This document shows, piece by piece, positions 1 through 64,000 of a DNA stretch of 64,000 nucleotides; the first letter of the stretch is position 1; every line of letters starts with the position of its first letter. Source of the stretch: Blastococcus litoris (GTDB taxonomy: Bacteria > Actinomycetota > Actinomycetes > Mycobacteriales > Geodermatophilaceae); assembly GCF_003075095.1 (NCBI RefSeq), contig NZ_QCZF01000002.1, positions 372,001 to 436,000 on the forward strand. Reading direction: 5' to 3'. The notes under the pieces are model-generated. The model was not told the DNA's origin and made no database searches. It was given only the letters and a program-made list of their open reading frames with translations. Made by a program: the position numbers and the translations under genes.

Positions 1-539
1 TCGCCCCAGTAGACCGGGTACTGCTCGATGAGCTGCCGGCGCGTGGCGTGCGCGGTGACCGTCACCGGGCGGGTGTGCGGCACCGGCATCGGGATGGCCT
101 GCAGCGCGATGACGCTGGTGACCCCGAGCTTCTCGACGAGGCCCGCGACGGCGGCCACGAACCGCTCCCAGGCGTAGTCGGGCTCGGCGCCGTGCAGCAG
201 CAGGAACGGTCGCCCGGCGTCGTCCTCCAGTGCGTGCAGCGCGATCTCGGGCGCCGCGAAGGACTCGTACCTGTCGCTGTTGAAGCTCATCCGCGGCCGG
301 TGCGCCCGGTAGTCGACGAGGCTGTCGGCGTCGAAGCGCGCGATCACCTCCGAGGGCAGGCTCGCCAGCAGGTGGCCGCCGGCCAGGGTCGCGGCGTGCG
401 CGGCGTCGAAGTCCCCGCCCAGGTCGTGCACCAGCACCAGCCCGCCGCGCTCGGCCGGGTCGTCGACCGCCGCCTCGCGGGTGAGGAAGGGCTCCGCCTC
501 GGGGAGCAGCTCGACGAGCTCCTCCGGTCGCTGGGCCAC
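1..539 (-). CDS. PAC2 family protein, C-terminus cut by window edge
   Basis: The first ~179 residues of a PAC2 (proteasome-assembly-chaperone-like) family protein; the rest lies beyond the left edge. The start is GTG at 539 with an AGGAGG ribosome site at 547-552 on the complementary strand. The translation shows the family pattern: an early beta-strand with LVLVHDLGGDFDAAHAA, a LVDYRAHRPRMSF segment, a core FLLLHGAEPDYAWERF, and the PMPVPHTRPVTVTAHAT stretch typical of actinobacterial members. PAC2 proteins in actinobacteria are soluble, of unsettled function, and are sometimes linked to the proteasome pathway by homology alone. It lies downstream of the permease gene on the same strand with a ~110-bp gap, so co-transcription is possible. 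Family assignment is fairly secure; function is unknown. Confidence 0.8.
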   Translation of the reverse strand, partial: MAQRPEELVELLPEAEPFLTREAAVDDPAERGGLVLVHDLGGDFDAAHAATLAGGHLLASLPSEVIARFDADSLVDYRAHRPRMSFNSDRYESFAAPEIALHALEDDAGRPFLLLHGAEPDYAWERFVAAVAGLVEKLGVTSVIALQAIPMPVPHTRPVTVTAHATRRQLIEQYPVYWG

Positions 540-651
540 GGTCGGACCTCCTGCAGTCGTTCGGGCGGCCGGTCGCCGGCCGCTGCTGGCCGGTGCAGCC
601 CCGCTGGGGGCCCGAGCATTCCCACCCGGGACCCATCGTCCCCCCGGTGGG

Positions 652-1929
652 TCAGGACGCGGGCTGCCCCTCGGCCGGAGAGGCGACCTGCTCCTGCCGC
701 ACCGTCGTCCCGGAGTCGTCGCCGGATATCTCCGTGCGGGTCCCGTCGTCGTGGATCTCCGGTTGCTTCCCGTCGAGCTGGTCGCGGGCGTAGCGGTAGA
801 TGACCGCGATGATCGCGGCGATCGGGACGGAGAGGAAGGCGCCGATGATGCCGGCCAGGCTGCTGCCGGCGGTGACGGCGAGGATGACCACGGCGGCGTG
901 CAGGTTGAAGCCGCGGCCCTGGATGATCGGCTGGAGGACGTTGCCCTCGATCTGCTGCACCAGCAGCACGATGCCGAAGATGATCAGGGCCACGGTGAAG
1001 CCCTCGTCGACCAGGGCGATCAGGACGGCGAAGGCGCCGGCGACGAACGCGCCGATGATCGGGATGAAGGCGCCGAAGAACGTCAGCACCGCCAGGGGCA
1101 GGACGAGCGGCACGTCGAAGATCCACAGACCGAGGCCGATGAAGAACGCGTCGATGAAGCCGACGAGCGCCTGCTGGCGGATGAACTCCGAGAGCGTGTC
1201 CCAGGTCTTGTACGACAGCGCCGCCACGTGAGGGGCCGCCTTCGGGCCGGTCTGCGCGGACAGCCACGGCACCCAGCGGGGCCCGTCCTTGAGGAAGAAG
1301 AAGACGAGGACCAGCGCCAGCACCAGGTTGATCAGGCTGTTGCCGACGGCGGTGGCGCCGGTGAGCGCGTAGCCCGCGATGTTCTGGGCGTTGCCCTGGA
1401 TCGAGTCGATCGTCGAGTCGACGGCGTCGTCGATCTGCCCCTCACGCAGGTTGAACGGCGGCCCGCTGAGCCACTCCTGCACGTTCTGCAGCCCGGCCGA
1501 AGCCTGGTCGGCGAGTTCGGTGACCTGGTTGGCGACGGACGGCGCGATCGCTGCGATGATGCCGCCGAAGGCGGCGAGGAACCCGAGCAGGACGACCGAG
1601 GCCGCCAGTGCCGGCGGCCACCGGTGGTTGCGGAGGAAGCGGGTGACCGGCCAGAGCACCGTCGCGATGAGCAGCCCCAGCACGATGGGCAGGAGGATCG
1701 ACCACAGCTTGCCGAGCACGTAGAACAGCACGACGACGGCCGCGGCGATCAGGAGGAACTGCCCCGAGGCGATGGCCAGGGTGCGGGCCGCGGCCTGCAT
1801 CTTCGGGCCCCGCCCCTGCGTCGGCGCCGGGGACGTGGTCACGGCGGCGTCGTCGGGAGCGGGCGCGTCCGGCTGCTGCGAGGCCGGATCCGGCTCGCCT
1901 GCGGGACGACCGGGGAGTCGGAGCCTCAT
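652..1929 (-). CDS. AI-2E family transporter (TqsA/YdiK-like permease)
   Basis: A 425-residue integral membrane protein of the AI-2E exporter family (UPF0118/PF01594). An N-terminal Pro/Ala-rich cytoplasmic segment of ~55 residues is followed by a pair of hydrophobic helices, a central amphipathic stretch (about 130-200), then the family's C-terminal block of helices with FFGAFIPIIGAFVAGAFAV and the IEGNVLQPIIQGRGFNLHA signature. Members export small molecules, quorum-sensing autoinducers or sodium depending on species; the substrate cannot be read here. Start is ATG at 1929. The hydrophilic C-terminal tail is rich in Asp, Gly and Thr. A second paralogue lies at 5617-6891. Divergent from the PPOX gene. 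Confidence 0.9.
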   Translation of the reverse strand: MRLRLPGRPAGEPDPASQQPDAPAPDDAAVTTSPAPTQGRGPKMQAAARTLAIASGQFLLIAAAVVVLFYVLGKLWSILLPIVLGLLIATVLWPVTRFLRNHRWPPALAASVVLLGFLAAFGGIIAAIAPSVANQVTELADQASAGLQNVQEWLSGPPFNLREGQIDDAVDSTIDSIQGNAQNIAGYALTGATAVGNSLINLVLALVLVFFFLKDGPRWVPWLSAQTGPKAAPHVAALSYKTWDTLSEFIRQQALVGFIDAFFIGLGLWIFDVPLVLPLAVLTFFGAFIPIIGAFVAGAFAVLIALVDEGFTVALIIFGIVLLVQQIEGNVLQPIIQGRGFNLHAAVVILAVTAGSSLAGIIGAFLSVPIAAIIAVIYRYARDQLDGKQPEIHDDGTRTEISGDDSGTTVRQEQVASPAEGQPAS

Positions 1930-2012
1930 GCCCCGATCTCAGCACAGGTGGCGGACCGGGACCGCACCGGAACGATCATCGTGGCGAAGTCGTCGCTGTC
2001 GGTGCCACGTCG

Positions 2013-2018
2013 TAGCGT
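2013..2018 (+). promoter_or_regulatory. Possible -10 box for leaderless PPOX transcript
   Basis: TAGCGT sits 7 nt before the ATG at 2026, which would place the transcription start at or next to the start codon. No ribosome site lies upstream of this ATG. The matching -35 is weak, so this rests on the -10 and spacing alone. Confidence 0.3.
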
Positions 2019-2025
2019 TCGGGCC

Positions 2026-2493
2026 ATGCCGAAGGCCGCGACCGCTGACCGCGTCGACAGGGACGCACTGCTCGAGTTCCTGCGCCCACGCCACCAGGCG
2101 GTGCTGCTGACCCGCCGGGGATCCGGCGGGGTGCAGCTGTCGCCGGTGTCGTGCGGCGTGGACGCGGCCGGGCGGATCGTCGTCTCGACCTACCCGCAGC
2201 GCGCGAAGGCGGCCAACGCCCGGCGCGACCCGGAGGTCTCGTTGTGCGTGCTGTCGCCGGACTGGAACGACGCGTGGGTCCAGGTCGACGGCACCGCCGA
2301 GGTCCTCGACCTGCCCGATGCCCTGGAGCCGCTGGTCGAGTACTACCGGTCGATCAGCGGGGAGCACCCCGACTGGGACGAGTACCGGGCCGCGATGGCG
2401 CGGCAGGGGAAGTCGCTGATCCGGGTCACCATCACCGGCTGGGGTCCGATCGCTACGGGTGGCTTCCCACCCGAGGTGCTCGACAAGCTCTGA
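2026..2493 (+). CDS. PPOX-class, probably F420-dependent oxidoreductase
   Basis: A 155-residue single-domain split-barrel flavoprotein of the pyridoxamine-phosphate-oxidase-like fold. The order of elements (LLEFLRPRHQAVLLTRR, VQLSPVSCGVDAAGRIVVST, KAANARRDPEVSLCVL, WVQVDGTAEVLD) matches the PPOX class F420-dependent enzymes common in actinobacteria. These use deazaflavin F420 or FMN to reduce small substrates; the substrate is unknown. Start ATG at 2026 is chosen because the alignment begins about 15 residues later and a TAGCGT box lies 7 nt upstream. The gene stands alone, divergent from the permease and followed by the SatD-like gene. Confidence 0.8.
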   Translation: MPKAATADRVDRDALLEFLRPRHQAVLLTRRGSGGVQLSPVSCGVDAAGRIVVSTYPQRAKAANARRDPEVSLCVLSPDWNDAWVQVDGTAEVLDLPDALEPLVEYYRSISGEHPDWDEYRAAMARQGKSLIRVTITGWGPIATGGFPPEVLDKL

Positions 2494-2496
2494 ACC

Positions 2497-2525
2497 TTGC
2501 ATCGCGGCGAGAAAGCTGTCAGGCT
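2497..2525 (+). promoter_or_regulatory. Predicted leaderless promoter of the SatD-like gene
   Basis: TTGCAT at 2497-2502, a 17-nt spacer, and CAGGCT at 2520-2525, then only 6 nt to the GTG at 2532. The spacing predicts transcription starting at the start codon. The promoter begins immediately after the PPOX stop codon at 2491-2493. Confidence 0.4.
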
Positions 2526-2531
2526 TGCGGG

Positions 2532-3119
2532 GTGCCGTACGTGTTGACCGTCGACCAGAAGGCGAGCCGGCGCAATCCCGACCGCGTCGGTGCGGTGCTC
2601 CGCGAGCTCAACGACGCCGTACCCGCGCTGCTCGCCTTCGAGCGCACGGCCGGCGACGAGTTCCAGGGCCTGCTGGCCGAGCCCGACGAGGTCGTCGACG
2701 TCGTCCTCCGCCTGGTCCGGGCGGGCGACTGGAGCATCGGCGTGGGAGCGGGCCCGGTGCAGACGCCGCTGCCGTCCAGCACGCGCGCCGGCGCGGGGCC
2801 GGCCTACCTGAGCGCCCGGCGGGCCGTCGATGCGGCGAAGCAGCGGGCGAGCCGCCTCGCGGTGCGCGGAGCGGTGCCCGCGGAGGCGGGCGACGCCCAG
2901 GCGGTGCTCAGCGCCCTCGCCGTCGTGGTCGACCGGCGCAGCGAGCAGGCGTGGGAGGCGATCTCCCTCGTGGGGAAGGGCAGCACCCAGGCCGAGGCGG
3001 CCGCCACGCTCGGCATCTCCCGGCAGGCGGTCGGCCAGCGCCTGGCCGCCGGCCTCTGGGACCTGGAGCGCGAGCTGCGTCCCACGGCGGGCCGGCTGCT
3101 GGCACGGGCGGCGGGGTGA
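2532..3119 (+). CDS. SatD-family protein with C-terminal helix-turn-helix
   Basis: A 195-residue protein resembling the SatD family. The N-terminal half starts with a Tyr-Val-Leu-Thr-Val-Asp strand, then FERTAGDEFQGLL and the GDWSIGVGAGPVQTPLP block, a layout that recalls nucleotide-cyclase-like folds (DEFQ in place of a metal-binding loop). The last ~50 residues contain a helix-turn-helix, QAEAAATLGISRQAVGQRLA. SatD was named from a Streptococcus mutans acid-stress locus, but its biochemical role is not established. The GTG at 2532 is the first start after the PPOX stop and lies 6 nt behind a plausible -10 box. It is followed after 7 nt by a DUF3307-like membrane gene, a recurrent partner, so the two probably form one functional unit. 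Confidence 0.7.
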   Translation: MPYVLTVDQKASRRNPDRVGAVLRELNDAVPALLAFERTAGDEFQGLLAEPDEVVDVVLRLVRAGDWSIGVGAGPVQTPLPSSTRAGAGPAYLSARRAVDAAKQRASRLAVRGAVPAEAGDAQAVLSALAVVVDRRSEQAWEAISLVGKGSTQAEAAATLGISRQAVGQRLAAGLWDLERELRPTAGRLLARAAG

Positions 3120-3126
3120 GCGGAGC

Positions 3127-3648
3127 GTGACCGTCGCCGTCCTCGTCCTCCTGGCGCTCACCGCGGCCACCGGCCTCGTCCTCACCGCCCGCGGCGAGCG
3201 GGTCCGCCCGGCGTGGGGCGCCGCCCTGCTCGGCGTCCTGCTCGGCGCCGCCGCGGTCATCGCCTGGACCGCCGACGAGCCGTCCTCCGGTCTGCTCCAG
3301 GGGACGACGGTCGCCGCCGTCCTGGCCGCGGTGCTCGCCGGCGGGCCGGTCGCCACCGCCGTCCTCCAGGGCGCGGACCCCGCGGCGGTGGGCGTGGCCG
3401 GCGGGCCGCAGGACCCCACGATCCTGCGTGGCGGCGCCTGGATCGGCGTCCTCGAGCGGGCCGCCGTCTCCGCGGCGCTGCTGGCGGGGTCGTCGGAGGG
3501 CCTGGCCGTCGTCCTCGCCGTGAAGGGTCTGGGCCGCTTCGCCGAGCTGCGGGCGCCCGCGGCGGCCGAACGGTTCATCGTCGGCACGCTGGCCAGCGGT
3601 CTCTGGGCGGCGGCCTGCATCGGTGTGGCCGTCCTGCTGCGCGGTTGA
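3127..3648 (+). CDS. DUF3307-like small membrane protein
   Basis: A 173-residue membrane protein with about five hydrophobic helices (residues ~3-20, 27-45, 58-77, 105-128, 150-172). The C-terminal half, GGAWIGVLERAAVSAALLAG followed by VLAVKGLGRFAEL, resembles the conserved tail of DUF3307 proteins (G-x-x-IGxLER ... AxKxxxRF). It lacks the longer N-terminal part of some family members. GTG start at 3127, 7 nt after the SatD-like stop, with a GGAG just before it. Function unknown; location is the cytoplasmic membrane. Its tight coupling to the SatD-like gene is the main clue to its role. Confidence 0.65.
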   Translation: MTVAVLVLLALTAATGLVLTARGERVRPAWGAALLGVLLGAAAVIAWTADEPSSGLLQGTTVAAVLAAVLAGGPVATAVLQGADPAAVGVAGGPQDPTILRGGAWIGVLERAAVSAALLAGSSEGLAVVLAVKGLGRFAELRAPAAAERFIVGTLASGLWAAACIGVAVLLRG

Positions 3649-3722
3649 GCGGGCGCACGCCGAGCAGGGTGATCACGCGGCAGGGAGAATGACCGCAGTT
3701 CCCCGTCGCCCCTGGAGGCCAT

Positions 3723-4268
3723 GTGTCCGAGTCGTCCGCAGCCGGTGCCGTGCGCGATCCCGAGCTGCTCGGCATCTACTGCAACGACCACCTGGCCGCA
3801 GCCACCGGCGGGATCGAGCTGGTCAGCCGCATGATCGGCGTCCACCGCGGCACCGCGTACGAGCCGAAGCTCGAGCAGCTGCTCGACCAGCTCCGGGAGG
3901 AGCGGGCCGGACTGCGGGCAGCGATGGCCGCCCTCGGTGTGCCGGTGCGCCAGTACAAGCAGATCGGCTCCTGGCTCGGGGAGAAGCTGTCCCGGCTCAA
4001 GCTCAACGGGCACCTGCTGTCCCGGTCGCCGCTGAGCGACCTCGTCGAGTTCGAGTTCATCTCCACCGCCGTCCTGGCCAAGCGGGCCGGCTTCGAGACG
4101 CTCCGGGCGGTCGCGGCCGCCGACGACCGGCTCGACGCCGCGCTGCTCGACAGGCTCATCGCCCAGGCGGACGGCCAGCACGACTGGCTGGCCGACGCGC
4201 GGCGCGAGGTCGCGGCCAGGGTGGTCGGCGGGAACCCCGGGCCGGCCGACGCCGCCGCGGACAGCTGA
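3723..4268 (+). CDS. Helical bundle protein, ferritin-like, unknown function
   Basis: A 181-residue, soluble, almost wholly alpha-helical protein. Helices run about 15-35, 45-70, 85-100, 108-135 and 145-170, with LLGIYCNDHLAAATGGIELV, YEPKLEQLLDQLREERAGL and VEFEFISTAVLAKRAGFETL. The arrangement suggests a ferritin-like four-helix bundle, but I cannot identify a complete di-iron ExxH set, so enzymatic activity should not be assumed. Start GTG at 3723 is preceded by GGAGG at the right distance; an ATG at 3721 is in another frame. It may be co-transcribed with the dienelactone hydrolase 10 nt downstream. Confidence 0.55.
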   Translation: MSESSAAGAVRDPELLGIYCNDHLAAATGGIELVSRMIGVHRGTAYEPKLEQLLDQLREERAGLRAAMAALGVPVRQYKQIGSWLGEKLSRLKLNGHLLSRSPLSDLVEFEFISTAVLAKRAGFETLRAVAAADDRLDAALLDRLIAQADGQHDWLADARREVAARVVGGNPGPADAAADS

Positions 4269-4278
4269 GGCCCGCGCC

Positions 4279-5031
4279 GTGTGCCACGACCACGACAGCC
4301 GCCCGCCCGCGGCACCGCGCAGCGGCGACGTCGCCGAGCGCGGCGTCCTCACGCTGACCTCTGCCGACGGCACGCCCTTCTCCGCCGCCTACGCGGCTCC
4401 CGCCGAGGCGGCCGGGACGGGGATCGTCCTGCTGCCCGACGTCCGCGGCCTGCACCCGTTCTACGTGGCGCTGGCCGACCAGTTCGCCCAGGCCGGCCTG
4501 CCCACTGTGGCGATCGACTACTTCGGCCGCACAGCGCCCGCCTCGGAGTCCGGGGTGCGCGATGCCGACTTCGAGTGGCAGCCGCACGTCGCCGCGATGG
4601 CTCCGGAGAACGTCGACGCAGACCTGCGTGCCGCGATCGACTACCTCCGCGAGCGGGCCGGCGCCGACCTCCCCGTGGTCACGGTGGGCTTCTGCCTCGG
4701 CGGCAGCATGTCCTGGCGGCAGGCGACGGGCGACCTGGACCTGGCCGGCTGCGTGGGCTTCTACGGCAAGCCCTCCGTCGTCGGCGACGCCGCCGCGCGG
4801 GCGACGCTGCCCACCGTGATGCTGATCGCCGGCGAGGACGCGGCCACGCCCGTGGCCGACCAGCTCGCGCTCGCCGACACCATGCGTGCGGCCGGCGCCG
4901 AGGTCGACGCGGTCGTGTACGACGGCGCCCCGCACTCCTTCTTCGACCGGGCGTACGGCGAGTGGGCCGAGGCCTGCCGCGACGCGTGGGACCACGTCCT
5001 CGCCCTGACCGACCGCGTGGCGCTCCGCTGA
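4279..5031 (+). CDS. Dienelactone hydrolase family protein
   Basis: A 250-residue alpha/beta hydrolase of the dienelactone hydrolase family. Seen directly: GIVLLPDVRGLHPFYVALAD near residue 50, AIDYFGRTAP at ~78, the nucleophile elbow GFCLGGS with a Cys nucleophile at ~137, an acid residue in LIAGEDAATP, and the catalytic His in YDGAPHSFFDR near the C-terminus. The Cys-Asp-His triad is complete. The family hydrolyses cyclic esters such as dienelactone in aromatic degradation, but many members have other ester substrates, and there are no ring-cleavage genes nearby. The N-terminus carries a Cys-His-Asp-His motif of unknown significance. Confidence 0.85.
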   Translation: MCHDHDSRPPAAPRSGDVAERGVLTLTSADGTPFSAAYAAPAEAAGTGIVLLPDVRGLHPFYVALADQFAQAGLPTVAIDYFGRTAPASESGVRDADFEWQPHVAAMAPENVDADLRAAIDYLRERAGADLPVVTVGFCLGGSMSWRQATGDLDLAGCVGFYGKPSVVGDAAARATLPTVMLIAGEDAATPVADQLALADTMRAAGAEVDAVVYDGAPHSFFDRAYGEWAEACRDAWDHVLALTDRVALR

Positions 5032-5051
5032 ACCGGGTCGAGCCGAACCGG

Positions 5052-5510
5052 GTGGAGCTGCGCCGGGCGACCGACGAGGACCTCCCGGCCCTCGTCGCGA
5101 TGCTCGCCGACGACCCCCTCGGCGCCGGCCGGGAGACCCTGGACGGCGACCTGGCGCCCTACCGGCGGGCGTTCGCGCTCGTCGACGCCGACCCGGCGCA
5201 CGTCCTGCTGGTCGCCCTCGAGGGCGAGGAGGTGGTCGGCACGCTGCAGCTGTCGGTGCTGCCCGGCCTGGCGCGTCGGGGCGCGCTGCGCGGGCAGATC
5301 GAGGCGGTGCGGGTCGCGGCCGGTGCCCGCGGGCGGGGAATCGGTGCGGCCATGGTGGGCTGGGCGGTCGAGGAGTCGCGGCGCCGAGGATGCTCGCTGG
5401 TGCAGCTGACGACCGACAAGAGCCGCACCGACGCCCGCCGCTTCTACGAGCGGCTCGGGTTCGAGGCCGGCCACGAGGGGATGAAGCTCGCCCTGTCCGG
5501 AGATTCCTAG
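5052..5510 (+). CDS. GNAT family N-acetyltransferase
   Basis: A 152-residue single-domain GNAT acetyltransferase. It starts with VELRRATDEDLPALVAML, has the acceptor-side strand VVGTLQLSVLP, and the acetyl-CoA pyrophosphate loop ARGRGIGAAMVGWAVEE (RxxGxG), followed by DARRFYERLGFEAGHEGM, the usual beta6-alpha4-beta7 end. It transfers an acetyl group to an amine; the substrate is not predictable. Start GTG at 5052 is the first in-frame start after the hydrolase stop (20 nt gap), suggesting co-transcription with the two genes before it. Confidence 0.85.
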   Translation: MELRRATDEDLPALVAMLADDPLGAGRETLDGDLAPYRRAFALVDADPAHVLLVALEGEEVVGTLQLSVLPGLARRGALRGQIEAVRVAAGARGRGIGAAMVGWAVEESRRRGCSLVQLTTDKSRTDARRFYERLGFEAGHEGMKLALSGDS

Positions 5511-5616
5511 ACCCGCTCGACGCGCGGTGGCGCGCTGAGCGGTGCCGGCGGGCGCACCGCGCCACACTGGAGCACCGTGTACGGGGACGACCCGTCGAGC
5601 GAGGGGAGGGATCGGC

Positions 5617-6891
5617 ATGGCGGTGCAACCGGACGTCCCGGCGGCCGACCCCGCGCCGGAGCGGGCCTCCGAGGCGCTCTCCCTGGCACCCGGCGCCGCG
5701 GTCGCGAGCGGGTCGACGGCCGTCGACCCGCAGGCCGGCCCCTCGGGGATGCCGCGGTGGCTGCTGCTGCTGGCCGGCCTGGCCGCCGCGACGGTCGCCG
5801 TCGCCGGCCTGCGCGCCGTCGCGTGGCTGGTCGCGCCGGTCTTCCTCGCGCTGGTCGTGGTCATCGCCCTCGCCCCGGTGCAGGGCTGGCTCCGGCGGAT
5901 CGGCGTGCCCCGGTGGCTGGCCACGACGGTCCTGCTGCTGCTCGTCTGGACGGTGCTGCTGGCGTTCGTGACGCTGCTGGTGGTCTCTGCGGCCCAGTTC
6001 GCGGCGCTGCTGCCCGACTACACCGGGCGGGCGGAGACCCTCATCAACGGCGTGGTGGCCGACCTCAACGACGCCGGCATCGTCTCGGGGCAGCTGTCGG
6101 ACCTGGTCCGGCAGATCGACTACGCGCAGTTCGTCGGCCTGGCCACCGACGTGCTGGGCCGGCTGACCAACGCGGCCAGCACGCTGGTGCTGCTCCTGTC
6201 CGCGCTGGTCTTCATGGCCATCGAGTCCAGCGGGTTCCCGCGGCGCATGGCGCTGGTCGGGGAGGATCGGCCGCACCTCCCGGTCGCCATGACCCTGTTC
6301 ACCCAGGGCACCCGCAGCTACCTGCTGGTGAGCACCGTGTTCGGCGCGATCGTGGCCGTCGGCGACTGGATCGCGCTGACCATCATCGGCGTACCGGCGG
6401 CGGGGCTCTGGGGGCTGCTGGCCTTCGTCACCAACTACGTGCCGAACATCGGCTTCGTCCTCGGCGTCGTGCCGCCGGCGATCCTCGGTCTGCTCGCCGG
6501 GGGCTGGGGCGAGCTCATCGCGATCGTCGTCGTGTACTCGCTGCTGAACTTCGTCATCCAGACCCTCATCCAGCCGCGGTTCGTGGGGGACTCCGTGGGG
6601 CTGTCGATGACGGTCACCTTCGTCGCCCTGCTGTTCTGGGGCTGGGTGCTCGGCGCGCTCGGCGCGCTCCTGGCCATCCCGCTGACGCTGCTGGTCAAGG
6701 CCCTGCTCGTGGACGTCGACCCCCGCGGGCACTGGCTGGACGCCCTGCTCCGCGAGGAGCCTCGGGCACCACGCACCATGCGCGCCAAGCGCCGGATGCA
6801 CGCCCGCAGGGCGGCGCTGGCGTCGGTCCGGCGGCTGCACCACCCCCGGCGCGCGTCCACCAACGCGACGACGCCCGACGCCCCCGGGTGA
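5617..6891 (+). CDS. AI-2E family transporter, second paralogue
   Basis: A 424-residue permease of the same family as the gene at 652-1929, but clearly diverged. After ~45 residues of Pro/Ala-rich N-terminus come paired helices (PRWLLLLAGLAAATVAVAGL and VFLALVVVIALAPV), a central extracellular/amphipathic region around residues 130-190, and a C-terminal helical block with FVTNYVPNIGFVLGVVPPAI and LIQPRFVGDSVGLS, the family's conserved motif. Start ATG at 5617 has a GAGGGGAGGG ribosome site. Substrate unknown. The Arg/Lys/His-rich C-terminal tail (ARRAALASVRRLHHPRR) is probably cytoplasmic. Confidence 0.88.
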   Translation: MAVQPDVPAADPAPERASEALSLAPGAAVASGSTAVDPQAGPSGMPRWLLLLAGLAAATVAVAGLRAVAWLVAPVFLALVVVIALAPVQGWLRRIGVPRWLATTVLLLLVWTVLLAFVTLLVVSAAQFAALLPDYTGRAETLINGVVADLNDAGIVSGQLSDLVRQIDYAQFVGLATDVLGRLTNAASTLVLLLSALVFMAIESSGFPRRMALVGEDRPHLPVAMTLFTQGTRSYLLVSTVFGAIVAVGDWIALTIIGVPAAGLWGLLAFVTNYVPNIGFVLGVVPPAILGLLAGGWGELIAIVVVYSLLNFVIQTLIQPRFVGDSVGLSMTVTFVALLFWGWVLGALGALLAIPLTLLVKALLVDVDPRGHWLDALLREEPRAPRTMRAKRRMHARRAALASVRRLHHPRRASTNATTPDAPG

Positions 6892-7012
6892 CCAGCTCCT
6901 TGCGGGGAGAAAGCGCAGGTCAGCTCGCGTGTCGGCGGAATGTCGGACCCCTGTGGGACGTTGTCCTCGCGAAGCCGTGGGCGTCGTCCGGCGCCCGGTG
7001 GAGGAGGCAGAC

Positions 7013-7276
7013 ATGAAGGGCGATCGGGTCGAGATCGTGATCGACGCCGGCGGCAGCACGCGCACCTACGACATCGCGGCCACGCGGGCCGGCCGGCGGG
7101 TCGAGGTCACCCACGGGCGGGGCGTCGTCGAGGTCGCCGAGACCACCCGCGGCGGTACGCCCGTGCGCACCGCGCGGTTCATGGCGGGCCGGGTGCTGGC
7201 CCTCGTCGAGCACCCGGCGCCCCGGCCGGCGCTCGAGGACGACGCCGCGGTGACGAGGCTCCGGCAGTCCGCCTGA
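7013..7276 (+). CDS. Small conserved hypothetical protein
   Basis: An 87-residue hypothetical protein, probably all-beta: short strands VEIVIDAGG, RTYDIAATRAG, RRVEVTHGRGVVEVAETTR. No signal peptide or membrane segment. The start ATG at 7013 has a strong GAGGAGG ribosome site at 7001-7007, which supports translation despite its small size. I recognise no family. It stands between the permease and the DUF350 gene on the same strand. Confidence 0.6.
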   Translation: MKGDRVEIVIDAGGSTRTYDIAATRAGRRVEVTHGRGVVEVAETTRGGTPVRTARFMAGRVLALVEHPAPRPALEDDAAVTRLRQSA

Positions 7277-7433
7277 CCGGGGACACCGGGCCGGTCCCGG
7301 CGGTGGACGGCGTCCGCGCGGACGGCGGGGCGCGGGGCGTGTGACGGCCCCGGTCCGTGCGCTGGTGGGGCCGGTGCGGTAGACCTGGCAGGCCTTTCCC
7401 CGCCCTGCCCGTCACCGCCTGGAGGTCCACCCC

Positions 7434-7853
7434 GTGCTGGAGAGCATCGGCTTCGCCGCCGCCTACACCGGGGTCGGCATCGCGCTGCTGGTCCTGGGCT
7501 TCTACGCCCTCGACCTGCTCACCCCCGGCAACCTCGGCAAGCACATCGCGGAGCAGCGCTCGCTCAACGCCGCGATCGCCCTCACCGGCGGGTTCCTCGG
7601 GCAGGGCGCGATCATCTTCGCCAGCATCTGGACCAACGCCACCAGCGGGTTCGGGCGGGCGCTGCTCTACACCGTCGTCTTCGGCATCCTCGGCGTGGTG
7701 CTCCAGGCCGTGGCCTTCGTCGCGCTGGACGTGCTCATCCCCGGGCGCCTCGGGCACCACCTCATGGACCGTGAGTTCCACCCGGCCAGCCTGGTGAGCG
7801 CCGCCGTGCAGCTGGCGGTCGCGGCGATCATCGTCGCCTCCATCTGGCCCTGA
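7434..7853 (+). CDS. DUF350 domain membrane protein
   Basis: A 139-residue four-helix membrane protein of the DUF350 family: helices at about 7-28, 48-68, 78-100 and 118-138. Characteristic features are ALDLLTPGNLGKHI after helix 1 and the related ALDVLIPGRLGHHLMDREFH after helix 3, showing the internal duplication of a two-helix unit found in this family. Function is not established; the family is scattered in bacteria as small inner-membrane proteins. Start GTG at 7434 with GGAGG ~10 nt upstream. Confidence 0.85.
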   Translation: MLESIGFAAAYTGVGIALLVLGFYALDLLTPGNLGKHIAEQRSLNAAIALTGGFLGQGAIIFASIWTNATSGFGRALLYTVVFGILGVVLQAVAFVALDVLIPGRLGHHLMDREFHPASLVSAAVQLAVAAIIVASIWP

Positions 7854-7979
7854 CGCCCGCGGCCCGGACCTCGTGACGGCCGCCACCGATCCCGGCCGTA
7901 ACGTGTCGGGCGCAGCTCTCGGCCCGTCGTGCGGACCACCCGCCGACGGCAGCCGGCATCCGACGTGAGAGGAACAGCA

Positions 7980-8747
7980 ATGAGCGAGGCAAGCGCAGGC
8001 ACCCGCGTGGCCATCGTCACCGGTGCCGCCCGCGGCATCGGTGCGGCGACCGCCGTCCGCCTGGCCGAGGACGGCTTCGCCGTCGCCGTCCTCGACCTGG
8101 ACGAGGCCGCGGCGAAGGGGACCGTCGAGCAGATCGAGGCAGCCGGCGGCCGGGCCCTGGCCGTGGGCGCCGACGTGAGCGACTCCGCCGCCGTCGAGGC
8201 GGCCGTCGAGCGCATCGCCACCGAGCTCGGCCCGCCGGTCGTACTGGTCAACAACGCGGGCGTCCTGCGGGACAACATGCTGTTCAAGATGTCGGACAGC
8301 GACTGGGACATCGTGATGAACGTGCACCTGCGGGGGGCCTTCCTCATGACCCGCGCGGCGCAGAAGCACATGATCGACGCCAAGTGGGGCCGCATCGTCA
8401 ACCTGTCGAGCACCTCGGCGCTGGGCAACCGCGGCCAGGCCAACTACTCGACGGCCAAGGCCGGGCTCCAGGGCTTCACCAAGACCCTCGCGATCGAGCT
8501 GGGCAAGTTCGGCGTCACCGCCAACGCCATCGCCCCCGGCTTCATCGAGACCGAGATGACCAAGGCGACCGCCGAGCGGATGGGCATCCCGTTCGAGGAC
8601 TTCATCAAGGGCGCCGCCTCGCAGATCCCGGTCGCGCGCACCGGCAAGCCCGAGGACATCGCGCACCTGGTGTCCTTCTTCGCCAGCGAGGGCGCCGGGT
8701 TCGTGTCCGGCCAGGTCGTCTACGCCGCCGGTGGACCCAAGGCCTGA
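7980..8747 (+). CDS. SDR oxidoreductase, FabG-like 3-oxoacyl reductase
   Basis: A 255-residue classical short-chain dehydrogenase/reductase. The NAD(P)-binding motif TGAARGIG lies at ~14-21, the NNAG motif at ~90, the catalytic Ser in IVNLSSTSALG at ~142 and the YSTAK Tyr/Lys pair at ~156-160; the GFVSGQVVYAAGG end is typical of FabG-type enzymes. Known family members reduce 3-oxoacyl-ACP or 3-oxoacyl-CoA thioesters. The neighbouring enoyl-CoA hydratase supports a CoA-linked fatty acid role over de novo synthesis. Start ATG at 7980 with GAGAGGAAC upstream. Confidence 0.85.
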   Translation: MSEASAGTRVAIVTGAARGIGAATAVRLAEDGFAVAVLDLDEAAAKGTVEQIEAAGGRALAVGADVSDSAAVEAAVERIATELGPPVVLVNNAGVLRDNMLFKMSDSDWDIVMNVHLRGAFLMTRAAQKHMIDAKWGRIVNLSSTSALGNRGQANYSTAKAGLQGFTKTLAIELGKFGVTANAIAPGFIETEMTKATAERMGIPFEDFIKGAASQIPVARTGKPEDIAHLVSFFASEGAGFVSGQVVYAAGGPKA

Positions 8748-8754
8748 CGAAGGA

Positions 8755-8803
8755 CCCCCTGCCCCCCGCCACGAGCAAGCTCGCGGCGGGGCCCTGCAGG
8801 GGG
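8755..8803 (+). terminator. Strong intercistronic stem-loop (terminator or attenuator)
   Basis: Three nested perfect stems separated by small bulges: 8755-8761 with 8797-8803, 8764-8770 with 8785-8791, and 8772-8776 with 8779-8783 around an AA loop. It starts 7 nt after the SDR stop and ends 14 nt before the hydratase GTG, so it could terminate, attenuate or protect the shared transcript. No U-tract follows. Confidence 0.5.
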
Positions 8804-8817
8804 CCACGGGAGGTTCC

Positions 8818-9585
8818 GTGTCCGACGACGAGGTCCTGGTCGAGCGCCGCGGCGCCGTGCAGGTCATCACCATCAACCGCCCGCAGGCGCGCAACGCGCT
8901 GAACGCCACCGTGGCGCAGGCGGTGGCCGCCGCCGTCGACGAGCTGGACGCGTCCGACGAGCTCCGGGCCGCGGTGCTGACCGGCGCGGGCGGCTTCTTC
9001 TCCGCGGGCATGGACCTCAAGGCGTTCCTCCGGGGCGAGACCCCCGCCATCGAGGGCCGGGGCCTGTGCGGGATCACGCGGACGCCGCCGCGCAAGCCGC
9101 TGGTCGCCGCCGTCGAGGGCGGGGCCCTGGCCGGCGGGTTCGAGCTGGTGCTGGCCTGCGACCTCGTGGTGGCCGGCCGCAGCGCCCGGTTCGGCGTACC
9201 GGAGGTGAAGCGGTCCCTGGTGGCCGCGGGCGGCGCGGCCCTGCTGCTGCCGCAGCGCGTACCGCGCGCCGTGGCGCTCGAGCTGCTGCTCACCGGCGAT
9301 CCGATCGACGCCGGCCGCGCCGAGTCGGTGGGGCTGGTCAACCGCGTGGTGGACGACGGGACGGCGCTGGACGCCGCCGTCGGGCTCGCCGAGGCGATCG
9401 CCGCCAACGGCCCGCTCGCGGTCGCGGCCACCAAGGAGGTCGTGCTGACGGCACCGGCGTGGTCGCCGGACGAGGCGTGGGAGCGGCAGGACGAGGTGGT
9501 CCGCCCGGTGTTCGCCTCCGAGGACGCCCGCGAGGGCTCGACCGCGTTCGCCGAGAAGCGCGCACCGCTCTGGCGGGGGCGCTGA
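8818..9585 (+). CDS. Crotonase / enoyl-CoA hydratase family protein
   Basis: A 255-residue crotonase-fold protein. Features: ITINRPQARNALNATV near the start, the oxyanion-hole strand FFSAGMDLKAF at ~60, a second oxyanion segment AVEGGALAGGFEL at ~100, and the C-terminal AKRAPLWRGR. Canonical hydratases hydrate trans-2-enoyl-CoA in beta-oxidation using two Glu residues. The second-helix region here (SLVAAGGAALLLPQRVP) does not make both catalytic Glu residues obvious, so isomerase or related crotonase chemistry is possible. GTG start at 8818 preceded by GGGAGG. It follows the SDR gene, giving two consecutive steps of acyl-CoA metabolism. Confidence 0.85.
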   Translation: MSDDEVLVERRGAVQVITINRPQARNALNATVAQAVAAAVDELDASDELRAAVLTGAGGFFSAGMDLKAFLRGETPAIEGRGLCGITRTPPRKPLVAAVEGGALAGGFELVLACDLVVAGRSARFGVPEVKRSLVAAGGAALLLPQRVPRAVALELLLTGDPIDAGRAESVGLVNRVVDDGTALDAAVGLAEAIAANGPLAVAATKEVVLTAPAWSPDEAWERQDEVVRPVFASEDAREGSTAFAEKRAPLWRGR

Positions 9586-9623
9586 CCGGAAATCCCGGAC
9601 CGGCGGGGAACGTTGGACCCGTC

Positions 9624-10247
9624 GTGGCCGCCACCCCTCTCCGCCTGCTCGTCCTCGGTGACTCGATCGCGCACGGCACCGGCGCGCGGCGGCCCGAGGA
9701 CACCCTGGGCCGGCGGCTGTCCGGCGCCCTGACCGCCGAGGGCTTCGACGTCGACCTGCACGTGCTCGCCGTTCCCGGCGCCGTCTCCGCCGACCTCGCC
9801 GCCCAGGTGCGCCGCGCGCAGCCGCTGGACGCCGACCTCGCCGTCGTCGTCATCGGCGCCAACGACCTCGCCCGCTTCCTGCCCCCGGAACAGGCGGCCG
9901 CCGCGCTCGCCGCGGCGGTGGGCGCGCTCCGGGCCGGTGGCACCGACGTCGTCGTGGTCCCGGCCCCCGACATGTCCTCGGTGCCGTTCGTGCCGCCGGC
10001 GTTCCGGCCGCTGGTCCAGGCGGCCTGCGCCCAGCTGCAGCGGCGGCAGGCAGCGCTCGCCGAGGCGGCGGGCGCGGCGGTGGCCGACATCGCGGCGGAG
10101 GTCGGCCGCGAGTTCGTCGCCGACCCCGCCATGTTCTCCGGCGACCGCTTCCACCCCAGCTCGGCCGGCTACGCGCGGATCGCCACCGCGTTGGCTCCCA
10201 CGGTCGTCGCCGCCGCGCGCGCCCGGCGGGACGAGGCCGCGGCCTGA
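9624..10247 (+). CDS. SGNH/GDSL-type hydrolase
   Basis: A 207-residue SGNH hydrolase. Block I is LLVLGDSIAHGTG with the nucleophile Ser, block III is GANDLARF (catalytic Asn), and block V is DRFHPSSAGYARI with the Asp-His pair, so the catalytic set is complete. The family comprises esterases, lipases and deacetylases; no signal peptide is evident, so a cytoplasmic acyl-esterase is likely. GTG start at 9624, with little ribosome-site signal. It converges on the antiporter gene with an 8-bp gap. Confidence 0.88.
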   Translation: MAATPLRLLVLGDSIAHGTGARRPEDTLGRRLSGALTAEGFDVDLHVLAVPGAVSADLAAQVRRAQPLDADLAVVVIGANDLARFLPPEQAAAALAAAVGALRAGGTDVVVVPAPDMSSVPFVPPAFRPLVQAACAQLQRRQAALAEAAGAAVADIAAEVGREFVADPAMFSGDRFHPSSAGYARIATALAPTVVAAARARRDEAAA

Positions 10248-10254
10248 CGCCGGC

Positions 10255-11418
10255 TCAGGCGGTGGTCCGGCGGAGGAGCGGCGCGGCGAGCGGCTCCGCG
10301 AAGCGGGTCAGCACCGGTCCGGCCACCGCCATGACCAGCACGTAGGCGGTCGCGACCGGGCCGACGGCGGAGATGCCCGCTGCGACCGCGAGCCCCGCGA
10401 TGACGATCGAGAACTCGCCGTGGGCGATCAGCGCCGTCCCGGCCCGGAGCCGCCCGGGCACGCCGACCCCGTCCCGGCGGGCAGCGAACCAGCCGGTCGC
10501 CACCTTGGTGCCGACCGTGACGGCGCCGAGGGCCAGCGCGGCCGGGAGCACCGGCAGGACGGCTCCCGGATCGGTGGCCAGCCCGAAGGCGACGAAGAAC
10601 ATCGCGGCGAACAGGTCGCGCAGCGGTGCGAGGATCGCCCGCGCCCGATCGGCGAAGGACGCCGGCAGCGCCAGCCCGACGAGGAACGCGCCCACTGCCG
10701 CCGACGCCCCGACCGACTGCGCCAGCCCGGCCACGAGCAGCGTCAGCCCGACGAGCCGCAGCAGCACCTGCTCGTCGTCGTCGTGGCTGAGCAGGCGCCC
10801 CAGCCGGTGGCCGTGGCGCTGGGCGGCGAGCAGCACGAGCAGCACGGCGCCCACGGCCAGCACGACGCCGCCCACCGCCGACACCACGCCCCCGCCCGCC
10901 AGCGCGACCACCAGCAGCGGCAGGAAGAGGGCCATCGCCAGGTCCTCCAGCACCAGGACCGACAGCACCGCCGGCGTCTCGCGGTTGGCCAGCCTGCCGA
11001 GGTCGCCGAGCAGCCGGGCCACGATGCCCGACGAGGTGATCCAGGTGACGCCGGCCAGGGCCACCGCCCCCTGCCAGGGCAACCCCAGGAGCAGCCCGGC
11101 CACGAGCCCGGGCGGGGCGTTCAGCACCAGGTCGACGACGCCCGAGGGCGCGTGCCGCCGGAACGACGCGAACAGCTCCGTGGCGGAGAACTCCAGGCCC
11201 AGCGTGAGCAGCAGCAGGACGACGCCGATCTCCGCGGACGCGGTCAGGAACGGCTCCGCGTTCTCCAGCGGCACCACGCCGCCCTCGCCGACCGCCAGCG
11301 CGGCGAGCAGGACGAACGGCACGGGCGACAGCCCCAGCCGCCGCGCGCCGAGCCCCAGCAGCGAGAGCGCGCCGAAGAGCAGGCCGAGCTCGACCAGCAG
11401 TGCCGCGACGTGGTCCAC
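10255..11418 (-). CDS. Cation/proton antiporter (CPA2, KhtU/KefB-like)
   Basis: A 387-residue antiporter with about 11-12 transmembrane helices. It shows the CPA2 features VVLLLLTLGLEFSATEL in helix 3-4, WITSSGIVARLLGDLGRL and SVLVLEDLAMALFLPLL (the conserved E-D of the transport core), and FFVAFGLATDPG. It probably exchanges K+ or another monovalent cation for H+ across the cytoplasmic membrane. Its GTG start directly abuts the TAG of the TrkA_C-domain gene, so the two are translationally coupled, as in KhtTU systems where the soluble partner gates the transporter. It lacks its own C-terminal TrkA_N domain. Confidence 0.9.
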   Translation of the reverse strand: MDHVAALLVELGLLFGALSLLGLGARRLGLSPVPFVLLAALAVGEGGVVPLENAEPFLTASAEIGVVLLLLTLGLEFSATELFASFRRHAPSGVVDLVLNAPPGLVAGLLLGLPWQGAVALAGVTWITSSGIVARLLGDLGRLANRETPAVLSVLVLEDLAMALFLPLLVVALAGGGVVSAVGGVVLAVGAVLLVLLAAQRHGHRLGRLLSHDDDEQVLLRLVGLTLLVAGLAQSVGASAAVGAFLVGLALPASFADRARAILAPLRDLFAAMFFVAFGLATDPGAVLPVLPAALALGAVTVGTKVATGWFAARRDGVGVPGRLRAGTALIAHGEFSIVIAGLAVAAGISAVGPVATAYVLVMAVAGPVLTRFAEPLAAPLLRRTTA

Positions 11419-11913
11419 CTAGCCGTCCTGGTCGCGGCCGGCCAGCCGACGGTCGAGCTGCTCCAGGCCGGCGGCCGAGCCGATCGCCACGAGCACGTCA
11501 CCCGCGCGCAGCTCGTCGTCCGGGGTGGGGGAGGGGATGACGTCGTCGCCCCGCACGATCGCGACCACCGAGCACCCGGTCAGCGTGCGTGCCTTGGTGT
11601 CGCCGAGGGTGCGACCGGCGAACGGTGAACCGGGCGGGACGGTGAACCGGGCGGACTCGAGCCCCGGCACCTCGCGGGAGAGGTCGGCGAACCGCTGCGT
11701 GAGCCGCGGGGCGCCGAGGACCTCGGCCAGCGCATCGGCCTCCTCTGCGGAGAGCCGGAACACCCCGCGGGCGCGGTCGGGGTCGCGCCGGTCGTAGACG
11801 GCGAACTCCGCCCCGCCCTCGCGCTGCACGACCACGCCGAGGACCTCCCCGGAGCGGGTCGTCATCTGGTAGCGGACGCCCACACCGGGCAGCAGGGTCT
11901 CCTCGAGCTCCAT
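11419..11913 (-). CDS. TrkA_C domain regulator of the antiporter (KhtT-like)
   Basis: A 164-residue soluble protein. Residues ~1-75 form a small alpha/beta domain (ELEETLLPGVGVRYQMTT, then GVVVQREGGAEFAVYDR), and residues ~80-160 form a TrkA_C (RCK_C) domain with FTVPPGSPFAGRTLGDTKAR and DELRAGDVLVAIGS. This is the KhtT arrangement; KhtT binds nucleotides such as c-di-AMP and regulates the KhtU K+/H+ antiporter in Bacillus. c-di-AMP signalling in this organism is independently implied by the riboswitch at 45970. ATG start at 11913. The stop codon touches the antiporter start. Confidence 0.85.
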   Translation of the reverse strand: MELEETLLPGVGVRYQMTTRSGEVLGVVVQREGGAEFAVYDRRDPDRARGVFRLSAEEADALAEVLGAPRLTQRFADLSREVPGLESARFTVPPGSPFAGRTLGDTKARTLTGCSVVAIVRGDDVIPSPTPDDELRAGDVLVAIGSAAGLEQLDRRLAGRDQDG

Positions 11914-11936
11914 GGCCGCATCGTGGCAGAGGCGGC

Positions 11937-14780
11937 TCAGCCGAGCCGGTCGGCCAGCAGCTCGGCGAGGTGCAGTCCGCGGCGGTCGGCCAGCTGGTCC
12001 AGCTGCGTGCGGCAGGAGAACCCGTCGGCGAGCACCACGGCGTCGGGGGAGAGGCCCTCGACCGCCGGCAGGAGCTGCTGCTCCGCGATGGCCACGGACA
12101 CGTCGTGGTGGCCGCGCTCGACGCCCCAGTTGCCGGCCAGACCGCAGCAGCCGCCGAGCCGGGTCACCGTCGCGCCGGCGTCGGCCAGCAGCGCCGCGTC
12201 GGCCGACCACCCCATGACCGAGGCGTGGTGGCAGTGCGGCTGGGCCACCACCTGCAGACCCGCCATGGACGGCGGCGACCAGCCCGGGGTCGCGGCCAGC
12301 TGCTCGGCGAGCGTCCGGGTCCCGCGGGCCACGCGCTCCGCGGCCGGGCCGCCGACGACCTCCAGCGACTCGCTGCGCAGCGCCGCGGTGCAGGAGGGCT
12401 CCACGCCGACCACGGGGATCCCGGCGTCGACGAGCGGCACCAGCGCATCGATCGTCGCCCCGAGGATCCGCCGCGCGGTGTCCAGCTGGCCGGTGGTGAT
12501 CCAGGTCAGCCCGCAGCAGGTGTCCGCGCCCGGCACCTGCACGCGGTAGCCGGCGGATTCCAGCACCCGTGCGGCCGCCATGGCGACGTCGGGAGCGAAG
12601 TGGTCGGTGAACGAGTCCACCCACAGGGCCACCGGCGCGCCGTCGGGACCCACCGGACGGGCCGCCCACTGCTGCCGGAAGGTGCGCACGGCGAACTCGG
12701 GGACGGCGCGGCGCTGGTCCATGCCCGCGCCCCACTTGGCCAGCCGGCTCCCCGGCCGCGAGCGCAGCACCGCGTTGACCAGCCGGGGCGCCCGCGCGGC
12801 CAGGTCTGCCCACCGGGGCAGCCGGCCCAGCGTGTAGTGCGACAGCGGCCGCAGCCGGCGGCGGTAGCTCTGGTGCAGCACCTCGGCCTTGTACGACGCC
12901 ATGTCGACGCCGGTCGGGCAGTCGCGGGAGCAGCCCTTGCAGGACAGGCACAGGTCGAGCGCCGCGTGCACCTCGGGTGACCGCCAGTCCTGCACCGGAC
13001 CGCCGGGCGCGAGCATTTCCTGCAGCACGCGGGCCCGGCCGCGCGTGGTGTCCTTCTCCTCGCGGGTGGCGGCCCACGACGGGCACATCACGCCGCCGGC
13101 GGACTGCAGGTCCGCCCGGCACTTGCCCACCCCGGTGCAGCGGTGGACCGCGGCCGAGAAGTCGCCGCCGTCGTGCCGGTAGGCCAGGGCCAGGGTGGGC
13201 CGGGTCGAACGGGACAGCACCGGAGCCTCTGCCATCCGCACGGCCTCGTCGAAGGCGGCCGGTGCGACCAGCACGCCGGGGTTGAGCACGTCATCGGGGT
13301 CGAAGAGCCCCTTCACCCGCTCGAAGAGGCCGAGCGCCGCCGGGCTGTACATGTACCGGAGGAGCTCGCTGCGGGCCCGGCCGTCGCCGTGCTCGCCCGA
13401 CACCGAGCCGCCGTACCCGGCCACGAGGCGCGCCGCGTCCTCGACGAACGCGCGGTACCGGCCTCGGCCGGCGTCCGGGCCCTGACCGAAGGGGAAGTCG
13501 ATGCGCACGTGCACGCAGCCGTCGCCGAAGTGGCCGTAGGGCACGCCCTGCAGGTGGTGCTGGTCCAGCAGCGCCTCGAACTCGCGCAGGTAGGCGCCCA
13601 ACTTCTCGGGCGGGACCGCGGCGTCCTCCCACCCGGCGTGCGCCGGCCGGCCGTCGTGCGTCCGCGCGGCCAGGCCCGCGCCGTCCTCCCGGATGCGCCA
13701 GATGGCCGCCGCCTCGGCGGGGTCGGTGACCACCAGGGTGTCCAGGGCGCCGGAGTCGGCGACGACGCCGCGTGCCTTCGCCGTCACCTCGGCCACGGTG
13801 TCGCCGGTCAGCTCCACGACCAGCCAGCCCTCGCCCCGCGGCAGGTCGGGGACGACGGCGGCCGGGACGTCGCGCAGCCGCTGCACGATGCGGGCGTCCA
13901 GGCCTTCGACGGCGGTGGGGGAGTGCGGCAGCAGGCCCGGCGTGGCGTCCGCGGCGTCGGCCATCGTCGGGTAGCCCAGGACGACCAGGCCGCGCACCGG
14001 GGCGTCGGCGACCAGCCGGACCGTCGCCCCCAGCACCAGCGCCAGCGTCCCCTCGCTGCCGACCAGGGCGCGCGCCACGTCGAAGCCGCGCTCGGGGAGC
14101 AGGTGCTCGAGCGAGTAGCCCGACACCTGGCGGCCGAAGCGGCCGAGCTCCGTGCGGATCGTCGCCAGCTCGGAGTCGACCAGCGCGGACAGGCCGGTGA
14201 GCACCGGGCCCGCCGTCGTGCCGCCCGCACCCAGCCGCAGCCGCTCGCCGGTGCCGGTGACCACGTCGAGGCCGACGACGTTGTCCGACGTCCGGCCGTA
14301 GCCCAGCGCCCGCGAGCCGCAGGCGTTGTTGCCGATCATGCCTCCGACGGTGCAGCGGTTGTGGGTGCTCGGGTCGGGGCCGAAGCGCAGGCCCGCCGGC
14401 CGCGCGGCGACCTGGAGCGCGGCCTGCACGACGCCGGGGTCGATCGTCGCGGTCCGGGCCTCGCGGTCGACCTCGTGCACCCGGTCCAGGTACCGGCTGG
14501 TGTCGAGCACGACCCCCGGCCCCACCGCGTTGCCGGCGATCGAGGTGCCCGCTCCGCGCGCGGTGAGCGGCACCCCGAGGGAGCGGCAGACCTCGAGTGC
14601 GGCCACGATCTCGTCGGCGTGCCGCGGGCGGACGACCGCGCGGGGGAGCACGCGGTAGAGCGATCCGTCGGAGGAGTACAGCGCCCGGGCGAGGCCCGAG
14701 TCGTCGACGTCGGCCAGGTCGGCCGCCCGCAGGGCCGCGACGAGGTCGGAGGTCGCGGTCTCGGGGTGGGTCGCGGTCAT
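11937..14780 (-). CDS. FAD-binding and Fe-S oxidoreductase (D-lactate/glycolate dehydrogenase type)
   Basis: A 947-residue fusion. The N-terminal half is a PCMH-type FAD domain ([19 protein letters not shown] near residue 75, [20 protein letters not shown] near 140) with the FAD-oxidase C-terminal domain, including HVRIDFPFG. Residues ~520-640 bind iron-sulfur clusters ([12 protein letters not shown], then [21 protein letters not shown]), and the end carries two CCG-type Cys motifs ([13 protein letters not shown] and [11 protein letters not shown]). The family oxidises 2-hydroxyacids such as D-lactate, 2-hydroxyglutarate or glycolate, passing electrons to quinone or another carrier. ATG at 14780; first gene of an operon with the TrkA_C protein and antiporter. 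Confidence 0.88.
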
Positions 14781-14873
14781 GAGCAGAGTCTCCCGTCGGG
14801 CTCTCGCGCCCGGCCACCCGGCCCGTTCACCGGCACGACCCCCCGAGGGATCGCCCCCGTCGCCCGGAGTCGT

Positions 14874-14879
14874 TAGCGT
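14874..14879 (+). promoter_or_regulatory. Possible -10 box for leaderless xfp transcript
   Basis: TAGCGT ends 7 nt before the xfp ATG at 14887, the same geometry as at 2013-2026, and no ribosome site is visible. Leaderless initiation is inferred. The -35 region is not convincing. Confidence 0.3.
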
Positions 14880-14886
14880 GCGGCGG

Positions 14887-17322
14887 ATGCAGAGCACGCT
14901 GCGTTCGACCGGTCCGGACGAGCCCCTGGGCGATGACGAGGTCGCGGCGCTGGACCGCTGGTGGCGGGCAGCGAACTACCTCTCCGTAGGCCAGATCTAC
15001 CTGATGGACAACCCGCTGCTGCGCGAACCGCTGCGCCCCGAGCACGTCAAGCCGCGCTTGCTGGGCCACTGGGGCACGACGCCGGGACTGAACTTCCTCT
15101 ACGCCCACCTGAACCGGGCCATCCGCGCCCGCGACCTGGACATGATCTACGTGATGGGGCCGGGGCACGGCGGTCCCGGCCCGGTCGCCGCGGCGTGGCT
15201 CGAGGGCACCTACAGCGAGATCTACCCGGACGTGTCCCAGGACGCGGCCGGCATGAAGCGGCTGTTCACCCAGTTCTCCTTCCCCGGCGGCATCCCGAGC
15301 CACGTCGCCCCCGAGACACCGGGGTCGATCCACGAGGGAGGCGAGCTGGGGTACGCCCTGGCCCACGCGTACGGGGCGGCCTTCGACAACCCCGACCTCG
15401 TCGTCGCGGCGGTGGTCGGGGACGGCGAGGCGGAGACCGGGCCCCTCGCGGCGAGCTGGCACGCCAACAAGTTCGCCGACCCTGCGACGGACGGCGCCGT
15501 CCTGCCGATCCTGCACCTCAACGGCTACAAGATCGCCAACCCGACGGTGCTGGCCCGCATCCCTCGCGAGGAGCTGATGGACCTGCTCCGGGGGTACGGG
15601 CACACGCCCTACCTGGTGGAGGGCGACGACCCGGCGACGATGCACCGGCAGTTCGCGGCCACCCTCGACCGGTGCCTGGACGAGATCGCCGCGATCCAGC
15701 GCCGTGCCCGCGAGGACGGCGACACGAGCCGGCCGCGCTGGCCGATGATCGTGCTGGCCTCGCCCAAGGGGTGGACCGGGCCCGAGACCGTCGACGGGCT
15801 GCAGGTCGAGGGGACGTGGCGGGCGCACCAGGTGCCCTTCGCCAACGCCCGCGGCGACGCGGGCCACCGCCGGGTGCTGGAGAAGTGGCTGCGCAGCTAC
15901 CGCCCCGAGGAGCTGTTCGACGACGGCGGCGCGCCGGTGCCGGCCGTGCGCGACCTCCACCCCGCCGGGACCCGGCGGATGAGCGCCAACCCGCACGCCA
16001 ACGGCGGGGAGCTGCTGCGCCCGCTGCGCATGCCGGACTTCCGGGACTGCGCCGTGCCCGTGCCGGTGCCCGGCACCGGCGCGGTCGAGGCGACCCGGGT
16101 GCTGGGCGGCTTCCTGCGCGAGGTCATGCGGGAGAACATGACGACGTTCCGGGTGTTCGCGCCCGACGAGAACAACTCCAACCGTCTCGGCGCCGTCCTC
16201 GACGTCACCGACCGCGCGTGGATGGCCGAGCGGCTGCCGGGCGACGACCACCTGGCCCCCGGGGGCCGGGTCATGGAGATCCTGTCCGAGCACGTCTGCC
16301 AGGGGTGGCTGGAGGGCTACCTGCTCACCGGCCGGCACGGCTTCTTCTCCTGCTACGAGGCGTTCATCCACGTCGTCGACTCGATGTTCAACCAGCACGC
16401 GAAGTGGCTGAAGACGACCAACGGCATCCCGTGGCGGCGGCCGATCGCCTCGCTGAACTACCTGCTCACCTCGCACGTGTGGCGGCAGGACCACAACGGG
16501 TTCTCCCACCAGGACCCCGGCTTCATCGACCACGTGGTGAACAAGAAGTCCGACGTCATCCGGGTCTACCTCCCACCGGACGCCAACACGCTGCTGTCCG
16601 TGGCCGACCACTGCCTGCGGACCCGCCAGTACGTCAACGTGATCGTGGCCGGGAAGCAGCCGGCGCTGCAGTACCTCGGCATCGACGACGCGGTCGAGCA
16701 CTGCACCAAGGGGATCGGCATCTGGTCCTGGGCCAGCACCGACGACGGCGTGGAGCCCGACGTCGTCCTCGCCTGCGCCGGCGACGTGCCGACGATGGAG
16801 ACCCTCGCCGCCGTCGAGATCCTGCGGGGCTGGTTCCCCGACCTGCGCATCCGCGTGGTCAACGTCGTCGACCTGATGCGGCTGCAGGACGACCGGGAAC
16901 ACCCGCACGGGCTCTCCGACGCCGCCTTCGACGCGTACTTCACCCGCGACAAGCCGGTGATCTTCGCCTACCACGGCTATCCCTGGCTGATCCACCGGCT
17001 GACCTACCGCCGGGCCAACCACGAGAACTTCCACGTCCGCGGGTACGTCGAGGAGGGCACGACGACGACCCCCTTCGACATCTGCGTGATGAACCGGATC
17101 GACCGCTACGACCTCGCGATCGACGTCATCGACCGGGTGCCGAGGCTGCGCACGGTCGGCGCCCACGCCCGGGACCGGCTGCGCGACCAGCTGACCGAGC
17201 ACCGGCAGTACGTGCGCACCCACGGCGAGGACCTGCCCGAGATCCGGGACTGGCAGTGGTCGGGCCGGCCGGGACCGACGACGTCCGGCAGCGACCCGCT
17301 CCGGGAGCCGGAGCCGGGATGA
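14887..17322 (+). CDS. xfp: Xylulose-5-P / fructose-6-P phosphoketolase
   Basis: An 811-residue thiamine-diphosphate enzyme that splits xylulose-5-phosphate (and often fructose-6-phosphate) with phosphate into acetyl phosphate plus glyceraldehyde-3-phosphate (or erythrose-4-phosphate). The full family length is present. Seen: [16 protein letters not shown] at the N-terminus, the [20 protein letters not shown] block, [17 protein letters not shown] near 95, the ThDP/Mg site [17 protein letters not shown] near 180, and a C-terminal [23 protein letters not shown] at 14887 is chosen for homology and the TAGCGT box upstream. The stop overlaps the acetate kinase start (ATGA), so the two enzymes act in sequence. 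Confidence 0.95.
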
Positions 17323-18413
17323 GGGTCGTGGTCGTCAACGCCGGGTCCAGCAGCCTGAAGCTGACCCGGTTCGACGCCGACGGATCGGTCACCGCCGCCA
17401 CCACGGTCGAACGGTGGGCGGGGGCCGACGACCTCGCGCCCCTGGCCGACTTCCTCGACGGCTGCGGCGCCGTCGACGCCGTGGGGCACCGGGTGGTGCA
17501 CGGCGGTCCGCGGTACACCGGGCCCGCCGTCGTCGACGAGCAGCTGACCGGCTACCTGCGGTCCATCGACGACCTGGCCCCGCTGCACAACCCGCGGTCG
17601 CTGGCCGGCATCCGTGCCGCCGGGGAGCTCCTGGCCGGGGTGCCGGCCGTCGCGGCGTTCGACACCGGCTTCCACACGACCCTGCCGGCGGCGGCCGCCA
17701 CCTACGCGCTGCCGAAGGAGTGGAACGAGCGGTGGGGGCTGCGGCGGTACGGCTTCCACGGGCTCTCGCACGCCTCGGCGGTCCGCCGTGCCGCCGGGGT
17801 CGTCGGCCGCGACCTCGCCGGGCTCCGGGTCGTCTCGTGCCACCTGGGCGCCGGGGCCTCGCTCGCCGCGGTGCGGCACGGGCGTTCGGTCGACACCACC
17901 ATGGGCTTCACCCCGCTGGCGGGCCTGGTGATGAACACCCGCCCGGGCACCCTCGACCCGGGTTTGGTGCTCTGGTTGCTCGAGCACGGTGGGGTGCCCG
18001 TCCACGAGCTGGCCGACGTCCTGGAGCACCGGTCGGGCCTGGCAGGTCTCTCGGGCACCGGCGGCGACCTGCGCGACGTCCTGGCCGGCCGGGCGCGGGG
18101 CGATGCCGACTGCGTCCTGGCGTTCGACGTCTACGCGCACCGGCTCGTGCGCGAGGCGGCGGGGATGGCGGCGGCCGCCGGCGGGCTGGATCTGCTGGTC
18201 CTCACCGGCGGCGTGGGGGAGCACTCGTGGGAGGTGCGGTCGGCGCTGGCCGACGGGCTGGCCCACCTCGGCGTGGCGGTGGACGAGGAGCGCAACCGGG
18301 CGACCACGTCGGACGCGGAGATCGGCGCCGACGGTGCGCCGGTGCGGATGGTGGTCGTCACCGCCCGCGAGGACCTCGAGGTCAGGCGGCAGGTGCTCGC
18401 CGTCCTGGGCTGA
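17319..18413 (+). CDS. ackA: Acetate kinase
   Basis: A 364-residue acetate kinase that converts the acetyl phosphate made by the phosphoketolase into acetate with ATP formation. It shows the ASKHA-fold signatures: [15 protein letters not shown] at the N-terminus (first acetate kinase signature), [40 protein letters not shown] (second signature), [20 protein letters not shown], and [14 protein letters not shown]. It is slightly shorter than typical ~400-residue enzymes, in line with other actinobacterial forms. The ATG at 17319 overlaps the xfp stop by four bases, giving tight translational coupling. Confidence 0.95.
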
Positions 18414-18420
18414 TGCCCGG

Positions 18421-18449
18421 CCGCGGTGGCCGCCGGGCGGCCACCGCGG
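18421..18449. terminator. Bidirectional terminator hairpin between ackA and cupin genes
   Basis: A perfect 14-bp inverted repeat: 18421-18434 pairs with 18436-18449. It lies 7 nt after the ackA stop and 6 nt before the end of the converging cupin gene, so it is well placed to end transcription from both sides. There is no U-tract, as is common in high-GC actinobacteria. Confidence 0.7.
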
Positions 18450-18455
18450 GAGCGG

Positions 18456-18854
18456 TCAGGAGTTCGGCGGCTCGTCCTTGCCCTCTTCCTCGAGCCGGTC
18501 GGCCTCCTCCTTGGTCGTGTGCACGGCGCCGTCGGCGTGCTCCGGGGGCCCGTACACGGTGTAGAGGATCAGCGGGTTCTGGCCGGTGTTGAGGAAGTTG
18601 TGCTTCTTGCCCGCAGGCACGACGACGAGGTCGCCCTGGGCCACGGCCTTCTCCGAGCCGGAGATGACCGCCTTCCCGGTGCCGCTCACGAAGGTGAGGA
18701 TCTGGTCCACCTCGTGGACCTCCTCGCCGATCTCGCCGCCCGGAGGGATCGTCATGATGACCAGCTGGGTGTGCTCGCCGGTCCAGAGGACCCGGCGGAA
18801 GTCCGGGCTCTTCTCGGCCTCGGTGGCGATCGTGTAGTGGATGACGGACGCCAT
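18456..18854 (-). CDS. Cupin domain protein
   Basis: A 132-residue single cupin beta-barrel. Motif 1 is IGEEVHEVDQILTFVSGTG (H-x-x-x-Q replaces the usual H-x-H, with the later E), and motif 2 is GDLVVVPAGKKHNFLNTG (P-x-G...H). The metal-binding residues are therefore only partly canonical. A Lys/Glu-rich C-terminal tail follows. Cupins range from isomerases to dioxygenases and storage proteins; function cannot be assigned. ATG at 18854 with GAGAGGAGCG upstream. Confidence 0.8.
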   Translation of the reverse strand: MASVIHYTIATEAEKSPDFRRVLWTGEHTQLVIMTIPPGGEIGEEVHEVDQILTFVSGTGKAVISGSEKAVAQGDLVVVPAGKKHNFLNTGQNPLILYTVYGPPEHADGAVHTTKEEADRLEEEGKDEPPNS

Positions 18855-18943
18855 GGACGGCGCTCCTCTCGTGGGGACGGTGGCTTGCGACTGCTCCTGC
18901 CCCTACCCGCGCGGGAGTAGTCGTCCCCCGAGGGCGGAGTCGA

Positions 18944-20206
18944 TCACCCGTGCGGTGGAACCGTCCGGCCGGACCGCGAGCGCAGCAGGCCACCGAGGAC
19001 CAGCAGGACGGCGGAGCCGACGGCCGTGGCGACGATCGCCACCACGGACAGCCGCCCCGCCGCTGACAGGACCTGCACGACGGCCCCCTCGACGCCCGCC
19101 GCCAGCCAGACGGCGCCGATCGCCAGCCGGTCGGACGTCGCGATCCCCGAGTAGAGCAGCAGCTGGGCGAGGGCGAGGAGCGTGCCGAGCGCGGCGAACA
19201 GCCAGGTCGCCCCGCCGAGGGTGTCGCCGTAGGCCGAGCCGCCGAGGAGCGGCATGGCGTAGGAGCCCAGCGCGGCGGTGGCCAGCGTCAGGAGGGCGCC
19301 GACCCCGCCGACCAGCGCCAGCGCCGCGGGCAGCGCCTGGCGGCGGTGCGCCTCGTCGGCGAGGCGCGGGAGGAGCACCACGCCGACCCCCTGCGGCAGC
19401 CAGAAGGCGATCTTGGTGACGATCGACCCGACGGCGTACTCGCCGGCGTCGGCGGGGGCGAGGTGGTGACGGGCCAGCAGCAGGTCCAGGTTGAGCAGGA
19501 GCACGAACCCGAGCAGCGCACCCGAGGCCCTGAGCGCCGCCACCAGCGGGCCCCGGACGCCACGGGTCAGCCCGGGCCGCCCGCACCCGGCCCAGCCGGC
19601 CAGCGCCCCGGCGGCCACGGCGAGGGTCATCCCGGCCAGCGCGGCGGTAGGGGTGCCCCCGACCACCAGGCCACCGACGCCCCCGACCAGCTTGGCGAGG
19701 CCGTAGGACGCGTTGACGGTGGCCAGCCGGCCGTACCGCTCGCTGCCCTGCAGCATCCCGAGGTAGCCGGGGATCAGCGTCGAGGGCAGCAGCAGGGCGA
19801 CCAGCCAGGCGACGGCCGCCGGATCGGACAGGTGGAGGAGCCGGCTCAGCGGGACGGCGGCCAGCACGCCGCACCCCACCACCAGCAGTCCCGTCACCCA
19901 CGCCGCGGCGTGCAGGCGGGCGAGCACCGCGGGCGGACGTCCCCCCGCCGAGCCGCCGAGGTGCAGGGCGGCTGCCGTCTGCAGCCCCGTGGCCGGCACC
20001 GTGCCCACGAGCAGCACGCTGAGCAGGGCGGCGAGCTCCCCGAACGCGGCGGGCGCGAGCAGGCGGGCGGCCAGGACGGTGAAGACGTAGGCCAGCGCGT
20101 TGGTCGCGAGGAACGCCGCGGACACCAGTGCCGCCGGGCCGAGCAGCCGCGCCGGCGGTGCCTCGGGCAGCGCGCCGTCGACCGGCCGGATGAGCGGGTC
20201 AGCCAC
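18944..20206 (-). CDS. Polysaccharide flippase-like membrane protein
   Basis: A 420-residue protein with about 12 transmembrane helices, similar in layout to the polysaccharide transporter (MOP/Wzx-type) flippases: LLGPAALVSAAFLATNALAYVF at the N-terminus with the ARLLAPAAFGELAALLS segment typical of the family, and a second repeat half from ~215. Flippases move lipid-linked glycans across the membrane. It starts with GTG at 20206, divergent by 70 bp from the large membrane protein, at one edge of the envelope-glycan locus, which suits a role in exporting a lipid-linked sugar intermediate. The substrate is inferred only from context. Confidence 0.75.
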   Translation of the reverse strand: MADPLIRPVDGALPEAPPARLLGPAALVSAAFLATNALAYVFTVLAARLLAPAAFGELAALLSVLLVGTVPATGLQTAAALHLGGSAGGRPPAVLARLHAAAWVTGLLVVGCGVLAAVPLSRLLHLSDPAAVAWLVALLLPSTLIPGYLGMLQGSERYGRLATVNASYGLAKLVGGVGGLVVGGTPTAALAGMTLAVAAGALAGWAGCGRPGLTRGVRGPLVAALRASGALLGFVLLLNLDLLLARHHLAPADAGEYAVGSIVTKIAFWLPQGVGVVLLPRLADEAHRRQALPAALALVGGVGALLTLATAALGSYAMPLLGGSAYGDTLGGATWLFAALGTLLALAQLLLYSGIATSDRLAIGAVWLAAGVEGAVVQVLSAAGRLSVVAIVATAVGSAVLLVLGGLLRSRSGRTVPPHG

Positions 20207-20276
20207 GACCGCCCCCTACGCTGCGCCTCGGTCGGCAACCCGGCCGGGACCGACCAGGGGCGGACAGGGGACGAGT

Positions 20277-22016
20277 GTGGACGGCGGCTGGACCCGACCG
20301 GAACCCTCCCCGTGGCCGGCCCGCGTCCTGGCCCTGGTGGCCGCCCTGCTGGTGACCGGCCCAGCGCTGGCCCCGGGGTTCGTGCTGCTCCGCGACATGG
20401 TGTTCGTGCCGCGGCAGGACCTCGACCTCGACGCACTCGGGCTCGGCGGCGGGCTGCCGCGCGCGGTGCCGGCCGACGGCGTCATGGCGCTGGTGACCAC
20501 GGTGGTGCCGGGCCAGCTGGTGCAGAAGGCGGTGCTCCTCGGCCTGGTCTACGCCGCGGTGCTCGGCGCCGCCCGGCTCGTACCGCCGGGCCCCGACGGC
20601 CGGCGGGGCATCGCCGCCGCGGTGGCCGGCCTGGTCTACGGCTGGAGCCCCTACGTCGCCGAGCGGCTGCTCATCGGCCACTGGAGCCTGCTGCTCGCGT
20701 ACGCGGCGCTGCCCTGGATCGCCCGTGCCGCGCTGCGCGTCCGGGCCGCCGAACCCCGGGCGCTGCCGCGGCTGCTGCTCGCCTGCGCGCCGGCCACCCT
20801 GACCCCGACCGGCTCGCTGCTCGCGGCCGGTGTCGTGCTCGCCCTCGCCGGACGACGCCGGGCTCTCCTCGCCGGCGGCGGCGTGCTGGTGCTCTCCCTG
20901 CCCTGGATCGTCGCCGGTGCGCTGCACCCGGCCGGCGGCGTCTCCGACCCGGCGGGCGTCGCCGCCTTCGCCGTCCGCGGCGAGGGCCCGGGCGGGGCGC
21001 TGCTCGCGCTGCTCGGCACCGGGGGCATCTGGAACGCCGGCGCCGTGCCCGGCAGCCGGGGTTCGACGCTGCTGCCGCTGGTCACGCTGCTGCTGGTGGC
21101 GCTGGCCGTCGTCGGCTGGTCGGCCCGCGGCGCGCTGCGCGGACCGGGCCTGCGGCTGGTCCTCCTCGGCGTCGGCGGGCTGCTGCTCGCCCTCGCCGGG
21201 ACGGTGCCCGGCACCCGCGAGCTGCTGGAGGTCCTCGTCCGCACGGTCCCGGGTGCCGGCCTGCTGCGCGACGGGCAGAAGTGGATCGCCTGGTGGGCGC
21301 TGCCGCTGGCCCTGGGTGCCGGTCTGGGAGCCCGCCGGGTCGCCGGGGCGGCCGGCCGGCGGGCCGCCGTCCCGGGTGCGGCCGCCCTGGTCGGCGCGGC
21401 CGCGGTGCTCCTGCCGATCGTCGCCGTCCCCGATCTCGTGTGGGGCGTCGGCGGACGCCTGCACGCGGTCGACTACCCGGACGACTGGCAGCGGGTGCGG
21501 CAGGCGCTGGCCGGCGATCCGCACCCCGGCGACGTCCTCGTGCTGCCCTTCGGCGCCTACCGGGCCTTCGACTGGAACGACGACCGGCCGCAGCTGGACC
21601 CGGCCCCCCGCTGGCTGCCACGCCCCGCCGTCACCGACGACACGCTGCCGGTCGACGGCCGGACGGTGGCCGGGGAGGACCTGCGTGCCCGAGCGGTCGC
21701 AGCCGCGGCCGACGATCCCGAGGCGCTCGCGGAGCTGGGCATCGGCTGGGTGCTGGTCGAGGAGGGCACCCCGGGGCCGGCGGTGCCCGGCGAGGTGAGC
21801 GACCTGCCGCTGGTCGTCGACGGCGCCGACCTGGATCTCCACCGCGTCCCGGGAGCCCGTCCGGGGCCGGAACCCTCGCCCGTACGGGTGACCGCGGTAG
21901 TGGGAATTCACGCCTGCTGGCTGGCGGTCGTGACCGGTTCGCTGTTGTGGATCACGACGTTGCCCTCTAGCGTCACGCTCCGTCGTCGCCCTCCACGGAA
22001 GCGAGTTCCCGAATGA
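20277..22016 (+). CDS. Large polytopic membrane protein, Rv0226c-like
   Basis: A 579-residue protein with about 12 hydrophobic helices in the first ~390 residues, then a soluble ~150-residue domain containing YPDDWQRVRQALAGDPHPGD and VLVLPFGAYRAFDWNDDRP, and one last helix near 555. It resembles GT-C-type glycosyltransferases and the M. tuberculosis Rv0226c membrane protein, which is also next to a GT4 gene and a DUF3068 gene. That synteny is the main basis for the call; catalytic residues are not clear. Start GTG at 20277 (the overlapping GTG at 20275 is out of frame). Its last 4 bases overlap the DUF2613 gene (ATGA), and its C-terminus contains the latter's putative promoter. Confidence 0.65.
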   Translation: MDGGWTRPEPSPWPARVLALVAALLVTGPALAPGFVLLRDMVFVPRQDLDLDALGLGGGLPRAVPADGVMALVTTVVPGQLVQKAVLLGLVYAAVLGAARLVPPGPDGRRGIAAAVAGLVYGWSPYVAERLLIGHWSLLLAYAALPWIARAALRVRAAEPRALPRLLLACAPATLTPTGSLLAAGVVLALAGRRRALLAGGGVLVLSLPWIVAGALHPAGGVSDPAGVAAFAVRGEGPGGALLALLGTGGIWNAGAVPGSRGSTLLPLVTLLLVALAVVGWSARGALRGPGLRLVLLGVGGLLLALAGTVPGTRELLEVLVRTVPGAGLLRDGQKWIAWWALPLALGAGLGARRVAGAAGRRAAVPGAAALVGAAAVLLPIVAVPDLVWGVGGRLHAVDYPDDWQRVRQALAGDPHPGDVLVLPFGAYRAFDWNDDRPQLDPAPRWLPRPAVTDDTLPVDGRTVAGEDLRARAVAAAADDPEALAELGIGWVLVEEGTPGPAVPGEVSDLPLVVDGADLDLHRVPGARPGPEPSPVRVTAVVGIHACWLAVVTGSLLWITTLPSSVTLRRRPPRKRVPE

Positions 22017-23299
22017 AGACCCTGATCGCCGTGCTGATCTCCCTCGGCGGAGGCACCGCGCTCGGCGTCGCTGCCGTCGCCGGCGTGCAGGCCTCCCTCG
22101 ACCCCGACAACTCCATCCAGGAGACGGGCAACGAGACGATCAACGTCCTGGACTACGGCGACCGGGGCTGACCCCGGAGCGGCCGGCCCGACCGGCCGCA
22201 CGGCGGAGGCGAGCACCGCGGCGAAGGCCCGGATGCTCGCCCGCCAGCTGAAGGCAGCAGCGTGACGGGCCGCCGCCTCGCCCATGGCGAGGCGGCGGTC
22301 CTCGTCTGCCAGCAGGAGCTCGACCGCGGTGGTCAGCTCGTCGAGGTCGTCGACCAGCAGGCCGGTGCGCCCGTCGACGACCGACTCCCGCAACCCGCCC
22401 GCGGAGCGGTAGCCCACGGTCGGGACGCGGTGCGAGCCGGCCTCCGTGACGACGAGCCCCCACCCCTCCTTGACCGAGGGGCACAGGTGCACCCATGCGC
22501 GGGCGAGCTCCTCGTGCTTGGTCTGCTCGTCGACGTGCCCGGTGAAGTCCACGACGTCGTCGACGCCGAGTTCGATCGCCCGGGCCCGCAGCTCGGCGTC
22601 CCACCAGCCCTCGCCGACGACGGACAGGCGCAGCCCCGGCCACCGGTCGCGCAGCCGGGCCACGACCTCGATGGCGTGCTCGACCCGCTTGTGCGGCACC
22701 AGGCGGCCCAGGACGACCAGCCGCGGCGTCGGGCTCGGCACGGCCGTCACGGGCGGCGGCGGCTCGACGCCGTTGCGGACCACGGTCAGGCGCTCGGCGT
22801 CGACCCCGAGCCCGACCAGCTCGTCGGCCGTCGCCGTAGAGACCGTGACGTAACGGCTCCGGCGGTAGAGCCTGGGCGCGAGCACGCTCTCCAGCCACCA
22901 GCCGACCGCACCGCCGAGGCGGCCGAAGACGATCGGCCACTGCTCCCGGTGGACGTGGTGGACGAGGTTGACGACCGGCTGCCGGGTCACCAGCGTGCTG
23001 CCGAACGGGAGGCCGTTCTGGACGTCGACGACCAGGTGGGGCCGGTGGCGGATCACGTGCAGGAGCGCGCGCGGGTAGACGCTGAGCCGACCGCCCCGGC
23101 GCACGATGCGGACGCCGCCGACGACGTCCTCCGCCGGCGCCCGGTCGTGGGCGGCGCAGAACATCGCGACGGCGAGACCGGCACCCACCAGCCCTTCGGC
23201 CATGCGGTGCACGTAGCGTTCGGAGCCCCCGCCTTCGGGGTGGGTGATGTCCCGCCAGTTGACGAACAGGACATCGATCGGCGTTGATCGAATGCGCAC
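21908..23299 (-). CDS. GT4 family glycosyltransferase with abnormal C-terminal extension
   Basis: A glycosyltransferase of the GT4 (GT-B fold) family, similar to Rv0225. The N-terminal acceptor domain starts with VLFVNWRDITHPEGGGSERYV; the nucleotide-sugar domain from ~190 has RLVVLGRLVPHKRVEHAIEV, the conserved VHLCPSVKEGWGLVVTEAG (E-x7-E type donor site) and VGYRSAGGLRESVVDG. The recognisable domain ends near residue 375 at RAFAAVLASAV. The frame then stays open for ~86 residues of Gly/Asp-rich sequence that is simply the antisense of the DUF2613 gene and the end of the preceding membrane gene. GTG start at 23299. Either the native stop has been lost or there is a base error near 22170-22200. 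Confidence 0.8.
   Translation of the reverse strand: MRIRSTPIDVLFVNWRDITHPEGGGSERYVHRMAEGLVGAGLAVAMFCAAHDRAPAEDVVGGVRIVRRGGRLSVYPRALLHVIRHRPHLVVDVQNGLPFGSTLVTRQPVVNLVHHVHREQWPIVFGRLGGAVGWWLESVLAPRLYRRSRYVTVSTATADELVGLGVDAERLTVVRNGVEPPPPVTAVPSPTPRLVVLGRLVPHKRVEHAIEVVARLRDRWPGLRLSVVGEGWWDAELRARAIELGVDDVVDFTGHVDEQTKHEELARAWVHLCPSVKEGWGLVVTEAGSHRVPTVGYRSAGGLRESVVDGRTGLLVDDLDELTTAVELLLADEDRRLAMGEAAARHAAAFSWRASIRAFAAVLASAVRPVGPAAPGSAPVAVVQDVDRLVARLLDGVVGVEGGLHAGDGSDAERGASAEGDQHGDQGLHSGTRFRGGRRRSVTLEGNVVIHNSEPVTTASQQA
21945..21973 (+). promoter_or_regulatory. Putative promoter for the DUF2613 gene
   Basis: TTGTGG at 21945-21950, a 17-nt spacer, and TAGCGT at 21968-21973, ending 39 nt before the DUF2613 ATG. 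It lies inside the 3' end of the upstream membrane protein gene and antisense to the extended glycosyltransferase frame. Confidence 0.4.
22013..22171 (+). CDS. DUF2613-type small secreted/membrane peptide
   Basis: A 52-residue protein with one N-terminal hydrophobic helix (MKTLIAVLISLGGGTALGVA, continuing AVAGVQASL) and a short acidic tail ending in NVLDYGDRG. Size, glycine-rich helix and the Tyr-Gly-Asp/Ser-Arg-type ending match DUF2613 peptides, exemplified by Rv0236A, the small protein next to aftD in M. tuberculosis. Function is unknown; it may be a membrane-anchored accessory of the arabinosyltransferase machinery. ATG at 22013 overlaps the upstream stop, with GGAAGCGAG as ribosome site. 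A GC-rich hairpin follows the stop. It lies wholly antisense to the tail of the GT4 reading frame. Confidence 0.7.
   Translation: MKTLIAVLISLGGGTALGVAAVAGVQASLDPDNSIQETGNETINVLDYGDRG
22179..22199 (+). terminator. Hairpin downstream of DUF2613 gene
   Basis: GCGGCCGG at 22179-22186 pairs perfectly with CCGGCCGC at 22192-22199 around a 5-nt loop, 7 nt after the DUF2613 stop. It marks a likely transcript end and falls where the convergent glycosyltransferase would be expected to finish. Confidence 0.55.
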
Positions 23300-23370
23300 C
23301 GCGGGAGACTACCCCCGGGTAACAACGGGCCCGCAGGCCTTGTCACCGCAAAGAAGGGGGTCCGGGCGGA

Positions 23371-24096
23371 ATGGCGCGTACCGCAACTGTGAGCCGTTCG
23401 GTCGCCCTCTTCCGTGCATTTCTCGTCGAGCAGACCGACCCCGATCACTTCTACGGCGTGCTGGCGGCGGACTCCGTGCGGCAGCTGGGCGAGCACGTCC
23501 GCCTCGACGGGGCACAGGTGCTCGACGTCGGGGGAGGGCCGGGGTACTTCGCCGAGGCGTTCCGGGGAGCGGGTGCCCGCTACGTCGGCCTCGAGCCGGA
23601 CGCCGGCGAGATGGTGGCGCGCGGCGAGCCGGAGCCCGGCACGGTCCGGGGGAGCGGCGAGGCCCTGCCCGTGCGGACGGCGGCGGTCGACGTCTGCTAC
23701 TCGTCGAACGTCCTGGAGCACGTCCGGTCGCCGTGGTCGATGACCGCAGAGATGGTTCGCGTGACCCGGCCGGGGGGCACGATCTTCCTGTCCTTCACCC
23801 CCTGGTGGTCGCCCCACGGTGGGCACGAGACCGCGCCCTGGCACTACCTCGGGGGGCACCGGGCGGCCCGCAGGTACCGGCGGCGCACCGGGCGCGAGCC
23901 GAAGAACCGCTTCGGGACGTCGCTCTTCCCGGTCTCGATCGGCGCCGCGCTCCGCTGGGCGCGGAACTGCCCCGACGTGGACGTGGTGGCCGCCTACCCG
24001 CGCTACCACCCGTGGTGGGCGCGGTGGGTGCTCGCCGTCCCCGGGCTCCGGGAGGTCGTCTCCTGGAACCTCGTCGTGGTGATGCGGCGCCGCTGA
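23371..24096 (+). CDS. SAM-dependent methyltransferase, Rv0224c-like
   Basis: A 241-residue class I methyltransferase. Motif I is VLDVGGGPGYFAEAFRGAGA (~50-69), the acidic end of beta2 is YVGLEPDAGEM, motif post-I/II includes AAVDVCYSSNVLEHV, and motif III follows at RVTRPGGTIFLSFTPWWSP. The methyltransferase-11 domain is followed by an unusual Trp/His/Arg-rich region (TPWWSPHGGHETAPWHYL) and AYPRYHPWWARWVL, also found in Rv0224c-type proteins. It probably methylates a glycolipid or sugar acceptor, inferred from its place beside the GT4 gene, from which it diverges. ATG at 23371. Confidence 0.8.
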   Translation: MARTATVSRSVALFRAFLVEQTDPDHFYGVLAADSVRQLGEHVRLDGAQVLDVGGGPGYFAEAFRGAGARYVGLEPDAGEMVARGEPEPGTVRGSGEALPVRTAAVDVCYSSNVLEHVRSPWSMTAEMVRVTRPGGTIFLSFTPWWSPHGGHETAPWHYLGGHRAARRYRRRTGREPKNRFGTSLFPVSIGAALRWARNCPDVDVVAAYPRYHPWWARWVLAVPGLREVVSWNLVVVMRRR

Positions 24097-24110
24097 CCGC
24101 GCGGGGTCGT

Positions 24111-24176
24111 TCACCCCTGGGGGTGACTCGTTCACCCTGGTACCGCGCCGTATCGGCTCGTTGATACCGCTCCGTA
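24111..24176. repeat. Palindrome and direct repeats upstream of DUF3068 gene
   Basis: A perfect 16-nt palindrome TCACCCCTGGGGGTGA at 24111-24126, then two 12-nt direct repeats TACCGCGCCGTA at 24141-24152 and TACCGCTCCGTA at 24165-24176, 24 nt apart (about two helical turns) on one DNA face. They lie just upstream of the probable -35 at 24187, a good position for an activator or repressor site. Confidence 0.5.
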
Positions 24177-24186
24177 CCAACCGGGA

Positions 24187-24215
24187 CTGGACACCGGCCT
24201 ACTCGCCAGTAGTGT
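24187..24215 (+). promoter_or_regulatory. Putative promoter of the DUF3068/AftD-like genes
   Basis: CTGGAC at 24187-24192, 17-nt spacer, TAGTGT at 24210-24215, about 54 nt before the DUF3068 start, immediately downstream of the repeats at 24111-24176. Confidence 0.35.
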
Positions 24216-24268
24216 TGCGGCGCTGCGACGCAAAGGTGCAGTCGCGACGAGCTTGAGGAGCAATGGGC

Positions 24269-25249
24269 ATGCGTGGACGCGCCATCGGGCTGGGGCTGCT
24301 GGGTCTGGGAGCGTTCCTGCTCGCCGCCGCGCTCGCCGTCCGGCTGTTCCTGGAGCCGGCGCTGGTCAAGTACCCGCTCGACCAGACGGCCAGCCCCACC
24401 GCCCAGGGCACCGACATCGAGTACTTCGACCTCGCTGCCGGTGAGCAGCTGAGCGGCCTCGAGGCCGACGTCCGCCAGCAGGTCCAGGGCGACCCCTCGT
24501 CGGAGGCGGCCTCCGACGACGTGGCGGTCTGGAACTTCGGGTCCACGATCACCGCCACGGACGGCACCCTGCTCAACGCCGGCACCTACCGCGTGTGCCT
24601 CGACCGTCGCGAGGCCGTCGCCGTCGAGTGCGACGTCGACCACGTCGACTACGACGACGACGTCTCCGTCGAGGGCCTGACGCTCACCTTCCCCTTCGGC
24701 ACGGAGCAGAAGGACTACGACGTCTTCAACTCCACGACCCGGCAGGCCTGGCCGGCCACGTTCGAGGGCGAGGAGGAGCTCGGCGGCCTGGACGTCTACC
24801 GCTTCGTGCAGCGCATCCCCGAGACCGTCATCCGCACCACCGACGTCCCGGCTGCCCTGGTCGGGTCGGACGCGGGCGGCACCGTCTCCGCCGACGTCGT
24901 CTACAGCAACGAGCGCACGATCTGGGTCGAGCCGACCAGCGGCGTCATCGTGACCTCCGAGGAGCGCCCGAACACGGTGCTGGTGGGTCCGGACGGCGAC
25001 GAGGCGGCCACCATCCTGGCCGGGACCTTCGCCGGTGACGAGGACACCATCGCTGCCGGGGTCGAGCGCGCCGAGGACATCGGCGGGCAGATCTCCATGG
25101 TCAAGACCGTGCTGCCGCTCGTGCTGCTCCTTCTCGGCCTGGTCCTGGTGGCCCTGGGGCTGTTCCTGACCCTGCGCGCCACGCCGCGGCGGCCCGGTGC
25201 CCACCAGGCGTCCACGACCGAGCTCGAGCCGGTGGGCACCACCCGCTGA
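24269..25249 (+). CDS. DUF3068 / PorA-family membrane protein, Rv0227c-like
   Basis: A 326-residue protein anchored by an N-terminal helix (~5-25) and a C-terminal helix (~275-300), with a ~250-residue extracytoplasmic beta-rich domain between them. The domain has LVKYPLDQTASPTAQGTDIEYFDL at the start and QAWPATFEGEEELGGLDVYRF, TIWVEPTSGVIVTSEER towards the end, a pattern characteristic of DUF3068 proteins (porin PorA family in database naming). Mycobacterial Rv0227c is the reference homologue; function is not established. ATG at 24269 is preferred over 24263 because GAGGAG at 24255-24260 is 8 nt away. Followed by a hairpin and the AftD-like gene, with which it is probably co-transcribed. Confidence 0.85.
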   Translation: MRGRAIGLGLLGLGAFLLAAALAVRLFLEPALVKYPLDQTASPTAQGTDIEYFDLAAGEQLSGLEADVRQQVQGDPSSEAASDDVAVWNFGSTITATDGTLLNAGTYRVCLDRREAVAVECDVDHVDYDDDVSVEGLTLTFPFGTEQKDYDVFNSTTRQAWPATFEGEEELGGLDVYRFVQRIPETVIRTTDVPAALVGSDAGGTVSADVVYSNERTIWVEPTSGVIVTSEERPNTVLVGPDGDEAATILAGTFAGDEDTIAAGVERAEDIGGQISMVKTVLPLVLLLLGLVLVALGLFLTLRATPRRPGAHQASTTELEPVGTTR

Positions 25250-25254
25250 CGCCC

Positions 25255-25278
25255 GGGGCCGGCGTCGCCGCCGGCCCC
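25255..25278 (+). terminator. Intercistronic hairpin between DUF3068 and AftD-like genes
   Basis: GGGGCCGGCG at 25255-25264 pairs perfectly with CGCCGGCCCC at 25269-25278 around a 4-nt loop. It lies between the DUF3068 stop (25249) and the AftD-like GTG (25294), so it may attenuate expression of the very long downstream gene. Confidence 0.5.
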
Positions 25279-25293
25279 TGACTCCTGGAACAC

Positions 25294-28200
25294 GTGACCG
25301 CATCTCTCACCCGGACGGCCGGCGCAGATCCTGCGCCGGCCGTTCCGGCTGCCCCGCCCCCGCCCGGGGACCCGGGTCAGGACGGCGGGTGGAGCGCTCG
25401 GCTGCTGCACCGCCTCCGGCTCGGCGCGGTCCTCCTCGCCTTCCTCGGGCTGTCGCTGAACCAGCAGCCCGGCCAGATCGTGGCCGACACGAAGCTCGAC
25501 CTCGCCGTCGACCCGTCCGGGTTCCTCGGCCGGGCGCTCCTGCTGTGGGAGCCCGAGGGCTTCGCGGGGCAGGTGCAGAACCAGGCATACGGCTACCTGT
25601 TCCCGATGGGGCCGTTCTTCGGCCTCGGGAACGCCATGGGCATCCCCACCTGGGTCGTGCAGCGGCTGTGGTGGACCGCCCTGTTCGCCGTCGCCTTCCT
25701 CGGGGTGATGGCGCTCGCCCGGCGGTTGGAGCTCGGTACCGACGCCACCCGGATCGTGGGTGCGCTGGCCTACGCCCTGGCACCCCGCATGGTCAGCGGC
25801 ATCGGGCTCACCTCGGTCGAGATGATCCCGATGGCGCTGGCCCCGTGGGTGCTGGTGCCCCTGGTGTCCGGCGCCCGGACGGGCTCGCCCCGCCGGGCGG
25901 CGGCGCTGTCGGGGGTCGCCGTCTTCTGCGTCGGCGGGGTCAACGCCGTCGCCACCGCGGCGGTCCTGCCCCTCGCCGCCCTGTGGTTGCTGACCCTCCC
26001 GGGCGGCCCCCGGAAGCGCCGGCTGATCGGGTGGTGGGTGGTCTCCGTCGGGCTCGCCACGGCCTGGTGGGTCGGGCCGCTGCTCCTCCTCGGCCGGTTC
26101 AGCCCCGACTTCCTCGACTACATCGAGACCGCGGCGACGACGACCGGCGGCAACGAACTGGTGCAGGTGCTCCGCGGCACCACCCAGTGGGTGGCCGGCC
26201 TCGGCGGACCGTACGGCCCGACGTGGCCCGCCGGCTGGGACCTGCTGCACGAGGTGCTCCCCGTGGCCGGCACGGTCGTCGTGGCGACCGCGGGTCTGGT
26301 CGGGCTGCTCCGGCGTGACCTGCCGCACCGCCGCTGGCTGGTCCTGGGTCTCCTCGCCGGGGTGGTGCTGGTGTCGGCCGGGCACGTCGCGGCCGTCGAG
26401 GGCGCCGGTGCCGGCGCGATCCGCGAGCTGCTGGACTCCGCCCTCGCGCCGCTGCGCAACCTGCACAAGTTCGACCCGGTGCTCCGTCTGCCGCTGGTGC
26501 TGGGGATGGTCCACCTGCTCGGCGTCCTCCTCGCGGCCGCCACCCGCCGCCGGGACCGGGACCGCCCGCCGGGCCCGCCGCCGGCTCCGCGGGGCCGGCG
26601 CCGCTCGTCCGCTGTCCGCCTCGCGTGCGCGACGCTCGTCGGGCTGGTCCTGGCCGGCGTGGCCGCGGCGGCGCAGCCGGCCGTCGACGGGCGCCTCGTC
26701 CCGCCGACGGGCTTCCAGGACATCCCCGGCTACTGGCGGGAGACCGCAGCCTGGCTGGCCGCGGACGACGCCGCCGGCCGGGCGCTGCTCGTGCCCGCCT
26801 CCTCCTTCGGCACGTACCTCTGGGGGAGCACCGGCGACGAGCCGATGCAGCCGCTGGCGGACTCCCCGTGGGACGTGCGGAACGCGATCCCGCTGACGCC
26901 CACCGGCCACATCCGTGCCCTGGACGCGGTGGAGGAGCGGCTGGGGCGGGGAGAGGGGTCGGAGGCGCTCACCCGCTTCCTCGCCCGGTCGGGCTACTCG
27001 CACGTGGTCGTCCGCAACGACCTCGACGCACCGGCCGCGAAGACGTCCCGCCTCGCTCTCGTCCACCAGGCGCTCGCGTCCTCACCAGGCATCGAGCGCG
27101 TCGCCGCGTTCGGGCCCGAGCTGTTCGGGGGGAACGGCCTGTCGGGCACCGTCACCGACGGTCGTGCCGACAGCCCCGTGCCCGCCGTCGAGGTCTTCGC
27201 CGTCCCGGACGTCGCGCCGACCGCCTACACGGTCCCCGTCGCGGACGCCGTCGAGGTGGTCGGCGGCCCCGACGGCGTGCTGGCGCTCGAGGAGCACGGG
27301 CTGCTCCACGACCGGCCCGCCGTCATCGCCGGCGACGGTGCCGTGGCCGGGGGCGGCACCCTGGTCAGCGACGCGCTCCAGCGACGCGAGCGGACCACCG
27401 GTGCCATCACGGCAGCCGCCTCCGCCGGGCTGACTGCCGACGATCCGCTGAGGCTGGGCCGGCCGGCCCGGGACTACCTGCTCGACGACCACGCCGCCAA
27501 CGAGTCGGTGGTGCGCATCGGGGGCGCGCGGGTCACCGCATCCAGCTCGGGTGCCGACGCGGACAACAGCCAGGGGGTCCGCCCGGGAGAGCACCCCTTC
27601 GCCGCCGTCGACGGCGACCCCGCGACGGCGTGGCGTCCGGCGCCGCAGGACGGCCCGGTCCGGGCCTGGTGGGAGGTCGAGCTGGCCCGCCCGTTCGCGG
27701 AGGGCGCGGTCACCGTCGTGCTCGACGAGGCGACGGCCTCGGATCCGCCCGCCCGTCTGCGGGTCGTGACCGACGAGGGCAGCTCCGTCGTCCGGCTGCA
27801 GGAAGGAGCGCGGGTCGTCCGCATCGAGCTCCCGGAGGGGGAGACCCGGACCCTCCGGCTCGTCGCGGAGCCCCGCACCGGCTCGGACCAGCTGACGTTC
27901 GGGCTGGCCGAGGTGCGCCTGCCCGGGGCCGACGTCTCCCGGACCGTGGACCTGCCGTCGGTCGCGGCCGGCGGGCGAGCCGTGGAGGGGTTCGCGTTCG
28001 ACGCGGCGAACCCGGCGGCCTACGGGTGCGTGACCGACGCCGACGGCCGGCCACGGTGCCAGCCGTCGCTGGTGGCGGCCGCCGAGGAGCCCCTGGGACT
28101 GGCCCGGACCTTCACGGTGCCGTCGTCCGACAGCTACGGGATGTCCGTCTCCGTGCGGCCCCGGCCCGGTGCGGAGCTGGACGGGCTCGTCGCGTCCGCC

Positions 28201-29529
28201 GCCGGCGGGCTGCGGGCGGAGGTGAACGGCTCACTGGTGCCCGACCCCCGGGCCGGCGCGTGGGCGGCCGTCGACGGCGACCCGGACACGGCCTGGCTCG
28301 CGGAGCCCGGCACCCGGGAGAGCCTCACCGTGAGCTGGTCGGAGCCCCGGAGGATCAGCGAGGTCCGCCTCCGGTACACCGAGGGGACGGCGGCCTCACG
28401 CCCCGTGGTCGTCACGGTCCGGGCGGGGGACGTGGAGCGCCTGGTCCAGCTCGACCGGCGAGGCGTCGCCACCTTCCCCGGGGTCGTCACCGACACGGTC
28501 ACGGTCGACTTCTCGACCCGCGCGAAGCTCTCCAGCATCGACACCTACGGCGGGACGCGGACCGAACTCGGTGTGGGCGTGAGCGAGCTGGAGGTGCGGG
28601 GTGTCGAACCGCTCGACCTCACCGCGCCGGTCGAGGTCCCGTGCGGCGAGGGGCCGGAGGTCGTCGTCGACGGGGTGCGGCACCAGACGTCCGTGCGGGC
28701 CACCGTCGGCGACCTGCTCGCGCTCGCGCCGGTGCGGCTCACCTTCTGCTCCGGGTCGGGGAGCACGGCCGGTCTGCTCGCCGGGCGGCACACGTTCGTC
28801 GCGGAGAGCACGTCCGCCTTCACGGTGGAGTCCGCCACGCTCGACGCGGGCGTCGCCTCCTCGGGCGCGCAGACCCGCGACCCGGTGCAGGTGCAGCGGT
28901 GGGACCCCGAGCACCGGGCGCTCCAGGTCGACGCGCGAACCGCGAGCACGCTGCTGGTCGTGCCGGAGAACGTCAACGCGGGGTGGCGTGCCACCCTCCA
29001 GGGGCGCGAGCTCGAGGCGGTCCAGGTCGACGGGTGGCAGCAGGGCTACGTCCTGCCCGCGGGGGCGGCCGGGGTCGTCCGCCTGGACTTCGCACCCGGT
29101 GACCTCTACCGCGGTGCCCTGGTCGCCGGTGGCGTGGCGCTGCTCCTGCTGGCCGCCCTGGCGCGGTTCCCGGTGCGGGGGTCGGCGGGGGAGCACCCGC
29201 CGGTCGGGCGCCCGGGACGGCGCTCCGGCGTCGTCACGGTGGGGGCGGCCGCGGTTCTGCTCGTCCTCCTCGGCGGCTACTGGGCACTGCTCGCCCTGCT
29301 CGGGGTGGGCGCCCTCGCCGCGCTGGTCCCGACCCGGCAGCGGGTGCTGACGGTGGTCGCGGCCCTCGCCCTGGTCGCCGCGGGTGCGCTGCTGGCGGCC
29401 GGCCCCGGTATGGAGCCGGTGCGTCAGGTGCTGGCGCTCACCGCGCTGGCGGCCCTGGTCGTCTCGCTGGTGAGCTCGTCCGGGTCCTGGGCGCTCTCCC
29501 GCCGGGGACCCCGGCGCCGGGACGCCTGA
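25294..29529 (+). CDS. aftD: AftD-like alpha-(1->3)-arabinofuranosyltransferase (DUF3367)
   Basis: A 1411-residue GT-C enzyme, matching the length of mycobacterial AftD (~1400), which adds arabinofuranose from decaprenyl-phosphoarabinose to cell-wall arabinan. The N-terminal GT-C domain has helices from ~43 to ~560 and the first-loop motif IVADTKLDL (Asp65, Lys67), followed by FLGRALLLWEPEGF and QNQAYGYLFPMGPFF, which are AftD hallmarks. Two discoidin/F5-8-like carbohydrate-binding domains lie at ~735-870 (PFAAVDGDPATAWRP) and ~970-1100 (WAAVDGDPDTAWLAEPG); about four helices close the protein at 1272-1408. GTG start at 25294 with a weak ribosome site. The 3' end overlaps the convergent acyltransferase by 106 bp. 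That the product is arabinan in this organism is an inference. Confidence 0.85.
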   Translation: MTASLTRTAGADPAPAVPAAPPPPGDPGQDGGWSARLLHRLRLGAVLLAFLGLSLNQQPGQIVADTKLDLAVDPSGFLGRALLLWEPEGFAGQVQNQAYGYLFPMGPFFGLGNAMGIPTWVVQRLWWTALFAVAFLGVMALARRLELGTDATRIVGALAYALAPRMVSGIGLTSVEMIPMALAPWVLVPLVSGARTGSPRRAAALSGVAVFCVGGVNAVATAAVLPLAALWLLTLPGGPRKRRLIGWWVVSVGLATAWWVGPLLLLGRFSPDFLDYIETAATTTGGNELVQVLRGTTQWVAGLGGPYGPTWPAGWDLLHEVLPVAGTVVVATAGLVGLLRRDLPHRRWLVLGLLAGVVLVSAGHVAAVEGAGAGAIRELLDSALAPLRNLHKFDPVLRLPLVLGMVHLLGVLLAAATRRRDRDRPPGPPPAPRGRRRSSAVRLACATLVGLVLAGVAAAAQPAVDGRLVPPTGFQDIPGYWRETAAWLAADDAAGRALLVPASSFGTYLWGSTGDEPMQPLADSPWDVRNAIPLTPTGHIRALDAVEERLGRGEGSEALTRFLARSGYSHVVVRNDLDAPAAKTSRLALVHQALASSPGIERVAAFGPELFGGNGLSGTVTDGRADSPVPAVEVFAVPDVAPTAYTVPVADAVEVVGGPDGVLALEEHGLLHDRPAVIAGDGAVAGGGTLVSDALQRRERTTGAITAAASAGLTADDPLRLGRPARDYLLDDHAANESVVRIGGARVTASSSGADADNSQGVRPGEHPFAAVDGDPATAWRPAPQDGPVRAWWEVELARPFAEGAVTVVLDEATASDPPARLRVVTDEGSSVVRLQEGARVVRIELPEGETRTLRLVAEPRTGSDQLTFGLAEVRLPGADVSRTVDLPSVAAGGRAVEGFAFDAANPAAYGCVTDADGRPRCQPSLVAAAEEPLGLARTFTVPSSDSYGMSVSVRPRPGAELDGLVASAAGGLRAEVNGSLVPDPRAGAWAAVDGDPDTAWLAEPGTRESLTVSWSEPRRISEVRLRYTEGTAASRPVVVTVRAGDVERLVQLDRRGVATFPGVVTDTVTVDFSTRAKLSSIDTYGGTRTELGVGVSELEVRGVEPLDLTAPVEVPCGEGPEVVVDGVRHQTSVRATVGDLLALAPVRLTFCSGSGSTAGLLAGRHTFVAESTSAFTVESATLDAGVASSGAQTRDPVQVQRWDPEHRALQVDARTASTLLVVPENVNAGWRATLQGRELEAVQVDGWQQGYVLPAGAAGVVRLDFAPGDLYRGALVAGGVALLLLAALARFPVRGSAGEHPPVGRPGRRSGVVTVGAAAVLLVLLGGYWALLALLGVGALAALVPTRQRVLTVVAALALVAAGALLAAGPGMEPVRQVLALTALAALVVSLVSSSGSWALSRRGPRRRDA

Positions 29530-30686
29530 GGGGGCACCAGCGACCGGAGACGCCGGACAGGGCGCTCGACCAGCACGTAGCAGACGGCGGCCAGCACGGT
29601 GCCGCCGATCCAGGTGACGATCGCGACGAACCAGAACCGGCCGGTGAAGGGCTGCCAGCCCAGCAGGTGGTACAGGCCGACGAGCAGCGGCATGTGGAAC
29701 AGGAACAGGCCGTACGAGGTCTCGGCCAGCACGCGTGCCGCCCGGCCGCCGAGCACCTCGCCGGGGACCCCGAGCGGCCGCCGGTGCAGCACCAGCGGAG
29801 CGACGAGGAGCACGCCGACGCCCATGTAGAGCAGGTTCTTCGTCACCGCCTCCACCGAGGACGGGTCCTCGAGGGTGAGCGGGCCGGCGACGGGACTGCA
29901 GGCGACCCAGAAGAGCGCTCCGGCCAGCGCCCAGCAGGTCCACGCGTTCGAGGCGACGTCGCGCACTCCGCGCACGAGCGGCCAGGCGTCATCGCACAGG
30001 GAGAGGACGGCCAGCGCCATGCCGCCGGCGAACCAGGAGAGGAACGCGGGCAGCCAGACGTTCAACGAGCTGCCGGTCGACTGGACCTGCCAGACCACGG
30101 CCACCCATGCGGCGCCCAGGACGGCCAGGGCCGCCAGCCCGGCGAGGATCCGCGCCGGCCGCCAGCCACCGGCCAGCCGGAGCAGCCCCGCGACCAGCAG
30201 CGGCAGCAGCAGGTAGAAGGTGACCTCGGTGCACATGCTCCACAGGTGGGTCAGCCCCGCGGCGTCGGGCTCGGAGTCGTAGATCTGCACCAGGAGCAGG
30301 TGCCGGACCCAGTCGCCGGCCCCCGCCGAGTCGTTGCCCGGCAGGAAGGCCAGGGCCGCGACGACGGCCAGCCAGTACGCGGGCAGGATCCGCAGGCCGC
30401 GGCGCCACAGGTAGGCCGCCGCCCGCGGGGCCCGCTGGCCCCGCGCGGCGGCCTGGAAGAACGGCCTGCCCAGCAGGAAGCCCGACAGCACGAAGAAGAT
30501 CGCCACCCCCACGTCGAGGCGGGCCAGGGCGCGGTCGGCGGGCAGGCTGGGGTCGGTCCCCGTCCAGAACGAGGCGTGCGTGAGGACCACGGCGGTGGCA
30601 GCGAGCACCCGGATGCCGTCCAGGCCGGGGAAGGCGCGTTCCGTCCGGCCGGCGGCACCGCCGTCCGGGGTAACCGATGCGGTCAC
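29424..30686 (-). CDS. Acyltransferase 3 family membrane protein, Rv0228-like
   Basis: A 420-residue AT-3 acyltransferase with about ten transmembrane helices. It begins with the family signature FPGLDGIRVLAATAVVLTHASFW (catalytic-type His in the first helix region), has VAIFFVLSGFLLGRPFF and a RRGLRILPAYWLAVV block, and ends near FVAIVTWIGG/VCYVLVERPVRR. Such enzymes O-acylate extracytoplasmic glycans or lipids (acetyl, succinyl and others). Rv0228 occupies the equivalent place in M. tuberculosis. TTG, GTG or ATG choice is open; the start used is at 30686. The last ~35 residues (Arg/Ser/Thr-rich) are encoded antisense to the 3' end of the AftD-like gene. Confidence 0.82.
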   Translation of the reverse strand: MTASVTPDGGAAGRTERAFPGLDGIRVLAATAVVLTHASFWTGTDPSLPADRALARLDVGVAIFFVLSGFLLGRPFFQAAARGQRAPRAAAYLWRRGLRILPAYWLAVVAALAFLPGNDSAGAGDWVRHLLLVQIYDSEPDAAGLTHLWSMCTEVTFYLLLPLLVAGLLRLAGGWRPARILAGLAALAVLGAAWVAVVWQVQSTGSSLNVWLPAFLSWFAGGMALAVLSLCDDAWPLVRGVRDVASNAWTCWALAGALFWVACSPVAGPLTLEDPSSVEAVTKNLLYMGVGVLLVAPLVLHRRPLGVPGEVLGGRAARVLAETSYGLFLFHMPLLVGLYHLLGWQPFTGRFWFVAIVTWIGGTVLAAVCYVLVERPVRRLRSLVPPQASRRRGPRRESAQDPDELTSETTRAASAVSAST

Positions 30687-30867
30687 TCGGGCTCCCTCTC
30701 ACCGGTCACGATCCCGAGCAGGATATGCGGGGGCGCCGGTACCGCACAGACGCCCCACCCGAGCGGAGGAACGCCGGTCTCACCCGGCTGGGCGCCCGTT
30801 TCCCCGGATCCGCGCCATTCCGGGCGTCGGCGTGCCTACACTCCCTCGGCCGACCGAGGGGAGAACC

Positions 30868-32760
30868 GTGGCGCACGCAGGGGATGTGCCGGTGCTGGAG
30901 CGTGCCCGGGTCGTCCCGGACGGTCCTGGACCGGACCGCTCCGGAGCGGGATCCCGTCGGTGGCGGGGCAGCCGTCTGCTGCTGGCCGGTGTGGTGCTCC
31001 TACTCCTCCTCCAGCTCGCGGTGCGCATCTGGATGGTGAGCCGCCGCGGGCTGTACGGCGACGACCTGCACTACGGGGTCCGTGCCCTGGAGCTGCCGCT
31101 GTTCTCCGCGGACCTGCTGCTCGAGCAGCACGGCGGCCACTTCATGCCCGGCGCGCTGCTGATGGACGCCCTCCTCACCCGGGTGGCGCCGCTCGAGTGG
31201 TGGCCGCTGGCCGCCGCGCTGATCGTCCTGCAGGCCGTCGCATCCCTGGTCGTGCTCCGCCTGCTCCGGTTGCTGGTCGGCGACCGGGCGGTCCTCCTGC
31301 TGCCGTTCGCGGTCTACCTCTTCTCCCCGCTCAACCTCGGCTTCTTCGCGTGGTGGTCGGCGGCCATGAACTCCCTGCCGCTGCAGATCGGCCTGGCGTG
31401 GGTCCTCGGCGACGCCGTGCAGTTCCTGCGCACGGGCCGGCGGCGGTACGTCGTCACCGGCACGGTGGCGGTCGCGGTCACCCTGCTGTTCTACGAGCGG
31501 GCGGTGCTGGTCCCCCTCGTGGCGTTCGGTCTGGTCGCCGTGCTGCTGTCCGTGGGGCGGCCGGGCATGGCGCTGGGCGAGGCATGGCGGCGCTGCCGTC
31601 CGCTCTGGCTGGGCTGCCTCGGCGTGGTGGCCGTGTGGCTGTGGGCGTTCACCAGCAGCGTGCCGTCGGAGGTGGTGGGCTCCGCGACGGTGTCCCAGGT
31701 GGCGGGTACGACGCAGGCGACCCTGCGGGCTCCTCTCTCCTCGCTGCTCGGCGGTCCCTGGGCCTGGACGAGCGGCCCTCCGGACACGCCGCACATCGCG
31801 CCGCCAGGAGCGCTGGTCGTGGCCGCCGTGCTCGCCCTCGGCGTGCTCGTCGTCTGGACGTCGGTGCGTCGCGAGGGCGCCGGTGCCCTCTGGATGCTCC
31901 TGGGTGGCTACCTGCTCGCCGGTGCCGTGCTCGTCGCGCTCGGCCGGGGCATCTTCGGCACGGGCGAGCTGCTGCCGCTGACCTACCGCTACCACGCGGG
32001 CGAGGTCGTGCTCCTCGCCGTCGTCCTGGGGCTGGTCGCGGTGCTCCCGCGGCGCGGGTCCGGCGCGGCGCCGCTGGACGTGGACGAGCCGGCACGGACG
32101 GACGACCGGCACGGCACCCCGGCCCGCGTGGCGGTGCTGGTGCTGACCGGCGCCTTCCTGGTGAGCTCGCTGGTCAGCACCGTCACCTACGTCGATCTCT
32201 GGGGGGAGCACCGGACGACGGACTACCTCGCGACCGTCGAGGCGAGCATGGCCGGAGCGGCCGACGGTGAACCGCTGCTCGACCAGCCCGTGGCCGAGGA
32301 CGTGCTCAACGGCCTCTTCTACCCGAGCAACCAGATGTTCCGGCTGTTCGAGCCCCTGCCGCAGCGACCCGAGTTCGCGGAGGCGACGCACGACCTGCGG
32401 ATGCTCGACGACGCGGGGCAGCTGCGGCCGGCCCGGGTCGAGCCCGGCATCGAGCTGGCCGACGGCCCCGAGCCCTCCTGCGGGTGGGCGGTTCCCAGCG
32501 GCGGGACGGTCTCCGCGGCGCTGGACGGCCCGGTGTTCGACTGGGTCTGGACGGCGGAGCTGGCCTACGAGGCCGACCGCGACGGCGTCATCACGGTGTC
32601 ACTGGGTTCGGACTCGGTGAGCGCCCCCGTCCGGCAGGGGCAGCACACGGTGTACGTGCGGCTCGTCGGTGGCGGGGACGCGCTCGTCGTCGGCTCCGAG
32701 GCGGACGGCCCCGACCTGTGCCTCTCGTCCGGCGTCGTCGGGAACATCGCTCTCCGCTGA
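30868..32760 (+). CDS. Large membrane protein, putative GT-C glycosyltransferase
   Basis: A 630-residue protein with about 11 helices between ~40 and ~430 and a C-terminal soluble beta-rich domain (~470-630). The first extracytoplasmic loop holds GLYGDDLHYGVRALELPL, an acidic DD pair as in GT-C enzymes, followed by LLLEQHGGHFMPGALLMDA. No close named family is recognised. GTG at 30868 with GAGGGGAG ribosome site, and a possible -10 TACACT 30 nt upstream. Position beside the acyltransferase and AftD-like genes suggests it takes part in building the same envelope glycan, perhaps using a polyprenyl-phosphate sugar; that is inference. Confidence 0.6.
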   Translation: MAHAGDVPVLERARVVPDGPGPDRSGAGSRRWRGSRLLLAGVVLLLLLQLAVRIWMVSRRGLYGDDLHYGVRALELPLFSADLLLEQHGGHFMPGALLMDALLTRVAPLEWWPLAAALIVLQAVASLVVLRLLRLLVGDRAVLLLPFAVYLFSPLNLGFFAWWSAAMNSLPLQIGLAWVLGDAVQFLRTGRRRYVVTGTVAVAVTLLFYERAVLVPLVAFGLVAVLLSVGRPGMALGEAWRRCRPLWLGCLGVVAVWLWAFTSSVPSEVVGSATVSQVAGTTQATLRAPLSSLLGGPWAWTSGPPDTPHIAPPGALVVAAVLALGVLVVWTSVRREGAGALWMLLGGYLLAGAVLVALGRGIFGTGELLPLTYRYHAGEVVLLAVVLGLVAVLPRRGSGAAPLDVDEPARTDDRHGTPARVAVLVLTGAFLVSSLVSTVTYVDLWGEHRTTDYLATVEASMAGAADGEPLLDQPVAEDVLNGLFYPSNQMFRLFEPLPQRPEFAEATHDLRMLDDAGQLRPARVEPGIELADGPEPSCGWAVPSGGTVSAALDGPVFDWVWTAELAYEADRDGVITVSLGSDSVSAPVRQGQHTVYVRLVGGGDALVVGSEADGPDLCLSSGVVGNIALR

Positions 32761-32781
32761 CCTGCCGTCGCCCCGTACGGG

Positions 32782-33414
32782 TCAGCCGCGCCGTTCCAGC
32801 AGGCCGATGACGATCGCGGCAGCCGTGTCGTCGTCGTCGCGCAGCTGCTCCGCCTCGCCGCGCTCGACCCGGGCCAGCATCAGCTCGTTGATGCCGCCCA
32901 CGGCGGCGACGAGCAGGTCCCGGCTCACCGGGCGGACCTCGTCCGGGTGCTCGGCCGCGAGCGCCGCGGCCACCTCGGTGAGCAGCTCGACGTAGCGGTC
33001 GATCATCCGCCGCCGCAGCGCCAGCGCCGGCCGGCCCGCCGCCTGCACCTCGACGAGCGCGGCCCAGGCGACGGCGGGGCCGTCGGCCAGCGTCTCCAGG
33101 TAGGCGCCGACCCCCGCGCGCACCCGCTCGCGCCAGGGGAGCCCGGCCTGCCGGGCTTCCTCCTGCGCCTGCCGGACGCGGTCGAGCACCTTGTCGTTGG
33201 CCCGCGAGTAGAGCTCGAGCAGGCAGTGCTCCTTGTCGCGGAAGTGCGCGTAGACGACGGTCTTCGACACCCGTGCGGCGGCGGCGATGTCCGAGATCGT
33301 CGTGGCCTGGTAGCCCTTGCCGACCATGCAGGTGGCGAGCGCCCAGAGGATCCGGCCTCGACGGGGAGCGTCGTCGACGGCCGGGTCGTCGGCGGGGTCG
33401 ACCAGGGTGTGCAT
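32782..33414 (-). CDS. TetR family transcriptional regulator
   Basis: A 210-residue TetR-type repressor. The N-terminal DNA-binding domain shows GRILWALATCMVGKGYQAT, then the helix-turn-helix TISDIAAAARVSKTVVYAHF and RDKEHCLLELYSRAN. The C-terminal ligand-binding domain is helical with AGVGAYLETLADGPAVAWAAL. ATG at 33414. It is divergent from an MFS transporter gene with only 33 bp between start codons, so it very probably represses that transporter and itself from an operator overlapping both promoters. Ligand unknown. Confidence 0.9.
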   Translation of the reverse strand: MHTLVDPADDPAVDDAPRRGRILWALATCMVGKGYQATTISDIAAAARVSKTVVYAHFRDKEHCLLELYSRANDKVLDRVRQAQEEARQAGLPWRERVRAGVGAYLETLADGPAVAWAALVEVQAAGRPALALRRRMIDRYVELLTEVAAALAAEHPDEVRPVSRDLLVAAVGGINELMLARVERGEAEQLRDDDDTAAAIVIGLLERRG

Positions 33415-33447
33415 CGTGGCGAACTGTAATGGGCAGGAGGCGCCCGG

Positions 33448-34860
33448 GTGAGCGAACTCACCGCGGCGCCGCGGAAGCAGTGCCGTCCCTCCGGTGTCCT
33501 CCATGGGGTGACGATGCAGCCAGCCGGGGACGGCGCTCCGGTCGTCGAGCGGCCGTCGGCCCGCGCCTGGACGGTGTGGCTGGTCGCGCTCACCGCCTAC
33601 GCGGTCGCGGTGTTCCACCGGGCGTCCCTGGGCGTGGCCGCGGTCGACGCGCAGGAGCGGTTCTCCGCCGGCGCGTCGGCCGTCTCCCTCTTCCTCGTCC
33701 TGCAGCTGGCCGTGTACGCCGGGCTCCAGGTGCCGGTCGGCGTGGCGCTGGACCGGTTCGGCTCCCGGCGCATGATCCTCGCCGGCGCGCTCACGATGGC
33801 CGTCGGCCAGCTCGTGCTGGCGCTGGCCACCGACGTGCCGACGGCGATCGCCGCGCGCGTCCTGGTCGGAGCCGGTGACGCGATGACGTTCATCAGCGTG
33901 CTGCGGGTGGTCGGGCTGTGGTTCCCCGGGCGCATCGTCCCGGTGATCACCCAGCTCACCGGCATCCTCGGCCAGCTCGGCTCGGTCGCCGCCGCCTACC
34001 CGCTGGTCGCGCTGCTCCACGGCACCAGCTGGCGGACGACGTTCCTGGGCGCCGCCGCCACGGGCGTGCTGGTCGCCGTCCTGGTGTTCGTGGCGCTGCG
34101 CGACGCCCCGAAGGGGACGGTGCTGGCGCCCGCCGCCGGCCTGGCGGAGCTGCGCGGCAACCTGGCCGCGACCTGGCGCGAGCCGGGCACGCGGATCGGG
34201 CTCTACACCCACCTGGTCACCCAGTTCTCCGGGACCGTCTTCGCGCTGCTGTGGGGCTACCCGTTCCTCGTCGTCGGGGAGGGGCTCTCGCCGGGCGTCG
34301 CCGCGTCGCTGCTCACCCTGCTGGTCGTCGTCGGCATGGGGGTGGGCCCGCTGTTCGGCCGGCTCTGCGGGCGGTGGCCGCTGCGCCGGTCGGACCTCGT
34401 CTTCGGGATCCTGGCCGCCACCGCGACCACGTGGACGGTCGTCCTGCTGTGGCCCGGGCGAGCGCCGCTGCCGCTCCTGGTCGTGCTCGTCGTCGTCCTG
34501 GGGACCAACGGGCCCGGGTCGATGATCGGCTTCGACTACGCCCGCACCGAGAACCCGGCCGAGCGGATGGGCAGCGCCAGCGGCGTGGTCAACGTCGGCG
34601 GATTCGTGGCGTCGCTGCTGACCATCCTCGCCGTCGGGCTCGTGCTCGACGTGCTCACCCCCGGGTCGTCGACCGCCTACGACCTGGACGCCTTCCGGGC
34701 CGCGTTCGCGGTGCAGTACGTCTTCTGGGCGATCGGCCTGGTCGGCGTGCTGCGGCACCGGCGCGAGCTGCGCGGCCGGCTGGCGCGCGACGGCGTCGTG
34801 CTCGCGCCGCTCACCGTGGCGGTGCGTGCCCGCCTGCGCGGGGGCTCGGCCTACCGCTGA
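33448..34860 (+). CDS. MFS transporter
   Basis: A 470-residue major facilitator with 12 helices. Visible motifs: AYAVAVFHRASLGVAAVDA in helix 1, the loop 2-3 motif GVALDRFGSRRMILAGAL (motif A, G-x-x-x-D-R-x-G-x-R-R), and FGRLCGRWPLRRSDLV in the second half. Its substrate is unknown; the AYAVAVFHRASLGVAA start is typical of an actinobacterial MFS group annotated without substrate. GTG at 33448 is preferred because of AGGAGG at 33435-33440; an internal ATG at 33514 lacks one. Likely controlled by the divergent TetR protein. Confidence 0.88.
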   Translation: MSELTAAPRKQCRPSGVLHGVTMQPAGDGAPVVERPSARAWTVWLVALTAYAVAVFHRASLGVAAVDAQERFSAGASAVSLFLVLQLAVYAGLQVPVGVALDRFGSRRMILAGALTMAVGQLVLALATDVPTAIAARVLVGAGDAMTFISVLRVVGLWFPGRIVPVITQLTGILGQLGSVAAAYPLVALLHGTSWRTTFLGAAATGVLVAVLVFVALRDAPKGTVLAPAAGLAELRGNLAATWREPGTRIGLYTHLVTQFSGTVFALLWGYPFLVVGEGLSPGVAASLLTLLVVVGMGVGPLFGRLCGRWPLRRSDLVFGILAATATTWTVVLLWPGRAPLPLLVVLVVVLGTNGPGSMIGFDYARTENPAERMGSASGVVNVGGFVASLLTILAVGLVLDVLTPGSSTAYDLDAFRAAFAVQYVFWAIGLVGVLRHRRELRGRLARDGVVLAPLTVAVRARLRGGSAYR

Positions 34861-34916
34861 GCACGTCGCGGCAGTTCGACTGTCGCGGTGCGCGCACCGC
34901 TGGGATCGTGACCGGC

Positions 34917-36503
34917 ATGAACCGCGTCGCACGCGCGGCCGCCGCCGGGCTGTCCGCCGTCGCAGCCGTCGCCGCCCGGGACCTGCTCCAGCGGGAGCAC
35001 ACGCTGCTGCGCAACTTCCCGGTGATCGGGCACGCCCGGTACCTGCTGGAGTCGATCGGCCCGGAGCTGCGGCAGTACCTGGTCGCCGGCAACAACGAGG
35101 AGCGCCCGTTCACCCGTGACCAGCGCCGGTGGGTGTACGCCTCGGCCAAGGGCGACAACAACTACTTCGGCTTCGGCACCGACAACGACCTCGAGTACAC
35201 CGCCGGCTACCCCGTCATCAACCACCGGACGTTCGGCCGGGCGGTGCCGACGACGAACGTGCACCACGGCCACGACGTCGACCTGCCGTCGGCCAAGGTG
35301 CTCGGCGGTCCCCGCGGGCGCCGGTCGGCCTTCCGCCCGGCGTCGGTGGTCAACATCTCGGCGATGAGCTTCGGCTCGCTGTCGGGCGCCGCCGTCGAGG
35401 CGCTGAACCGGGGCGCCGCGCTGGCCGGCTGCCTCCACAACACCGGTGAGGGCGGGATCTCCCCCCACCACCGGCACGGCGGCGAGCTGATCTACCAGAT
35501 CGGGACGGCGTACTTCGGCTGCCGCGACGCCGAGGGCCGCTTCGACCTGGAGCGGCTGAAGGCGCTGGTCGCCGGTGCTCCCGTGCGGGCGCTGGAGATC
35601 AAGCTGAGCCAGGGCGCGAAGCCCGGCCTGGGCGGCGTGCTGCCGGGCCCGAAGGTGTCGGCCGAGATCGCCGAGACGCGCGGGGTGCCGGAGGGCGTCG
35701 ACTGCATCAGCCCGTCGCGGCACGCCGAGTTCTCCGACGTCGACAGCCTGCTGGACTGGGTGGAGCTCCTCGCGGCGGAGACGGGGCTGCCGGTGGGCAT
35801 CAAGTCCGCCGTCGGCGACATGCGGTTCTGGGACGAGCTGACCGACCTGATGGCGGCCGGCGGCCCGTCCGGACGTCGTGGCGTCGACTTCGTGACGATC
35901 GACGGGGGAGAGGGCGGCACCGGCGCGGCGCCGTTGATCTTCACCGACTCGGTGTCGCTGCCCTTCCAGCTCGGCTTCGCCCGGGTCCACGCCACCTTCG
36001 CCCGCAAGGGCCTGGCCGAGGACGTCACGTTCATCGGCGGCGGCAAGCTCGGCCTGCCCGACAACGCGACCGTGGCCTTCGCCCTCGGCTGCGACATGGT
36101 GAACGTGGCCCGCGAGGCGATGCTGGCCATCGGCTGCATCCAGGCGCAGAAGTGCCACACCGACACCTGCCCGACCGGCGTGGCCACGCAGAACGCGTGG
36201 CTGGCCCACGGGCTCGACCCGGCGCTGAAGTCGGTGCGGGCGGCCAACTACGTGCGCACGCTCCGCCGCGACCTGCTCCGGGTGGCCGAGGCCTGCGGTG
36301 TCGAGCACCCGGGGCTCATCGACTCCGGCTCGGTCGAGGTGCTCACCGGGCGGACGGCGTCCCGGCCCCTGTTCGAGGTCTACGGCTACGAGCCGGGGTG
36401 GGGGCTGCCCTCGGCGGCCGACCGCGCCGAGATCGCGCGGATCATGACCGCCGAGGCGCCCCAGGGTGGCTCGGCCCCGCCGTCGGCCGACGCCGTCGGC
36501 TAG
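34917..36503 (+). CDS. FMN-binding glutamate synthase family protein
   Basis: A 528-residue protein corresponding to the FMN/Fe-S synthase domain of glutamate synthase without the amidotransferase. It has an N-terminal helix, the entry segment FGFGTDNDLEYTAGYPVINH, the FMN barrel NISAMSFGSLSGAAVEALNRGA, GCLHNTGEGGISPHH, the TIDGGEGGTGAAPLIFTD loop, and a 3Fe-4S-type Cys motif in CIQAQKCHTDTCPTGVATQN. These stand-alone proteins are widespread in actinobacteria; their reaction is not settled. ATG at 34917. Its stop TAG overlaps the stop of the converging FMN reductase gene (shared CTAG at 36500-36503). Confidence 0.88.
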   Translation: MNRVARAAAAGLSAVAAVAARDLLQREHTLLRNFPVIGHARYLLESIGPELRQYLVAGNNEERPFTRDQRRWVYASAKGDNNYFGFGTDNDLEYTAGYPVINHRTFGRAVPTTNVHHGHDVDLPSAKVLGGPRGRRSAFRPASVVNISAMSFGSLSGAAVEALNRGAALAGCLHNTGEGGISPHHRHGGELIYQIGTAYFGCRDAEGRFDLERLKALVAGAPVRALEIKLSQGAKPGLGGVLPGPKVSAEIAETRGVPEGVDCISPSRHAEFSDVDSLLDWVELLAAETGLPVGIKSAVGDMRFWDELTDLMAAGGPSGRRGVDFVTIDGGEGGTGAAPLIFTDSVSLPFQLGFARVHATFARKGLAEDVTFIGGGKLGLPDNATVAFALGCDMVNVAREAMLAIGCIQAQKCHTDTCPTGVATQNAWLAHGLDPALKSVRAANYVRTLRRDLLRVAEACGVEHPGLIDSGSVEVLTGRTASRPLFEVYGYEPGWGLPSAADRAEIARIMTAEAPQGGSAPPSADAVG

Positions 36504-37123
36504 CGGCCGTTGAGGAGGTCCTCGAAGGACGTCGTCGGGTCGGCGAACGGGTCCACCGGGCGGGCGCTGACGGGGCGGCCGGCGACCAGGTCGGCGAGCT
36601 CGCCCGCGGCCCGGTCGATCCGGCCGGCCAGCGCGCGGTCGATCCCGCCCGCACCGGCCCAGTCCTCCGTCGCCGCGAAGACGGCGGTCGGCACGCTCAC
36701 CGCGCGCAGGTAGCTGAACAGCGGGCGGACGGCGTGCTCGAGCGCGAGGGAGTGGCGCGCCGTCCCGGCGGTGGCGCCGAGCAGGACCGGCTTCCCCACG
36801 AGCGCGTCCTTGTCCAGGACGTCGAAGAACGTCTTGAACAGGCCGCTGTAGGACGCGGAGAAGATCGGCGTGACGGCGATCAGGCCGTCGGCGCCGGTCA
36901 CCGTGTCCACCGCCGTCCGCAGCGCCTTGTTGGCGAAGCCGGTCACCAAGTTGTCGGCGAGGTCGCGGGCGTGCTCGCGCAGCTCCACCACCTCGACCGT
37001 GCTGTCCTCGCCGCGGTCCTTGAGGGCCGCCACCGTGGCGGTGGTCAGCCGGTCGGCCAGCAACCGGGTCGAGGACGGAACGCTCAGGCCGCCGCTGACG
37101 ACGGCGAGGGTGCGCGTGGTCAT
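36500..37123 (-). CDS. CE1759-type FMN reductase, partner of luciferase-like enzyme
   Basis: A 207-residue NAD(P)H-dependent FMN reductase with a flavodoxin-like fold: VVSGGLSVPSSTRLLADRLT at the N-terminal phosphate-binding loop, TPIFSASYSGLFKTFFDVLD, and LGATAGTARHSLALEHAVRPLFSYL. It reduces FMN for use by a luciferase-like monooxygenase; the adjacent gene encodes exactly such an enzyme, and the two reading frames overlap by 4 bp (ATGA). This matches the CE1758/CE1759 gene duo of corynebacteria. Confidence 0.88.
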   Translation of the reverse strand: MTTRTLAVVSGGLSVPSSTRLLADRLTTATVAALKDRGEDSTVEVVELREHARDLADNLVTGFANKALRTAVDTVTGADGLIAVTPIFSASYSGLFKTFFDVLDKDALVGKPVLLGATAGTARHSLALEHAVRPLFSYLRAVSVPTAVFAATEDWAGAGGIDRALAGRIDRAAGELADLVAGRPVSARPVDPFADPTTSFEDLLNGR

Positions 37124-38250
37124 CGGACCTGCCCCGTCACGTCATCGGCGCCGGCGTACACGGTCGCGTCCTTCGTGCCGCCGGCGGCGGCGACCAGGGA
37201 GGCGTGCGTCGGCGCCTCGGGGACGTGCGCCGGCTTGAGCGCGGCGAACTCCTTGCGCAGCACCGGCACGACCTCCTCGCCGAGCAGGTCCAGCTGCTCG
37301 AGCACCGTCTTCAGCGGCAGGCCGGCGTGGTCGATGAGGAACAGCTGCCGCTGGTAGTCACCGACGTAGTCGCGGAAGCCGAGGGTCCGCTCGATCACCT
37401 GCTGCGGGCTGCCGACGGTCAGCGGCGTCTGCTCGGTGAACTCCTCCAGCGACGGGCCGTGGCCGTAGACCGGGGCGACGTCGAAGTACGGGCGGAACTC
37501 GTTCACGGCGTCCTGGCTGTTCTTGCGCATGAACACCTGCCCGCCCAGGCCGACGATGGCCTGGTCGGCGCTGCCGTGGCCGTAGTGCTCGTAGCGGCGG
37601 CGGTAGAACTCGACCATCCGCTGGGTGTGCTCCGGCGGCCAGAAGATGTGGTTGTGGAAGAACCCGTCGCCGTAGTAGGCCGCCTGCTCGGCGATCTGCG
37701 GGCTGCGGATCGAGCCGTGCCAGACGAACGGCGGGACGCCGTCGAGCGGACGCGGCGTCGAGGTGAAGCCCTGCAGCGGGGTCCGGTACTTCCCCTCCCA
37801 GTCGACGACGTCCTCGCGCCACAGCCGGCGGAGCAGGGCGTAGTTCTCGACGGCGAGCTCGATGCCGTCGCGGATGTCCTTGCCGAACCACGGGTACACC
37901 GGGCCGGTGTTGCCGCGGCCCATCATCAGGTCGACGCGGCCCTCGGCCAGGTGCTGGAGCATCGCGTAGTCCTCGGCGATCTTCACCGGGTCGTTGGTGG
38001 TGATCAGCGTCGTGGACGTCGACAGCTGCAGCTTCTGGGTCTTCGCGGCGATCCAGGCGAGCGTCGTGGTGGGGGAGGAGGAGAAGAAGGGCGGGTTGTG
38101 GTGCTCACCGAGGGCGAAGACGTCGAGCCCGACCTCCTCGGCCTTCTGCGCGATGGCCAGGACCGCCTTGACCCGCTCGGCCTCGGTCGGGGTGCGACCG
38201 GTCGTCGGGTCCTGCGTGATGTCGCTGACCGTGAAGATGCCGAACTGCAT
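37120..38250 (-). CDS. CE1758-type luciferase-like monooxygenase (LLM)
   Basis: A 376-residue flavin-dependent monooxygenase with bacterial-luciferase TIM-barrel fold. It begins MQFGIFTVSDITQDPTTGRT, then AEEVGLDVFALGEHHNPPFF with the conserved EHH, LMMGRGNTGPVYPWFG, and FVWHGSIRSPQIAEQAAYYG. The family oxygenates small organic substrates (long-chain aldehydes, sulfonates, alkanes in characterised relatives), using FMNH2 from the coupled reductase; this member's substrate is not known. Start ATG at 38250 is favoured by GGGAAC 6 nt upstream; ATG at 38262 is an alternative. A perfect inverted repeat lies just upstream at 38266-38283. Confidence 0.88.
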   Translation of the reverse strand: MQFGIFTVSDITQDPTTGRTPTEAERVKAVLAIAQKAEEVGLDVFALGEHHNPPFFSSSPTTTLAWIAAKTQKLQLSTSTTLITTNDPVKIAEDYAMLQHLAEGRVDLMMGRGNTGPVYPWFGKDIRDGIELAVENYALLRRLWREDVVDWEGKYRTPLQGFTSTPRPLDGVPPFVWHGSIRSPQIAEQAAYYGDGFFHNHIFWPPEHTQRMVEFYRRRYEHYGHGSADQAIVGLGGQVFMRKNSQDAVNEFRPYFDVAPVYGHGPSLEEFTEQTPLTVGSPQQVIERTLGFRDYVGDYQRQLFLIDHAGLPLKTVLEQLDLLGEEVVPVLRKEFAALKPAHVPEAPTHASLVAAAGGTKDATVYAGADDVTGQVR

Positions 38251-38265
38251 GTCGGTTCCCATCGC

Positions 38266-38283
38266 TAGTTGAGAGTGCAACTA
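38266..38283. promoter_or_regulatory. Inverted-repeat operator upstream of the LLM duo
   Basis: TAGTTG (38266-38271) and CAACTA (38278-38283) form a perfect 6-bp inverted repeat around AGAGTG, 16 nt before the likely LLM start. The size and spacing are those of MarR- or TetR-family operators. No regulator gene lies next to it. Confidence 0.5.
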
Positions 38284-38511
38284 CCGCCCCGCACAACAGG
38301 AGCACCCTCGGATGTATGCCCGCCGTCCCATCCCACCACCCGGGAGGCGAGCGGGCGGACGCCCGGATTGCACGTAGCGGAACGTGACCGTCCTGGCACG
38401 GTGAGCCGAACTACGCCGGTGGCACTCTCACGGTCCGGTCACGGCGGCGGGCTGTCCGGCTCCGCGTCTGGCACTGTCCGGCCTGTCAGCAGTGGCGGCA
38501 GGGGGAGATCG

Positions 38512-39390
38512 ATGACCGTGGTCGACGGCGGGAACGACGGGCGGGTGGCCGGCGCGGCGCAGGGCGGGCCGAACGTGCGGGGTGACTTCGACGAGCTCCT
38601 GGACCACCGCCCGGTCTTCCGGGTGCGCCTGCACGGCTACGACCGCCTCGAGGTCGACAACTACACGGCGTGGGCGGAAGGCGAGCTGATCGCCGTCCGC
38701 CGACAGGTCGACCACCTGCTCAGCCGGTTCGGGGAGACCTCGGCCGAGCTGGAGATCTCCCGCCGGCTGCTGGCCGACGCCCCTCCTGGCCGGGAGGCCT
38801 TCCCCGTCTCGCAGCGCGTCCAGGAGATGCTCCGGCTGGCCGAGGAGGAGGCGGCGGCGCTGACCGAGGCCGGCGCGCGCGAGGCCGAGCGCATCATCGC
38901 GGAGGCGCGCACGGAGGCCGATGCCCGGCTGCGCAAGGCCCACCAGATCAAGGAGATGGCGGTCGACGCCGCCGACGAGCTGCTCGAGCAGGCGCGCCGG
39001 GACCGCGCGACGGCCGCCGCGCAGATCGAGCGCGTCGAGGTCGAGGCGGCGGAGCTCCTCCGGAAGGCCGCCGCCGAGCAGGACCGCCTGGACGCCCTGG
39101 CCGCGCAGGAGCGGGAGCGGGCGGACGCCGCCGCCGCGGCGCACCGCGCCTCCGTGCAGGCGGAGGTCGACGACCTGCGTCGTCAGCGGGACCAGGCCCG
39201 GCAGTCCCTGCGCGGTCTCACCGACCGCATCAGCGAGGCGCTCAAGGCGGTCGCCGACATGGTGCCGGAGGACCAGCCGCGCACCCACGTGGTGCAGGGC
39301 AACGTGGCCGTCGAGCAGGTGGCGCCCGAGCAGCGGGACGAGGGCAACGTCGTGGTGATGATGGGTCGCCCCGCACCCGTGCCGCACTGA
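38512..39390 (+). CDS. DivIVA-like coiled-coil protein
   Basis: A 292-residue protein. After ~25 residues comes a DivIVA-type segment (HRPVFRVRLHGYDRLEVDNYTAWAE), then long coiled coil from ~60 to ~255, rich in Ala, Glu and Arg with heptad-like LAEEEAAALTEAGAREAERI. The C-terminal tail is Val/Gly-rich and ends in Pro/His. DivIVA proteins sense curved membrane and organise polar growth or septation in actinobacteria; the primary Wag31 protein is normally beside the division gene cluster, so this is probably a secondary member. ATG at 38512 with GGGGGAG ribosome site. Confidence 0.75.
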   Translation: MTVVDGGNDGRVAGAAQGGPNVRGDFDELLDHRPVFRVRLHGYDRLEVDNYTAWAEGELIAVRRQVDHLLSRFGETSAELEISRRLLADAPPGREAFPVSQRVQEMLRLAEEEAAALTEAGAREAERIIAEARTEADARLRKAHQIKEMAVDAADELLEQARRDRATAAAQIERVEVEAAELLRKAAAEQDRLDALAAQERERADAAAAAHRASVQAEVDDLRRQRDQARQSLRGLTDRISEALKAVADMVPEDQPRTHVVQGNVAVEQVAPEQRDEGNVVVMMGRPAPVPH

Positions 39391-39473
39391 GCCCGCCGCC
39401 CGCTGTCCACGGGTCCGCACCGCTGGTGAGAGGCTAGGTGCGCCGTGACCAGGCGGGACCGAGGGAGGCAGCG

Positions 39474-39983
39474 ATGAGCGACGTCTGCGAGGCCGTACGC
39501 GTCGAGGGCGGGATCGTCGTCGGGCACGACGGCTCCAAGAGCGCGCAGGAGGCGCTGATCTGGGCCGGGCGCCTGGCCTGCCGGGCCGACCTCGACCTCC
39601 ACGTGGTGCGCGCCTGGGCGATGATGACCGCCCCGCAGCCCAGCTCCTGGACGCCGGGGTACGTCCCGCCGCTGCCGGAGTGGGAGCAGGCGGTGCTCGA
39701 CGAGCTGTCCTCGCACGTGAAGGCCGCGGGCCTCGACGCGTCGGTGCGGGTCACCTGCCACGCGGTGCACAAGGCGCCGGCGCAGGGGCTCATGACCGCG
39801 GCCGAGGGGGCCAGCCTGCTGGTCATGGGTGCCCGCGGTCGCGGCGGCTTCCGCGGCCTGCTGCTGGGCTCGGTGAGCGACCAGCTGGTGCACCACGCCC
39901 CCTGCCCGGTGACCGTCGTCCGGACCGGGGTCACCGGCCGGGAGATCGAGGCGCCGTCGGGCAGCGTCGTCCACGCCGGGTGA
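39474..39983 (+). CDS. Universal stress protein (UspA family)
   Basis: A 169-residue single-domain Usp. The first strand and Walker-type start is GGIVVGHDGSKSAQEALIWAG, and the ATP-binding glycine motif GARGRGGFRGLLLGSVSDQL (G-x2-G-x9-G-S) is present, so it is likely of the ATP-binding class; it ends with the usual APCPVTVVR strand. ATG at 39474 with GAGGGAGG. Its stop overlaps the next gene's GTG start (GTGA). In related actinobacteria such proteins respond to hypoxia and stationary phase; no such regulatory site is evident here. Confidence 0.9.
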   Translation: MSDVCEAVRVEGGIVVGHDGSKSAQEALIWAGRLACRADLDLHVVRAWAMMTAPQPSSWTPGYVPPLPEWEQAVLDELSSHVKAAGLDASVRVTCHAVHKAPAQGLMTAAEGASLLVMGARGRGGFRGLLLGSVSDQLVHHAPCPVTVVRTGVTGREIEAPSGSVVHAG

Positions 39984-40912
39984 GCGCCCGGGGGGACTTC
40001 GCCGGCGCACGGCTGTTCCCGGTGGGCGGCCACGGCCCCGAGGACGTGGTGCTCGACCCCGAGGGGCGCGTCCTCACCGGGGTCGACGACGGGCGGGTGC
40101 TCCGCCTGGACCCGTCCGACGGCTCGGTGGTCACGGTGGCGCGGGTGCCCGGCCGCCCGCTGGGGCTCGAGCTGCTCGGCAGCGGTGAGCTGCTCGTCTG
40201 CGCCTCGGACGCGGGGCTGCTCGCCGTCTCGCCCGCGAGCGGCGCGGTCCGGACGCTCGTCGACCGCGTGGCCGGCCGGCTGCTCGGTGCGGTCAACAAC
40301 GCCGCGGTCGCGCCCGACGGCACCGTCTGGTTCACCGACTCCTCCACCCGGTTCCCGATCCCGCGCTGGCGCGAGGACCTCCTGTGGCGCACGCGCAGCG
40401 GCCGGCTGTTCCGGCGCGACCCGTCCGGCGAGGTCACCGAGGCGCTCGGCGGGCTCGAGTTCGCGAACGGGGTGGCGCTGGCGTCCGACGGCTCGTACGT
40501 CGCCGTCGCCGAGACGGGCGCGCGGCGGATCCGGCGGGTGTGGCTCACTGGGCCGAGTGCCGGCAGCAGCGACGTGCTGGCCGACGGCCTCTGGGGCTAC
40601 CCGGACAACATCGCGCTCGGCTCCGACGGGCTGATCTGGGTGGCGCTGGCCAGCCGGCGCGTCGCCGCCCTCGACGCCATCCAGCGCCTGCCCTTCCCGC
40701 TCCGGGCGGCGATCGGCCGGGTCCCGGAGCGGTGGCAGCCCTCGCCGGACCCCGCGGTGGGCGCCGTGGGCCTCGACCTCGACGGCCGCGTCGTGCGCGC
40801 GCGCACCGGCACCGTCGACGGGTTCAGCATGCTCACCGGCGTCCGGGAGGCCGGCGGGACGGTGTGGCTGGGCAGCCTGACCGGCGAGACCCTGGCCGCC
40901 GTCCCGCGCTGA
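39980..40912 (+). CDS. SMP-30 / strictosidine synthase-like beta-propeller protein
   Basis: A 310-residue six-bladed beta-propeller: GPEDVVLDPEGRVLTGVDDG opens the first blade, AVNNAAVAPDGTVWFTDSST is the typical calcium/active-site blade, and FANGVALASDGSYVAVAETG and GYPDNIALGSDGLIWVALAS are the later ones. SMP-30 relatives are gluconolactonases or other lactonases; strictosidine-synthase-like ones in bacteria are mainly esterases or of unknown role. No signal peptide. GTG at 39980 overlaps the Usp stop by 4 bases, indicating coupling. Confidence 0.85.
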   Translation: MSARGDFAGARLFPVGGHGPEDVVLDPEGRVLTGVDDGRVLRLDPSDGSVVTVARVPGRPLGLELLGSGELLVCASDAGLLAVSPASGAVRTLVDRVAGRLLGAVNNAAVAPDGTVWFTDSSTRFPIPRWREDLLWRTRSGRLFRRDPSGEVTEALGGLEFANGVALASDGSYVAVAETGARRIRRVWLTGPSAGSSDVLADGLWGYPDNIALGSDGLIWVALASRRVAALDAIQRLPFPLRAAIGRVPERWQPSPDPAVGAVGLDLDGRVVRARTGTVDGFSMLTGVREAGGTVWLGSLTGETLAAVPR

Positions 40913-40921
40913 CCGCGTTGT

Positions 40922-41010
40922 TGATCAGGAGACCTGATCATTCGGGGTCCTGGCTCACCGTCGACAGTGAGCCAGGACCCGTGATGATCAGGAGACCTGA
41001 TCATCACGGG
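40922..41010. repeat. Three-hairpin intergenic element
   Basis: Left palindrome: TGATCAGG (40922-40929), AGA, CCTGATCA (40933-40940). Centre: a 14-bp perfect stem, 40945-40958 with 40967-40980, loop CGTCGACA. Right: 15-bp arms 40978-40992 and 40996-41010 around AGA, containing the same TGATCAGG-AGA-CCTGATCA core as the left. The right stem shares three bases with the centre. The element fills almost the whole gap between the propeller gene and the convergent ethR gene, and can terminate both; the repeated core suggests a mobile or REP-like unit. Confidence 0.75.
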
Positions 41011-41012
41011 CG

Positions 41013-41657
41013 TCAGTCGGTGGGGGCGGTCCCGTAGATCGTCCGCAGCCACACCTCGAGCAGGACGTCGACGACGGCGGACTCGGCCACCGCCGGACCG
41101 TCACCGCTGAACGTCGCGTACATCGCGCGCTCGTTCATCGAGGTCAGCAGGACGGCGAGGTCGCGCGCGGACGGGCCCGGAGGCGCCGCGCCGCGCGCCC
41201 GCTCGGCGTCGATCGCGTCGGCGCACCGCTGGGCCCACTGGTCGAACACCCGGGCCCAGAGGTCGCGGATCTCGGCGTTGGTGGAGCGGGCCTCGGCCCA
41301 GGCGAGGGTGAGCGCCCGGTGCGCGCGGAACGTCTCGAAGTAGGTGGTGATCGCCAGGCGCCAGCCCTCCCGGGGCCCGGCACCGGGGAGCAGGGACGCG
41401 TCGAGGGTGGCGGCGTCGGCCTCGGCGACCACGCGGTCGAGCAGCGTGAGCAGGACGGCGTCCTTGGAGGCGAAGTAGAAGTAGAAGGTCGGCCGCGAGA
41501 TGCCCGCGCCCCGGGCGAGGTCGTCGACGGAGATCGCCCCGAGCGGCCGCTCCGCGAGCAGCCGCTCCGCGGTGGCGAGGATGGCCAGCTCGCGGTCGTC
41601 GCCGGACGGCCGGGACGTGCGCCGCCCACGGGGGGAATCGCTCTCCGGCATCGCCAC
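41013..41657 (-). CDS. ethR: TetR family repressor, EthR orthologue
   Basis: A 214-residue TetR protein strikingly like M. tuberculosis EthR: PRGRRTSRPSGDDRELAILA near the N-terminus, the helix-turn-helix ISVDDLARGAGISRPTFYFY, then FASKDAVLLTLLDRVV. The C-terminal ligand domain carries DAERARGAAPPGPSAR and LLTSMNERAMYATFSGDGP, also as in EthR. EthR represses ethA by binding cooperatively to the intergenic operator; lipophilic ligands release it. GTG at 41657 is used; ATG at 41651 is an equally possible start. Divergent from ethA with 142 bp between them. Confidence 0.9.
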   Translation of the reverse strand: MAMPESDSPRGRRTSRPSGDDRELAILATAERLLAERPLGAISVDDLARGAGISRPTFYFYFASKDAVLLTLLDRVVAEADAATLDASLLPGAGPREGWRLAITTYFETFRAHRALTLAWAEARSTNAEIRDLWARVFDQWAQRCADAIDAERARGAAPPGPSARDLAVLLTSMNERAMYATFSGDGPAVAESAVVDVLLEVWLRTIYGTAPTD

Positions 41658-41687
41658 GGCCGGAATATAGCCCGCCGCACCCGTTTC

Positions 41688-41724
41688 TCAACACCGTGTT
41701 GACTCGTTCGACAGCGCGTCGATA
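41688..41724. promoter_or_regulatory. EthR-type operator
   Basis: A perfect 15-nt palindrome TCAACACCGTGTTGA at 41688-41702, followed by TCGACA (41708-41713) and TCGATA (41719-41724), with CGTT just before and AACG just after. The mix of GTTGAC, TCGACA and GTCGATA elements resembles the long ethA-ethR operator of M. tuberculosis, where several EthR molecules bind in a row. Confidence 0.65.
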
Positions 41725-41799
41725 ACGTCGGTGCCGCACTGTTCGCAGCGCCGACCCCACCCGCTGGCCCCCGCCGGCCACGAACCAGGAGTGCGTCAC

Positions 41800-43290
41800 A
41801 TGGAACCGGAGCGCCTCGAGCACGTCGACGTCCTGATCGTCGGAGCCGGCCTGTCCGGGATCGGCGCCGCCTGCCACCTGCAGGAGGAGTGCCCGGGCAG
41901 GACCTACGCGATCCTCGAGTCCCGCGGCGCCATCGGCGGCACGTGGGACCTCTTCCGTTACCCGGGCATCCGGTCGGACTCCGACATGTTCACCCTCGGC
42001 TACGCGTTCCGGCCGTGGAAGGACTCGACGGCGATCGCCGACGGCGAGGCCATCCGGACCTACATCCAGGACACCGCGCGCGAGTACGGCGTCGACTCGC
42101 GGATCCGCTTCCACCACCAGGTGCTCTCGGCCGACTGGTCGTCCGCCGACGCCCGCTGGACGGTCACCGCCCGCCGGACCGACACCGGGGAGACGGTCCG
42201 CATCACCTGCTCGTGGCTGCAGGTCTGCTCCGGCTACTACCGCTACGACGAGGGGTTCCGCCCGGCGTTCGAGGGCGAGGACCGGTTCGCCGGCGAGATC
42301 ATCCACCCGCAGCACTGGCCCGAAGACTTCGACCCCACCGGCAAGCGGATCGTGGTCATCGGCAGCGGGGCCACCGCGGTCACGCTGGTGCCGAACCTGG
42401 CGCCGGACGCCGAGCACGTGACGATGCTGCAGCGCACGCCGAGCTACGTCATGGCCCTGCCCGGGCGGGATCCCCTGGCCTCCTTCCTGCGCAACAAGCT
42501 GCCGGTGGCGCTCGCCTATCCGATCGTGCGCTGGAAGAACGTCCTCATGTCGACGGCCTTCTACCAGTTCACCCAGCGCTTCCCGGGAGCCGCGAGGACG
42601 CTCCTCCGGCGGCTCACGCAGAAGCAGCTGCCGGGGATCGACGTCGACACGCACTTCAACCCGCCGTACGACCCCTGGGACCAGCGCCTGTGCCTGGTCC
42701 CCGACGGCGACCTGTTCCGCACCTTGCGTCGCGGCCGGGCCTCGATCGCCACCGGCCGGATCGCCGCGTTCACCGAGAAGGGCGTGCAGCTCGAGTCCGG
42801 CGAGCACCTCGACGCCGACGTGATCGTCACCGCGACGGGCCTGAACCTGCTGCCCATGGGCGGCATGTCCCTGAGCCTCGACGGGACACCGGTCGACGTC
42901 TCGGAGACCGTCTCCTACAAGGGGATGATGCTGTCGGGCGTCCCCAACTTCACGATGGTCATCGGCTACACGAACGCCTCGTGGACGCTCAAGGCCGACC
43001 TGGTCAACCGCTACGTCTGCCGGCTGCTCAACCACCTCGACGCCGAGGGCTACGTGTCCGCGACGCCGGTCGCGCCGCCGGAGGGGGCCGACCAGCCGTT
43101 CCTCGACCTGTCGTCGGGGTACGTGCAGCGCAGCCTGGCCGACCTGCCCAAGCAGGGCCGGCGCAAGCCCTGGCGGCTGCACCAGAACTACATCCGCGAC
43201 GTCCAGCTGATGCGGCGGGGCTCGCTGGAGGACGAGGGCATGACGTTCCAGCGCGTGCCCGCTCGCACGGACGAGAAGGCGATCGCCTGA
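41800..43290 (+). CDS. ethA: Baeyer-Villiger FAD monooxygenase, EthA orthologue
   Basis: A 496-residue flavin monooxygenase. The N-terminal FAD motif is LIVGAGLSGIGAACHLQEEC, with GGTWDLFRYPGIRSDSDMF, the NADPH motif VVIGSGATAVTLVPNL, and the Baeyer-Villiger fingerprint FAGEIIHPQHWP (FxGxxxHxxxWP). Long stretches match EthA, including YNPWDQRLCLVP-type NPPYDPWDQRLCLVPDGDLF and GYTNASWTLKADLVNRYVCR. EthA inserts oxygen beside ketones and activates the prodrug ethionamide in mycobacteria. ATG at 41800 with AGGAG 8 nt upstream. Its stop overlaps the next SDR start (TGATG), suggesting an alcohol-to-ketone-to-ester pathway. Confidence 0.93.
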   Translation: MEPERLEHVDVLIVGAGLSGIGAACHLQEECPGRTYAILESRGAIGGTWDLFRYPGIRSDSDMFTLGYAFRPWKDSTAIADGEAIRTYIQDTAREYGVDSRIRFHHQVLSADWSSADARWTVTARRTDTGETVRITCSWLQVCSGYYRYDEGFRPAFEGEDRFAGEIIHPQHWPEDFDPTGKRIVVIGSGATAVTLVPNLAPDAEHVTMLQRTPSYVMALPGRDPLASFLRNKLPVALAYPIVRWKNVLMSTAFYQFTQRFPGAARTLLRRLTQKQLPGIDVDTHFNPPYDPWDQRLCLVPDGDLFRTLRRGRASIATGRIAAFTEKGVQLESGEHLDADVIVTATGLNLLPMGGMSLSLDGTPVDVSETVSYKGMMLSGVPNFTMVIGYTNASWTLKADLVNRYVCRLLNHLDAEGYVSATPVAPPEGADQPFLDLSSGYVQRSLADLPKQGRRKPWRLHQNYIRDVQLMRRGSLEDEGMTFQRVPARTDEKAIA

Positions 43291-44132
43291 TGGGTCCCTA
43301 CCAGTTCGCCGGCGGCACCGCCGTCGTCACCGGAGCAGCCAGCGGCATCGGCGAGGCCCTCGCCGCCCAGCTCGCCGAGCGGGGCAGCCACCTCGTGCTC
43401 GTCGACCGCGACGAGGACCGGCTCGGCGACGTCGCCGACCGGGCCCGGGCCGCGCACCCGGCCCTGACGGTCACCACCCACGTCGCCGACCTCTCCGACG
43501 ACGAGCAGACCGATGCCCTGGCCGCCACCCTCGCCAGGGAGCACCCCGAGACCACGCTGCTGGTCAACAACGCCGGCGTGGCCCTCGGCGGCCGCTTCGA
43601 CCAGGTGACCCTCGAGGAGTTCGACTGGGTCATGGCGGTCAACTTCCGGGCCGTCGTCCGGCTCACCCACGCACTGCTGCCGGCGCTCAAGGCACACCCG
43701 GGAGCGCACCTGGTCAACGTCTCCAGCGTCTTCGGCATCTTCGCCCCGGCGGGGCAGGCGGCCTACTCGGCGAGCAAGTTCGCCGTGCGCGGCTTCTCCG
43801 AGGCCGTGCGGCACGAGCTGGCGGAGGACCAGGTCGGCGTGACCGTCGTGCACCCCGGCGGCATCAAGACGCGCATCGCGGAGAGCGCACGCACCGGCTC
43901 CGGCGTCTCGGTCGAGGAGTACGAGGCCGGCCGCAAGCAGTTCGCCAAGCTCCTGCGCATGCCCCCGGAGAAGGCCGCCGCGCAGATCGTCGAGGCCATC
44001 GAGAAGCGGCGGCCGCGGCTGCTGATCGGCTGGAGCGCCACGGTCCCCGACGTGCTCGTCCGCCTGGCGCCCGGCAGCTACTGGAAGCTCATCGCCCGCC
44101 GGGCCGCCCCGGCGAAGCCGCCGGCCGGCTGA
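43290..44132 (+). CDS. SDR oxidoreductase downstream of ethA
   Basis: A 280-residue classical SDR. Cofactor motif VVTGAASGIGEALAAQLAER at ~12, LLVNNAGVALGG at ~95, catalytic Ser in LVNVSSVFGIFAP and YSASK at ~158-162; the C-terminal region has RPRLLIGWSATVPDVLVRLA, as in SadH-like enzymes of the mycobacterial mymA operon, which also pairs an SDR with a Baeyer-Villiger monooxygenase. It probably interconverts an alcohol and the ketone used by EthA. ATG at 43290 shares a base with the ethA stop. Confidence 0.85.
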   Translation: MGPYQFAGGTAVVTGAASGIGEALAAQLAERGSHLVLVDRDEDRLGDVADRARAAHPALTVTTHVADLSDDEQTDALAATLAREHPETTLLVNNAGVALGGRFDQVTLEEFDWVMAVNFRAVVRLTHALLPALKAHPGAHLVNVSSVFGIFAPAGQAAYSASKFAVRGFSEAVRHELAEDQVGVTVVHPGGIKTRIAESARTGSGVSVEEYEAGRKQFAKLLRMPPEKAAAQIVEAIEKRRPRLLIGWSATVPDVLVRLAPGSYWKLIARRAAPAKPPAG

Positions 44133-44164
44133 AATCCGGTTGTGCGGGGCGGTAGAACCGGGAG

Positions 44165-45175
44165 GTGACCTCCCGTCTCGTCGAGCTCGGCCCGGACGAC
44201 GCCCTCTTCGCCGACTGGTGCGCCGTCTGGGCCGCCGCATCGCTGGCCGAACGCCCCGACGAACCGCCCCGCCCGGCCGCCGACCACGTGGCGATCGGCC
44301 GTGAGCTGCTCACCGCCGGCGGCTCGCGCACGGGCACGCACCGCGCCGCCGTCGTCGACGGCGCCGTCGCAGGTGCCCTGCGGTTGATCCTGCCGACGCG
44401 CGACAACACGACGGTGGCGATCGTCGACGTCGCCGTCCACCCCGCCCACCGGCGCCGGGGGCTGGGCAGCGCGCTGCTCGCCGAAGGGCTGGCCCTGGCA
44501 GCGGCGCACGGCCGCACGGTCGCCATCGCGGACGTCGACGAACCGGCACCGGACAACCCCGGTCGCGCCTTCGCCCAGCGGCACGACTGGTCCTGCGACC
44601 TGCTCGAGACCCGGCGCGACCTCGACCTCCCGGTGCCCGAGGACCGCCTCGCCGCGCTCGAGGCGGAGGCCGCCGCGGCCGGAGCGGGCTACGAGATCGT
44701 CACCTGGCGCGACCGCACGCCCGACGCCCTGCTCGAGGACCGCGCCCTGCTCGCCCGGCGGATGACGACGGACGCCCCGCAGGGCGACCTGCCCGTCGAG
44801 GAGGAGGAGTGGGACGGCGCCCGCATGCGCGAGGTCGAGGAGGTGTCCCTGGCCCGCGGCCGGACGGTGGTGTCGGCCGGCGCCGTGCACGAGGGCCGCC
44901 TGGTGGGCTACACCGACCTGCAGATCCCGCTGTCGGTGCCGGTGCGGGCCCAGCAGGCGGGCACGCTCGTCCTGCGCGAGCACCGCGGCCACCGGCTCGG
45001 CGCCCGCATGAAGGTGGCGGTGCTGCGCGAGCTGGCAGCCTCCTTCCCGTCGGTGCGCCGGATCAGCACCTACAACTCCGAGAGCAACCGGCCGATGGTC
45101 GCCGTCAACGAGGCGCTGGGCTTCCGCCCGGCCGGCCAGTTCTCCGCCTGGTCCACGCGGCTGCCCGGGGCCTGA
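44165..45175 (+). CDS. Tandem GNAT acetyltransferase
   Basis: A 336-residue protein made of two GNAT domains. The N-terminal domain has IVDVAVHPAHRRRGLGSALL (RxxGxG acetyl-CoA loop) at ~85-104; the C-terminal domain has TLVLREHRGHRLGARMKVAV at ~262-281 and ends ISTYNSESNRPMVAVNEALG. This double-domain layout resembles mycothiol synthase but the sequence is that of a generic GNAT pair common in actinobacteria. Substrate unknown. GTG at 44165 with GGGAG upstream; a TAGAAC box lies 6 nt ahead of GGTG, making a leaderless start possible. Confidence 0.85.
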   Translation: MTSRLVELGPDDALFADWCAVWAAASLAERPDEPPRPAADHVAIGRELLTAGGSRTGTHRAAVVDGAVAGALRLILPTRDNTTVAIVDVAVHPAHRRRGLGSALLAEGLALAAAHGRTVAIADVDEPAPDNPGRAFAQRHDWSCDLLETRRDLDLPVPEDRLAALEAEAAAAGAGYEIVTWRDRTPDALLEDRALLARRMTTDAPQGDLPVEEEEWDGARMREVEEVSLARGRTVVSAGAVHEGRLVGYTDLQIPLSVPVRAQQAGTLVLREHRGHRLGARMKVAVLRELAASFPSVRRISTYNSESNRPMVAVNEALGFRPAGQFSAWSTRLPGA

Positions 45176-45196
45176 GGCGTCCGGTTGACTGGGCGC

Positions 45197-45844
45197 GTGC
45201 CGACCGACCGCGCTGTCCCCGCCCAGTTCGTCCGCGACCACACCCGGCCGGAGCGTCCCTCCCTCGTCCCCGAGGTGACCCTGCACGTCGCCGCGGACGT
45301 CGTCGCGCTGTGGGAGGCGATCGAGTCCGAGCGGGGCGTGGCGCCCACCGACCCGCCCTTCTGGGCCGCCGCCTGGCCCGGCGGGCAGGCCCTCGCCCGC
45401 CACGTCCTCGACCAGCCGGGCGTCGTGGCCGGGCGGTCGGTGCTGGACCTCGGCGCCGGCAGCGGGCTCGTCGCGATCGCCGCGGCGCTCGCCGGCGCCG
45501 CGCGGGTCGGCGCGAGCGACATCGACCCGTTCTCGCACACCGCGGTCGCGGTGAACGCCGAGGCCAACGGGGTGGCGCCGATCGCCGTCCTCGGGGACGT
45601 CCTGGGCGAGGAGCCGCCGGTCGTCGACGTCGTCCTGGCCGGCGACGTCTGCTACGACCGCGTGATGAGCGAGCGCGTGCTGCCGTGGCTGGAGGCTGCC
45701 CGCGCGCGGGGTGCCGAGGTGTTGCTGGGCGACCCCGGGCGGCCCTACGTCCCGGTCGACCGGCTGGAGCGGGTGGCAATGTTCGACGTCCCGGACACCG
45801 AAGGACCACAGGTTCGGCGGGCGACGGTCTGGAGACTGCCGTGA
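45197..45844 (+). CDS. Class I SAM-dependent methyltransferase (protein lysine or nicotinamide type)
   Basis: A 215-residue methyltransferase of the METTL/ETFB-lysine-type group. After the N-terminal FVRDHTRPERPSLVPEVTLH comes DPPFWAAAWPGGQALARHVL, motif I VLDLGAGSGLVAIAAALAGA (~80-99), acidic loop ASDIDPFSHTAVAVNAEANG, and motif post-II VDVVLAGDVCYDRVMSERVL with the DxxY-like GDVCYD characteristic of lysine methyltransferases of this group. Substrate is probably a protein lysine, by family. GTG at 45197; TTG at 45185 is in frame but less likely. Confidence 0.8.
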   Translation: MPTDRAVPAQFVRDHTRPERPSLVPEVTLHVAADVVALWEAIESERGVAPTDPPFWAAAWPGGQALARHVLDQPGVVAGRSVLDLGAGSGLVAIAAALAGAARVGASDIDPFSHTAVAVNAEANGVAPIAVLGDVLGEEPPVVDVVLAGDVCYDRVMSERVLPWLEAARARGAEVLLGDPGRPYVPVDRLERVAMFDVPDTEGPQVRRATVWRLP

Positions 45845-45888
45845 CAGGCGGGGCGAGATGCATCACGTCGCCGATTTCGGATCCGGCG

Positions 45889-45918
45889 TTGTCACGACTC
45901 GATAACGGCGGTTACGTT
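45889..45918 (+). promoter_or_regulatory. Putative promoter of the riboswitch-transglycosylase transcript
   Basis: TTGTCA at 45889-45894, 18-nt spacer, TACGTT at 45913-45918, about 50 nt ahead of the riboswitch. The stretch 45845-46340 contains this promoter and the riboswitch leader and no protein-coding gene. Confidence 0.45.
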
Positions 45919-45969
45919 GGCTGCGTCCGGCCGGTTGTTCCTGCCCCACCGGGGGAGGCCGTGCCGGGC

Positions 45970-46119
45970 GCCGCCGAGTCGCCCACCGCACCTGTTCCGA
46001 CAGGGTGAGGGCGAGCCGGGGACCCACCGCAGTACTGGGGTGAATCCTGCTCCGAGCCCAGGCTCGGGGCGGGTAGGGCTGCTTCCCGCCCGAATCCGTC
46101 AGCTAACTCGGTAGGCGGC
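45970..46119 (+). ncRNA. c-di-AMP riboswitch (ydaO-yuaA type)
   Basis: Closing stem GCCGCC (45970-45975) with GGCGGC (46114-46119). Inside are the conserved blocks of the class: GAGCCGGGGACCCA at 46013-46026, GGGGTGAATC at 46037-46046, and GGGTAGGGCTGCTTCCCGCC followed by CGAATCCGTCAGCTAACTCG running to GTAGGC at about 46071-46116. In actinobacteria this RNA binds cyclic di-AMP and shuts off cell-wall hydrolase genes, including rpf-type ones. The downstream gene starts 222 nt later. A small perfect hairpin GCGCCC-TCT-GGGCGC at 46284-46298 may belong to the expression platform. Confidence 0.93.
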
Positions 46120-46340
46120 CACGGAAGAGACCGGAGAAACGGAGAGCAGCACGGCCCGCCCTCGGGCAGACCTTGCACGGAGCAGCCGATCCGGACCGTC
46201 GCGCGGGAGACCCCTGCGCTGATGCGGTCCGTCGGGCGACCCGCCCGCCGCGCTGCCCGTCGCCACACAGCAGTGGATCGCTCGCGCCCTCTGGGCGCCG
46301 GCCGTACCGCTGCGCCGTCATCGGAGAGCACACGCACCCC

Positions 46341-47108
46341 ATGAACATCCGCACCACCCTGTCCTCGTCCGCCGCCGCCCTCCGTGCGCGCGGCACCCGG
46401 CTGCCCGCGAAGGGCCGCCGTCCCGCCATGTACCTCACGACCGCCGCCGCGGGCGCGCTGCTCGTCGGCGTCGTGACCTCCAGCGGGCCGCCCGCCCAGG
46501 CCGACGCCGCGCAGCCCGAGTCGGTCAGCGTCGCCGAGCAGCTCGGCGTCAGCGCGCAGTCCCCGCAGAAGCTGCAGGGCGACGTCGTCGGCTCGCTGGA
46601 GCAGCTGGCCGCCAGCCGCGCCGAGCGGGACGCCGAGCAGGCCACCGCCAAGGCCGCCCAGGACGCCGCCGTCCAGGCCGAGCTGGACCGCATCGCCGCG
46701 GAGCAGGCCGCCGCCAAGGCAGCGGCCGAGGAGGCCGCCCGCGTCGAGGCCGCCCGCGCCGCCGAGGCCGCGGCCGCCGCCGCGCGCCCCGGGCAGGGCA
46801 CCGACGTCGCCGTCGCCCCCGCCGGCTCCTACAAGGAGTACGCGATGAGCAAGGTCGGCAGCGCCGCCGAGTTCAGCTGCCTCGAGAGCCTCTGGGGCAA
46901 GGAGAGCGGCTGGAACCCGAACGCGCAGAACCCCAGCAGCACCGCGTACGGGATCGCCCAGTTCCTCAACTCGACCTGGGCCGGCACCGGCATCGCCAAG
47001 ACGTCGGACGGCTACCGGCAGATCGACGCCGGCCTCATCTACATCGAGAAGGCCTACGGCTCGCCGTGCGGCGCGTGGGCCAAGTCCCAGGCCAGCGGCT
47101 GGTACTAG
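46341..47108 (+). CDS. Secreted lytic-transglycosylase-like (Rpf-like) protein
   Basis: A 255-residue secreted protein. A basic N-terminus (~35 residues) precedes a signal-type helix (MYLTTAAAGALLVGVVTSSG, ~36-55), then an Ala/Glu-rich coiled coil from ~95 to ~155, and a C-terminal transglycosylase-like domain (~165-255) with EFSCLESLWGKESGWNPNAQ, where the Glu of LWGKESGW is the likely catalytic residue, and NPSSTAYGIAQFLNSTWAGT (G-x-x-Q). It probably cleaves peptidoglycan glycan strands during growth or resuscitation. ATG at 46341 follows the c-di-AMP riboswitch leader, so expression is likely reduced when c-di-AMP is high. Confidence 0.88.
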   Translation: MNIRTTLSSSAAALRARGTRLPAKGRRPAMYLTTAAAGALLVGVVTSSGPPAQADAAQPESVSVAEQLGVSAQSPQKLQGDVVGSLEQLAASRAERDAEQATAKAAQDAAVQAELDRIAAEQAAAKAAAEEAARVEAARAAEAAAAAARPGQGTDVAVAPAGSYKEYAMSKVGSAAEFSCLESLWGKESGWNPNAQNPSSTAYGIAQFLNSTWAGTGIAKTSDGYRQIDAGLIYIEKAYGSPCGAWAKSQASGWY

Positions 47109-47183
47109 GAGGCCCACCCTTCGCCCCACGCCTCGCAGGCTCGGCGCGGGCCCCTGAGGGTGGCCGTTCCAGGACGTCACCAC

Positions 47184-47264
47184 GTGGCGGTGCACATCGG
47201 GACGGCGGGGTGGAGCTGCGACACCGTCCGCAACGCCGAGCGGCTCCGCGGCCTGGCCGGCTGA
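47184..47264 (+). pseudogene. Possible remnant of a DUF72-family gene N-terminus
   Basis: A 26-codon open stretch, GTG to TGA, translates to a start like VHIGTAGWSCDTV. The HIGTAGWS motif is the hallmark N-terminus of DUF72 proteins (normally ~250 residues). Here it stops after 26 codons, so only a decayed fragment is left. The tiny size makes this tentative. Confidence 0.25.
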
Positions 47265-47265
47265 C

Positions 47266-48441
47266 TCATCCCTCGAGGAGGCCGGCCCGCTGCTTCGCGG
47301 TGAGGGCGGTGCGCACGGCGGCGTCGACGGTGCGGGCGAACACCGGGTCGCTCGCGTCGCGGGCCAGGACGGCGTCGACCATCTCCGGCACCAGCTCCGG
47401 GTCGACGGTGAGCAGCAGGGTGCCGCCGGCGGCGATGAAGCGCACCGCCCGGTCGCCCGGCGGGACGTCGCTCACCGCCTCCGCGTTGCCCAGGTCGTCG
47501 GAGATCACCACGCCGTCGAACCCCAGGCGCCCGCGCAGCAGGCCCATGAGGACCACCGAGGAGAAGGCCGCCTGGTCGTCGGGATCGATCAGGGCGTAGG
47601 TCGCCGACGACACCATCACGAACGGCGCCGCGGACGAGGCGGCGAGCTCGCCGAACAGCGCCACTTGCGGGTCGTCGGCGGTCGTGACCGTGTCGGTCAC
47701 GTCGGCGGAGGTGTCGGTGTTGGCCTGCACCCGTCCGAGCCCGGGGAAGTGCTTGAGGGTGGCGGTGACGCCGGCGCCGGCGAGCCCGTCGACCACGGTG
47801 CCGGCCGCGGCCGCCACGGCCTCGGGCGTGCTGCCGTACTGGCGGTCGAAGTAGCCGATGGGCGCGTTCGCCTGCTCGTTGCCCGGCGGGACGACGTCGG
47901 CGACGGGGGCGAGGTCGAGGTTCACCCCGGCGCTGCGGAGCGCCGTGCCCATGCCCTGGGCGAGCGCCGCGAGCTCGGCCGGGGGCATCGACCCCTGCTG
48001 CAGGGCCGAGGGCAGGCGCTCGAAGCCGGGGCCCTTGAGGGTCTGCACGTCGCCGCCCTCCTGGTCGGCGGCGACCCACAGCCCCGGCCCCGGGGCTGCG
48101 GCCTGCCAGCGCTCGCTCACCTGCGCGAGCTCCTCGGCGGGGGCCGTGGACCGGCCGGCCATGAAGAGCCCGCCCACGCCGCTCTCCGCCACGGCGTCCC
48201 CGCTGCCGAGGTCGTCGAGCGGTACGCCGGCGACGAACAGCTGGGCGACCTGCGCCCGCCGGTCGAGCCCGGCCAGCGCCGCCTCGACCGGGTCCGCGGG
48301 GGCCGAGGACGTCGTGGTCGGGGCGCTCGACGACGACTGGGCGCGGGGGCCCGGGGGCGGCTCCGAGCCGCAGGCCGTCGCCAGGAGGGACAGCGCGACC
48401 GCGATCACGGGGGCGGACACCCGGCGTCCGACGGTGGGCAT
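47266..48441 (-). CDS. Lipoprotein glycoside hydrolase family 3 (NagZ-like)
   Basis: A 391-residue GH3 enzyme with a lipoprotein signal (VIAVALSLLATAC, Cys~22) and a Ser/Pro/Thr linker. The GH3 barrel has VAADQEGGDVQTLKGPGF, VNLDLAPVADVVPPGNEQA, VTATLKHFPGLGRVQANTDT and the nucleophile strand GVVISDDLGNAEAV with its Asp. Characterised NagZ enzymes carry a catalytic Asp-x-His after the KHFPGHG motif; this sequence reads ANTDTSAD, so the His is absent, as in other actinobacterial members. It likely acts outside the cell on beta-N-acetylglucosaminides of peptidoglycan. ATG at 48441 with AAGGAG upstream. Confidence 0.85.
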   Translation of the reverse strand: MPTVGRRVSAPVIAVALSLLATACGSEPPPGPRAQSSSSAPTTTSSAPADPVEAALAGLDRRAQVAQLFVAGVPLDDLGSGDAVAESGVGGLFMAGRSTAPAEELAQVSERWQAAAPGPGLWVAADQEGGDVQTLKGPGFERLPSALQQGSMPPAELAALAQGMGTALRSAGVNLDLAPVADVVPPGNEQANAPIGYFDRQYGSTPEAVAAAAGTVVDGLAGAGVTATLKHFPGLGRVQANTDTSADVTDTVTTADDPQVALFGELAASSAAPFVMVSSATYALIDPDDQAAFSSVVLMGLLRGRLGFDGVVISDDLGNAEAVSDVPPGDRAVRFIAAGGTLLLTVDPELVPEMVDAVLARDASDPVFARTVDAAVRTALTAKQRAGLLEG

Positions 48442-48490
48442 GGAGCTCCTTCCGAGCGGGGCAGGTCGTCGTCTGCGCATCGTCGCTGCT

Positions 48491-48532
48491 GAGCGGCCTC
48501 CCGGGCACCCGCGACACCCCGGGAGGCCGCTC
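48491..48532. repeat. Perfect 15-bp inverted repeat between divergent genes
   Basis: GAGCGGCCTCCCGGG at 48491-48505 and its exact reverse complement at 48518-48532, with a 12-nt loop. It lies between the starts of the GH3 lipoprotein (48441) and the helical protein (48566), so it is not a 3' terminator; it may be an operator, a 5'-UTR structure for either gene or a REP-like unit. Confidence 0.65.
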
Positions 48533-48565
48533 GCCGTCTCCCGGCCCGGGTAATACCGTCGGGTC

Positions 48566-48961
48566 ATGGCCGGTGAGCAGGAGAGACCAGAGCCCCAGAC
48601 GGCGACCGGGAAGCTGGTCGGGCGGTCGATCGACGAGTTCGTCAACCAGCTCCGCGGCTTCACCGACCGGGCCCGCTCGGTGGCCGGCGCCGTCCCGGCC
48701 CGGTTGCACCTGCCCGCGCTGCCCTCGCCCCCCGGCGCGATGAGCGCGGCGCAGGTGAGCGCCATCGCGCAGACGGTGCGGGCGCAGCGCGAGTCGATCT
48801 CCGCGATCCGCTCGCAGCTCGAGGCGTTCGACCAGCAGCTGGCGGTCTTCGAGCGGATCCTCGACCCGCTGGTCGAGTGGAGCGCGACCTGGGCGCAGCT
48901 GGAGAAGGCGGTCGGCGACTTCGTGCGGCCGGCCCCCGACGGCAGGCAGCCGGAGGTCTAG
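48566..48961 (+). CDS. Hypothetical helical protein
   Basis: A 131-residue soluble protein, mostly helical: KLVGRSIDEFVNQLRGFTDR (~16-35), a Pro-rich hinge LHLPALPSPPG, and a second long helix VSAIAQTVRAQRESISAIRS continuing through QLEAFDQQLAVFERILDPL. No known domain; the layout recalls small phasin-like or coiled-coil proteins. ATG at 48566. Its stop overlaps the stop of the converging gene at 48958 through the shared CTAG. Both products are helical and of similar size, so they may interact. Confidence 0.5.
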   Translation: MAGEQERPEPQTATGKLVGRSIDEFVNQLRGFTDRARSVAGAVPARLHLPALPSPPGAMSAAQVSAIAQTVRAQRESISAIRSQLEAFDQQLAVFERILDPLVEWSATWAQLEKAVGDFVRPAPDGRQPEV

Positions 48962-49392
48962 AGCCCCTCGTCGGTCTCGTCGCGGTGCCTGCGGCGCAGG
49001 AGGCCGGTCACCGAGCCCACCCGGTCCTGCGCCACCCGCAGCCCGTGGATCAGCGGGACCAGGTCCTCCTGGATGCGCCGCAACGTGTCCGGGACCGTGT
49101 CGACCACGGGGTCGTCGAGCACCCGGCCCACCCGCTCGATGCCCGGCTTCAGGGCCCGGACCGGCTCCTCCAGCTCGTCCACGAGGTCCTCGAGGCGCTC
49201 GGCGATCCGCTGGGCAGAGGCGATCGTCGCGTGCGCCATGGTCGTGGCCTCGGTCAGCTCCTTGACCGTCCCGTTGAGATCGCTCAGGGTGCGCGGCAGC
49301 TGGGCCAGCGCCTCCGTCTGCGTCTGCAGCAGGCTCAGGAGCTCGGTCAGCCCCGGGATGCGGGGCATCCCCAGCCCGCGGAAGGGATCCAC
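48958..49392 (-). CDS. Hypothetical helical protein, converging pair
   Basis: A ~144-residue protein with a short hydrophobic-poor N-terminus (FRGLGMPRIPGLTELLSLLQ) and two long amphipathic helices with coiled-coil character (LNGTVKELTEATTMAHATIA, then AERLEDLVDELEEPVRALKP). No signal peptide. The start is uncertain: GTG at 49392 is used; TTG at 49428 and a later ATG at about 49371 are in frame, none with a good ribosome site. Function unknown. Confidence 0.45.
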   Translation of the reverse strand: MDPFRGLGMPRIPGLTELLSLLQTQTEALAQLPRTLSDLNGTVKELTEATTMAHATIASAQRIAERLEDLVDELEEPVRALKPGIERVGRVLDDPVVDTVPDTLRRIQEDLVPLIHGLRVAQDRVGSVTGLLRRRHRDETDEGL

Positions 49393-49455
49393 GTCAGCAA
49401 CCGTCGACGAGGAGGCGGCGCGCCGCAACCGCAGGCCGGGTGCCGGCGCCCCCGG

Positions 49456-50172
49456 TCACAGCCCGCCGAGCGTGCCGGTGCGTACGAACTGGTCGGCGAT
49501 GTCGCGCACCTTGGTGTTGGTCTCCATCGACACCCGGGTGAGGGCCTGGAACGCCTGGTCGGGGGTGAGCCGGTAGCGCTCCATCAGGATCCCCTTGGCC
49601 TGGTCGATCACGGCCCGGGAGTCCAGCGCAGCGGCGAGGTGCTCGGCCCGCTGCACAGCGCTCGCGTACAGGTACATGTTCGAGACGGGGACGACCGCGT
49701 AGTCGGCGAAGCGGGAGACGAGGTCGCGGGTGCGCCGGTCGGAGACGGTGAACTGGCGGGCGTAGACGTTCATCGCCCCGGCGACCTTCTCGCGGGTCGG
49801 GAGGGGGAAGGAGAGCACGCTCCCGCACCCGGCGGCCGCCGCCTCCCGCGCGAACTCCGGCCAGAGCTCGGGCGACCGGGTGTCGACGATCTCGGCGGTC
49901 CGGCCCGTGGACGCGGCGGACAGGCAGGGGCCCGCCCCCTGCCGGTACTGGGTCTCGTCGAGGGAGAGCGCCAGGTCCCCGGTCGCCGCGACGGTGGTCG
50001 GGCGGTTGTCGCCGACGATGGTGAGGGAGATGACCGGTTCGCCGGGCAGGACGCCGGCAGCCAGGGCGGTGACCCGCTGCAGGACCGACTCGAGGGAGTG
50101 CTCGGCGAAGGACAGCAGGCCGAGCTCGTCGAAGGCCGGCTGGGCGACGGCGTCGCCGTCCGGGGGATTCAC
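49456..50172 (-). CDS. GAF and ANTAR domain regulator
   Basis: A 238-residue protein. Residues ~15-160 form a GAF sensory domain (LDETQYRQGAGPCLSAASTG, SVLSFPLPTREKVAGAMNVY), and ~170-230 an ANTAR RNA-binding domain (DSRAVIDQAKGILMERYRLT, then ALTRVSMETNTKVRDIADQF), which is the conserved three-helix end. ANTAR proteins bind paired hairpins in nascent RNA and prevent termination. GTG at 50172 with GGAGCG upstream. It lies downstream, 204 bp away, of the MEDS-HATPase gene on the same strand. Confidence 0.9.
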   Translation of the reverse strand: MNPPDGDAVAQPAFDELGLLSFAEHSLESVLQRVTALAAGVLPGEPVISLTIVGDNRPTTVAATGDLALSLDETQYRQGAGPCLSAASTGRTAEIVDTRSPELWPEFAREAAAAGCGSVLSFPLPTREKVAGAMNVYARQFTVSDRRTRDLVSRFADYAVVPVSNMYLYASAVQRAEHLAAALDSRAVIDQAKGILMERYRLTPDQAFQALTRVSMETNTKVRDIADQFVRTGTLGGL

Positions 50173-50375
50173 TGCTGCGCTCCGTGTGGGTGGCACCGGA
50201 CGATGCCGCCGGCGATCGACGACGACGCCCCGGGGTCTTCCAAGGCCCGTCGAAGGGCTGGGCGGTGTCCCGCCCGCGCGCCGGCTGTTGGACGCGCTCG
50301 CGCCCAGGATATCCAGCGCCGCACCGGACCCCGGGCAGCGGTCGGTCGGCCGTGTCGTGCGAGGTCCCGGCCGCC

Positions 50376-51332
50376 TCAGCGCCAGGTGGTGACGCGGACC
50401 ACCGTCCCGTGCTCGGTGGAGCGCAGCTGCACCAGGTCGCACAGCTGGTTCACGAGGAAGAGGCCGCGGCCGCCCTCCTGGTCGACCGGGGGGAGACGCC
50501 GCCCGGTCAGCGGGTCCTCCAGGTGGCCCTGGTCGCTGAACTCCACGACCGCCGCGCTGGGCGTCGCCCACATGGCGACGGTGCCGGTGCCGGAGCCGTG
50601 GCGCACGCTGTTGGTGGCCAGTTCGGAGGCAGCGAGCTGGAGGATCTCGGCCTTCTCCGCCGGCAGCCCGAGGCGCCGGGCGAACTGGGCGACCGTCCGG
50701 CGGGTGGCGGGGACGTCGGCGGCGCCGTAGCTGCCGCGCAGGACGGCGTCGGTCGGGACGGGGAGCGCCGCATCGAACAGCTCGCGCACGTCGTCCGGGG
50801 CGTAGTCGGGGCTCGGGCGGCGGCCGGCGGAGGTCCCGGCGAGCGGATGGCTGTGCAGCGCGCCCCGGACGACGGCCCGCGGCAGGTGCGTCTCGTCGTA
50901 GGGGCAGAGCAGGCGCCACGGCACGCCGCCGTCGAAGGCCCGGTTGAGCAGCAGCTCGTGCAGCCGGCACTCGAGGAACTCGGACTCCCGGCGGCCCACG
51001 AAGGCCGGCTCGCCCACGCCGCGCAGCCGGCGACCGGCAGCAGTCTGCTCCTGGAGCACCCGGTCCCAGACGCCGATGATCCGGGCGGGGTTGCCCCCGA
51101 TCTCCGCCATGTCCAGGAAGCCGACCGCGGCGGCGTCGTCACCCAGGGCGTCGCGCAGCTGCTCCAGCCGCCCGCGGGGCTCGGCGACGACCACCGCCTC
51201 GTCGTTCTCCAGGCCTTCCCGCACGAAGGGGAGGAGGCCGGCGAGGAAGTCCTCGTCGTCGCGGTAGAAGAGCGCCTCGTGCTCGAAGGCGTGCCCGTCG
51301 GGGGCGTCGGGACGCCCCAGGACGGCGGTCAC
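50376..51332 (-). CDS. MEDS domain / anti-sigma-type HATPase protein
   Basis: A 318-residue protein with an N-terminal MEDS sensory domain (~15-175; HEALFYRDDEDFLAGLLPF, and ECRLHELLLNRAFDGGVPW) and a C-terminal HATPase_c_2 domain like anti-sigma factors RsbW/SpoIIAB (~190-318): N-box ILQLAASELATNSVRHGSGT with E-x3-N, VVEFSDQGHLEDP, and G2 loop EGGRGLFLVNQL. Such proteins act as protein kinases or sequester partners. GTG at 51332 overlaps the stop of the upstream MEDS-STAS gene by 4 bases. Confidence 0.87.
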   Translation of the reverse strand: MTAVLGRPDAPDGHAFEHEALFYRDDEDFLAGLLPFVREGLENDEAVVVAEPRGRLEQLRDALGDDAAAVGFLDMAEIGGNPARIIGVWDRVLQEQTAAGRRLRGVGEPAFVGRRESEFLECRLHELLLNRAFDGGVPWRLLCPYDETHLPRAVVRGALHSHPLAGTSAGRRPSPDYAPDDVRELFDAALPVPTDAVLRGSYGAADVPATRRTVAQFARRLGLPAEKAEILQLAASELATNSVRHGSGTGTVAMWATPSAAVVEFSDQGHLEDPLTGRRLPPVDQEGGRGLFLVNQLCDLVQLRSTEHGTVVRVTTWR

Positions 51333-52189
51333 CCGGCGGCGCTGAACGTGACGGGGGCGAGATCGGCGAGACCCAGCACCCGCCACATCCGCCGGACCAG
51401 GGGGGAGGCGCCGCGCACCTCGAGCGACCGACGGCGCCCGGCCAGGTCCCGGGCCCACCGGGCGATCGCCCGGGAGGCGGCGACGTCCACGAAGTCCACT
51501 CCGGACAGGTCCAGCACCGCAGGACTCCCGTCGACCGGCGAGGACGCCAGGACGCGGGTCAGGCGGTCGGCGCTGAAGGTGTCGATGCTGCCGCTCAGCG
51601 CGATGCGGGGCCCGTCGAAGAACACCCGGAAGGGCGGCGCGGCGGTGGGGGCGTGCACGAGGGGGTGCACCGATGCCAGGTCGCTCAGCGCGTCCGGGGT
51701 CAGCCGGCTGCTGTAGGCGCACATGGCGGTGAACCCCGGCCCCTGGGCGATGAACTCGTCGGCCACGTGCTCCCACTCGACGAGGGCGGCGCGGCGGACG
51801 GGGTCCTCGGCCAGGGGGCTCACGTCCGCCACCACCCGGAGCCCGGTGTACCCGTCGGCGAGGGCCTCCCGCGTGGCGTCGTCGTAGAAGGTGCGCTGCG
51901 TACCCGGGAGGAAGCTCCCCGCCGCCTCGTAGGCCTCGGCGGTGGTCAGGGTGCGCAGGGTGCCGTCGGCGGCGAGCGCGGCGGCGTCCCCGAAGCCGTC
52001 GTCCTGGATGCCGATGCTGTCGATGACGCGGTTGCCGATGACCAGCACCCGCTCCCGGCGCTCCAGCCCGCCGGCGAGGAACCGCCGCACGGCGCGGTCG
52101 AACGCCTCGTCGTCCTCGTCGTAGACCCAGCAGATGTGGTCGGACGCCCCGGCTCGGGGGACCTCGGTCACTTCTCCGTGGGGGCGCAC
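51329..52189 (-). CDS. MEDS-STAS protein (putative anti-anti-sigma factor)
   Basis: A 286-residue protein with an N-terminal MEDS domain (~17-170; ASDHICWVYDEDDEAFDRAV, EWEHVADEFIAQGPGFTAMC) and a C-terminal STAS domain (~185-280; AVLDLSGVDFVDVAASRAIA). STAS partners of anti-sigma kinases are normally phosphorylated on a Ser in the D-S-S-G-L position; here it is D-V-A-A-S, so the usual phospho-Ser is Ala. GTG at 52189 is used; GTG at 52171 is an alternative. First gene of the block with the HATPase and, probably, ANTAR genes. Confidence 0.85.
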   Translation of the reverse strand: MRPHGEVTEVPRAGASDHICWVYDEDDEAFDRAVRRFLAGGLERRERVLVIGNRVIDSIGIQDDGFGDAAALAADGTLRTLTTAEAYEAAGSFLPGTQRTFYDDATREALADGYTGLRVVADVSPLAEDPVRRAALVEWEHVADEFIAQGPGFTAMCAYSSRLTPDALSDLASVHPLVHAPTAAPPFRVFFDGPRIALSGSIDTFSADRLTRVLASSPVDGSPAVLDLSGVDFVDVAASRAIARWARDLAGRRRSLEVRGASPLVRRMWRVLGLADLAPVTFSAAG

Positions 52190-52251
52190 CTACCCAACGT
52201 AGGCCGACGAGCACCCGGAGGACAGGGGGCACGACAAGGTCACAGCCCGGC

Positions 52252-53658
52252 TCAGAGGGCCCGCAGGATGTCCTCCACGCGCTCGCGGGCGTCGCCGAAG
52301 AGCATCCGGCTGTTCTCGCGGAAGAACAGCGGGTTCTGCACCCCGGCGTACCCGGTGCTCATCGACCGCTTGAAGACGACGACGCGCTCGGCCTCCCACA
52401 CCGTGAGGACGGGCATCCCCGCGATCGGGCTCCCCGGGTCCTCGGTGGCGGCGGGGTTGACGGTGTCGTTGGCCCCGATGACGAGGACGACGTCGGTGCC
52501 GGCGAAGTCGTCGTTGATCTCGTCCATCTCGAGGACGACGTCGTAGGGCACCTTCGCCTCGGCGAGCAGCACGTTCATGTGGCCGGGCAGGCGGCCGGCC
52601 ACGGGGTGGATGCCGAACCGGACGTCGACCCCCTTGGCCCGCAGCTTCCGGGTGAGCTCGGCGACCGCGCCCTGCGCCTGCGCGACGGCCATGCCGTAGC
52701 CAGGGGTGATGATCACCGACGAGGCGTCGCGCAGGAGGTCGGCGGTGTCCTCGGCGCTGATCTCGGTGTGCTCGCCGTAGTCCTTGTCGTCCGAGACGCT
52801 GCCCTCGTTGCCGAAGCCGCCGGCGATGACGGAGAGGAACGAGCGGTTCATCGCCTTGCACATGATGTAGGAGAGGTAGGCACCCGAGGAGCCCACGAGC
52901 GCGCCGGTGACGATCAGCAGGTCGTTGCCCAGCAGGAAGCCGCTGGCCGCCGCCGCCCAGCCCGAGTAGCTGTTGAGCATCGAGACGACGACCGGCATGT
53001 CGCCGCCGCCGATGGAGGCGACGAGGTGCCAGCCCAGGGCCAGCGCGACCAGCGTGACCGCCGAGAGCACCACCAGGTTCGGCTCGACCACGAACACGAC
53101 GGTCAGGACGGCGAAGACGACCAGCGCGCCGAGGTTGAGCAGGTTGTGGCTCGGCAGCATCAGCGGGTTGCTCTTGATCCGCCCCGACAGCTTGAGGAAC
53201 GCCACGATCGACCCGGTGAAGGTGACCGCGCCGATGAAGACGCCGATCACCACCTCGGCGGAGTGGATGCCGAGCAGGTCGGTGGCGACCTCGGTCTGCT
53301 CACCGGCGTCGGCCTCGACCGACAGGTAGCCGTTCCAGCCCACGAGGACGGCGGCCAGGCCGACGAAGCTGTGCAGCATCGCGATGAGCTCCGGCATGCC
53401 GGTCATCTCGACCTTCGCGGCGCGCCAGAGGCCGATCGCGGCGCCGATGACCATGGCGACGGCCAGCAGCGCGATGCCCACGCCCGAGGCGCTGCGCGTG
53501 GCCAGTCCGATGGTGGCGGCCAGGGCGATGGCCATGCCGGCGATGCCGTAGGCGTTGCCCGCCTTGGCGGTTTCGTGCCTGGACAGGCCGGCCAGGCTGA
53601 GGATGAACAGCAGGGCGGCGACGATGTACGCCGCGGCGGCGGCGCTGGCGGCGGTCAT
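52252..53658 (-). CDS. pntB: NAD(P) transhydrogenase subunit beta
   Basis: A 468-residue membrane subunit of the proton-translocating transhydrogenase. The N-terminal two-thirds are ~8-9 transmembrane helices (VGVAL-type, with [16 protein letters not shown] and [11 protein letters not shown] after them); the C-terminal domain III binds NADP(H) ([54 protein letters not shown], and the [16 protein letters not shown] end). It uses the proton gradient to reduce NADP+ with NADH. ATG at 53658 overlaps the pntA stop by 4 bases (ATGA). Confidence 0.95.
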
Positions 53659-55184
53659 CGGGTGAACATCCCCAGCATCCGGCGGGTCACGGCGAAGCCG
53701 CCGAAGACGTTGATGCTGGCGACCAGGATCGCGACGAACGCCAGCACCGTCACCACGGCGTCGTCGTGGCCGATCTGCAGCAGCGCCCCGACCACGATGA
53801 TCCCCGAGATCGCGTTGGTCACCGACATCAGCGGCGTGTGCAGGGCGTGGTGCACGTGCCCGATCACGTAGAACCCCACCACGACGGCCAGGGCGAACAC
53901 GGTGACGTGCTGGATCAGCTCGTTCGGCGAGAACGCGGTGACCAGGAACAGCACGGCAGCTCCCAGCCCGACGACGGCGAACCGGCGGCTCGGTGACGGT
54001 GGCTCGGGTGGCGGTGCCGGCTCGGCCGCGGGAGCCGGTGCGGGAGCGGGCGCCGCGGAGACCTGCACCGGGGGCGGCGGCCACGTCTTCTCGCCCGCCC
54101 GCACGACGGTGATCGCCCGCTGGACGACGTCGTCGAAGTCGAGGACGAGCTGCCCGTCCTTGCCCGGCGTCAGCAGCGTCATCAGGCTGACCAGGTTCTG
54201 GCCGTAGAGCTGCGAGGCCTGGGCCGGCAGCCGGCCCGGCAGGTCGGTGTAGCCGATGATGGAGACGCCGTTGCCGGTCACCACGATCTCGTCGGGCACG
54301 GAGCCGGCCACGTTGCCGCCCTGGGCGGCGGCCATGTCGACGATCACGCTGCCCGACCGCATCGAGGCGACCATCTCCTCGGTGATCAGCCGGGGCGCGG
54401 GCCGCCCGGGGATGAGCGCGGTCGTGATGATGATGTCGACGTCGGGCGCCTGCTCGGCGTACATCTGGGCCGCGCGGCGGTTGAAGTCCTCGCCCATCTC
54501 CCGCGCGTAACCGTCGGAGCTGACCTCCTGCTCGCCGGCCGGCACGGCCACGTACTCCCCGCCCAGCGAGCGCACCTGCTCTGCCACCTCCGGGCGGACG
54601 TCGGTGGCCCGGACGATCGCGCCGAGGCTGCTGGCCGCGCCGATCGCGGCCAGCCCGGCGACGCCGGCGCCGGCGACGAGCACCTTGGCCGGCGGGACCT
54701 TGCCCGCGGCCGTCACCTGGCCGGTGAAGAAGCGGCCGAAGGTGTGCGCCGCCTCGACGACCGCCCGGTAGCCGGCGATGTTGGCCATGGACGACAGCAC
54801 ATCCATCGACTGGGCGCGGGAGATGCGGGGCACCGCGTCCACGGCCAGCACCGTGATCGGCCGGGCGGCCAGCGCGTCGACCAGGTCGGGGTTCAGGCCG
54901 GGGCTGAGCAGGCTGACCAGCGTGGCGCCGTCGCGGAGCCGGGGGATCTCGTCGGTGGACGGCGCGTTCACCCGGAGCACGACGTCGGCCTGCCAGGCGT
55001 CGTCCGCCGTCGATACCTGCGCGCCGGCCCCGGCGTAGCCCTCGTCGGGGAAGCTGGCCGCCGCCCCGGCACCGGACTCGACCACGACCTCGTAGCCGAG
55101 GGCGATCAGCTTGCCGACGGTGGCCGGCGTGGCGGCCACCCGCGTCTCGCGGGCGCGGGTCTCCCGCGGAACTCCGATACGCAA
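53655..55184 (-). CDS. pntA: NAD(P) transhydrogenase subunit alpha (fused PntAA-AB)
   Basis: A 509-residue fused alpha subunit. Domain I (~1-370) begins [19 protein letters not shown], has [19 protein letters not shown] as NAD-binding loop, [20 protein letters not shown]-like [20 protein letters not shown], and [21 protein letters not shown] Pro/Ala-rich linker (~375-405) leads to four helices of the PntAB part (~410-505; [20 protein letters not shown]). Start is TTG at 55184, supported by GGAG 9 nt upstream and the homology beginning at residue 2. Confidence 0.95.
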
Positions 55185-55327
55185 CGTGGCGCTCCAATCG
55201 GCTGCAGGCGTCGTTGCCCGTCACCAGTGGGGTGGACGGATCATGCACGGGAAACGAGGGCGGGGCCTACGAGGTGAGGCCGATGTGACCACTTCCACGC
55301 GATCGGTCCCGGGGGATGGGACGGGGT

Positions 55328-55343
55328 TCGCCTGATCAGGCGA
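55328..55343. repeat. Perfect 16-nt palindrome at the LRR gene end
   Basis: TCGCCTGATCAGGCGA is fully self-complementary and overlaps the stop codon of the LRR lipoprotein gene. Its CCTGATCAGG core shares the CCTGATCA/TGATCAGG halves of the three-hairpin element at 40922. Confidence 0.45.
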
Positions 55344-56235
55344 GGCCGTTCACCGACACGCCGGCCGCACGGAGCTCCGCCACGCCCGTCAGCCCGGCCG
55401 GGTCGGTCTCGTCGAGCCCGAGGTTCACCAGCGACCAGACGCCCAGCAGCGGCGTGAGGTCGGTGACCGGGTTGGCGCCCAGCTGCAGCTCCTGCAGCAG
55501 CGGGGCGGCGGCCAGCCCGCCGACGTCGGTGATCCCGTTGCCGAACACGTCGAGGACCAGCAGCGTCGGGATGGTGCCCAGCGGCGCGGCGTCGGTGATG
55601 CGGTTCCGGGACAGCCGGAGCGTGTCCAGCGCCGGCAGCCCGGCCAGCGGTGCGACGTCGGTGATGGCGTTGCCGGACAGGTCGAGCTCGCGCAGCGCGT
55701 CGTGCCCGGCCAGCGCGCTGATGTCGGTCACCTCGGCCGCGGCGACGCCGAGGGCGGTCAGCGTGGTCGTCCCGGCGAGCGGCCCTAGGTCGCTGACCGG
55801 GTTCTGCGACAGCCCCAGGTCGAACAGCTGCAGGCCCTCGAGCGGGGACAGGTCGGCGATCGCGTTGGCGGTCAGCGTGAGCGTCGACAGCCGCGGCAGG
55901 GACGCCAGCGGGCCGAGGTCGGTGATCTCGTTGCGCGAGAGGTCGACGGTGGCGAGGGAGGGGAGCTCGCCGATGCCTTCGAGCGAGCGGACCGGTCCGT
56001 CGACGGACAGGCCGCCCACGCAGCGGAGCTCGTCGACGGATGCGAGATCGGCCGCCGAGACCACGCCGACGGCCGGCAGGCCCGCCGCCGTCGCCACGCA
56101 GGACGCCAGCGCGGGGTCGGGGAAGACCTCCGAGAGGGGCCGGCCGGTTCCGCCGGACGGCCCGGCGCAGCCCACCAGGACGGCGGCGAGCGGCAGGGCG
56201 ACGGCGGCCGCGGCGCGGGCCGGGGCGAACTGCAT
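55336..56235 (-). CDS. Leucine-rich-repeat lipoprotein
   Basis: A 299-residue exported lipoprotein: signal peptide with lipobox VLVGC (Cys~23), then a cap region with a Cys pair and about nine 21-22-residue leucine-rich repeats of the internalin type (LSTLTLTANAIADLSPLEGL, LRELDLSGNAITDVAPLAGL, LDTLRLSRNRITDAAPLGTI). Each repeat keeps the L-x-x-L-x-L-x-x-N-x-I-x-D-x-x-P-L pattern. The curved repeat surface suggests binding to another surface protein. ATG at 56235; divergent from the c-di-GMP gene. Its ligand is unknown. Confidence 0.88.
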   Translation of the reverse strand: MQFAPARAAAAVALPLAAVLVGCAGPSGGTGRPLSEVFPDPALASCVATAAGLPAVGVVSAADLASVDELRCVGGLSVDGPVRSLEGIGELPSLATVDLSRNEITDLGPLASLPRLSTLTLTANAIADLSPLEGLQLFDLGLSQNPVSDLGPLAGTTTLTALGVAAAEVTDISALAGHDALRELDLSGNAITDVAPLAGLPALDTLRLSRNRITDAAPLGTIPTLLVLDVFGNGITDVGGLAAAPLLQELQLGANPVTDLTPLLGVWSLVNLGLDETDPAGLTGVAELRAAGVSVNGLA

Positions 56236-56298
56236 GGACGGGCACCTCCGGGGCGGAGGCTAGTTCCGGAGCGGTCGGGGGCCGCTCGCGGCGCGCGG

Positions 56299-56331
56299 GC
56301 GCCGGCTTCCCCCCATCGGGGGAGCCGGCGC
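56299..56331. repeat. Bulged 14-bp hairpin in the divergent LRR/GGDEF spacer
   Basis: 56299-56313 pairs with 56318-56331 (GCGCCGGCT-T-CCCCC against GGGGGAGCCGGCGC), one unpaired T, 4-nt loop. It is in the 202-bp spacer between two divergent starts, so it is in the 5' region of one or both transcripts. Confidence 0.55.
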
Positions 56332-56437
56332 GGTTCCGGTGAAGGGAGGGGGGTGTCCGGGCCGATGGACCCTCCAACGGGAGACGTTCCCGCAGCTGGA
56401 GCAGACCGGCGACGACCGCACCACCGGAGGGAGGACC

Positions 56438-58513
56438 GTGTCCGCCTGGATCAGCGCACCCGAGGACGACGCGGTGCCGCCGGAGATCGTCTCGACGGTC
56501 TTCTACAGCGCGACGGTGAGCGACAACCTCGCGCTCCTCGTGGCCGAGACCGTGGGTGGCACGCAGCGCGTGACCTGGGGCAACGAGGGCGCCGTCCAGC
56601 TCCTGGGCTACGGCCTCGACGACCTGCGCCTGCTGCCGGTCGCCCAGCTCTTCCCGACCCTCGGTGGCGGTGAGCTCAAGCTGCTCCTGCGGCGCGAGCG
56701 GGCCGCCCGCATGACCCTGCTCGTCCACACCGCCAGCGGTGCGGAGGTGGAGGCGGTCGTCATGACCACCCCCTCGCCCGGCGGCCGGATGTGGACGATG
56801 CGCATCCTCGCGACCGCCAACGAGCAGGAGCGGGCGCTGCGTGCCACGGCCGACGCCCACGAGCGGCGCTTCTCCGCGCTGACCGAGCGCTCGCCGGTGC
56901 CGACCCTGCTGTCCGAGCAGGGCATGCGGCTGGCCCACGTCAACGACGCGTTCTGCTCCCTCGTCGGGCTGCGGGCCGAGCAGCTGCTGGGCACCGGCTG
57001 GATCGACACGATCCACGAGGACGACCTGGACGCCGTCATCGAGCGCGTGTCCTCCGCCCTCGACGGCGAGGAGGTCGAGACCCAGGCCCGCCTCGTGCGC
57101 GACGACGGCAGCGTGCGGACGACGATCATCCGCTTCGCCCACCTGTTCACCCCGGGCGTGGGCGCCGGGTTCGTCGGCACCATCGAGGACATCACCGACC
57201 GGCTGGCCTTCGAGGCCAAGCTGGCCCACCAGGCGCACCACGACCCGCTGACCGGGCTGCCCAACCGGACCCTGCTCGCGCAGTACGTGGGGGAGCGGTT
57301 CACCAAGGGCGACGGCGGCCTCGCCTGCCTCTTCCTCGACCTGGACAACTTCAAGGTCGTCAACGACTCGCTCGGCCACACGGCCGGCGACGAGCTGCTC
57401 GTCGAGGTCGCCGACCGGCTGCGCGCCACCGTGCGCCCGGGCGACCTGGTCGCCCGCTTCGGCGGCGACGAGTTCGTGGTCGTCTGCGAGAACGTCGACG
57501 AGGAGGCGGCCGTGGCCCTGGCCGGCCGGGTCTCGGAGGCGCTCGCGCAGCCGATGCGGCTCGGCGGCGTCGACATCCGCCCCTACGCCAGCGTCGGGGT
57601 CACCGTGCAGACCGCGGAGCACCTGGTCGCCGAGGAGCTCATCCGCGACTGCGACATCGCGATGTACCAGGCCAAGGCCAGCGGCAAGGGGCGGGTGACG
57701 GTCCTCGACCAGGAGGCCCGCGCGCAGGCCCGCGACAAGCTGCGCCTGGTCGCCGAGCTCCGCGACGCGATCGAGCGCCGCGAGATCGCGATGTACTACC
57801 AGCCGATCTTCAGCACCCGCGACGGCCAGCCGGTCGCGGTCGAGTCGCTGGCCCGCTGGGACCACCCCGACCGCGGCCCGATCAGCCCGAGCGTCTTCGT
57901 GCCGCTGGCCGAGGAGAGCGGCCTGATCACCGTGCTCGGCCGGCTGGTGCTGGAGGAGACCTGCCGCCAGATGGCCGAGTGGGACCACCTGCTGGGCGTG
58001 GGGGCCGTCGGCCGTGCCAACGTCAACGTCTCGGCGCTGCAGCTCGACGACAACCTCGCCGCCCAGGTGGCGGAGGTGCTCGAGCGCCACGCGCTGGCGC
58101 CGTCCCGGATCCAGATCGAGATCACCGAGTCGGCCCTGATGAAGGACCCAGCGTCGGCGCGCGAGGTGCTCGACCAGCTCCGCGCCCTCGGGGTGGAGCT
58201 CGCGATCGACGACTTCGGCACCGGCTACTCGTCGCTGGCCTACCTGCGGCACCTGCCGGTCGACTGCCTCAAGGTCGACCGCTCGTTCGTCGCCGAGCTC
58301 GCCGACGGGCACAACGAGATCGCCTCGGCGGTCATCGCGATGGCCCGCAACCTCAACCTGTGCACCGTCGCCGAGGGAGTGGAGACCGTCGAGCAGGCCG
58401 AGGAGCTCACCCGCCTCGGCGCCACCTACCTCCAGGGCTTCAGCCTCGCCAAGCCGATGACCGGCGGGCACACCGCAGCCTGGTTCGCCGCCCACGCAGA
58501 GGACGTCTCATGA
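56438..58513 (+). CDS. PAS-GGDEF-EAL c-di-GMP turnover protein
   Basis: A 691-residue soluble protein. Residues ~15-125 form a PAS-like domain, ~140-265 a second PAS/PAC (IHEDDLDAVIERVSSALDGE, GFVGTIEDITDR), then GGDEF (~275-440) with RFGGDEF at ~341-347 intact and an inhibitory RxxD site (RPGD) five residues before it, then EAL (~450-690) with VESLARW (E-x-L-x-R), NVNVSALQL, ITESALM, IDDFGTGYSSLAYL and LKVDRSFV. Both synthesis and breakdown of cyclic di-GMP look possible. GTG at 56438 with GGAGGGAGG. The stop overlaps the HDOD gene. Confidence 0.93.
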   Translation: MSAWISAPEDDAVPPEIVSTVFYSATVSDNLALLVAETVGGTQRVTWGNEGAVQLLGYGLDDLRLLPVAQLFPTLGGGELKLLLRRERAARMTLLVHTASGAEVEAVVMTTPSPGGRMWTMRILATANEQERALRATADAHERRFSALTERSPVPTLLSEQGMRLAHVNDAFCSLVGLRAEQLLGTGWIDTIHEDDLDAVIERVSSALDGEEVETQARLVRDDGSVRTTIIRFAHLFTPGVGAGFVGTIEDITDRLAFEAKLAHQAHHDPLTGLPNRTLLAQYVGERFTKGDGGLACLFLDLDNFKVVNDSLGHTAGDELLVEVADRLRATVRPGDLVARFGGDEFVVVCENVDEEAAVALAGRVSEALAQPMRLGGVDIRPYASVGVTVQTAEHLVAEELIRDCDIAMYQAKASGKGRVTVLDQEARAQARDKLRLVAELRDAIERREIAMYYQPIFSTRDGQPVAVESLARWDHPDRGPISPSVFVPLAEESGLITVLGRLVLEETCRQMAEWDHLLGVGAVGRANVNVSALQLDDNLAAQVAEVLERHALAPSRIQIEITESALMKDPASAREVLDQLRALGVELAIDDFGTGYSSLAYLRHLPVDCLKVDRSFVAELADGHNEIASAVIAMARNLNLCTVAEGVETVEQAEELTRLGATYLQGFSLAKPMTGGHTAAWFAAHAEDVS

Positions 58514-59391
58514 CAGTGACCCCGTTCCCCGGGGCCGACGCCGGTCCGGCGCCGGTGTTCGACATCGAGGTCATCCTGGCCGGCATCGACACCATGGCCG
58601 TCCAGAAGCCGGTCGCCGCCCAGATCGTGTCCGTCGCCAACTCCGACGAGACCGACGCGCGGACGCTGGCCCGCATCCTGTCCTCCGACATCGCCCTCGC
58701 CGGGCGGGTCATGAAGCTGGCCAACTCGGCGTACTTCGGCATGCGGGGGCGGGTGACCTCCCTGCAGTTCGCCGTCACCGTCGTGGGCTTCACGACCGTG
58801 CGGACCATGGCCACCGTCGCGCTGACGAACATGGAGGACGAGTCGCGGCTCCCGGGCAACTTCTGGGACGTCACCACGAGCCTGGCCCTGGGCGCCTCGA
58901 CGATGGCGCCCCGCTTCGGCGAGCGGCCGCCGGACGCGCTGTGCCTCGGGCTGCTCACGCAGCTCGGTGCCGCGCTGCTGCACCACAACGACCCGGAGGG
59001 CTACGCCGAGATCGTGGCCGCCCACCGGACGTTCCGGGCCCGCCGCGCGGCCGAGACCCGCCGCTACGGCATCAACAGCCTGTTCCTCACCGCCGTGGCG
59101 CTGGAGCAGTGGGGCTTCCCGGCGGCGATGACCACCCCGCTCAAGGAGATCGACGACTACCAGACCATGGACGGCGCCCTGCTGCGGGCCGCCTTCGAGG
59201 TCGCGGCGCGGCTGACCGTCGAGGACCACGAGGAGATCCCGATCTCCCGGCTCACCCTCGGCCGCCTGCGGGAGGACGACCTCGTGCCGGTGCTCGACCA
59301 CGTCCGCACCGAGGCCGCCGACCTGAAGCGGGCCATGCTCGGTCAGCCGGCCGACGACCCGGACGCCAACCCCGACGACTGGGTCTACTGA
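58510..59391 (+). CDS. HDOD domain protein
   Basis: A 293-residue protein with an N-terminal HDOD domain (~20-215): AAQIVSVANSDETDARTLAR, DIALAGRVMKLANSAYFGMR and VTVVGFTTVRTMATVALTNM are typical of the family; the region LGLLTQLGAALLHHND replaces a catalytic HD. HDOD proteins are non-enzymatic relatives of HD-GYP domains and often work with c-di-GMP or chemotaxis proteins. Its ATG (58510) overlaps the GGDEF-EAL stop by 4 bases, so the two are produced together. Confidence 0.85.
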   Translation: MTVTPFPGADAGPAPVFDIEVILAGIDTMAVQKPVAAQIVSVANSDETDARTLARILSSDIALAGRVMKLANSAYFGMRGRVTSLQFAVTVVGFTTVRTMATVALTNMEDESRLPGNFWDVTTSLALGASTMAPRFGERPPDALCLGLLTQLGAALLHHNDPEGYAEIVAAHRTFRARRAAETRRYGINSLFLTAVALEQWGFPAAMTTPLKEIDDYQTMDGALLRAAFEVAARLTVEDHEEIPISRLTLGRLREDDLVPVLDHVRTEAADLKRAMLGQPADDPDANPDDWVY

Positions 59392-59420
59392 GGGGAGGGG
59401 TCTCCGGTAGAAGTGACCGG

Positions 59421-60194
59421 GTGACCTCCTCCCGCAGCATCCTCGTCAGCGGCGCGGCGCGCGGCATCGGGCGCGCGACCGCCGAACTCTTCCTCGCCCG
59501 CGGTTGGCGGGTCGGCATCTACGACGTCGATCCGGCCGCCGCGGCCGAGGCCGCAGCGGGTCGCGACCGCGCCGTCGCAGGCGCGCTCGACGTCCGGGAC
59601 GCCGGCCAGTGGCGGTCGGTGCTGCGGGAGTTCTGCGGGGACGGCCGCCTCGACGTGCTGGTCAACAACGCGGGCGTGCTCTCGTCCGGTCCGTTCACCG
59701 AGATCGACCTGGACAGCCACCGGCGGATGGTCGACGTCAACGTCACCGGGGTGGTGAACGGCGCCGCCGAGGGCCACCGGTTCCTGCGGTCGCCGGGCGG
59801 TCTCCTGCTCAACCTGTGCTCGGCGTCCTCGATGTACGGGCAACCGACCCTGGCGACCTACGGCGCCACGAAGGCGGCGGTCAGGTCGCTCACCGAGGCG
59901 CTGGACATCGAGTGGCAGGGCGAGGGCATCCGGGTGCGGAGCCTGGTGCCGCTGTTCGTCGCCACCGAGATGGTCACCCGGGACGGCGTCCGCGCCAGCA
60001 GCGTGGCCAGCCTCGGCGTGCGGCTCACCCCCGAGGACGTGGCCGCGGCCGCCTGGCGGGTCGTGCACGAGCGGGGTGTCCCGCTGCGCGGCCCGCACCG
60101 GGCGGTCGGCCGGCAGACGAAGGTCCTGGCCGCCGTCTCCGCCGTCACCCCCGACTGGGCCAACCGCCTCGTGGTCGGCCGCCTCGCCCGCTGA
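59421..60194 (+). CDS. SDR family oxidoreductase
   Basis: A 257-residue classical SDR: cofactor loop ILVSGAARGIGRATAELFLA at ~7-26, LVNNAGVLSSGPF at ~83, catalytic Ser in LNLCSASSMYG, and YGATK at ~152-156; C-terminal PDWANRLVVGRLAR. It lacks the glycine-rich C-terminal end of FabG types and is more like the longer actinobacterial SDRs acting on lipids or alcohols. GTG at 59421; a TAGAAG box 7 nt upstream could give a leaderless start, or it may be the last gene of the c-di-GMP operon (29-bp gap). Confidence 0.85.
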   Translation: MTSSRSILVSGAARGIGRATAELFLARGWRVGIYDVDPAAAAEAAAGRDRAVAGALDVRDAGQWRSVLREFCGDGRLDVLVNNAGVLSSGPFTEIDLDSHRRMVDVNVTGVVNGAAEGHRFLRSPGGLLLNLCSASSMYGQPTLATYGATKAAVRSLTEALDIEWQGEGIRVRSLVPLFVATEMVTRDGVRASSVASLGVRLTPEDVAAAAWRVVHERGVPLRGPHRAVGRQTKVLAAVSAVTPDWANRLVVGRLAR

Positions 60195-60206
60195 CCGCCG
60201 GCGGGG

Positions 60207-61514
60207 TCAGCAGGGGCCGGCCGCGATGTCCTCGGCGAACCCGTCCTCGGACGGGGCCAGGCAGACGATGTCCGCACCGATCGCGACCTGCACGAACTCG
60301 CCGACCGCCGTGATGGCGAGGTCCGGAGCCAGGCCGTCGTAGTAGGGCAGGACGTCGGGGAGCAGCGCGACGGACGTCTCGCCGCCCTGCTCGTACGCGG
60401 TGGCCGCGAGGTCCATGTCGATCCAGGTGGCGACGGTGTAGGCGTCCAGCGGGACCTCGGCCCCGATCCCGCCCTCCGTGCCGTCGCCGGGGAGCTCGGA
60501 CATGCCGAGGGCCGTGAGGGCCTCGAGGTCGACCTCGACGGCGCCGTCCGGGGCGGTGATCTCCCGCGCAGGGGTCAGGTCCGCCCGCAGCACGAAGGAC
60601 CCGGCGGCGCCCTCGACGAACTGGGCGACGTCGAGCTCGGCCCGCCTCAGCTCGCCGTCGCGGACCCAGAACGACACGTCGATCTGCAGGTCCGGGATGG
60701 CGTCCACGGTCGGCAGCTGCTTCTCCAGCTCGGCGGCCGTGGCCTCGTCGTACAGGCCGGGCAGCCCCGCCTTCAGCTCGCCCCAGACCTCGCGGACGTC
60801 CACGGTGGCGACGAGGTGGTCGCCGTTCTCGTCGCTCGCGCGCCGTTCGACGGCCGTGACGCCGCCCTTCAGGGCCTCGCCCAGGAGGTCGCGCATCTCC
60901 TGCGTCGCGTCCTCGGGCATGGCCGCGCCGCCCGACAGCTCCTCCAGCTGCGCCAGGTAGGCCTCGACATCGACGGAGACCCAGTCCCCGTCGAGCAGCG
61001 CGGTGGCGGGTCCGCGGATCTCCTCCGGTGCGGGCCCGGAGACGCCGTCCTCGCCCGTGAGCCCGCTGCGGAACTCGTCGAGCCCCTGCTGCATCTCGGG
61101 GAACCGCTCGGCCAGACCGTCGAGGTCGGCCCGCGCGTAGGCCGTGTACCCGATCGAGCGCAGCTCGCCCGCGACCAGGTCGTCTATCCGGACCACGACG
61201 CCGGCCGCGTCGTCGGTGTCGTCCGCGTCCTCGCCGAAGTCGTAGGCGAGGTCGAGGGAGGACGAGAGCACCGTGTCGAGGACGTCGTCGGACAGGTCGG
61301 CGTCGGCCTCGGGGTCCGCGGACTCCGCGAACGCCCGGATCTCGTCGGCGGAGCTCGCGATGGACAGCTCCACGCCGCCCGCCCGGTCCTCCGCGAGCTC
61401 GACGAACGCGTCGCGCAGGGCCAGCTTCGGCTCGAGGGCCTGCGCGCCGCAGGCGGCGGTGCCGGTCAGGGCGACGAGGACGGCGCCTCCGGCCACGAGT
61501 CGGGGCATGCGCAC
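60207..61514 (-). CDS. Putative large lipoprotein, unknown family
   Basis: A 435-residue exported protein: signal peptide with a probable lipobox (LTGTAAC, Cys~20) and a mature region rich in Asp and Glu. It has an acidic patch PEADADLSDDVLDTVLSSSL and repeated DL/DGLA motifs, and strands such as IDVSFWVRDGELRRAELDVA. The strand-rich layout suggests an LppX/LprG-like lipid-binding lipoprotein, but I do not recognise the family. GTG at 61514 chosen because of GGAGGAA 4 nt upstream; ATG at 61508 is alternative. It converges with the SDR gene with a 12-bp gap. Confidence 0.65.
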   Translation of the reverse strand: MRMPRLVAGGAVLVALTGTAACGAQALEPKLALRDAFVELAEDRAGGVELSIASSADEIRAFAESADPEADADLSDDVLDTVLSSSLDLAYDFGEDADDTDDAAGVVVRIDDLVAGELRSIGYTAYARADLDGLAERFPEMQQGLDEFRSGLTGEDGVSGPAPEEIRGPATALLDGDWVSVDVEAYLAQLEELSGGAAMPEDATQEMRDLLGEALKGGVTAVERRASDENGDHLVATVDVREVWGELKAGLPGLYDEATAAELEKQLPTVDAIPDLQIDVSFWVRDGELRRAELDVAQFVEGAAGSFVLRADLTPAREITAPDGAVEVDLEALTALGMSELPGDGTEGGIGAEVPLDAYTVATWIDMDLAATAYEQGGETSVALLPDVLPYYDGLAPDLAITAVGEFVQVAIGADIVCLAPSEDGFAEDIAAGPC

Positions 61515-61853
61515 GGGGTTCCTCCAGGGGTTGCGCCCCGGGACATCCCCCCGGCGACGATCGCGGACGGCGGAAGCCTGGACCAGGTCGGCCCCCCGGC
61601 CCGGCGCGTGTCGTGCGCGTGGGGCGGCTGGGATCCCCGGGGGCACACCGTTACCGGAGCGTGCCGGAACGCCTGCCGCGGCACCAGCCCCCGATCGGGC
61701 GACGGCGCCGGACGGGGGCCGTGCCCGTGAGCTCGGCGTACGGCTGGCCCGGCGGGCCGACCATCTCCTGGTCCCGCGCTCGGCGCATCCGCGTCGGGGG
61801 TCCAGGCGCAGAGAACTGCCTGCGGCCGTCAAGGTCTTGGGAGTCGGTTGGAG
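61515..61853. other. Intergenic region without recognised gene
   Basis: About 340 bp between the lipoprotein gene and the atypical membrane gene. I see no convincing open reading frame, tRNA, hairpin pair or insertion-sequence ends. Base composition shifts from very GC-rich to more mixed near 61830, just before the next gene, so this may contain one boundary of an acquired segment. Confidence 0.4.
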
Positions 61854-62783
61854 TCAGGGGCCATCAGACGCGGCATCCAATTGCGTCAGGATGGCGCCAT
61901 CCTCTTCCAAGACTTCGTAAGCCCCGAGTGCTAACGCGACAAAGTGCTCAGACGAGTTGTAGCGTTCGAATGTGCCCATGGGAGGAAACGCACTTGGAGC
62001 GGCTGGCAGCTCCGACGCGAAGTAGCGGGCAAACGCTCGATCGATCGAGTCGCAGTCGTCCGTGGCGCCCGGTTGCTGCATGATCCCGCGCGTTGGCTTC
62101 AGCTTCCGGGGCACCAGTCGTTCTAAACGGCGAATCCATGGGGGGCGCTGCAGGTTCTCGACTGCCATAACTGCCAGCGGAACGCGTGGATCGATGCCGG
62201 CGGCTCGCGCCTTTCTAAAGGCGTACAGCTGTAACCGGAATGGCATTTCCGCGAACGAGGTCCTAAGCAGGTCTCGAGGCTTATGGCGGAGAAGAACGAT
62301 CTGTTGGATGTAGACCGCTCCAAGCGCGGCCAAGAAGCCTGCCCAGATGTTGGAGACGAGTTCGCGGGGGTCGGGCACAATCCCGCTGAATGCGTCGCGG
62401 AACAGCGCTGCCAACGCCATGAGGCTTGCGACCAACGCCAGAAGCGCCAGATGACCGGCGGCGCGGCTGTTCCGTCCGCGCTGCAGATCGGAGATTGCGG
62501 CGCGAATAAGCCGTTGGAGATGGACTAAAGCCGCGAGTCCCGCAGCCAGCCAGGGGTACCCGTCAATCCTGTCCGCCGTAACCGCCGCGCTAGCCGACGC
62601 CAAGACGGGTGGGATCAGGCGGAAGGCACCCCAACGACCCATATTCCGTGAAACGACCGGATCGACCGAACCTGACAGGCCGAAGTAGTTCTGGGGCCAA
62701 ACGTGCTTTAGGCAGGTGTACAGGACGTTGAGGACGAGCCCGCAGAAGAGTCCGGAGAGAGCCGAGTAGGCAAGTTCTCGCAC
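61854..62783 (-). CDS. Membrane protein with transglycosylase-like motif, probably acquired
   Basis: A 309-residue protein. About five hydrophobic helices lie in the first 165 residues (~8-25, 53-70, 78-96, 111-129, 146-165), then a ~140-residue domain containing VPLAVMAVENLQRPPWIRRL and KPTRGIMQQPGATDDC. The Glu209 in AVENL and the G-I-M-Q at 233-236 match the E...G-x-M-Q pattern of lytic transglycosylase (SLT) domains, but overall similarity is weak. Codon use is visibly less GC-rich than all its neighbours (many A/T third positions), so horizontal transfer is likely. No neighbours explain its role. Confidence 0.55.
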   Translation of the reverse strand: MRELAYSALSGLFCGLVLNVLYTCLKHVWPQNYFGLSGSVDPVVSRNMGRWGAFRLIPPVLASASAAVTADRIDGYPWLAAGLAALVHLQRLIRAAISDLQRGRNSRAAGHLALLALVASLMALAALFRDAFSGIVPDPRELVSNIWAGFLAALGAVYIQQIVLLRHKPRDLLRTSFAEMPFRLQLYAFRKARAAGIDPRVPLAVMAVENLQRPPWIRRLERLVPRKLKPTRGIMQQPGATDDCDSIDRAFARYFASELPAAPSAFPPMGTFERYNSSEHFVALALGAYEVLEEDGAILTQLDAASDGP

Positions 62784-62822
62784 GACTGCTCCTTCTGCCC
62801 GTCGGCTTCAAGACTGCTGCGA

Positions 62823-62843
62823 CCCCGTCCCAAGGGGACGGGG
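62823..62843 (-). terminator. Terminator after the acyl-CoA dehydrogenase gene
   Basis: CCCCGTCCC (62823-62831) pairs perfectly with GGGACGGGG (62835-62843) around a 3-nt loop, 16 nt beyond the dehydrogenase stop, insulating the downstream atypical gene. Confidence 0.65.
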
Positions 62844-62859
62844 CCGCAACAGCTAGATG

Positions 62860-64000
62860 TCAGGCGTACGGCGCGCCCAGCGGATCCACCGTCTCGTAGC
62901 CCGCCACGCCCTCGGCGAGCCGGGCGACGGCCCAGTCGCCGTCGCCGAGCAGGTGGTCGATCGCGGTGAGCCGGCTGGTGTAGTGCCCCACGGAGTACTC
63001 GGCGGTGACGCCGATGCCGCCGTGCAGCTGGATGGCCTCCTTGCCGATGTGCCGGCCGGCGCGGCTGATCTGCAGCCGGGCGCGGTCGGCCGCCGAGACG
63101 ACGTCGCCGCCGGCCTCCTGCACCATCGACGCCCAGAGCGCGATGCTGCGGGCCAGCTCCAGGGACACGTACATGTCCGCGGCCCGGAACGTGAGGGCCT
63201 GGAACTTGTTCAGGGTGACGCCGAACTGCTTGCGGGTCTTGAGGTACTCGGCGGTGGTCCGGAGCGCCGTGTCCATGGCCCCGAGAGCCTCGTGGCCGTA
63301 GGCGATCCGGGCCTCGGCGAGCGCCCGCTCGACAGCCGCGGTCTGGTCGCCGCCGGCGCCGAGAGCGACCGCGGGGGTGCCTTCGAAGCGGACGTTGGCC
63401 GCCCGGGTGCCGTCGTGAGTGCGGTACCCGGTGCGGGTGAGCCCGGAGGCGTCGCCCTGCACCAGGAACAGACCCGTTCCGCCGTCGGTCGCGGCCGAGA
63501 CGACCAGGACGTCGGCGCGCGCACCGCTGGGCACCGGCTCCTTGACGCCGGTCAGCGTCCAGCCGTCGCCGGCCTGCGTGGCGGTGACGCCCTCGGCGGT
63601 CGCCGTCCAGCGCGTGCCGGGCTCGGCGTGGGCGAGGACCGCGATCGTCTGCCCCTCCGAGATGCCGCCGAGCAGCTCGGCCTTCTGCTCCGCCGTGCCG
63701 ACGGCGGCGATCAGCCCACCGGCCAGCACCACGGTCTCGATGAAGGGCTCGGGTGCCAGCACCCGCCCGATCTCCTCGGCGACGATCGCCACCTCGACGG
63801 GGCCGGCGCCCATGCCGCCGTCCTCCTCGGCGAAGGGCAGGCCCAGCAGGCCCATCTCGGCCAGCCGCGCCCAGGTCTTCTCGTCGAAGCCGGGGTCGTT
63901 CTTCGTCACCGCGCGGCGCTGCTCGGTGCTGGGGTAGGCGCGGGCGAGCAGGCCGCGCACCGCCTCGCGGAGGTCGTTCTGCTCGCTGTCGTAGTCGAAG
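62860..64000 (-). CDS. Acyl-CoA dehydrogenase, N-terminus cut by window edge
   Basis: About 380 residues of an acyl-CoA dehydrogenase; the frame continues past the right edge, beginning within FDYDSEQNDLREAVRGLLAR, so only a few residues appear missing. N-terminal helices with LGLPFAEEDGGMGAGPVEVA, beta domain with LTGVKEPVPSGARADVLVVS, and C-terminal helical domain with TRKQFGVTLNKFQALTFRAA and IQLHGGIGVTAEYSVGHYTS are all present. The usual catalytic Glu/base region ends GGIGVTAEY. It oxidises an acyl-CoA to the trans-2-enoyl-CoA with FAD, probably in the cytoplasm for fatty acid or steroid breakdown; substrate unknown. Confidence 0.92.
   Translation of the reverse strand, partial: FDYDSEQNDLREAVRGLLARAYPSTEQRRAVTKNDPGFDEKTWARLAEMGLLGLPFAEEDGGMGAGPVEVAIVAEEIGRVLAPEPFIETVVLAGGLIAAVGTAEQKAELLGGISEGQTIAVLAHAEPGTRWTATAEGVTATQAGDGWTLTGVKEPVPSGARADVLVVSAATDGGTGLFLVQGDASGLTRTGYRTHDGTRAANVRFEGTPAVALGAGGDQTAAVERALAEARIAYGHEALGAMDTALRTTAEYLKTRKQFGVTLNKFQALTFRAADMYVSLELARSIALWASMVQEAGGDVVSAADRARLQISRAGRHIGKEAIQLHGGIGVTAEYSVGHYTSRLTAIDHLLGDGDWAVARLAEGVAGYETVDPLGAPYA

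Follow-up and report, generated by a model that had tools for sequence, protein, structure and literature searches.

What does a gene block of the mycobacterial cell envelope do in an actinobacterium that apparently has no mycolate coat? In the literature excerpts consulted, AftD, MmpA and PgfA are essential in mycobacteria, by report or prediction, and their exact reactions are still disputed. The block that contains them has been studied almost only in tuberculosis-type bacteria, and it is nearly complete in this soil-type actinobacterium. The window (the whole stretch analysed, 64,000 nucleotides of Blastococcus litoris) carries at 18944-32760 the same genes as the corynebacterial tmaT-lmcA/pgfA-mmpA-GT4-mtrP locus together with AftD, DUF2613, a flippase and a second GT-C protein. 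The locus and its flanking genes are as follows.

18456..18854, minus strand: cupin, left flank of the locus (PF07883 58.4 bits; 78-98% identical among 15 family loci)
18944..20206, minus strand: Wzx/MATE-like polysaccharide flippase (FLIP), 420 aa (PF01943 in 4 of 17 aligned members)
20277..22016, plus strand: MmpA, GT-C glycosyltransferase-like membrane protein, 579 aa (NF053599)
22013..22171, plus strand: DUF2613 small membrane peptide, 52 aa, overlapping the MmpA stop (PF11021 23.7 bits)
21908..23299, minus strand: GT4 cytosolic glycosyltransferase (PF00534 107 bits)
23371..24096, plus strand: SAM methyltransferase, 241 aa, MtrP-like position (PF08241 59.8 bits)
24263..25249, plus strand: PgfA/LmcA (DUF3068), periplasmic lipid-binding-type, 328 aa (NF053601 272 bits; PF11271 263 bits)
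25294..29529, plus strand: AftD, GT-C domain and carbohydrate-binding modules, 1411 aa (PF11847 3.2e-235; PF24607)
29424..30686, minus strand: acyltransferase-3 membrane protein, TmaT-like position (PF01757 96.7 bits)
30580..32760, plus strand: GTC, GT-C fold, DD-type motif, C-terminal beta domain (predicted model)
33448..34860, plus strand: MFS transporter, right flank of the locus (PF07690; 70-92% identical among 19 family loci)

Every gene named in an earlier note on this DNA was recovered, by profile scores and synteny, where that note had placed it, and the kinship it had drawn with M. tuberculosis Rv0224c-Rv0228 and AftD was borne out: the block corresponds to the tmaT/mtrP/mmpA/lmcA locus already described, with AftD added. 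What it had listed as a membrane protein needed correction, being on the plus strand and identifiable as MmpA (Rv0226c/NCgl2761; NF053599, 531.6 bits against an equivalog cut-off of 210). The MmpA reading frame spans 20100-22016, with a likely GTG start at 20277 that gives 579 residues, the median ORF length of 69 ortholog matches. PgfA also exceeds its NCBIfam cut-off (272 bits against 160) and matches LmcA in the PDB (7n3v) at E 2.1e-15. The DUF2613 peptide scores 23.7 bits against a cut-off of 22.1, and its position is kept in relatives; it was found in 17 of the 119 loci searched, 16 of them from Geodermatophilaceae (some genomes present twice), at up to 90% identity. The conserved part of GT4 covers about 22190-23299, and the tail of its ORF runs antisense through DUF2613. 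Neither the flippase itself nor GTC (726 residues) had a Pfam match, PDB sequence searches with the MmpA, GTC and flippase profiles returned none, and a viral fold library gave nothing useful for GTC. The predicted GTC model has a GT-C fold; since its first ~111 residues have pLDDT <50, the real start is probably later than 30580.

Chance ORFs are ruled out by profile scores and synteny, because many genomes carry the set in the same surroundings. The host genome is a Geodermatophilaceae draft in 87 contigs (completeness 99.96%, contamination 0.86%); that contamination value and flank genes 70-98% identical to those of family relatives rule out a contaminant contig. Within the family the locus occupies a fixed chromosomal site between these flanks (identity medians at the site cover 6 to 19 loci per gene), its core gene order is conserved, and AftD is diverging or, in genomes G349 and G398, replaced. 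Such replacement, and the patchy presence of AftD in family and genus (three of six sampled genomes of its own genus), would fit an island that spreads horizontally, can be dispensed with and has no constant product. We regard this as very improbable, given the constant site, the conserved core order, the conserved residues, and the intact frames of the family AftD matches listed, which have no internal stops.

A mycolate genome was likewise ruled out. No Pks13 was found in the host genome at E<=1e-30 (scoring covered 25 of its 35 first-look candidates), in agreement with the earlier note's placing of the host outside the mycolate group. In a 22-genome panel, a match over nearly the whole query (1521 of 1782 residues, checked as Pks13) occurred only in three mycolate genomes. 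The mycobacterial AftB, GlfT2, DprE1 and UbiA queries were checked for identity in the same way.

The idea that synthesis of decaprenylphosphoryl-arabinose (DPA) is absent proved wrong. The host genome carries both dprE1 and dprE2, which the earlier note had suggested looking for, as well as UbiA, all above the NCBI equivalog cut-offs: DprE1 712.5 (500), DprE2 347 (250) and UbiA 390.6 (207). A PAP2 phosphatase, which falls below any equivalog cut-off, clusters with these three on contig C3; the locus is on contig C2. A probe of the benzothiazinone-site cysteine used a mycobacterial reference without a cysteine at that site.

The arabinogalactan genes gave a different picture. Of the genes that the same note had suggested searching for, EmbABC was not found in the host (neither PF14896 nor PF04602, with a positive C. 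glutamicum control), nor were AftA (PF12249) and AftB. PF04602 occurred in 3 of the 22 panel genomes, a panel without Blastococcus; all three belong to family f2, whose label "mycolate" derives from tested members, three with Emb and two with Pks13. AftA was found in 4 of 27 genomes (three mycolate, plus a weak 33-bit match in G082) and AftB in 6 of 27 (three mycolate, Pseudonocardia humida and two Streptomyces-type). For GlfT2 the host has only an unconvincing 20.7-bit fragment; long matches with 39-100% identity, some perhaps to other galactofuranosyltransferases, occurred in 13 of 26 other genomes, and Blastococcus sp. TF02A-35 has one at 54%. Emb also occurs outside mycolate bacteria, since an Emb protein adjoins dprE1/dprE2/ubiA in Ca. 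B. massiliensis. Because the DPA set is complete and EmbABC, AftA, AftB and a convincing GlfT2 were not found in the host, a glycan that contains arabinose and differs from canonical arabinogalactan is plausible. Arabinose and galactose are reported in Blastococcus whole-cell hydrolysates, in the part of the source consulted (PMC9686282).

The AftD protein has an N-terminal GT-C domain (PF11847, 782.5 bits against a cut-off of 26) followed by carbohydrate-binding modules (PF24607, CBM_AftD, 74 bits; PF00754, 40.6 bits), and the mycobacterial AftD structures 6wbx and 6w98 match it at E about 1e-204. Its nearest named relatives are from Blastococcus (68-69% identity), and it shares 35-38% with named mycobacterial copies. 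This architecture, the loop-1 Asp and the conserved polar residues, which were picked from the alignment, are common to window and mycobacterial AftD. Residue D65 aligns with the mycobacterial protein in DTKLDL (loop 1), and the column holds D in 83 of 86 aligned rows, E in two and a gap in one. The comparison with mycobacterial AftD that the earlier note had proposed thus found the Asp conserved; by analogy with other GT-C enzymes, it would be the catalytic residue. That note had named two outcomes that would count against it, a mycolate genome, or loss of DprE1/E2 together with the AftD Asp, and neither occurred.

These features bear on whether AftD works here as in mycobacteria, extending or branching arabinan from DPA on a minimal arabinogalactan- or LAM-like polymer, with neighbours linked by history alone. 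The full DPA set, the conserved residues and binding modules, the reported hydrolysate sugars and the presence of GlfT2 or Emb in the relatives named above are all consistent with this. However, the host lacks detectable AftA, EmbABC and AftB and has only the GlfT2 fragment, and AftD occurs whether or not DPA synthesis does, keeping the same conserved residues in genomes that gave no DprE1 match. We therefore consider this explanation unlikely.

In an order-wide sample, 52 of the 143 genomes with AftD yielded no DprE1, which suggests that AftD can be retained without DPA. No AftD column convincingly separated DPA-positive from DPA-negative genomes (30 against 15 rows, some genomes contributing second copies and status being assigned partly by DprE1 alone). 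Among 49 named family genomes, AftD and DprE1 tended to co-occur: 14 had both, 5 AftD only, 11 DprE1 only and 19 neither (Fisher p 0.019, a weak value that ignores kinship, with genomes outside both listings taken as neither and uncounted). At most three or five first-look candidates per genome were scored in these family searches, and some negatives could be misses; in the panel searches for DprE1 and UbiA, every candidate was scored. Nor does arabinose in whole cells prove DPA: Micromonospora is described as rich in arabinose (in the portion of PMC11960110 consulted, whose new strain has none listed), and neither DprE1 nor UbiA was found in the one Micromonospora genome tested, which also argues against the mycobacterial-type role. 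Since many genomes with AftD gave no match for the DPA genes, arabinose cannot be predicted from AftD alone. The earlier interpretation stands in part. It is supported by the non-mycolate host, the lack of EmbABC, AftA and AftB matches, the DPA genes and the loop-1 Asp; it did not take in that the locus, AftD apart, was already described, or that both sugars are on record for Blastococcus.

The earlier note had also missed the spread of the locus, which is not peculiar to the host genome and occurs across non-mycolate Actinomycetota. Over 89 AftD loci, window queries at E<=1e-6 matched, as lower bounds, GT4 in 78, the acyltransferase in 68, the flippase in 64 and the methyltransferase in 59; the 21 loci without an acyltransferase match and the 30 without a methyltransferase match partly reflect contig ends and divergence. 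Mycobacterial loci L101 and L108 have the order acyltransferase-PgfA-MmpA-GT4-methyltransferase, and three others (L011, L102, L109) show AftD alone, probably because the flank ends too early. The gene families are those of the Corynebacterium/Mycobacterium locus (NCgl2759-2765, Rv0224c-Rv0228 region, with aftD nearby). In contrast to that locus, the window has AftD inside the cluster, an extra flippase (found in some mycolate loci too) and GTC, its host lacks Pks13 and Emb, and the Geodermatophilaceae copies diversify at one site. DUF3068 proteins are said to occur in actinobacteria generally (PMC9678360, consulted in part). Literature searches on AftD outside mycolate bacteria and on MmpA/TmaT/MtrP, one of them unspecific, brought up in the passages returned no description of the locus outside the mycolate group, and no glycan structure or mutant for non-mycolate carriers.

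MmpA and PgfA raise a further possibility: the exported product may be an acylated glycolipid without mycolate, on which MmpA, PgfA and the acyltransferase would act as in trehalose-mycolate transport. Both proteins score far above their equivalog cut-offs, the acyltransferase occupies the tmaT position, and PgfA is implicated in TMM trafficking in the excerpt consulted (PMC9678360). However, MmpA is predicted to fold as a GT-C and not as a transporter, and its loop-1 Asp is invariant; AftD, GT4, GTC and the polysaccharide-type flippase point to a glycan, and no MmpL-type Pfam domain was present in the ten ORFs scanned in and next to the locus. With Pks13 not found, a mycolate substrate for this MmpA is unlikely, and we judge the export of another glycolipid to be improbable as well. 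The describers of MmpA, in the part consulted, noted partial similarity to AftD and assigned no catalytic domain (PMC8698533).

We favour, with moderate confidence, a reading in which the locus is an ancient, diversifying actinobacterial type of envelope-glycan assembly and decoration system, and the mycobacterial/corynebacterial tmaT-mmpA-lmcA/pgfA-mtrP-aftD region is one specialised descendant, later co-opted. We infer its substrates, donors, acyl acceptor, step order, glycan product and ancestral role as follows. GT4 and the methyltransferase would build or modify a lipid-linked acceptor on the cytosolic side, and the Wzx-like flippase would export the lipid-linked intermediate or donor. 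Outside, the three putative GT-C enzymes (MmpA, AftD and GTC) would add sugars from polyprenyl-phosphate donors, the AftD binding modules may grip the polymer, the acyltransferase would attach acyl groups, and PgfA/LmcA would handle the lipid-bearing product. Since DPA should be available in the host, one or more of the three GT-C enzymes most likely transfer D-arabinofuranose to an acceptor other than canonical arabinogalactan. A lipoglycan is suggested by C. glutamicum lmcA nulls, which lack full-length LM/LAM (PMC8972800, seen in excerpt). In contrast, mmpA, tmaT and mtrP mutants of C. glutamicum have trehalose-mycolate phenotypes with LM/LAM unaffected (PMC8698533, in the same partial view), which speaks against a lipoglycan role of those three.

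A further proposal, which we hold tentatively and as possible rather than probable, is that AftD and MmpA are paralogous GT-Cs of a pre-mycolate envelope-glycan pathway whose donor is generally not DPA. AftD arabinosylation and MmpA/PgfA/TmaT/MtrP trehalose-mycolate transport would then be later co-options or indirect effects of glycan loss, and the Geodermatophilaceae locus would be serotype-like, with a fixed site, a conserved core and exchanged outer-face enzymes. Because the block occurs in a host apparently without a mycolate coat, its genes probably first served to build another polysaccharide of the cell surface, and the roles now ascribed to them should be re-examined. Standard pathway drawings would have to change if MmpA proves to be a glycosyltransferase and AftD can act without DPA. 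Non-mycolate carriers would allow AftD, MmpA and PgfA to be studied free of the mycolate layer and arabinogalactan. Under the NCBI equivalog models, the names "trehalose lipid delivery" and "lipid trafficking" would be given to these proteins in an organism not expected to contain mycolate, and misnaming may thus be spreading.

The locus also resembles the three-component pentofuranose systems of Citrobacter O antigens, described in the excerpt consulted (PMC11127046) as lipid-linked pentofuranose donor synthesis, a flippase and a GT-C, one with a binding module. The window differs in adding several GT-Cs, GT4, a methyltransferase, an acyltransferase and PgfA; those systems are encoded together, whereas the host donor genes lie elsewhere (UbiA on C3, the locus on C2). 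As a separate observation, the position of the DPA genes outside the locus, and variation among locus copies (methyltransferase or acyltransferase missing in some), count against the envelope-glycan reading favoured above.

Within the family, GTC presence does not follow DprE1 in a by-eye comparison, and no flippase match was found in two Pedococcus stretches with UbiA and GT-C genes. In Pedococcus, Aeromicrobium stalagmiti and the pair Nocardioides soli/halotolerans, ubiA-dprE1-dprE2 lies inside or beside the locus at differing positions, adjoining GT-C genes as in the three-component systems. The AftDs of N. soli and N. halotolerans are sisters in the AftD tree (124 sequences, 123 plus the window; 5 of 128 rows were removed by length or coverage, and the AftD of G516 is absent), so the arrangement represents at least three lineages rather than four. 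GTC is present in 2, 2, 2, 3 and 1 copies in the five loci that contain the DPA trio; among other loci longer than 18 kb with at least one, 24 are single and 2 double, a contrast that comes from three lineages, the extra copies being lineage-specific duplications.

Nine genes lie within window positions 18944–32760, where the earlier note had proposed an envelope-glycan block, and the locus is real.

Genes of the locus, all within window 18944–32760
Wzx-like flippase, minus strand
MmpA, membrane protein, plus strand; NCBIfam "MmpA family trehalose lipid delivery protein", 531.6 bits, cut-off 210
DUF2613, plus strand
GT4, minus strand
Methyltransferase, plus strand
PgfA/LmcA (DUF3068), plus strand; NCBIfam "PgfA", 272.1 bits, cut-off 160
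AftD, plus strand; PF11847, 782.5 bits, binding modules present
Acyltransferase-3, minus strand
GTC, large membrane protein of predicted GT-C fold, plus strand, 30580–32760

Mycobacterial AftD (6wbx) was aligned to residues 43–1383 of the window AftD (E about 1e-204), and the window PgfA matched LmcA (7n3v; E 2.1e-15). The GT4 ORF is 463 aa long versus an ortholog median of 401 aa; at window 21908–22190 it overruns its conserved part by ~90 residues, antisense through the DUF2613 gene, which could reflect a stop codon placed too late or an error in the sequence.

The same families build the C. glutamicum NCgl2759–2765 locus, with aftD close by; two papers describe it as encoding TmaT, LmcA, MmpA, a GT and MtrP (PMC8698533; PMC7775120). 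The MmpA authors state that homologs are absent outside corynebacteria and mycobacteria (PMC8698533), which is contradicted by the present data. A separate paper calls the aftD region syntenic throughout Corynebacteriales (PMC6034362), a limit that now looks too narrow. A phylum-wide sample of 246 genomes yielded AftD in 36 (35 above cut-off), with scores exceeding 700 bits in three class-level families outside the mycolate-type family; an order-wide sample of 298 yielded it in 146 (143 above cut-off). Among the best 80 of 197 matches, named genera include Pseudonocardia, Micromonospora, Actinoplanes, Jiangella, Nocardioides, Aeromicrobium, Pedococcus, Knoellia and Streptomyces. Window queries identified neighbors at 89 AftD loci: GT4 (78), PgfA (71), MmpA (69), acyltransferase (68), flippase (64), methyltransferase (59) and GTC (30). 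In a tree of 124 AftDs, mycolate copies form one clade (13 rows). The AftD/MmpA/PgfA/TmaT/MtrP set appears to be an ancient actinobacterial glycan locus, and functions assigned from mycolate bacteria may therefore be derived. Three loci of distant Actinomycetota families (L022, L027, L029) have two consecutive AftD-like genes, near a GT4 in L022 and L029, and none of the three matched the window PgfA or MmpA queries.

The earlier note had placed the locus apparently outside the mycolate group; this holds, as Pks13 was not detected at E<=1e-30 in the window genome (4.63 Mb, 99.96% complete, assigned to Geodermatophilaceae). The NCBIfam equivalog names given in this genome, "trehalose lipid delivery" (NF053599) and "lipid trafficking" (NF053601), are probably too specific for its proteins. 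Searches of the genome also returned no EmbABC, AftA or AftB, and for GlfT2 only a 20.7-bit fragment. Controls behaved as expected (C. glutamicum, positive for EmbABC, and for AftA; mycolate genomes for AftB, GlfT2 and Pks13), and the identities of the mycobacterial queries were confirmed. DprE1 and DprE2, which the earlier note had proposed searching for alongside the Emb and Aft proteins, are both present, clustered with UbiA and a PAP2 phosphatase on another contig (C3). DprE1 is 53% identical to mycobacterial DprE1, and DprE1, DprE2 and UbiA exceed NCBI equivalog cut-offs. Judged by this gene content, the organism should make decaprenylphosphoryl-arabinose (DPA) without the usual main arabinan polymerases among EmbABC, AftA and AftB. 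Of five Blastococcus strains in one study, four contained galactose and four contained arabinose (PMC9686282). Outside the mycolate group, an Emb-family protein (L146:14522–17488; PF04602, 241 bits) adjoins dprE1-dprE2-ubiA-PAP2 in Ca. Blastococcus massiliensis; the window genome has no counterpart.

Long DprE1 matches (25 genomes searched) and UbiA matches (27 searched) coincided in a single set of 13 genomes, the UbiA match being weak in one (G104, 31%). Neither was found in the AftD carriers Micromonospora mirobrigensis, Paractinoplanes, Jiangella asiatica, Nocardioides szechwanensis, Aeromicrobium sp. Leaf350, Knoellia remsis, G082, G133 and G198. Order-wide, DprE1 was present in 91 of 143 AftD genomes (64 of them in the mycolate-type family) and not found in 52; 60 genomes had DprE1 only and 95 had neither. 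AftD residues K67, Q97, E278, R388, N389, K392, D515 and D576 are identical in all 30 rows from genomes with DPA genes and all 15 from genomes where none were found; D65 is Asp in 27/30 (3 Glu) and 15/15, respectively. Either AftD uses a donor common to both kinds of carrier, or those lacking DPA produce a pentofuranose donor through some other pathway. The loop-1 Asp is Glu in three rows (L106, a Streptomyces; L019; one more) despite the presence of DprE1.

Loci were compared with those of 18 other AftD-bearing family genomes (identity medians from 6 to 19 loci per gene). The same MFS gene flanks the locus in 18/18 and the cupin gene in 14/18. Median identities are 78–91% for flank genes, 77% for the methyltransferase, 67% for MmpA and 66% for GT4, and lower for the flippase (57%), AftD (54%), acyltransferase (51%) and PgfA (48%). 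In G349, of the same genus, flank genes (85–94%), MmpA (81%), GT4 (82%) and methyltransferase (86%) are conserved around an inverted AftD of 36% identity (L187); in G398 (L192), a distant inverted version replaces the usual AftD in an otherwise conserved locus. Both fall outside the clade of the family's other AftDs in the tree. Median GT-C domain identity is 80% for 6 Mycobacteriaceae, 75% for 17 Micromonosporaceae rows and 62% for 20 window-family rows, and AftD is patchy even within the genus (3/6 genomes). This site resembles a surface-polysaccharide locus. Tandem duplicated AftD genes occur in some Geodermatophilaceae (L033, L034, L198, L199).

In Aeromicrobium stalagmiti, nearly full-length ubiA-dprE1-dprE2 matches separate MmpA from GT4. 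The trio sits between flippase and MmpA in Nocardioides soli and between GT4 and methyltransferase in N. halotolerans; in two Pedococcus it is found upstream of MmpA. This placement within or beside the locus links DPA to an enzyme encoded there, perhaps GTC; 4 of these 5 loci carry two or three GTC copies. In a Nanopelagicales genome bin, UbiA alone adjoins the flippase (L083:3799–4668), with no DprE1/E2 match in the stretch retrieved; this may be a variant of the arrangement that supplies a ribofuranose donor.
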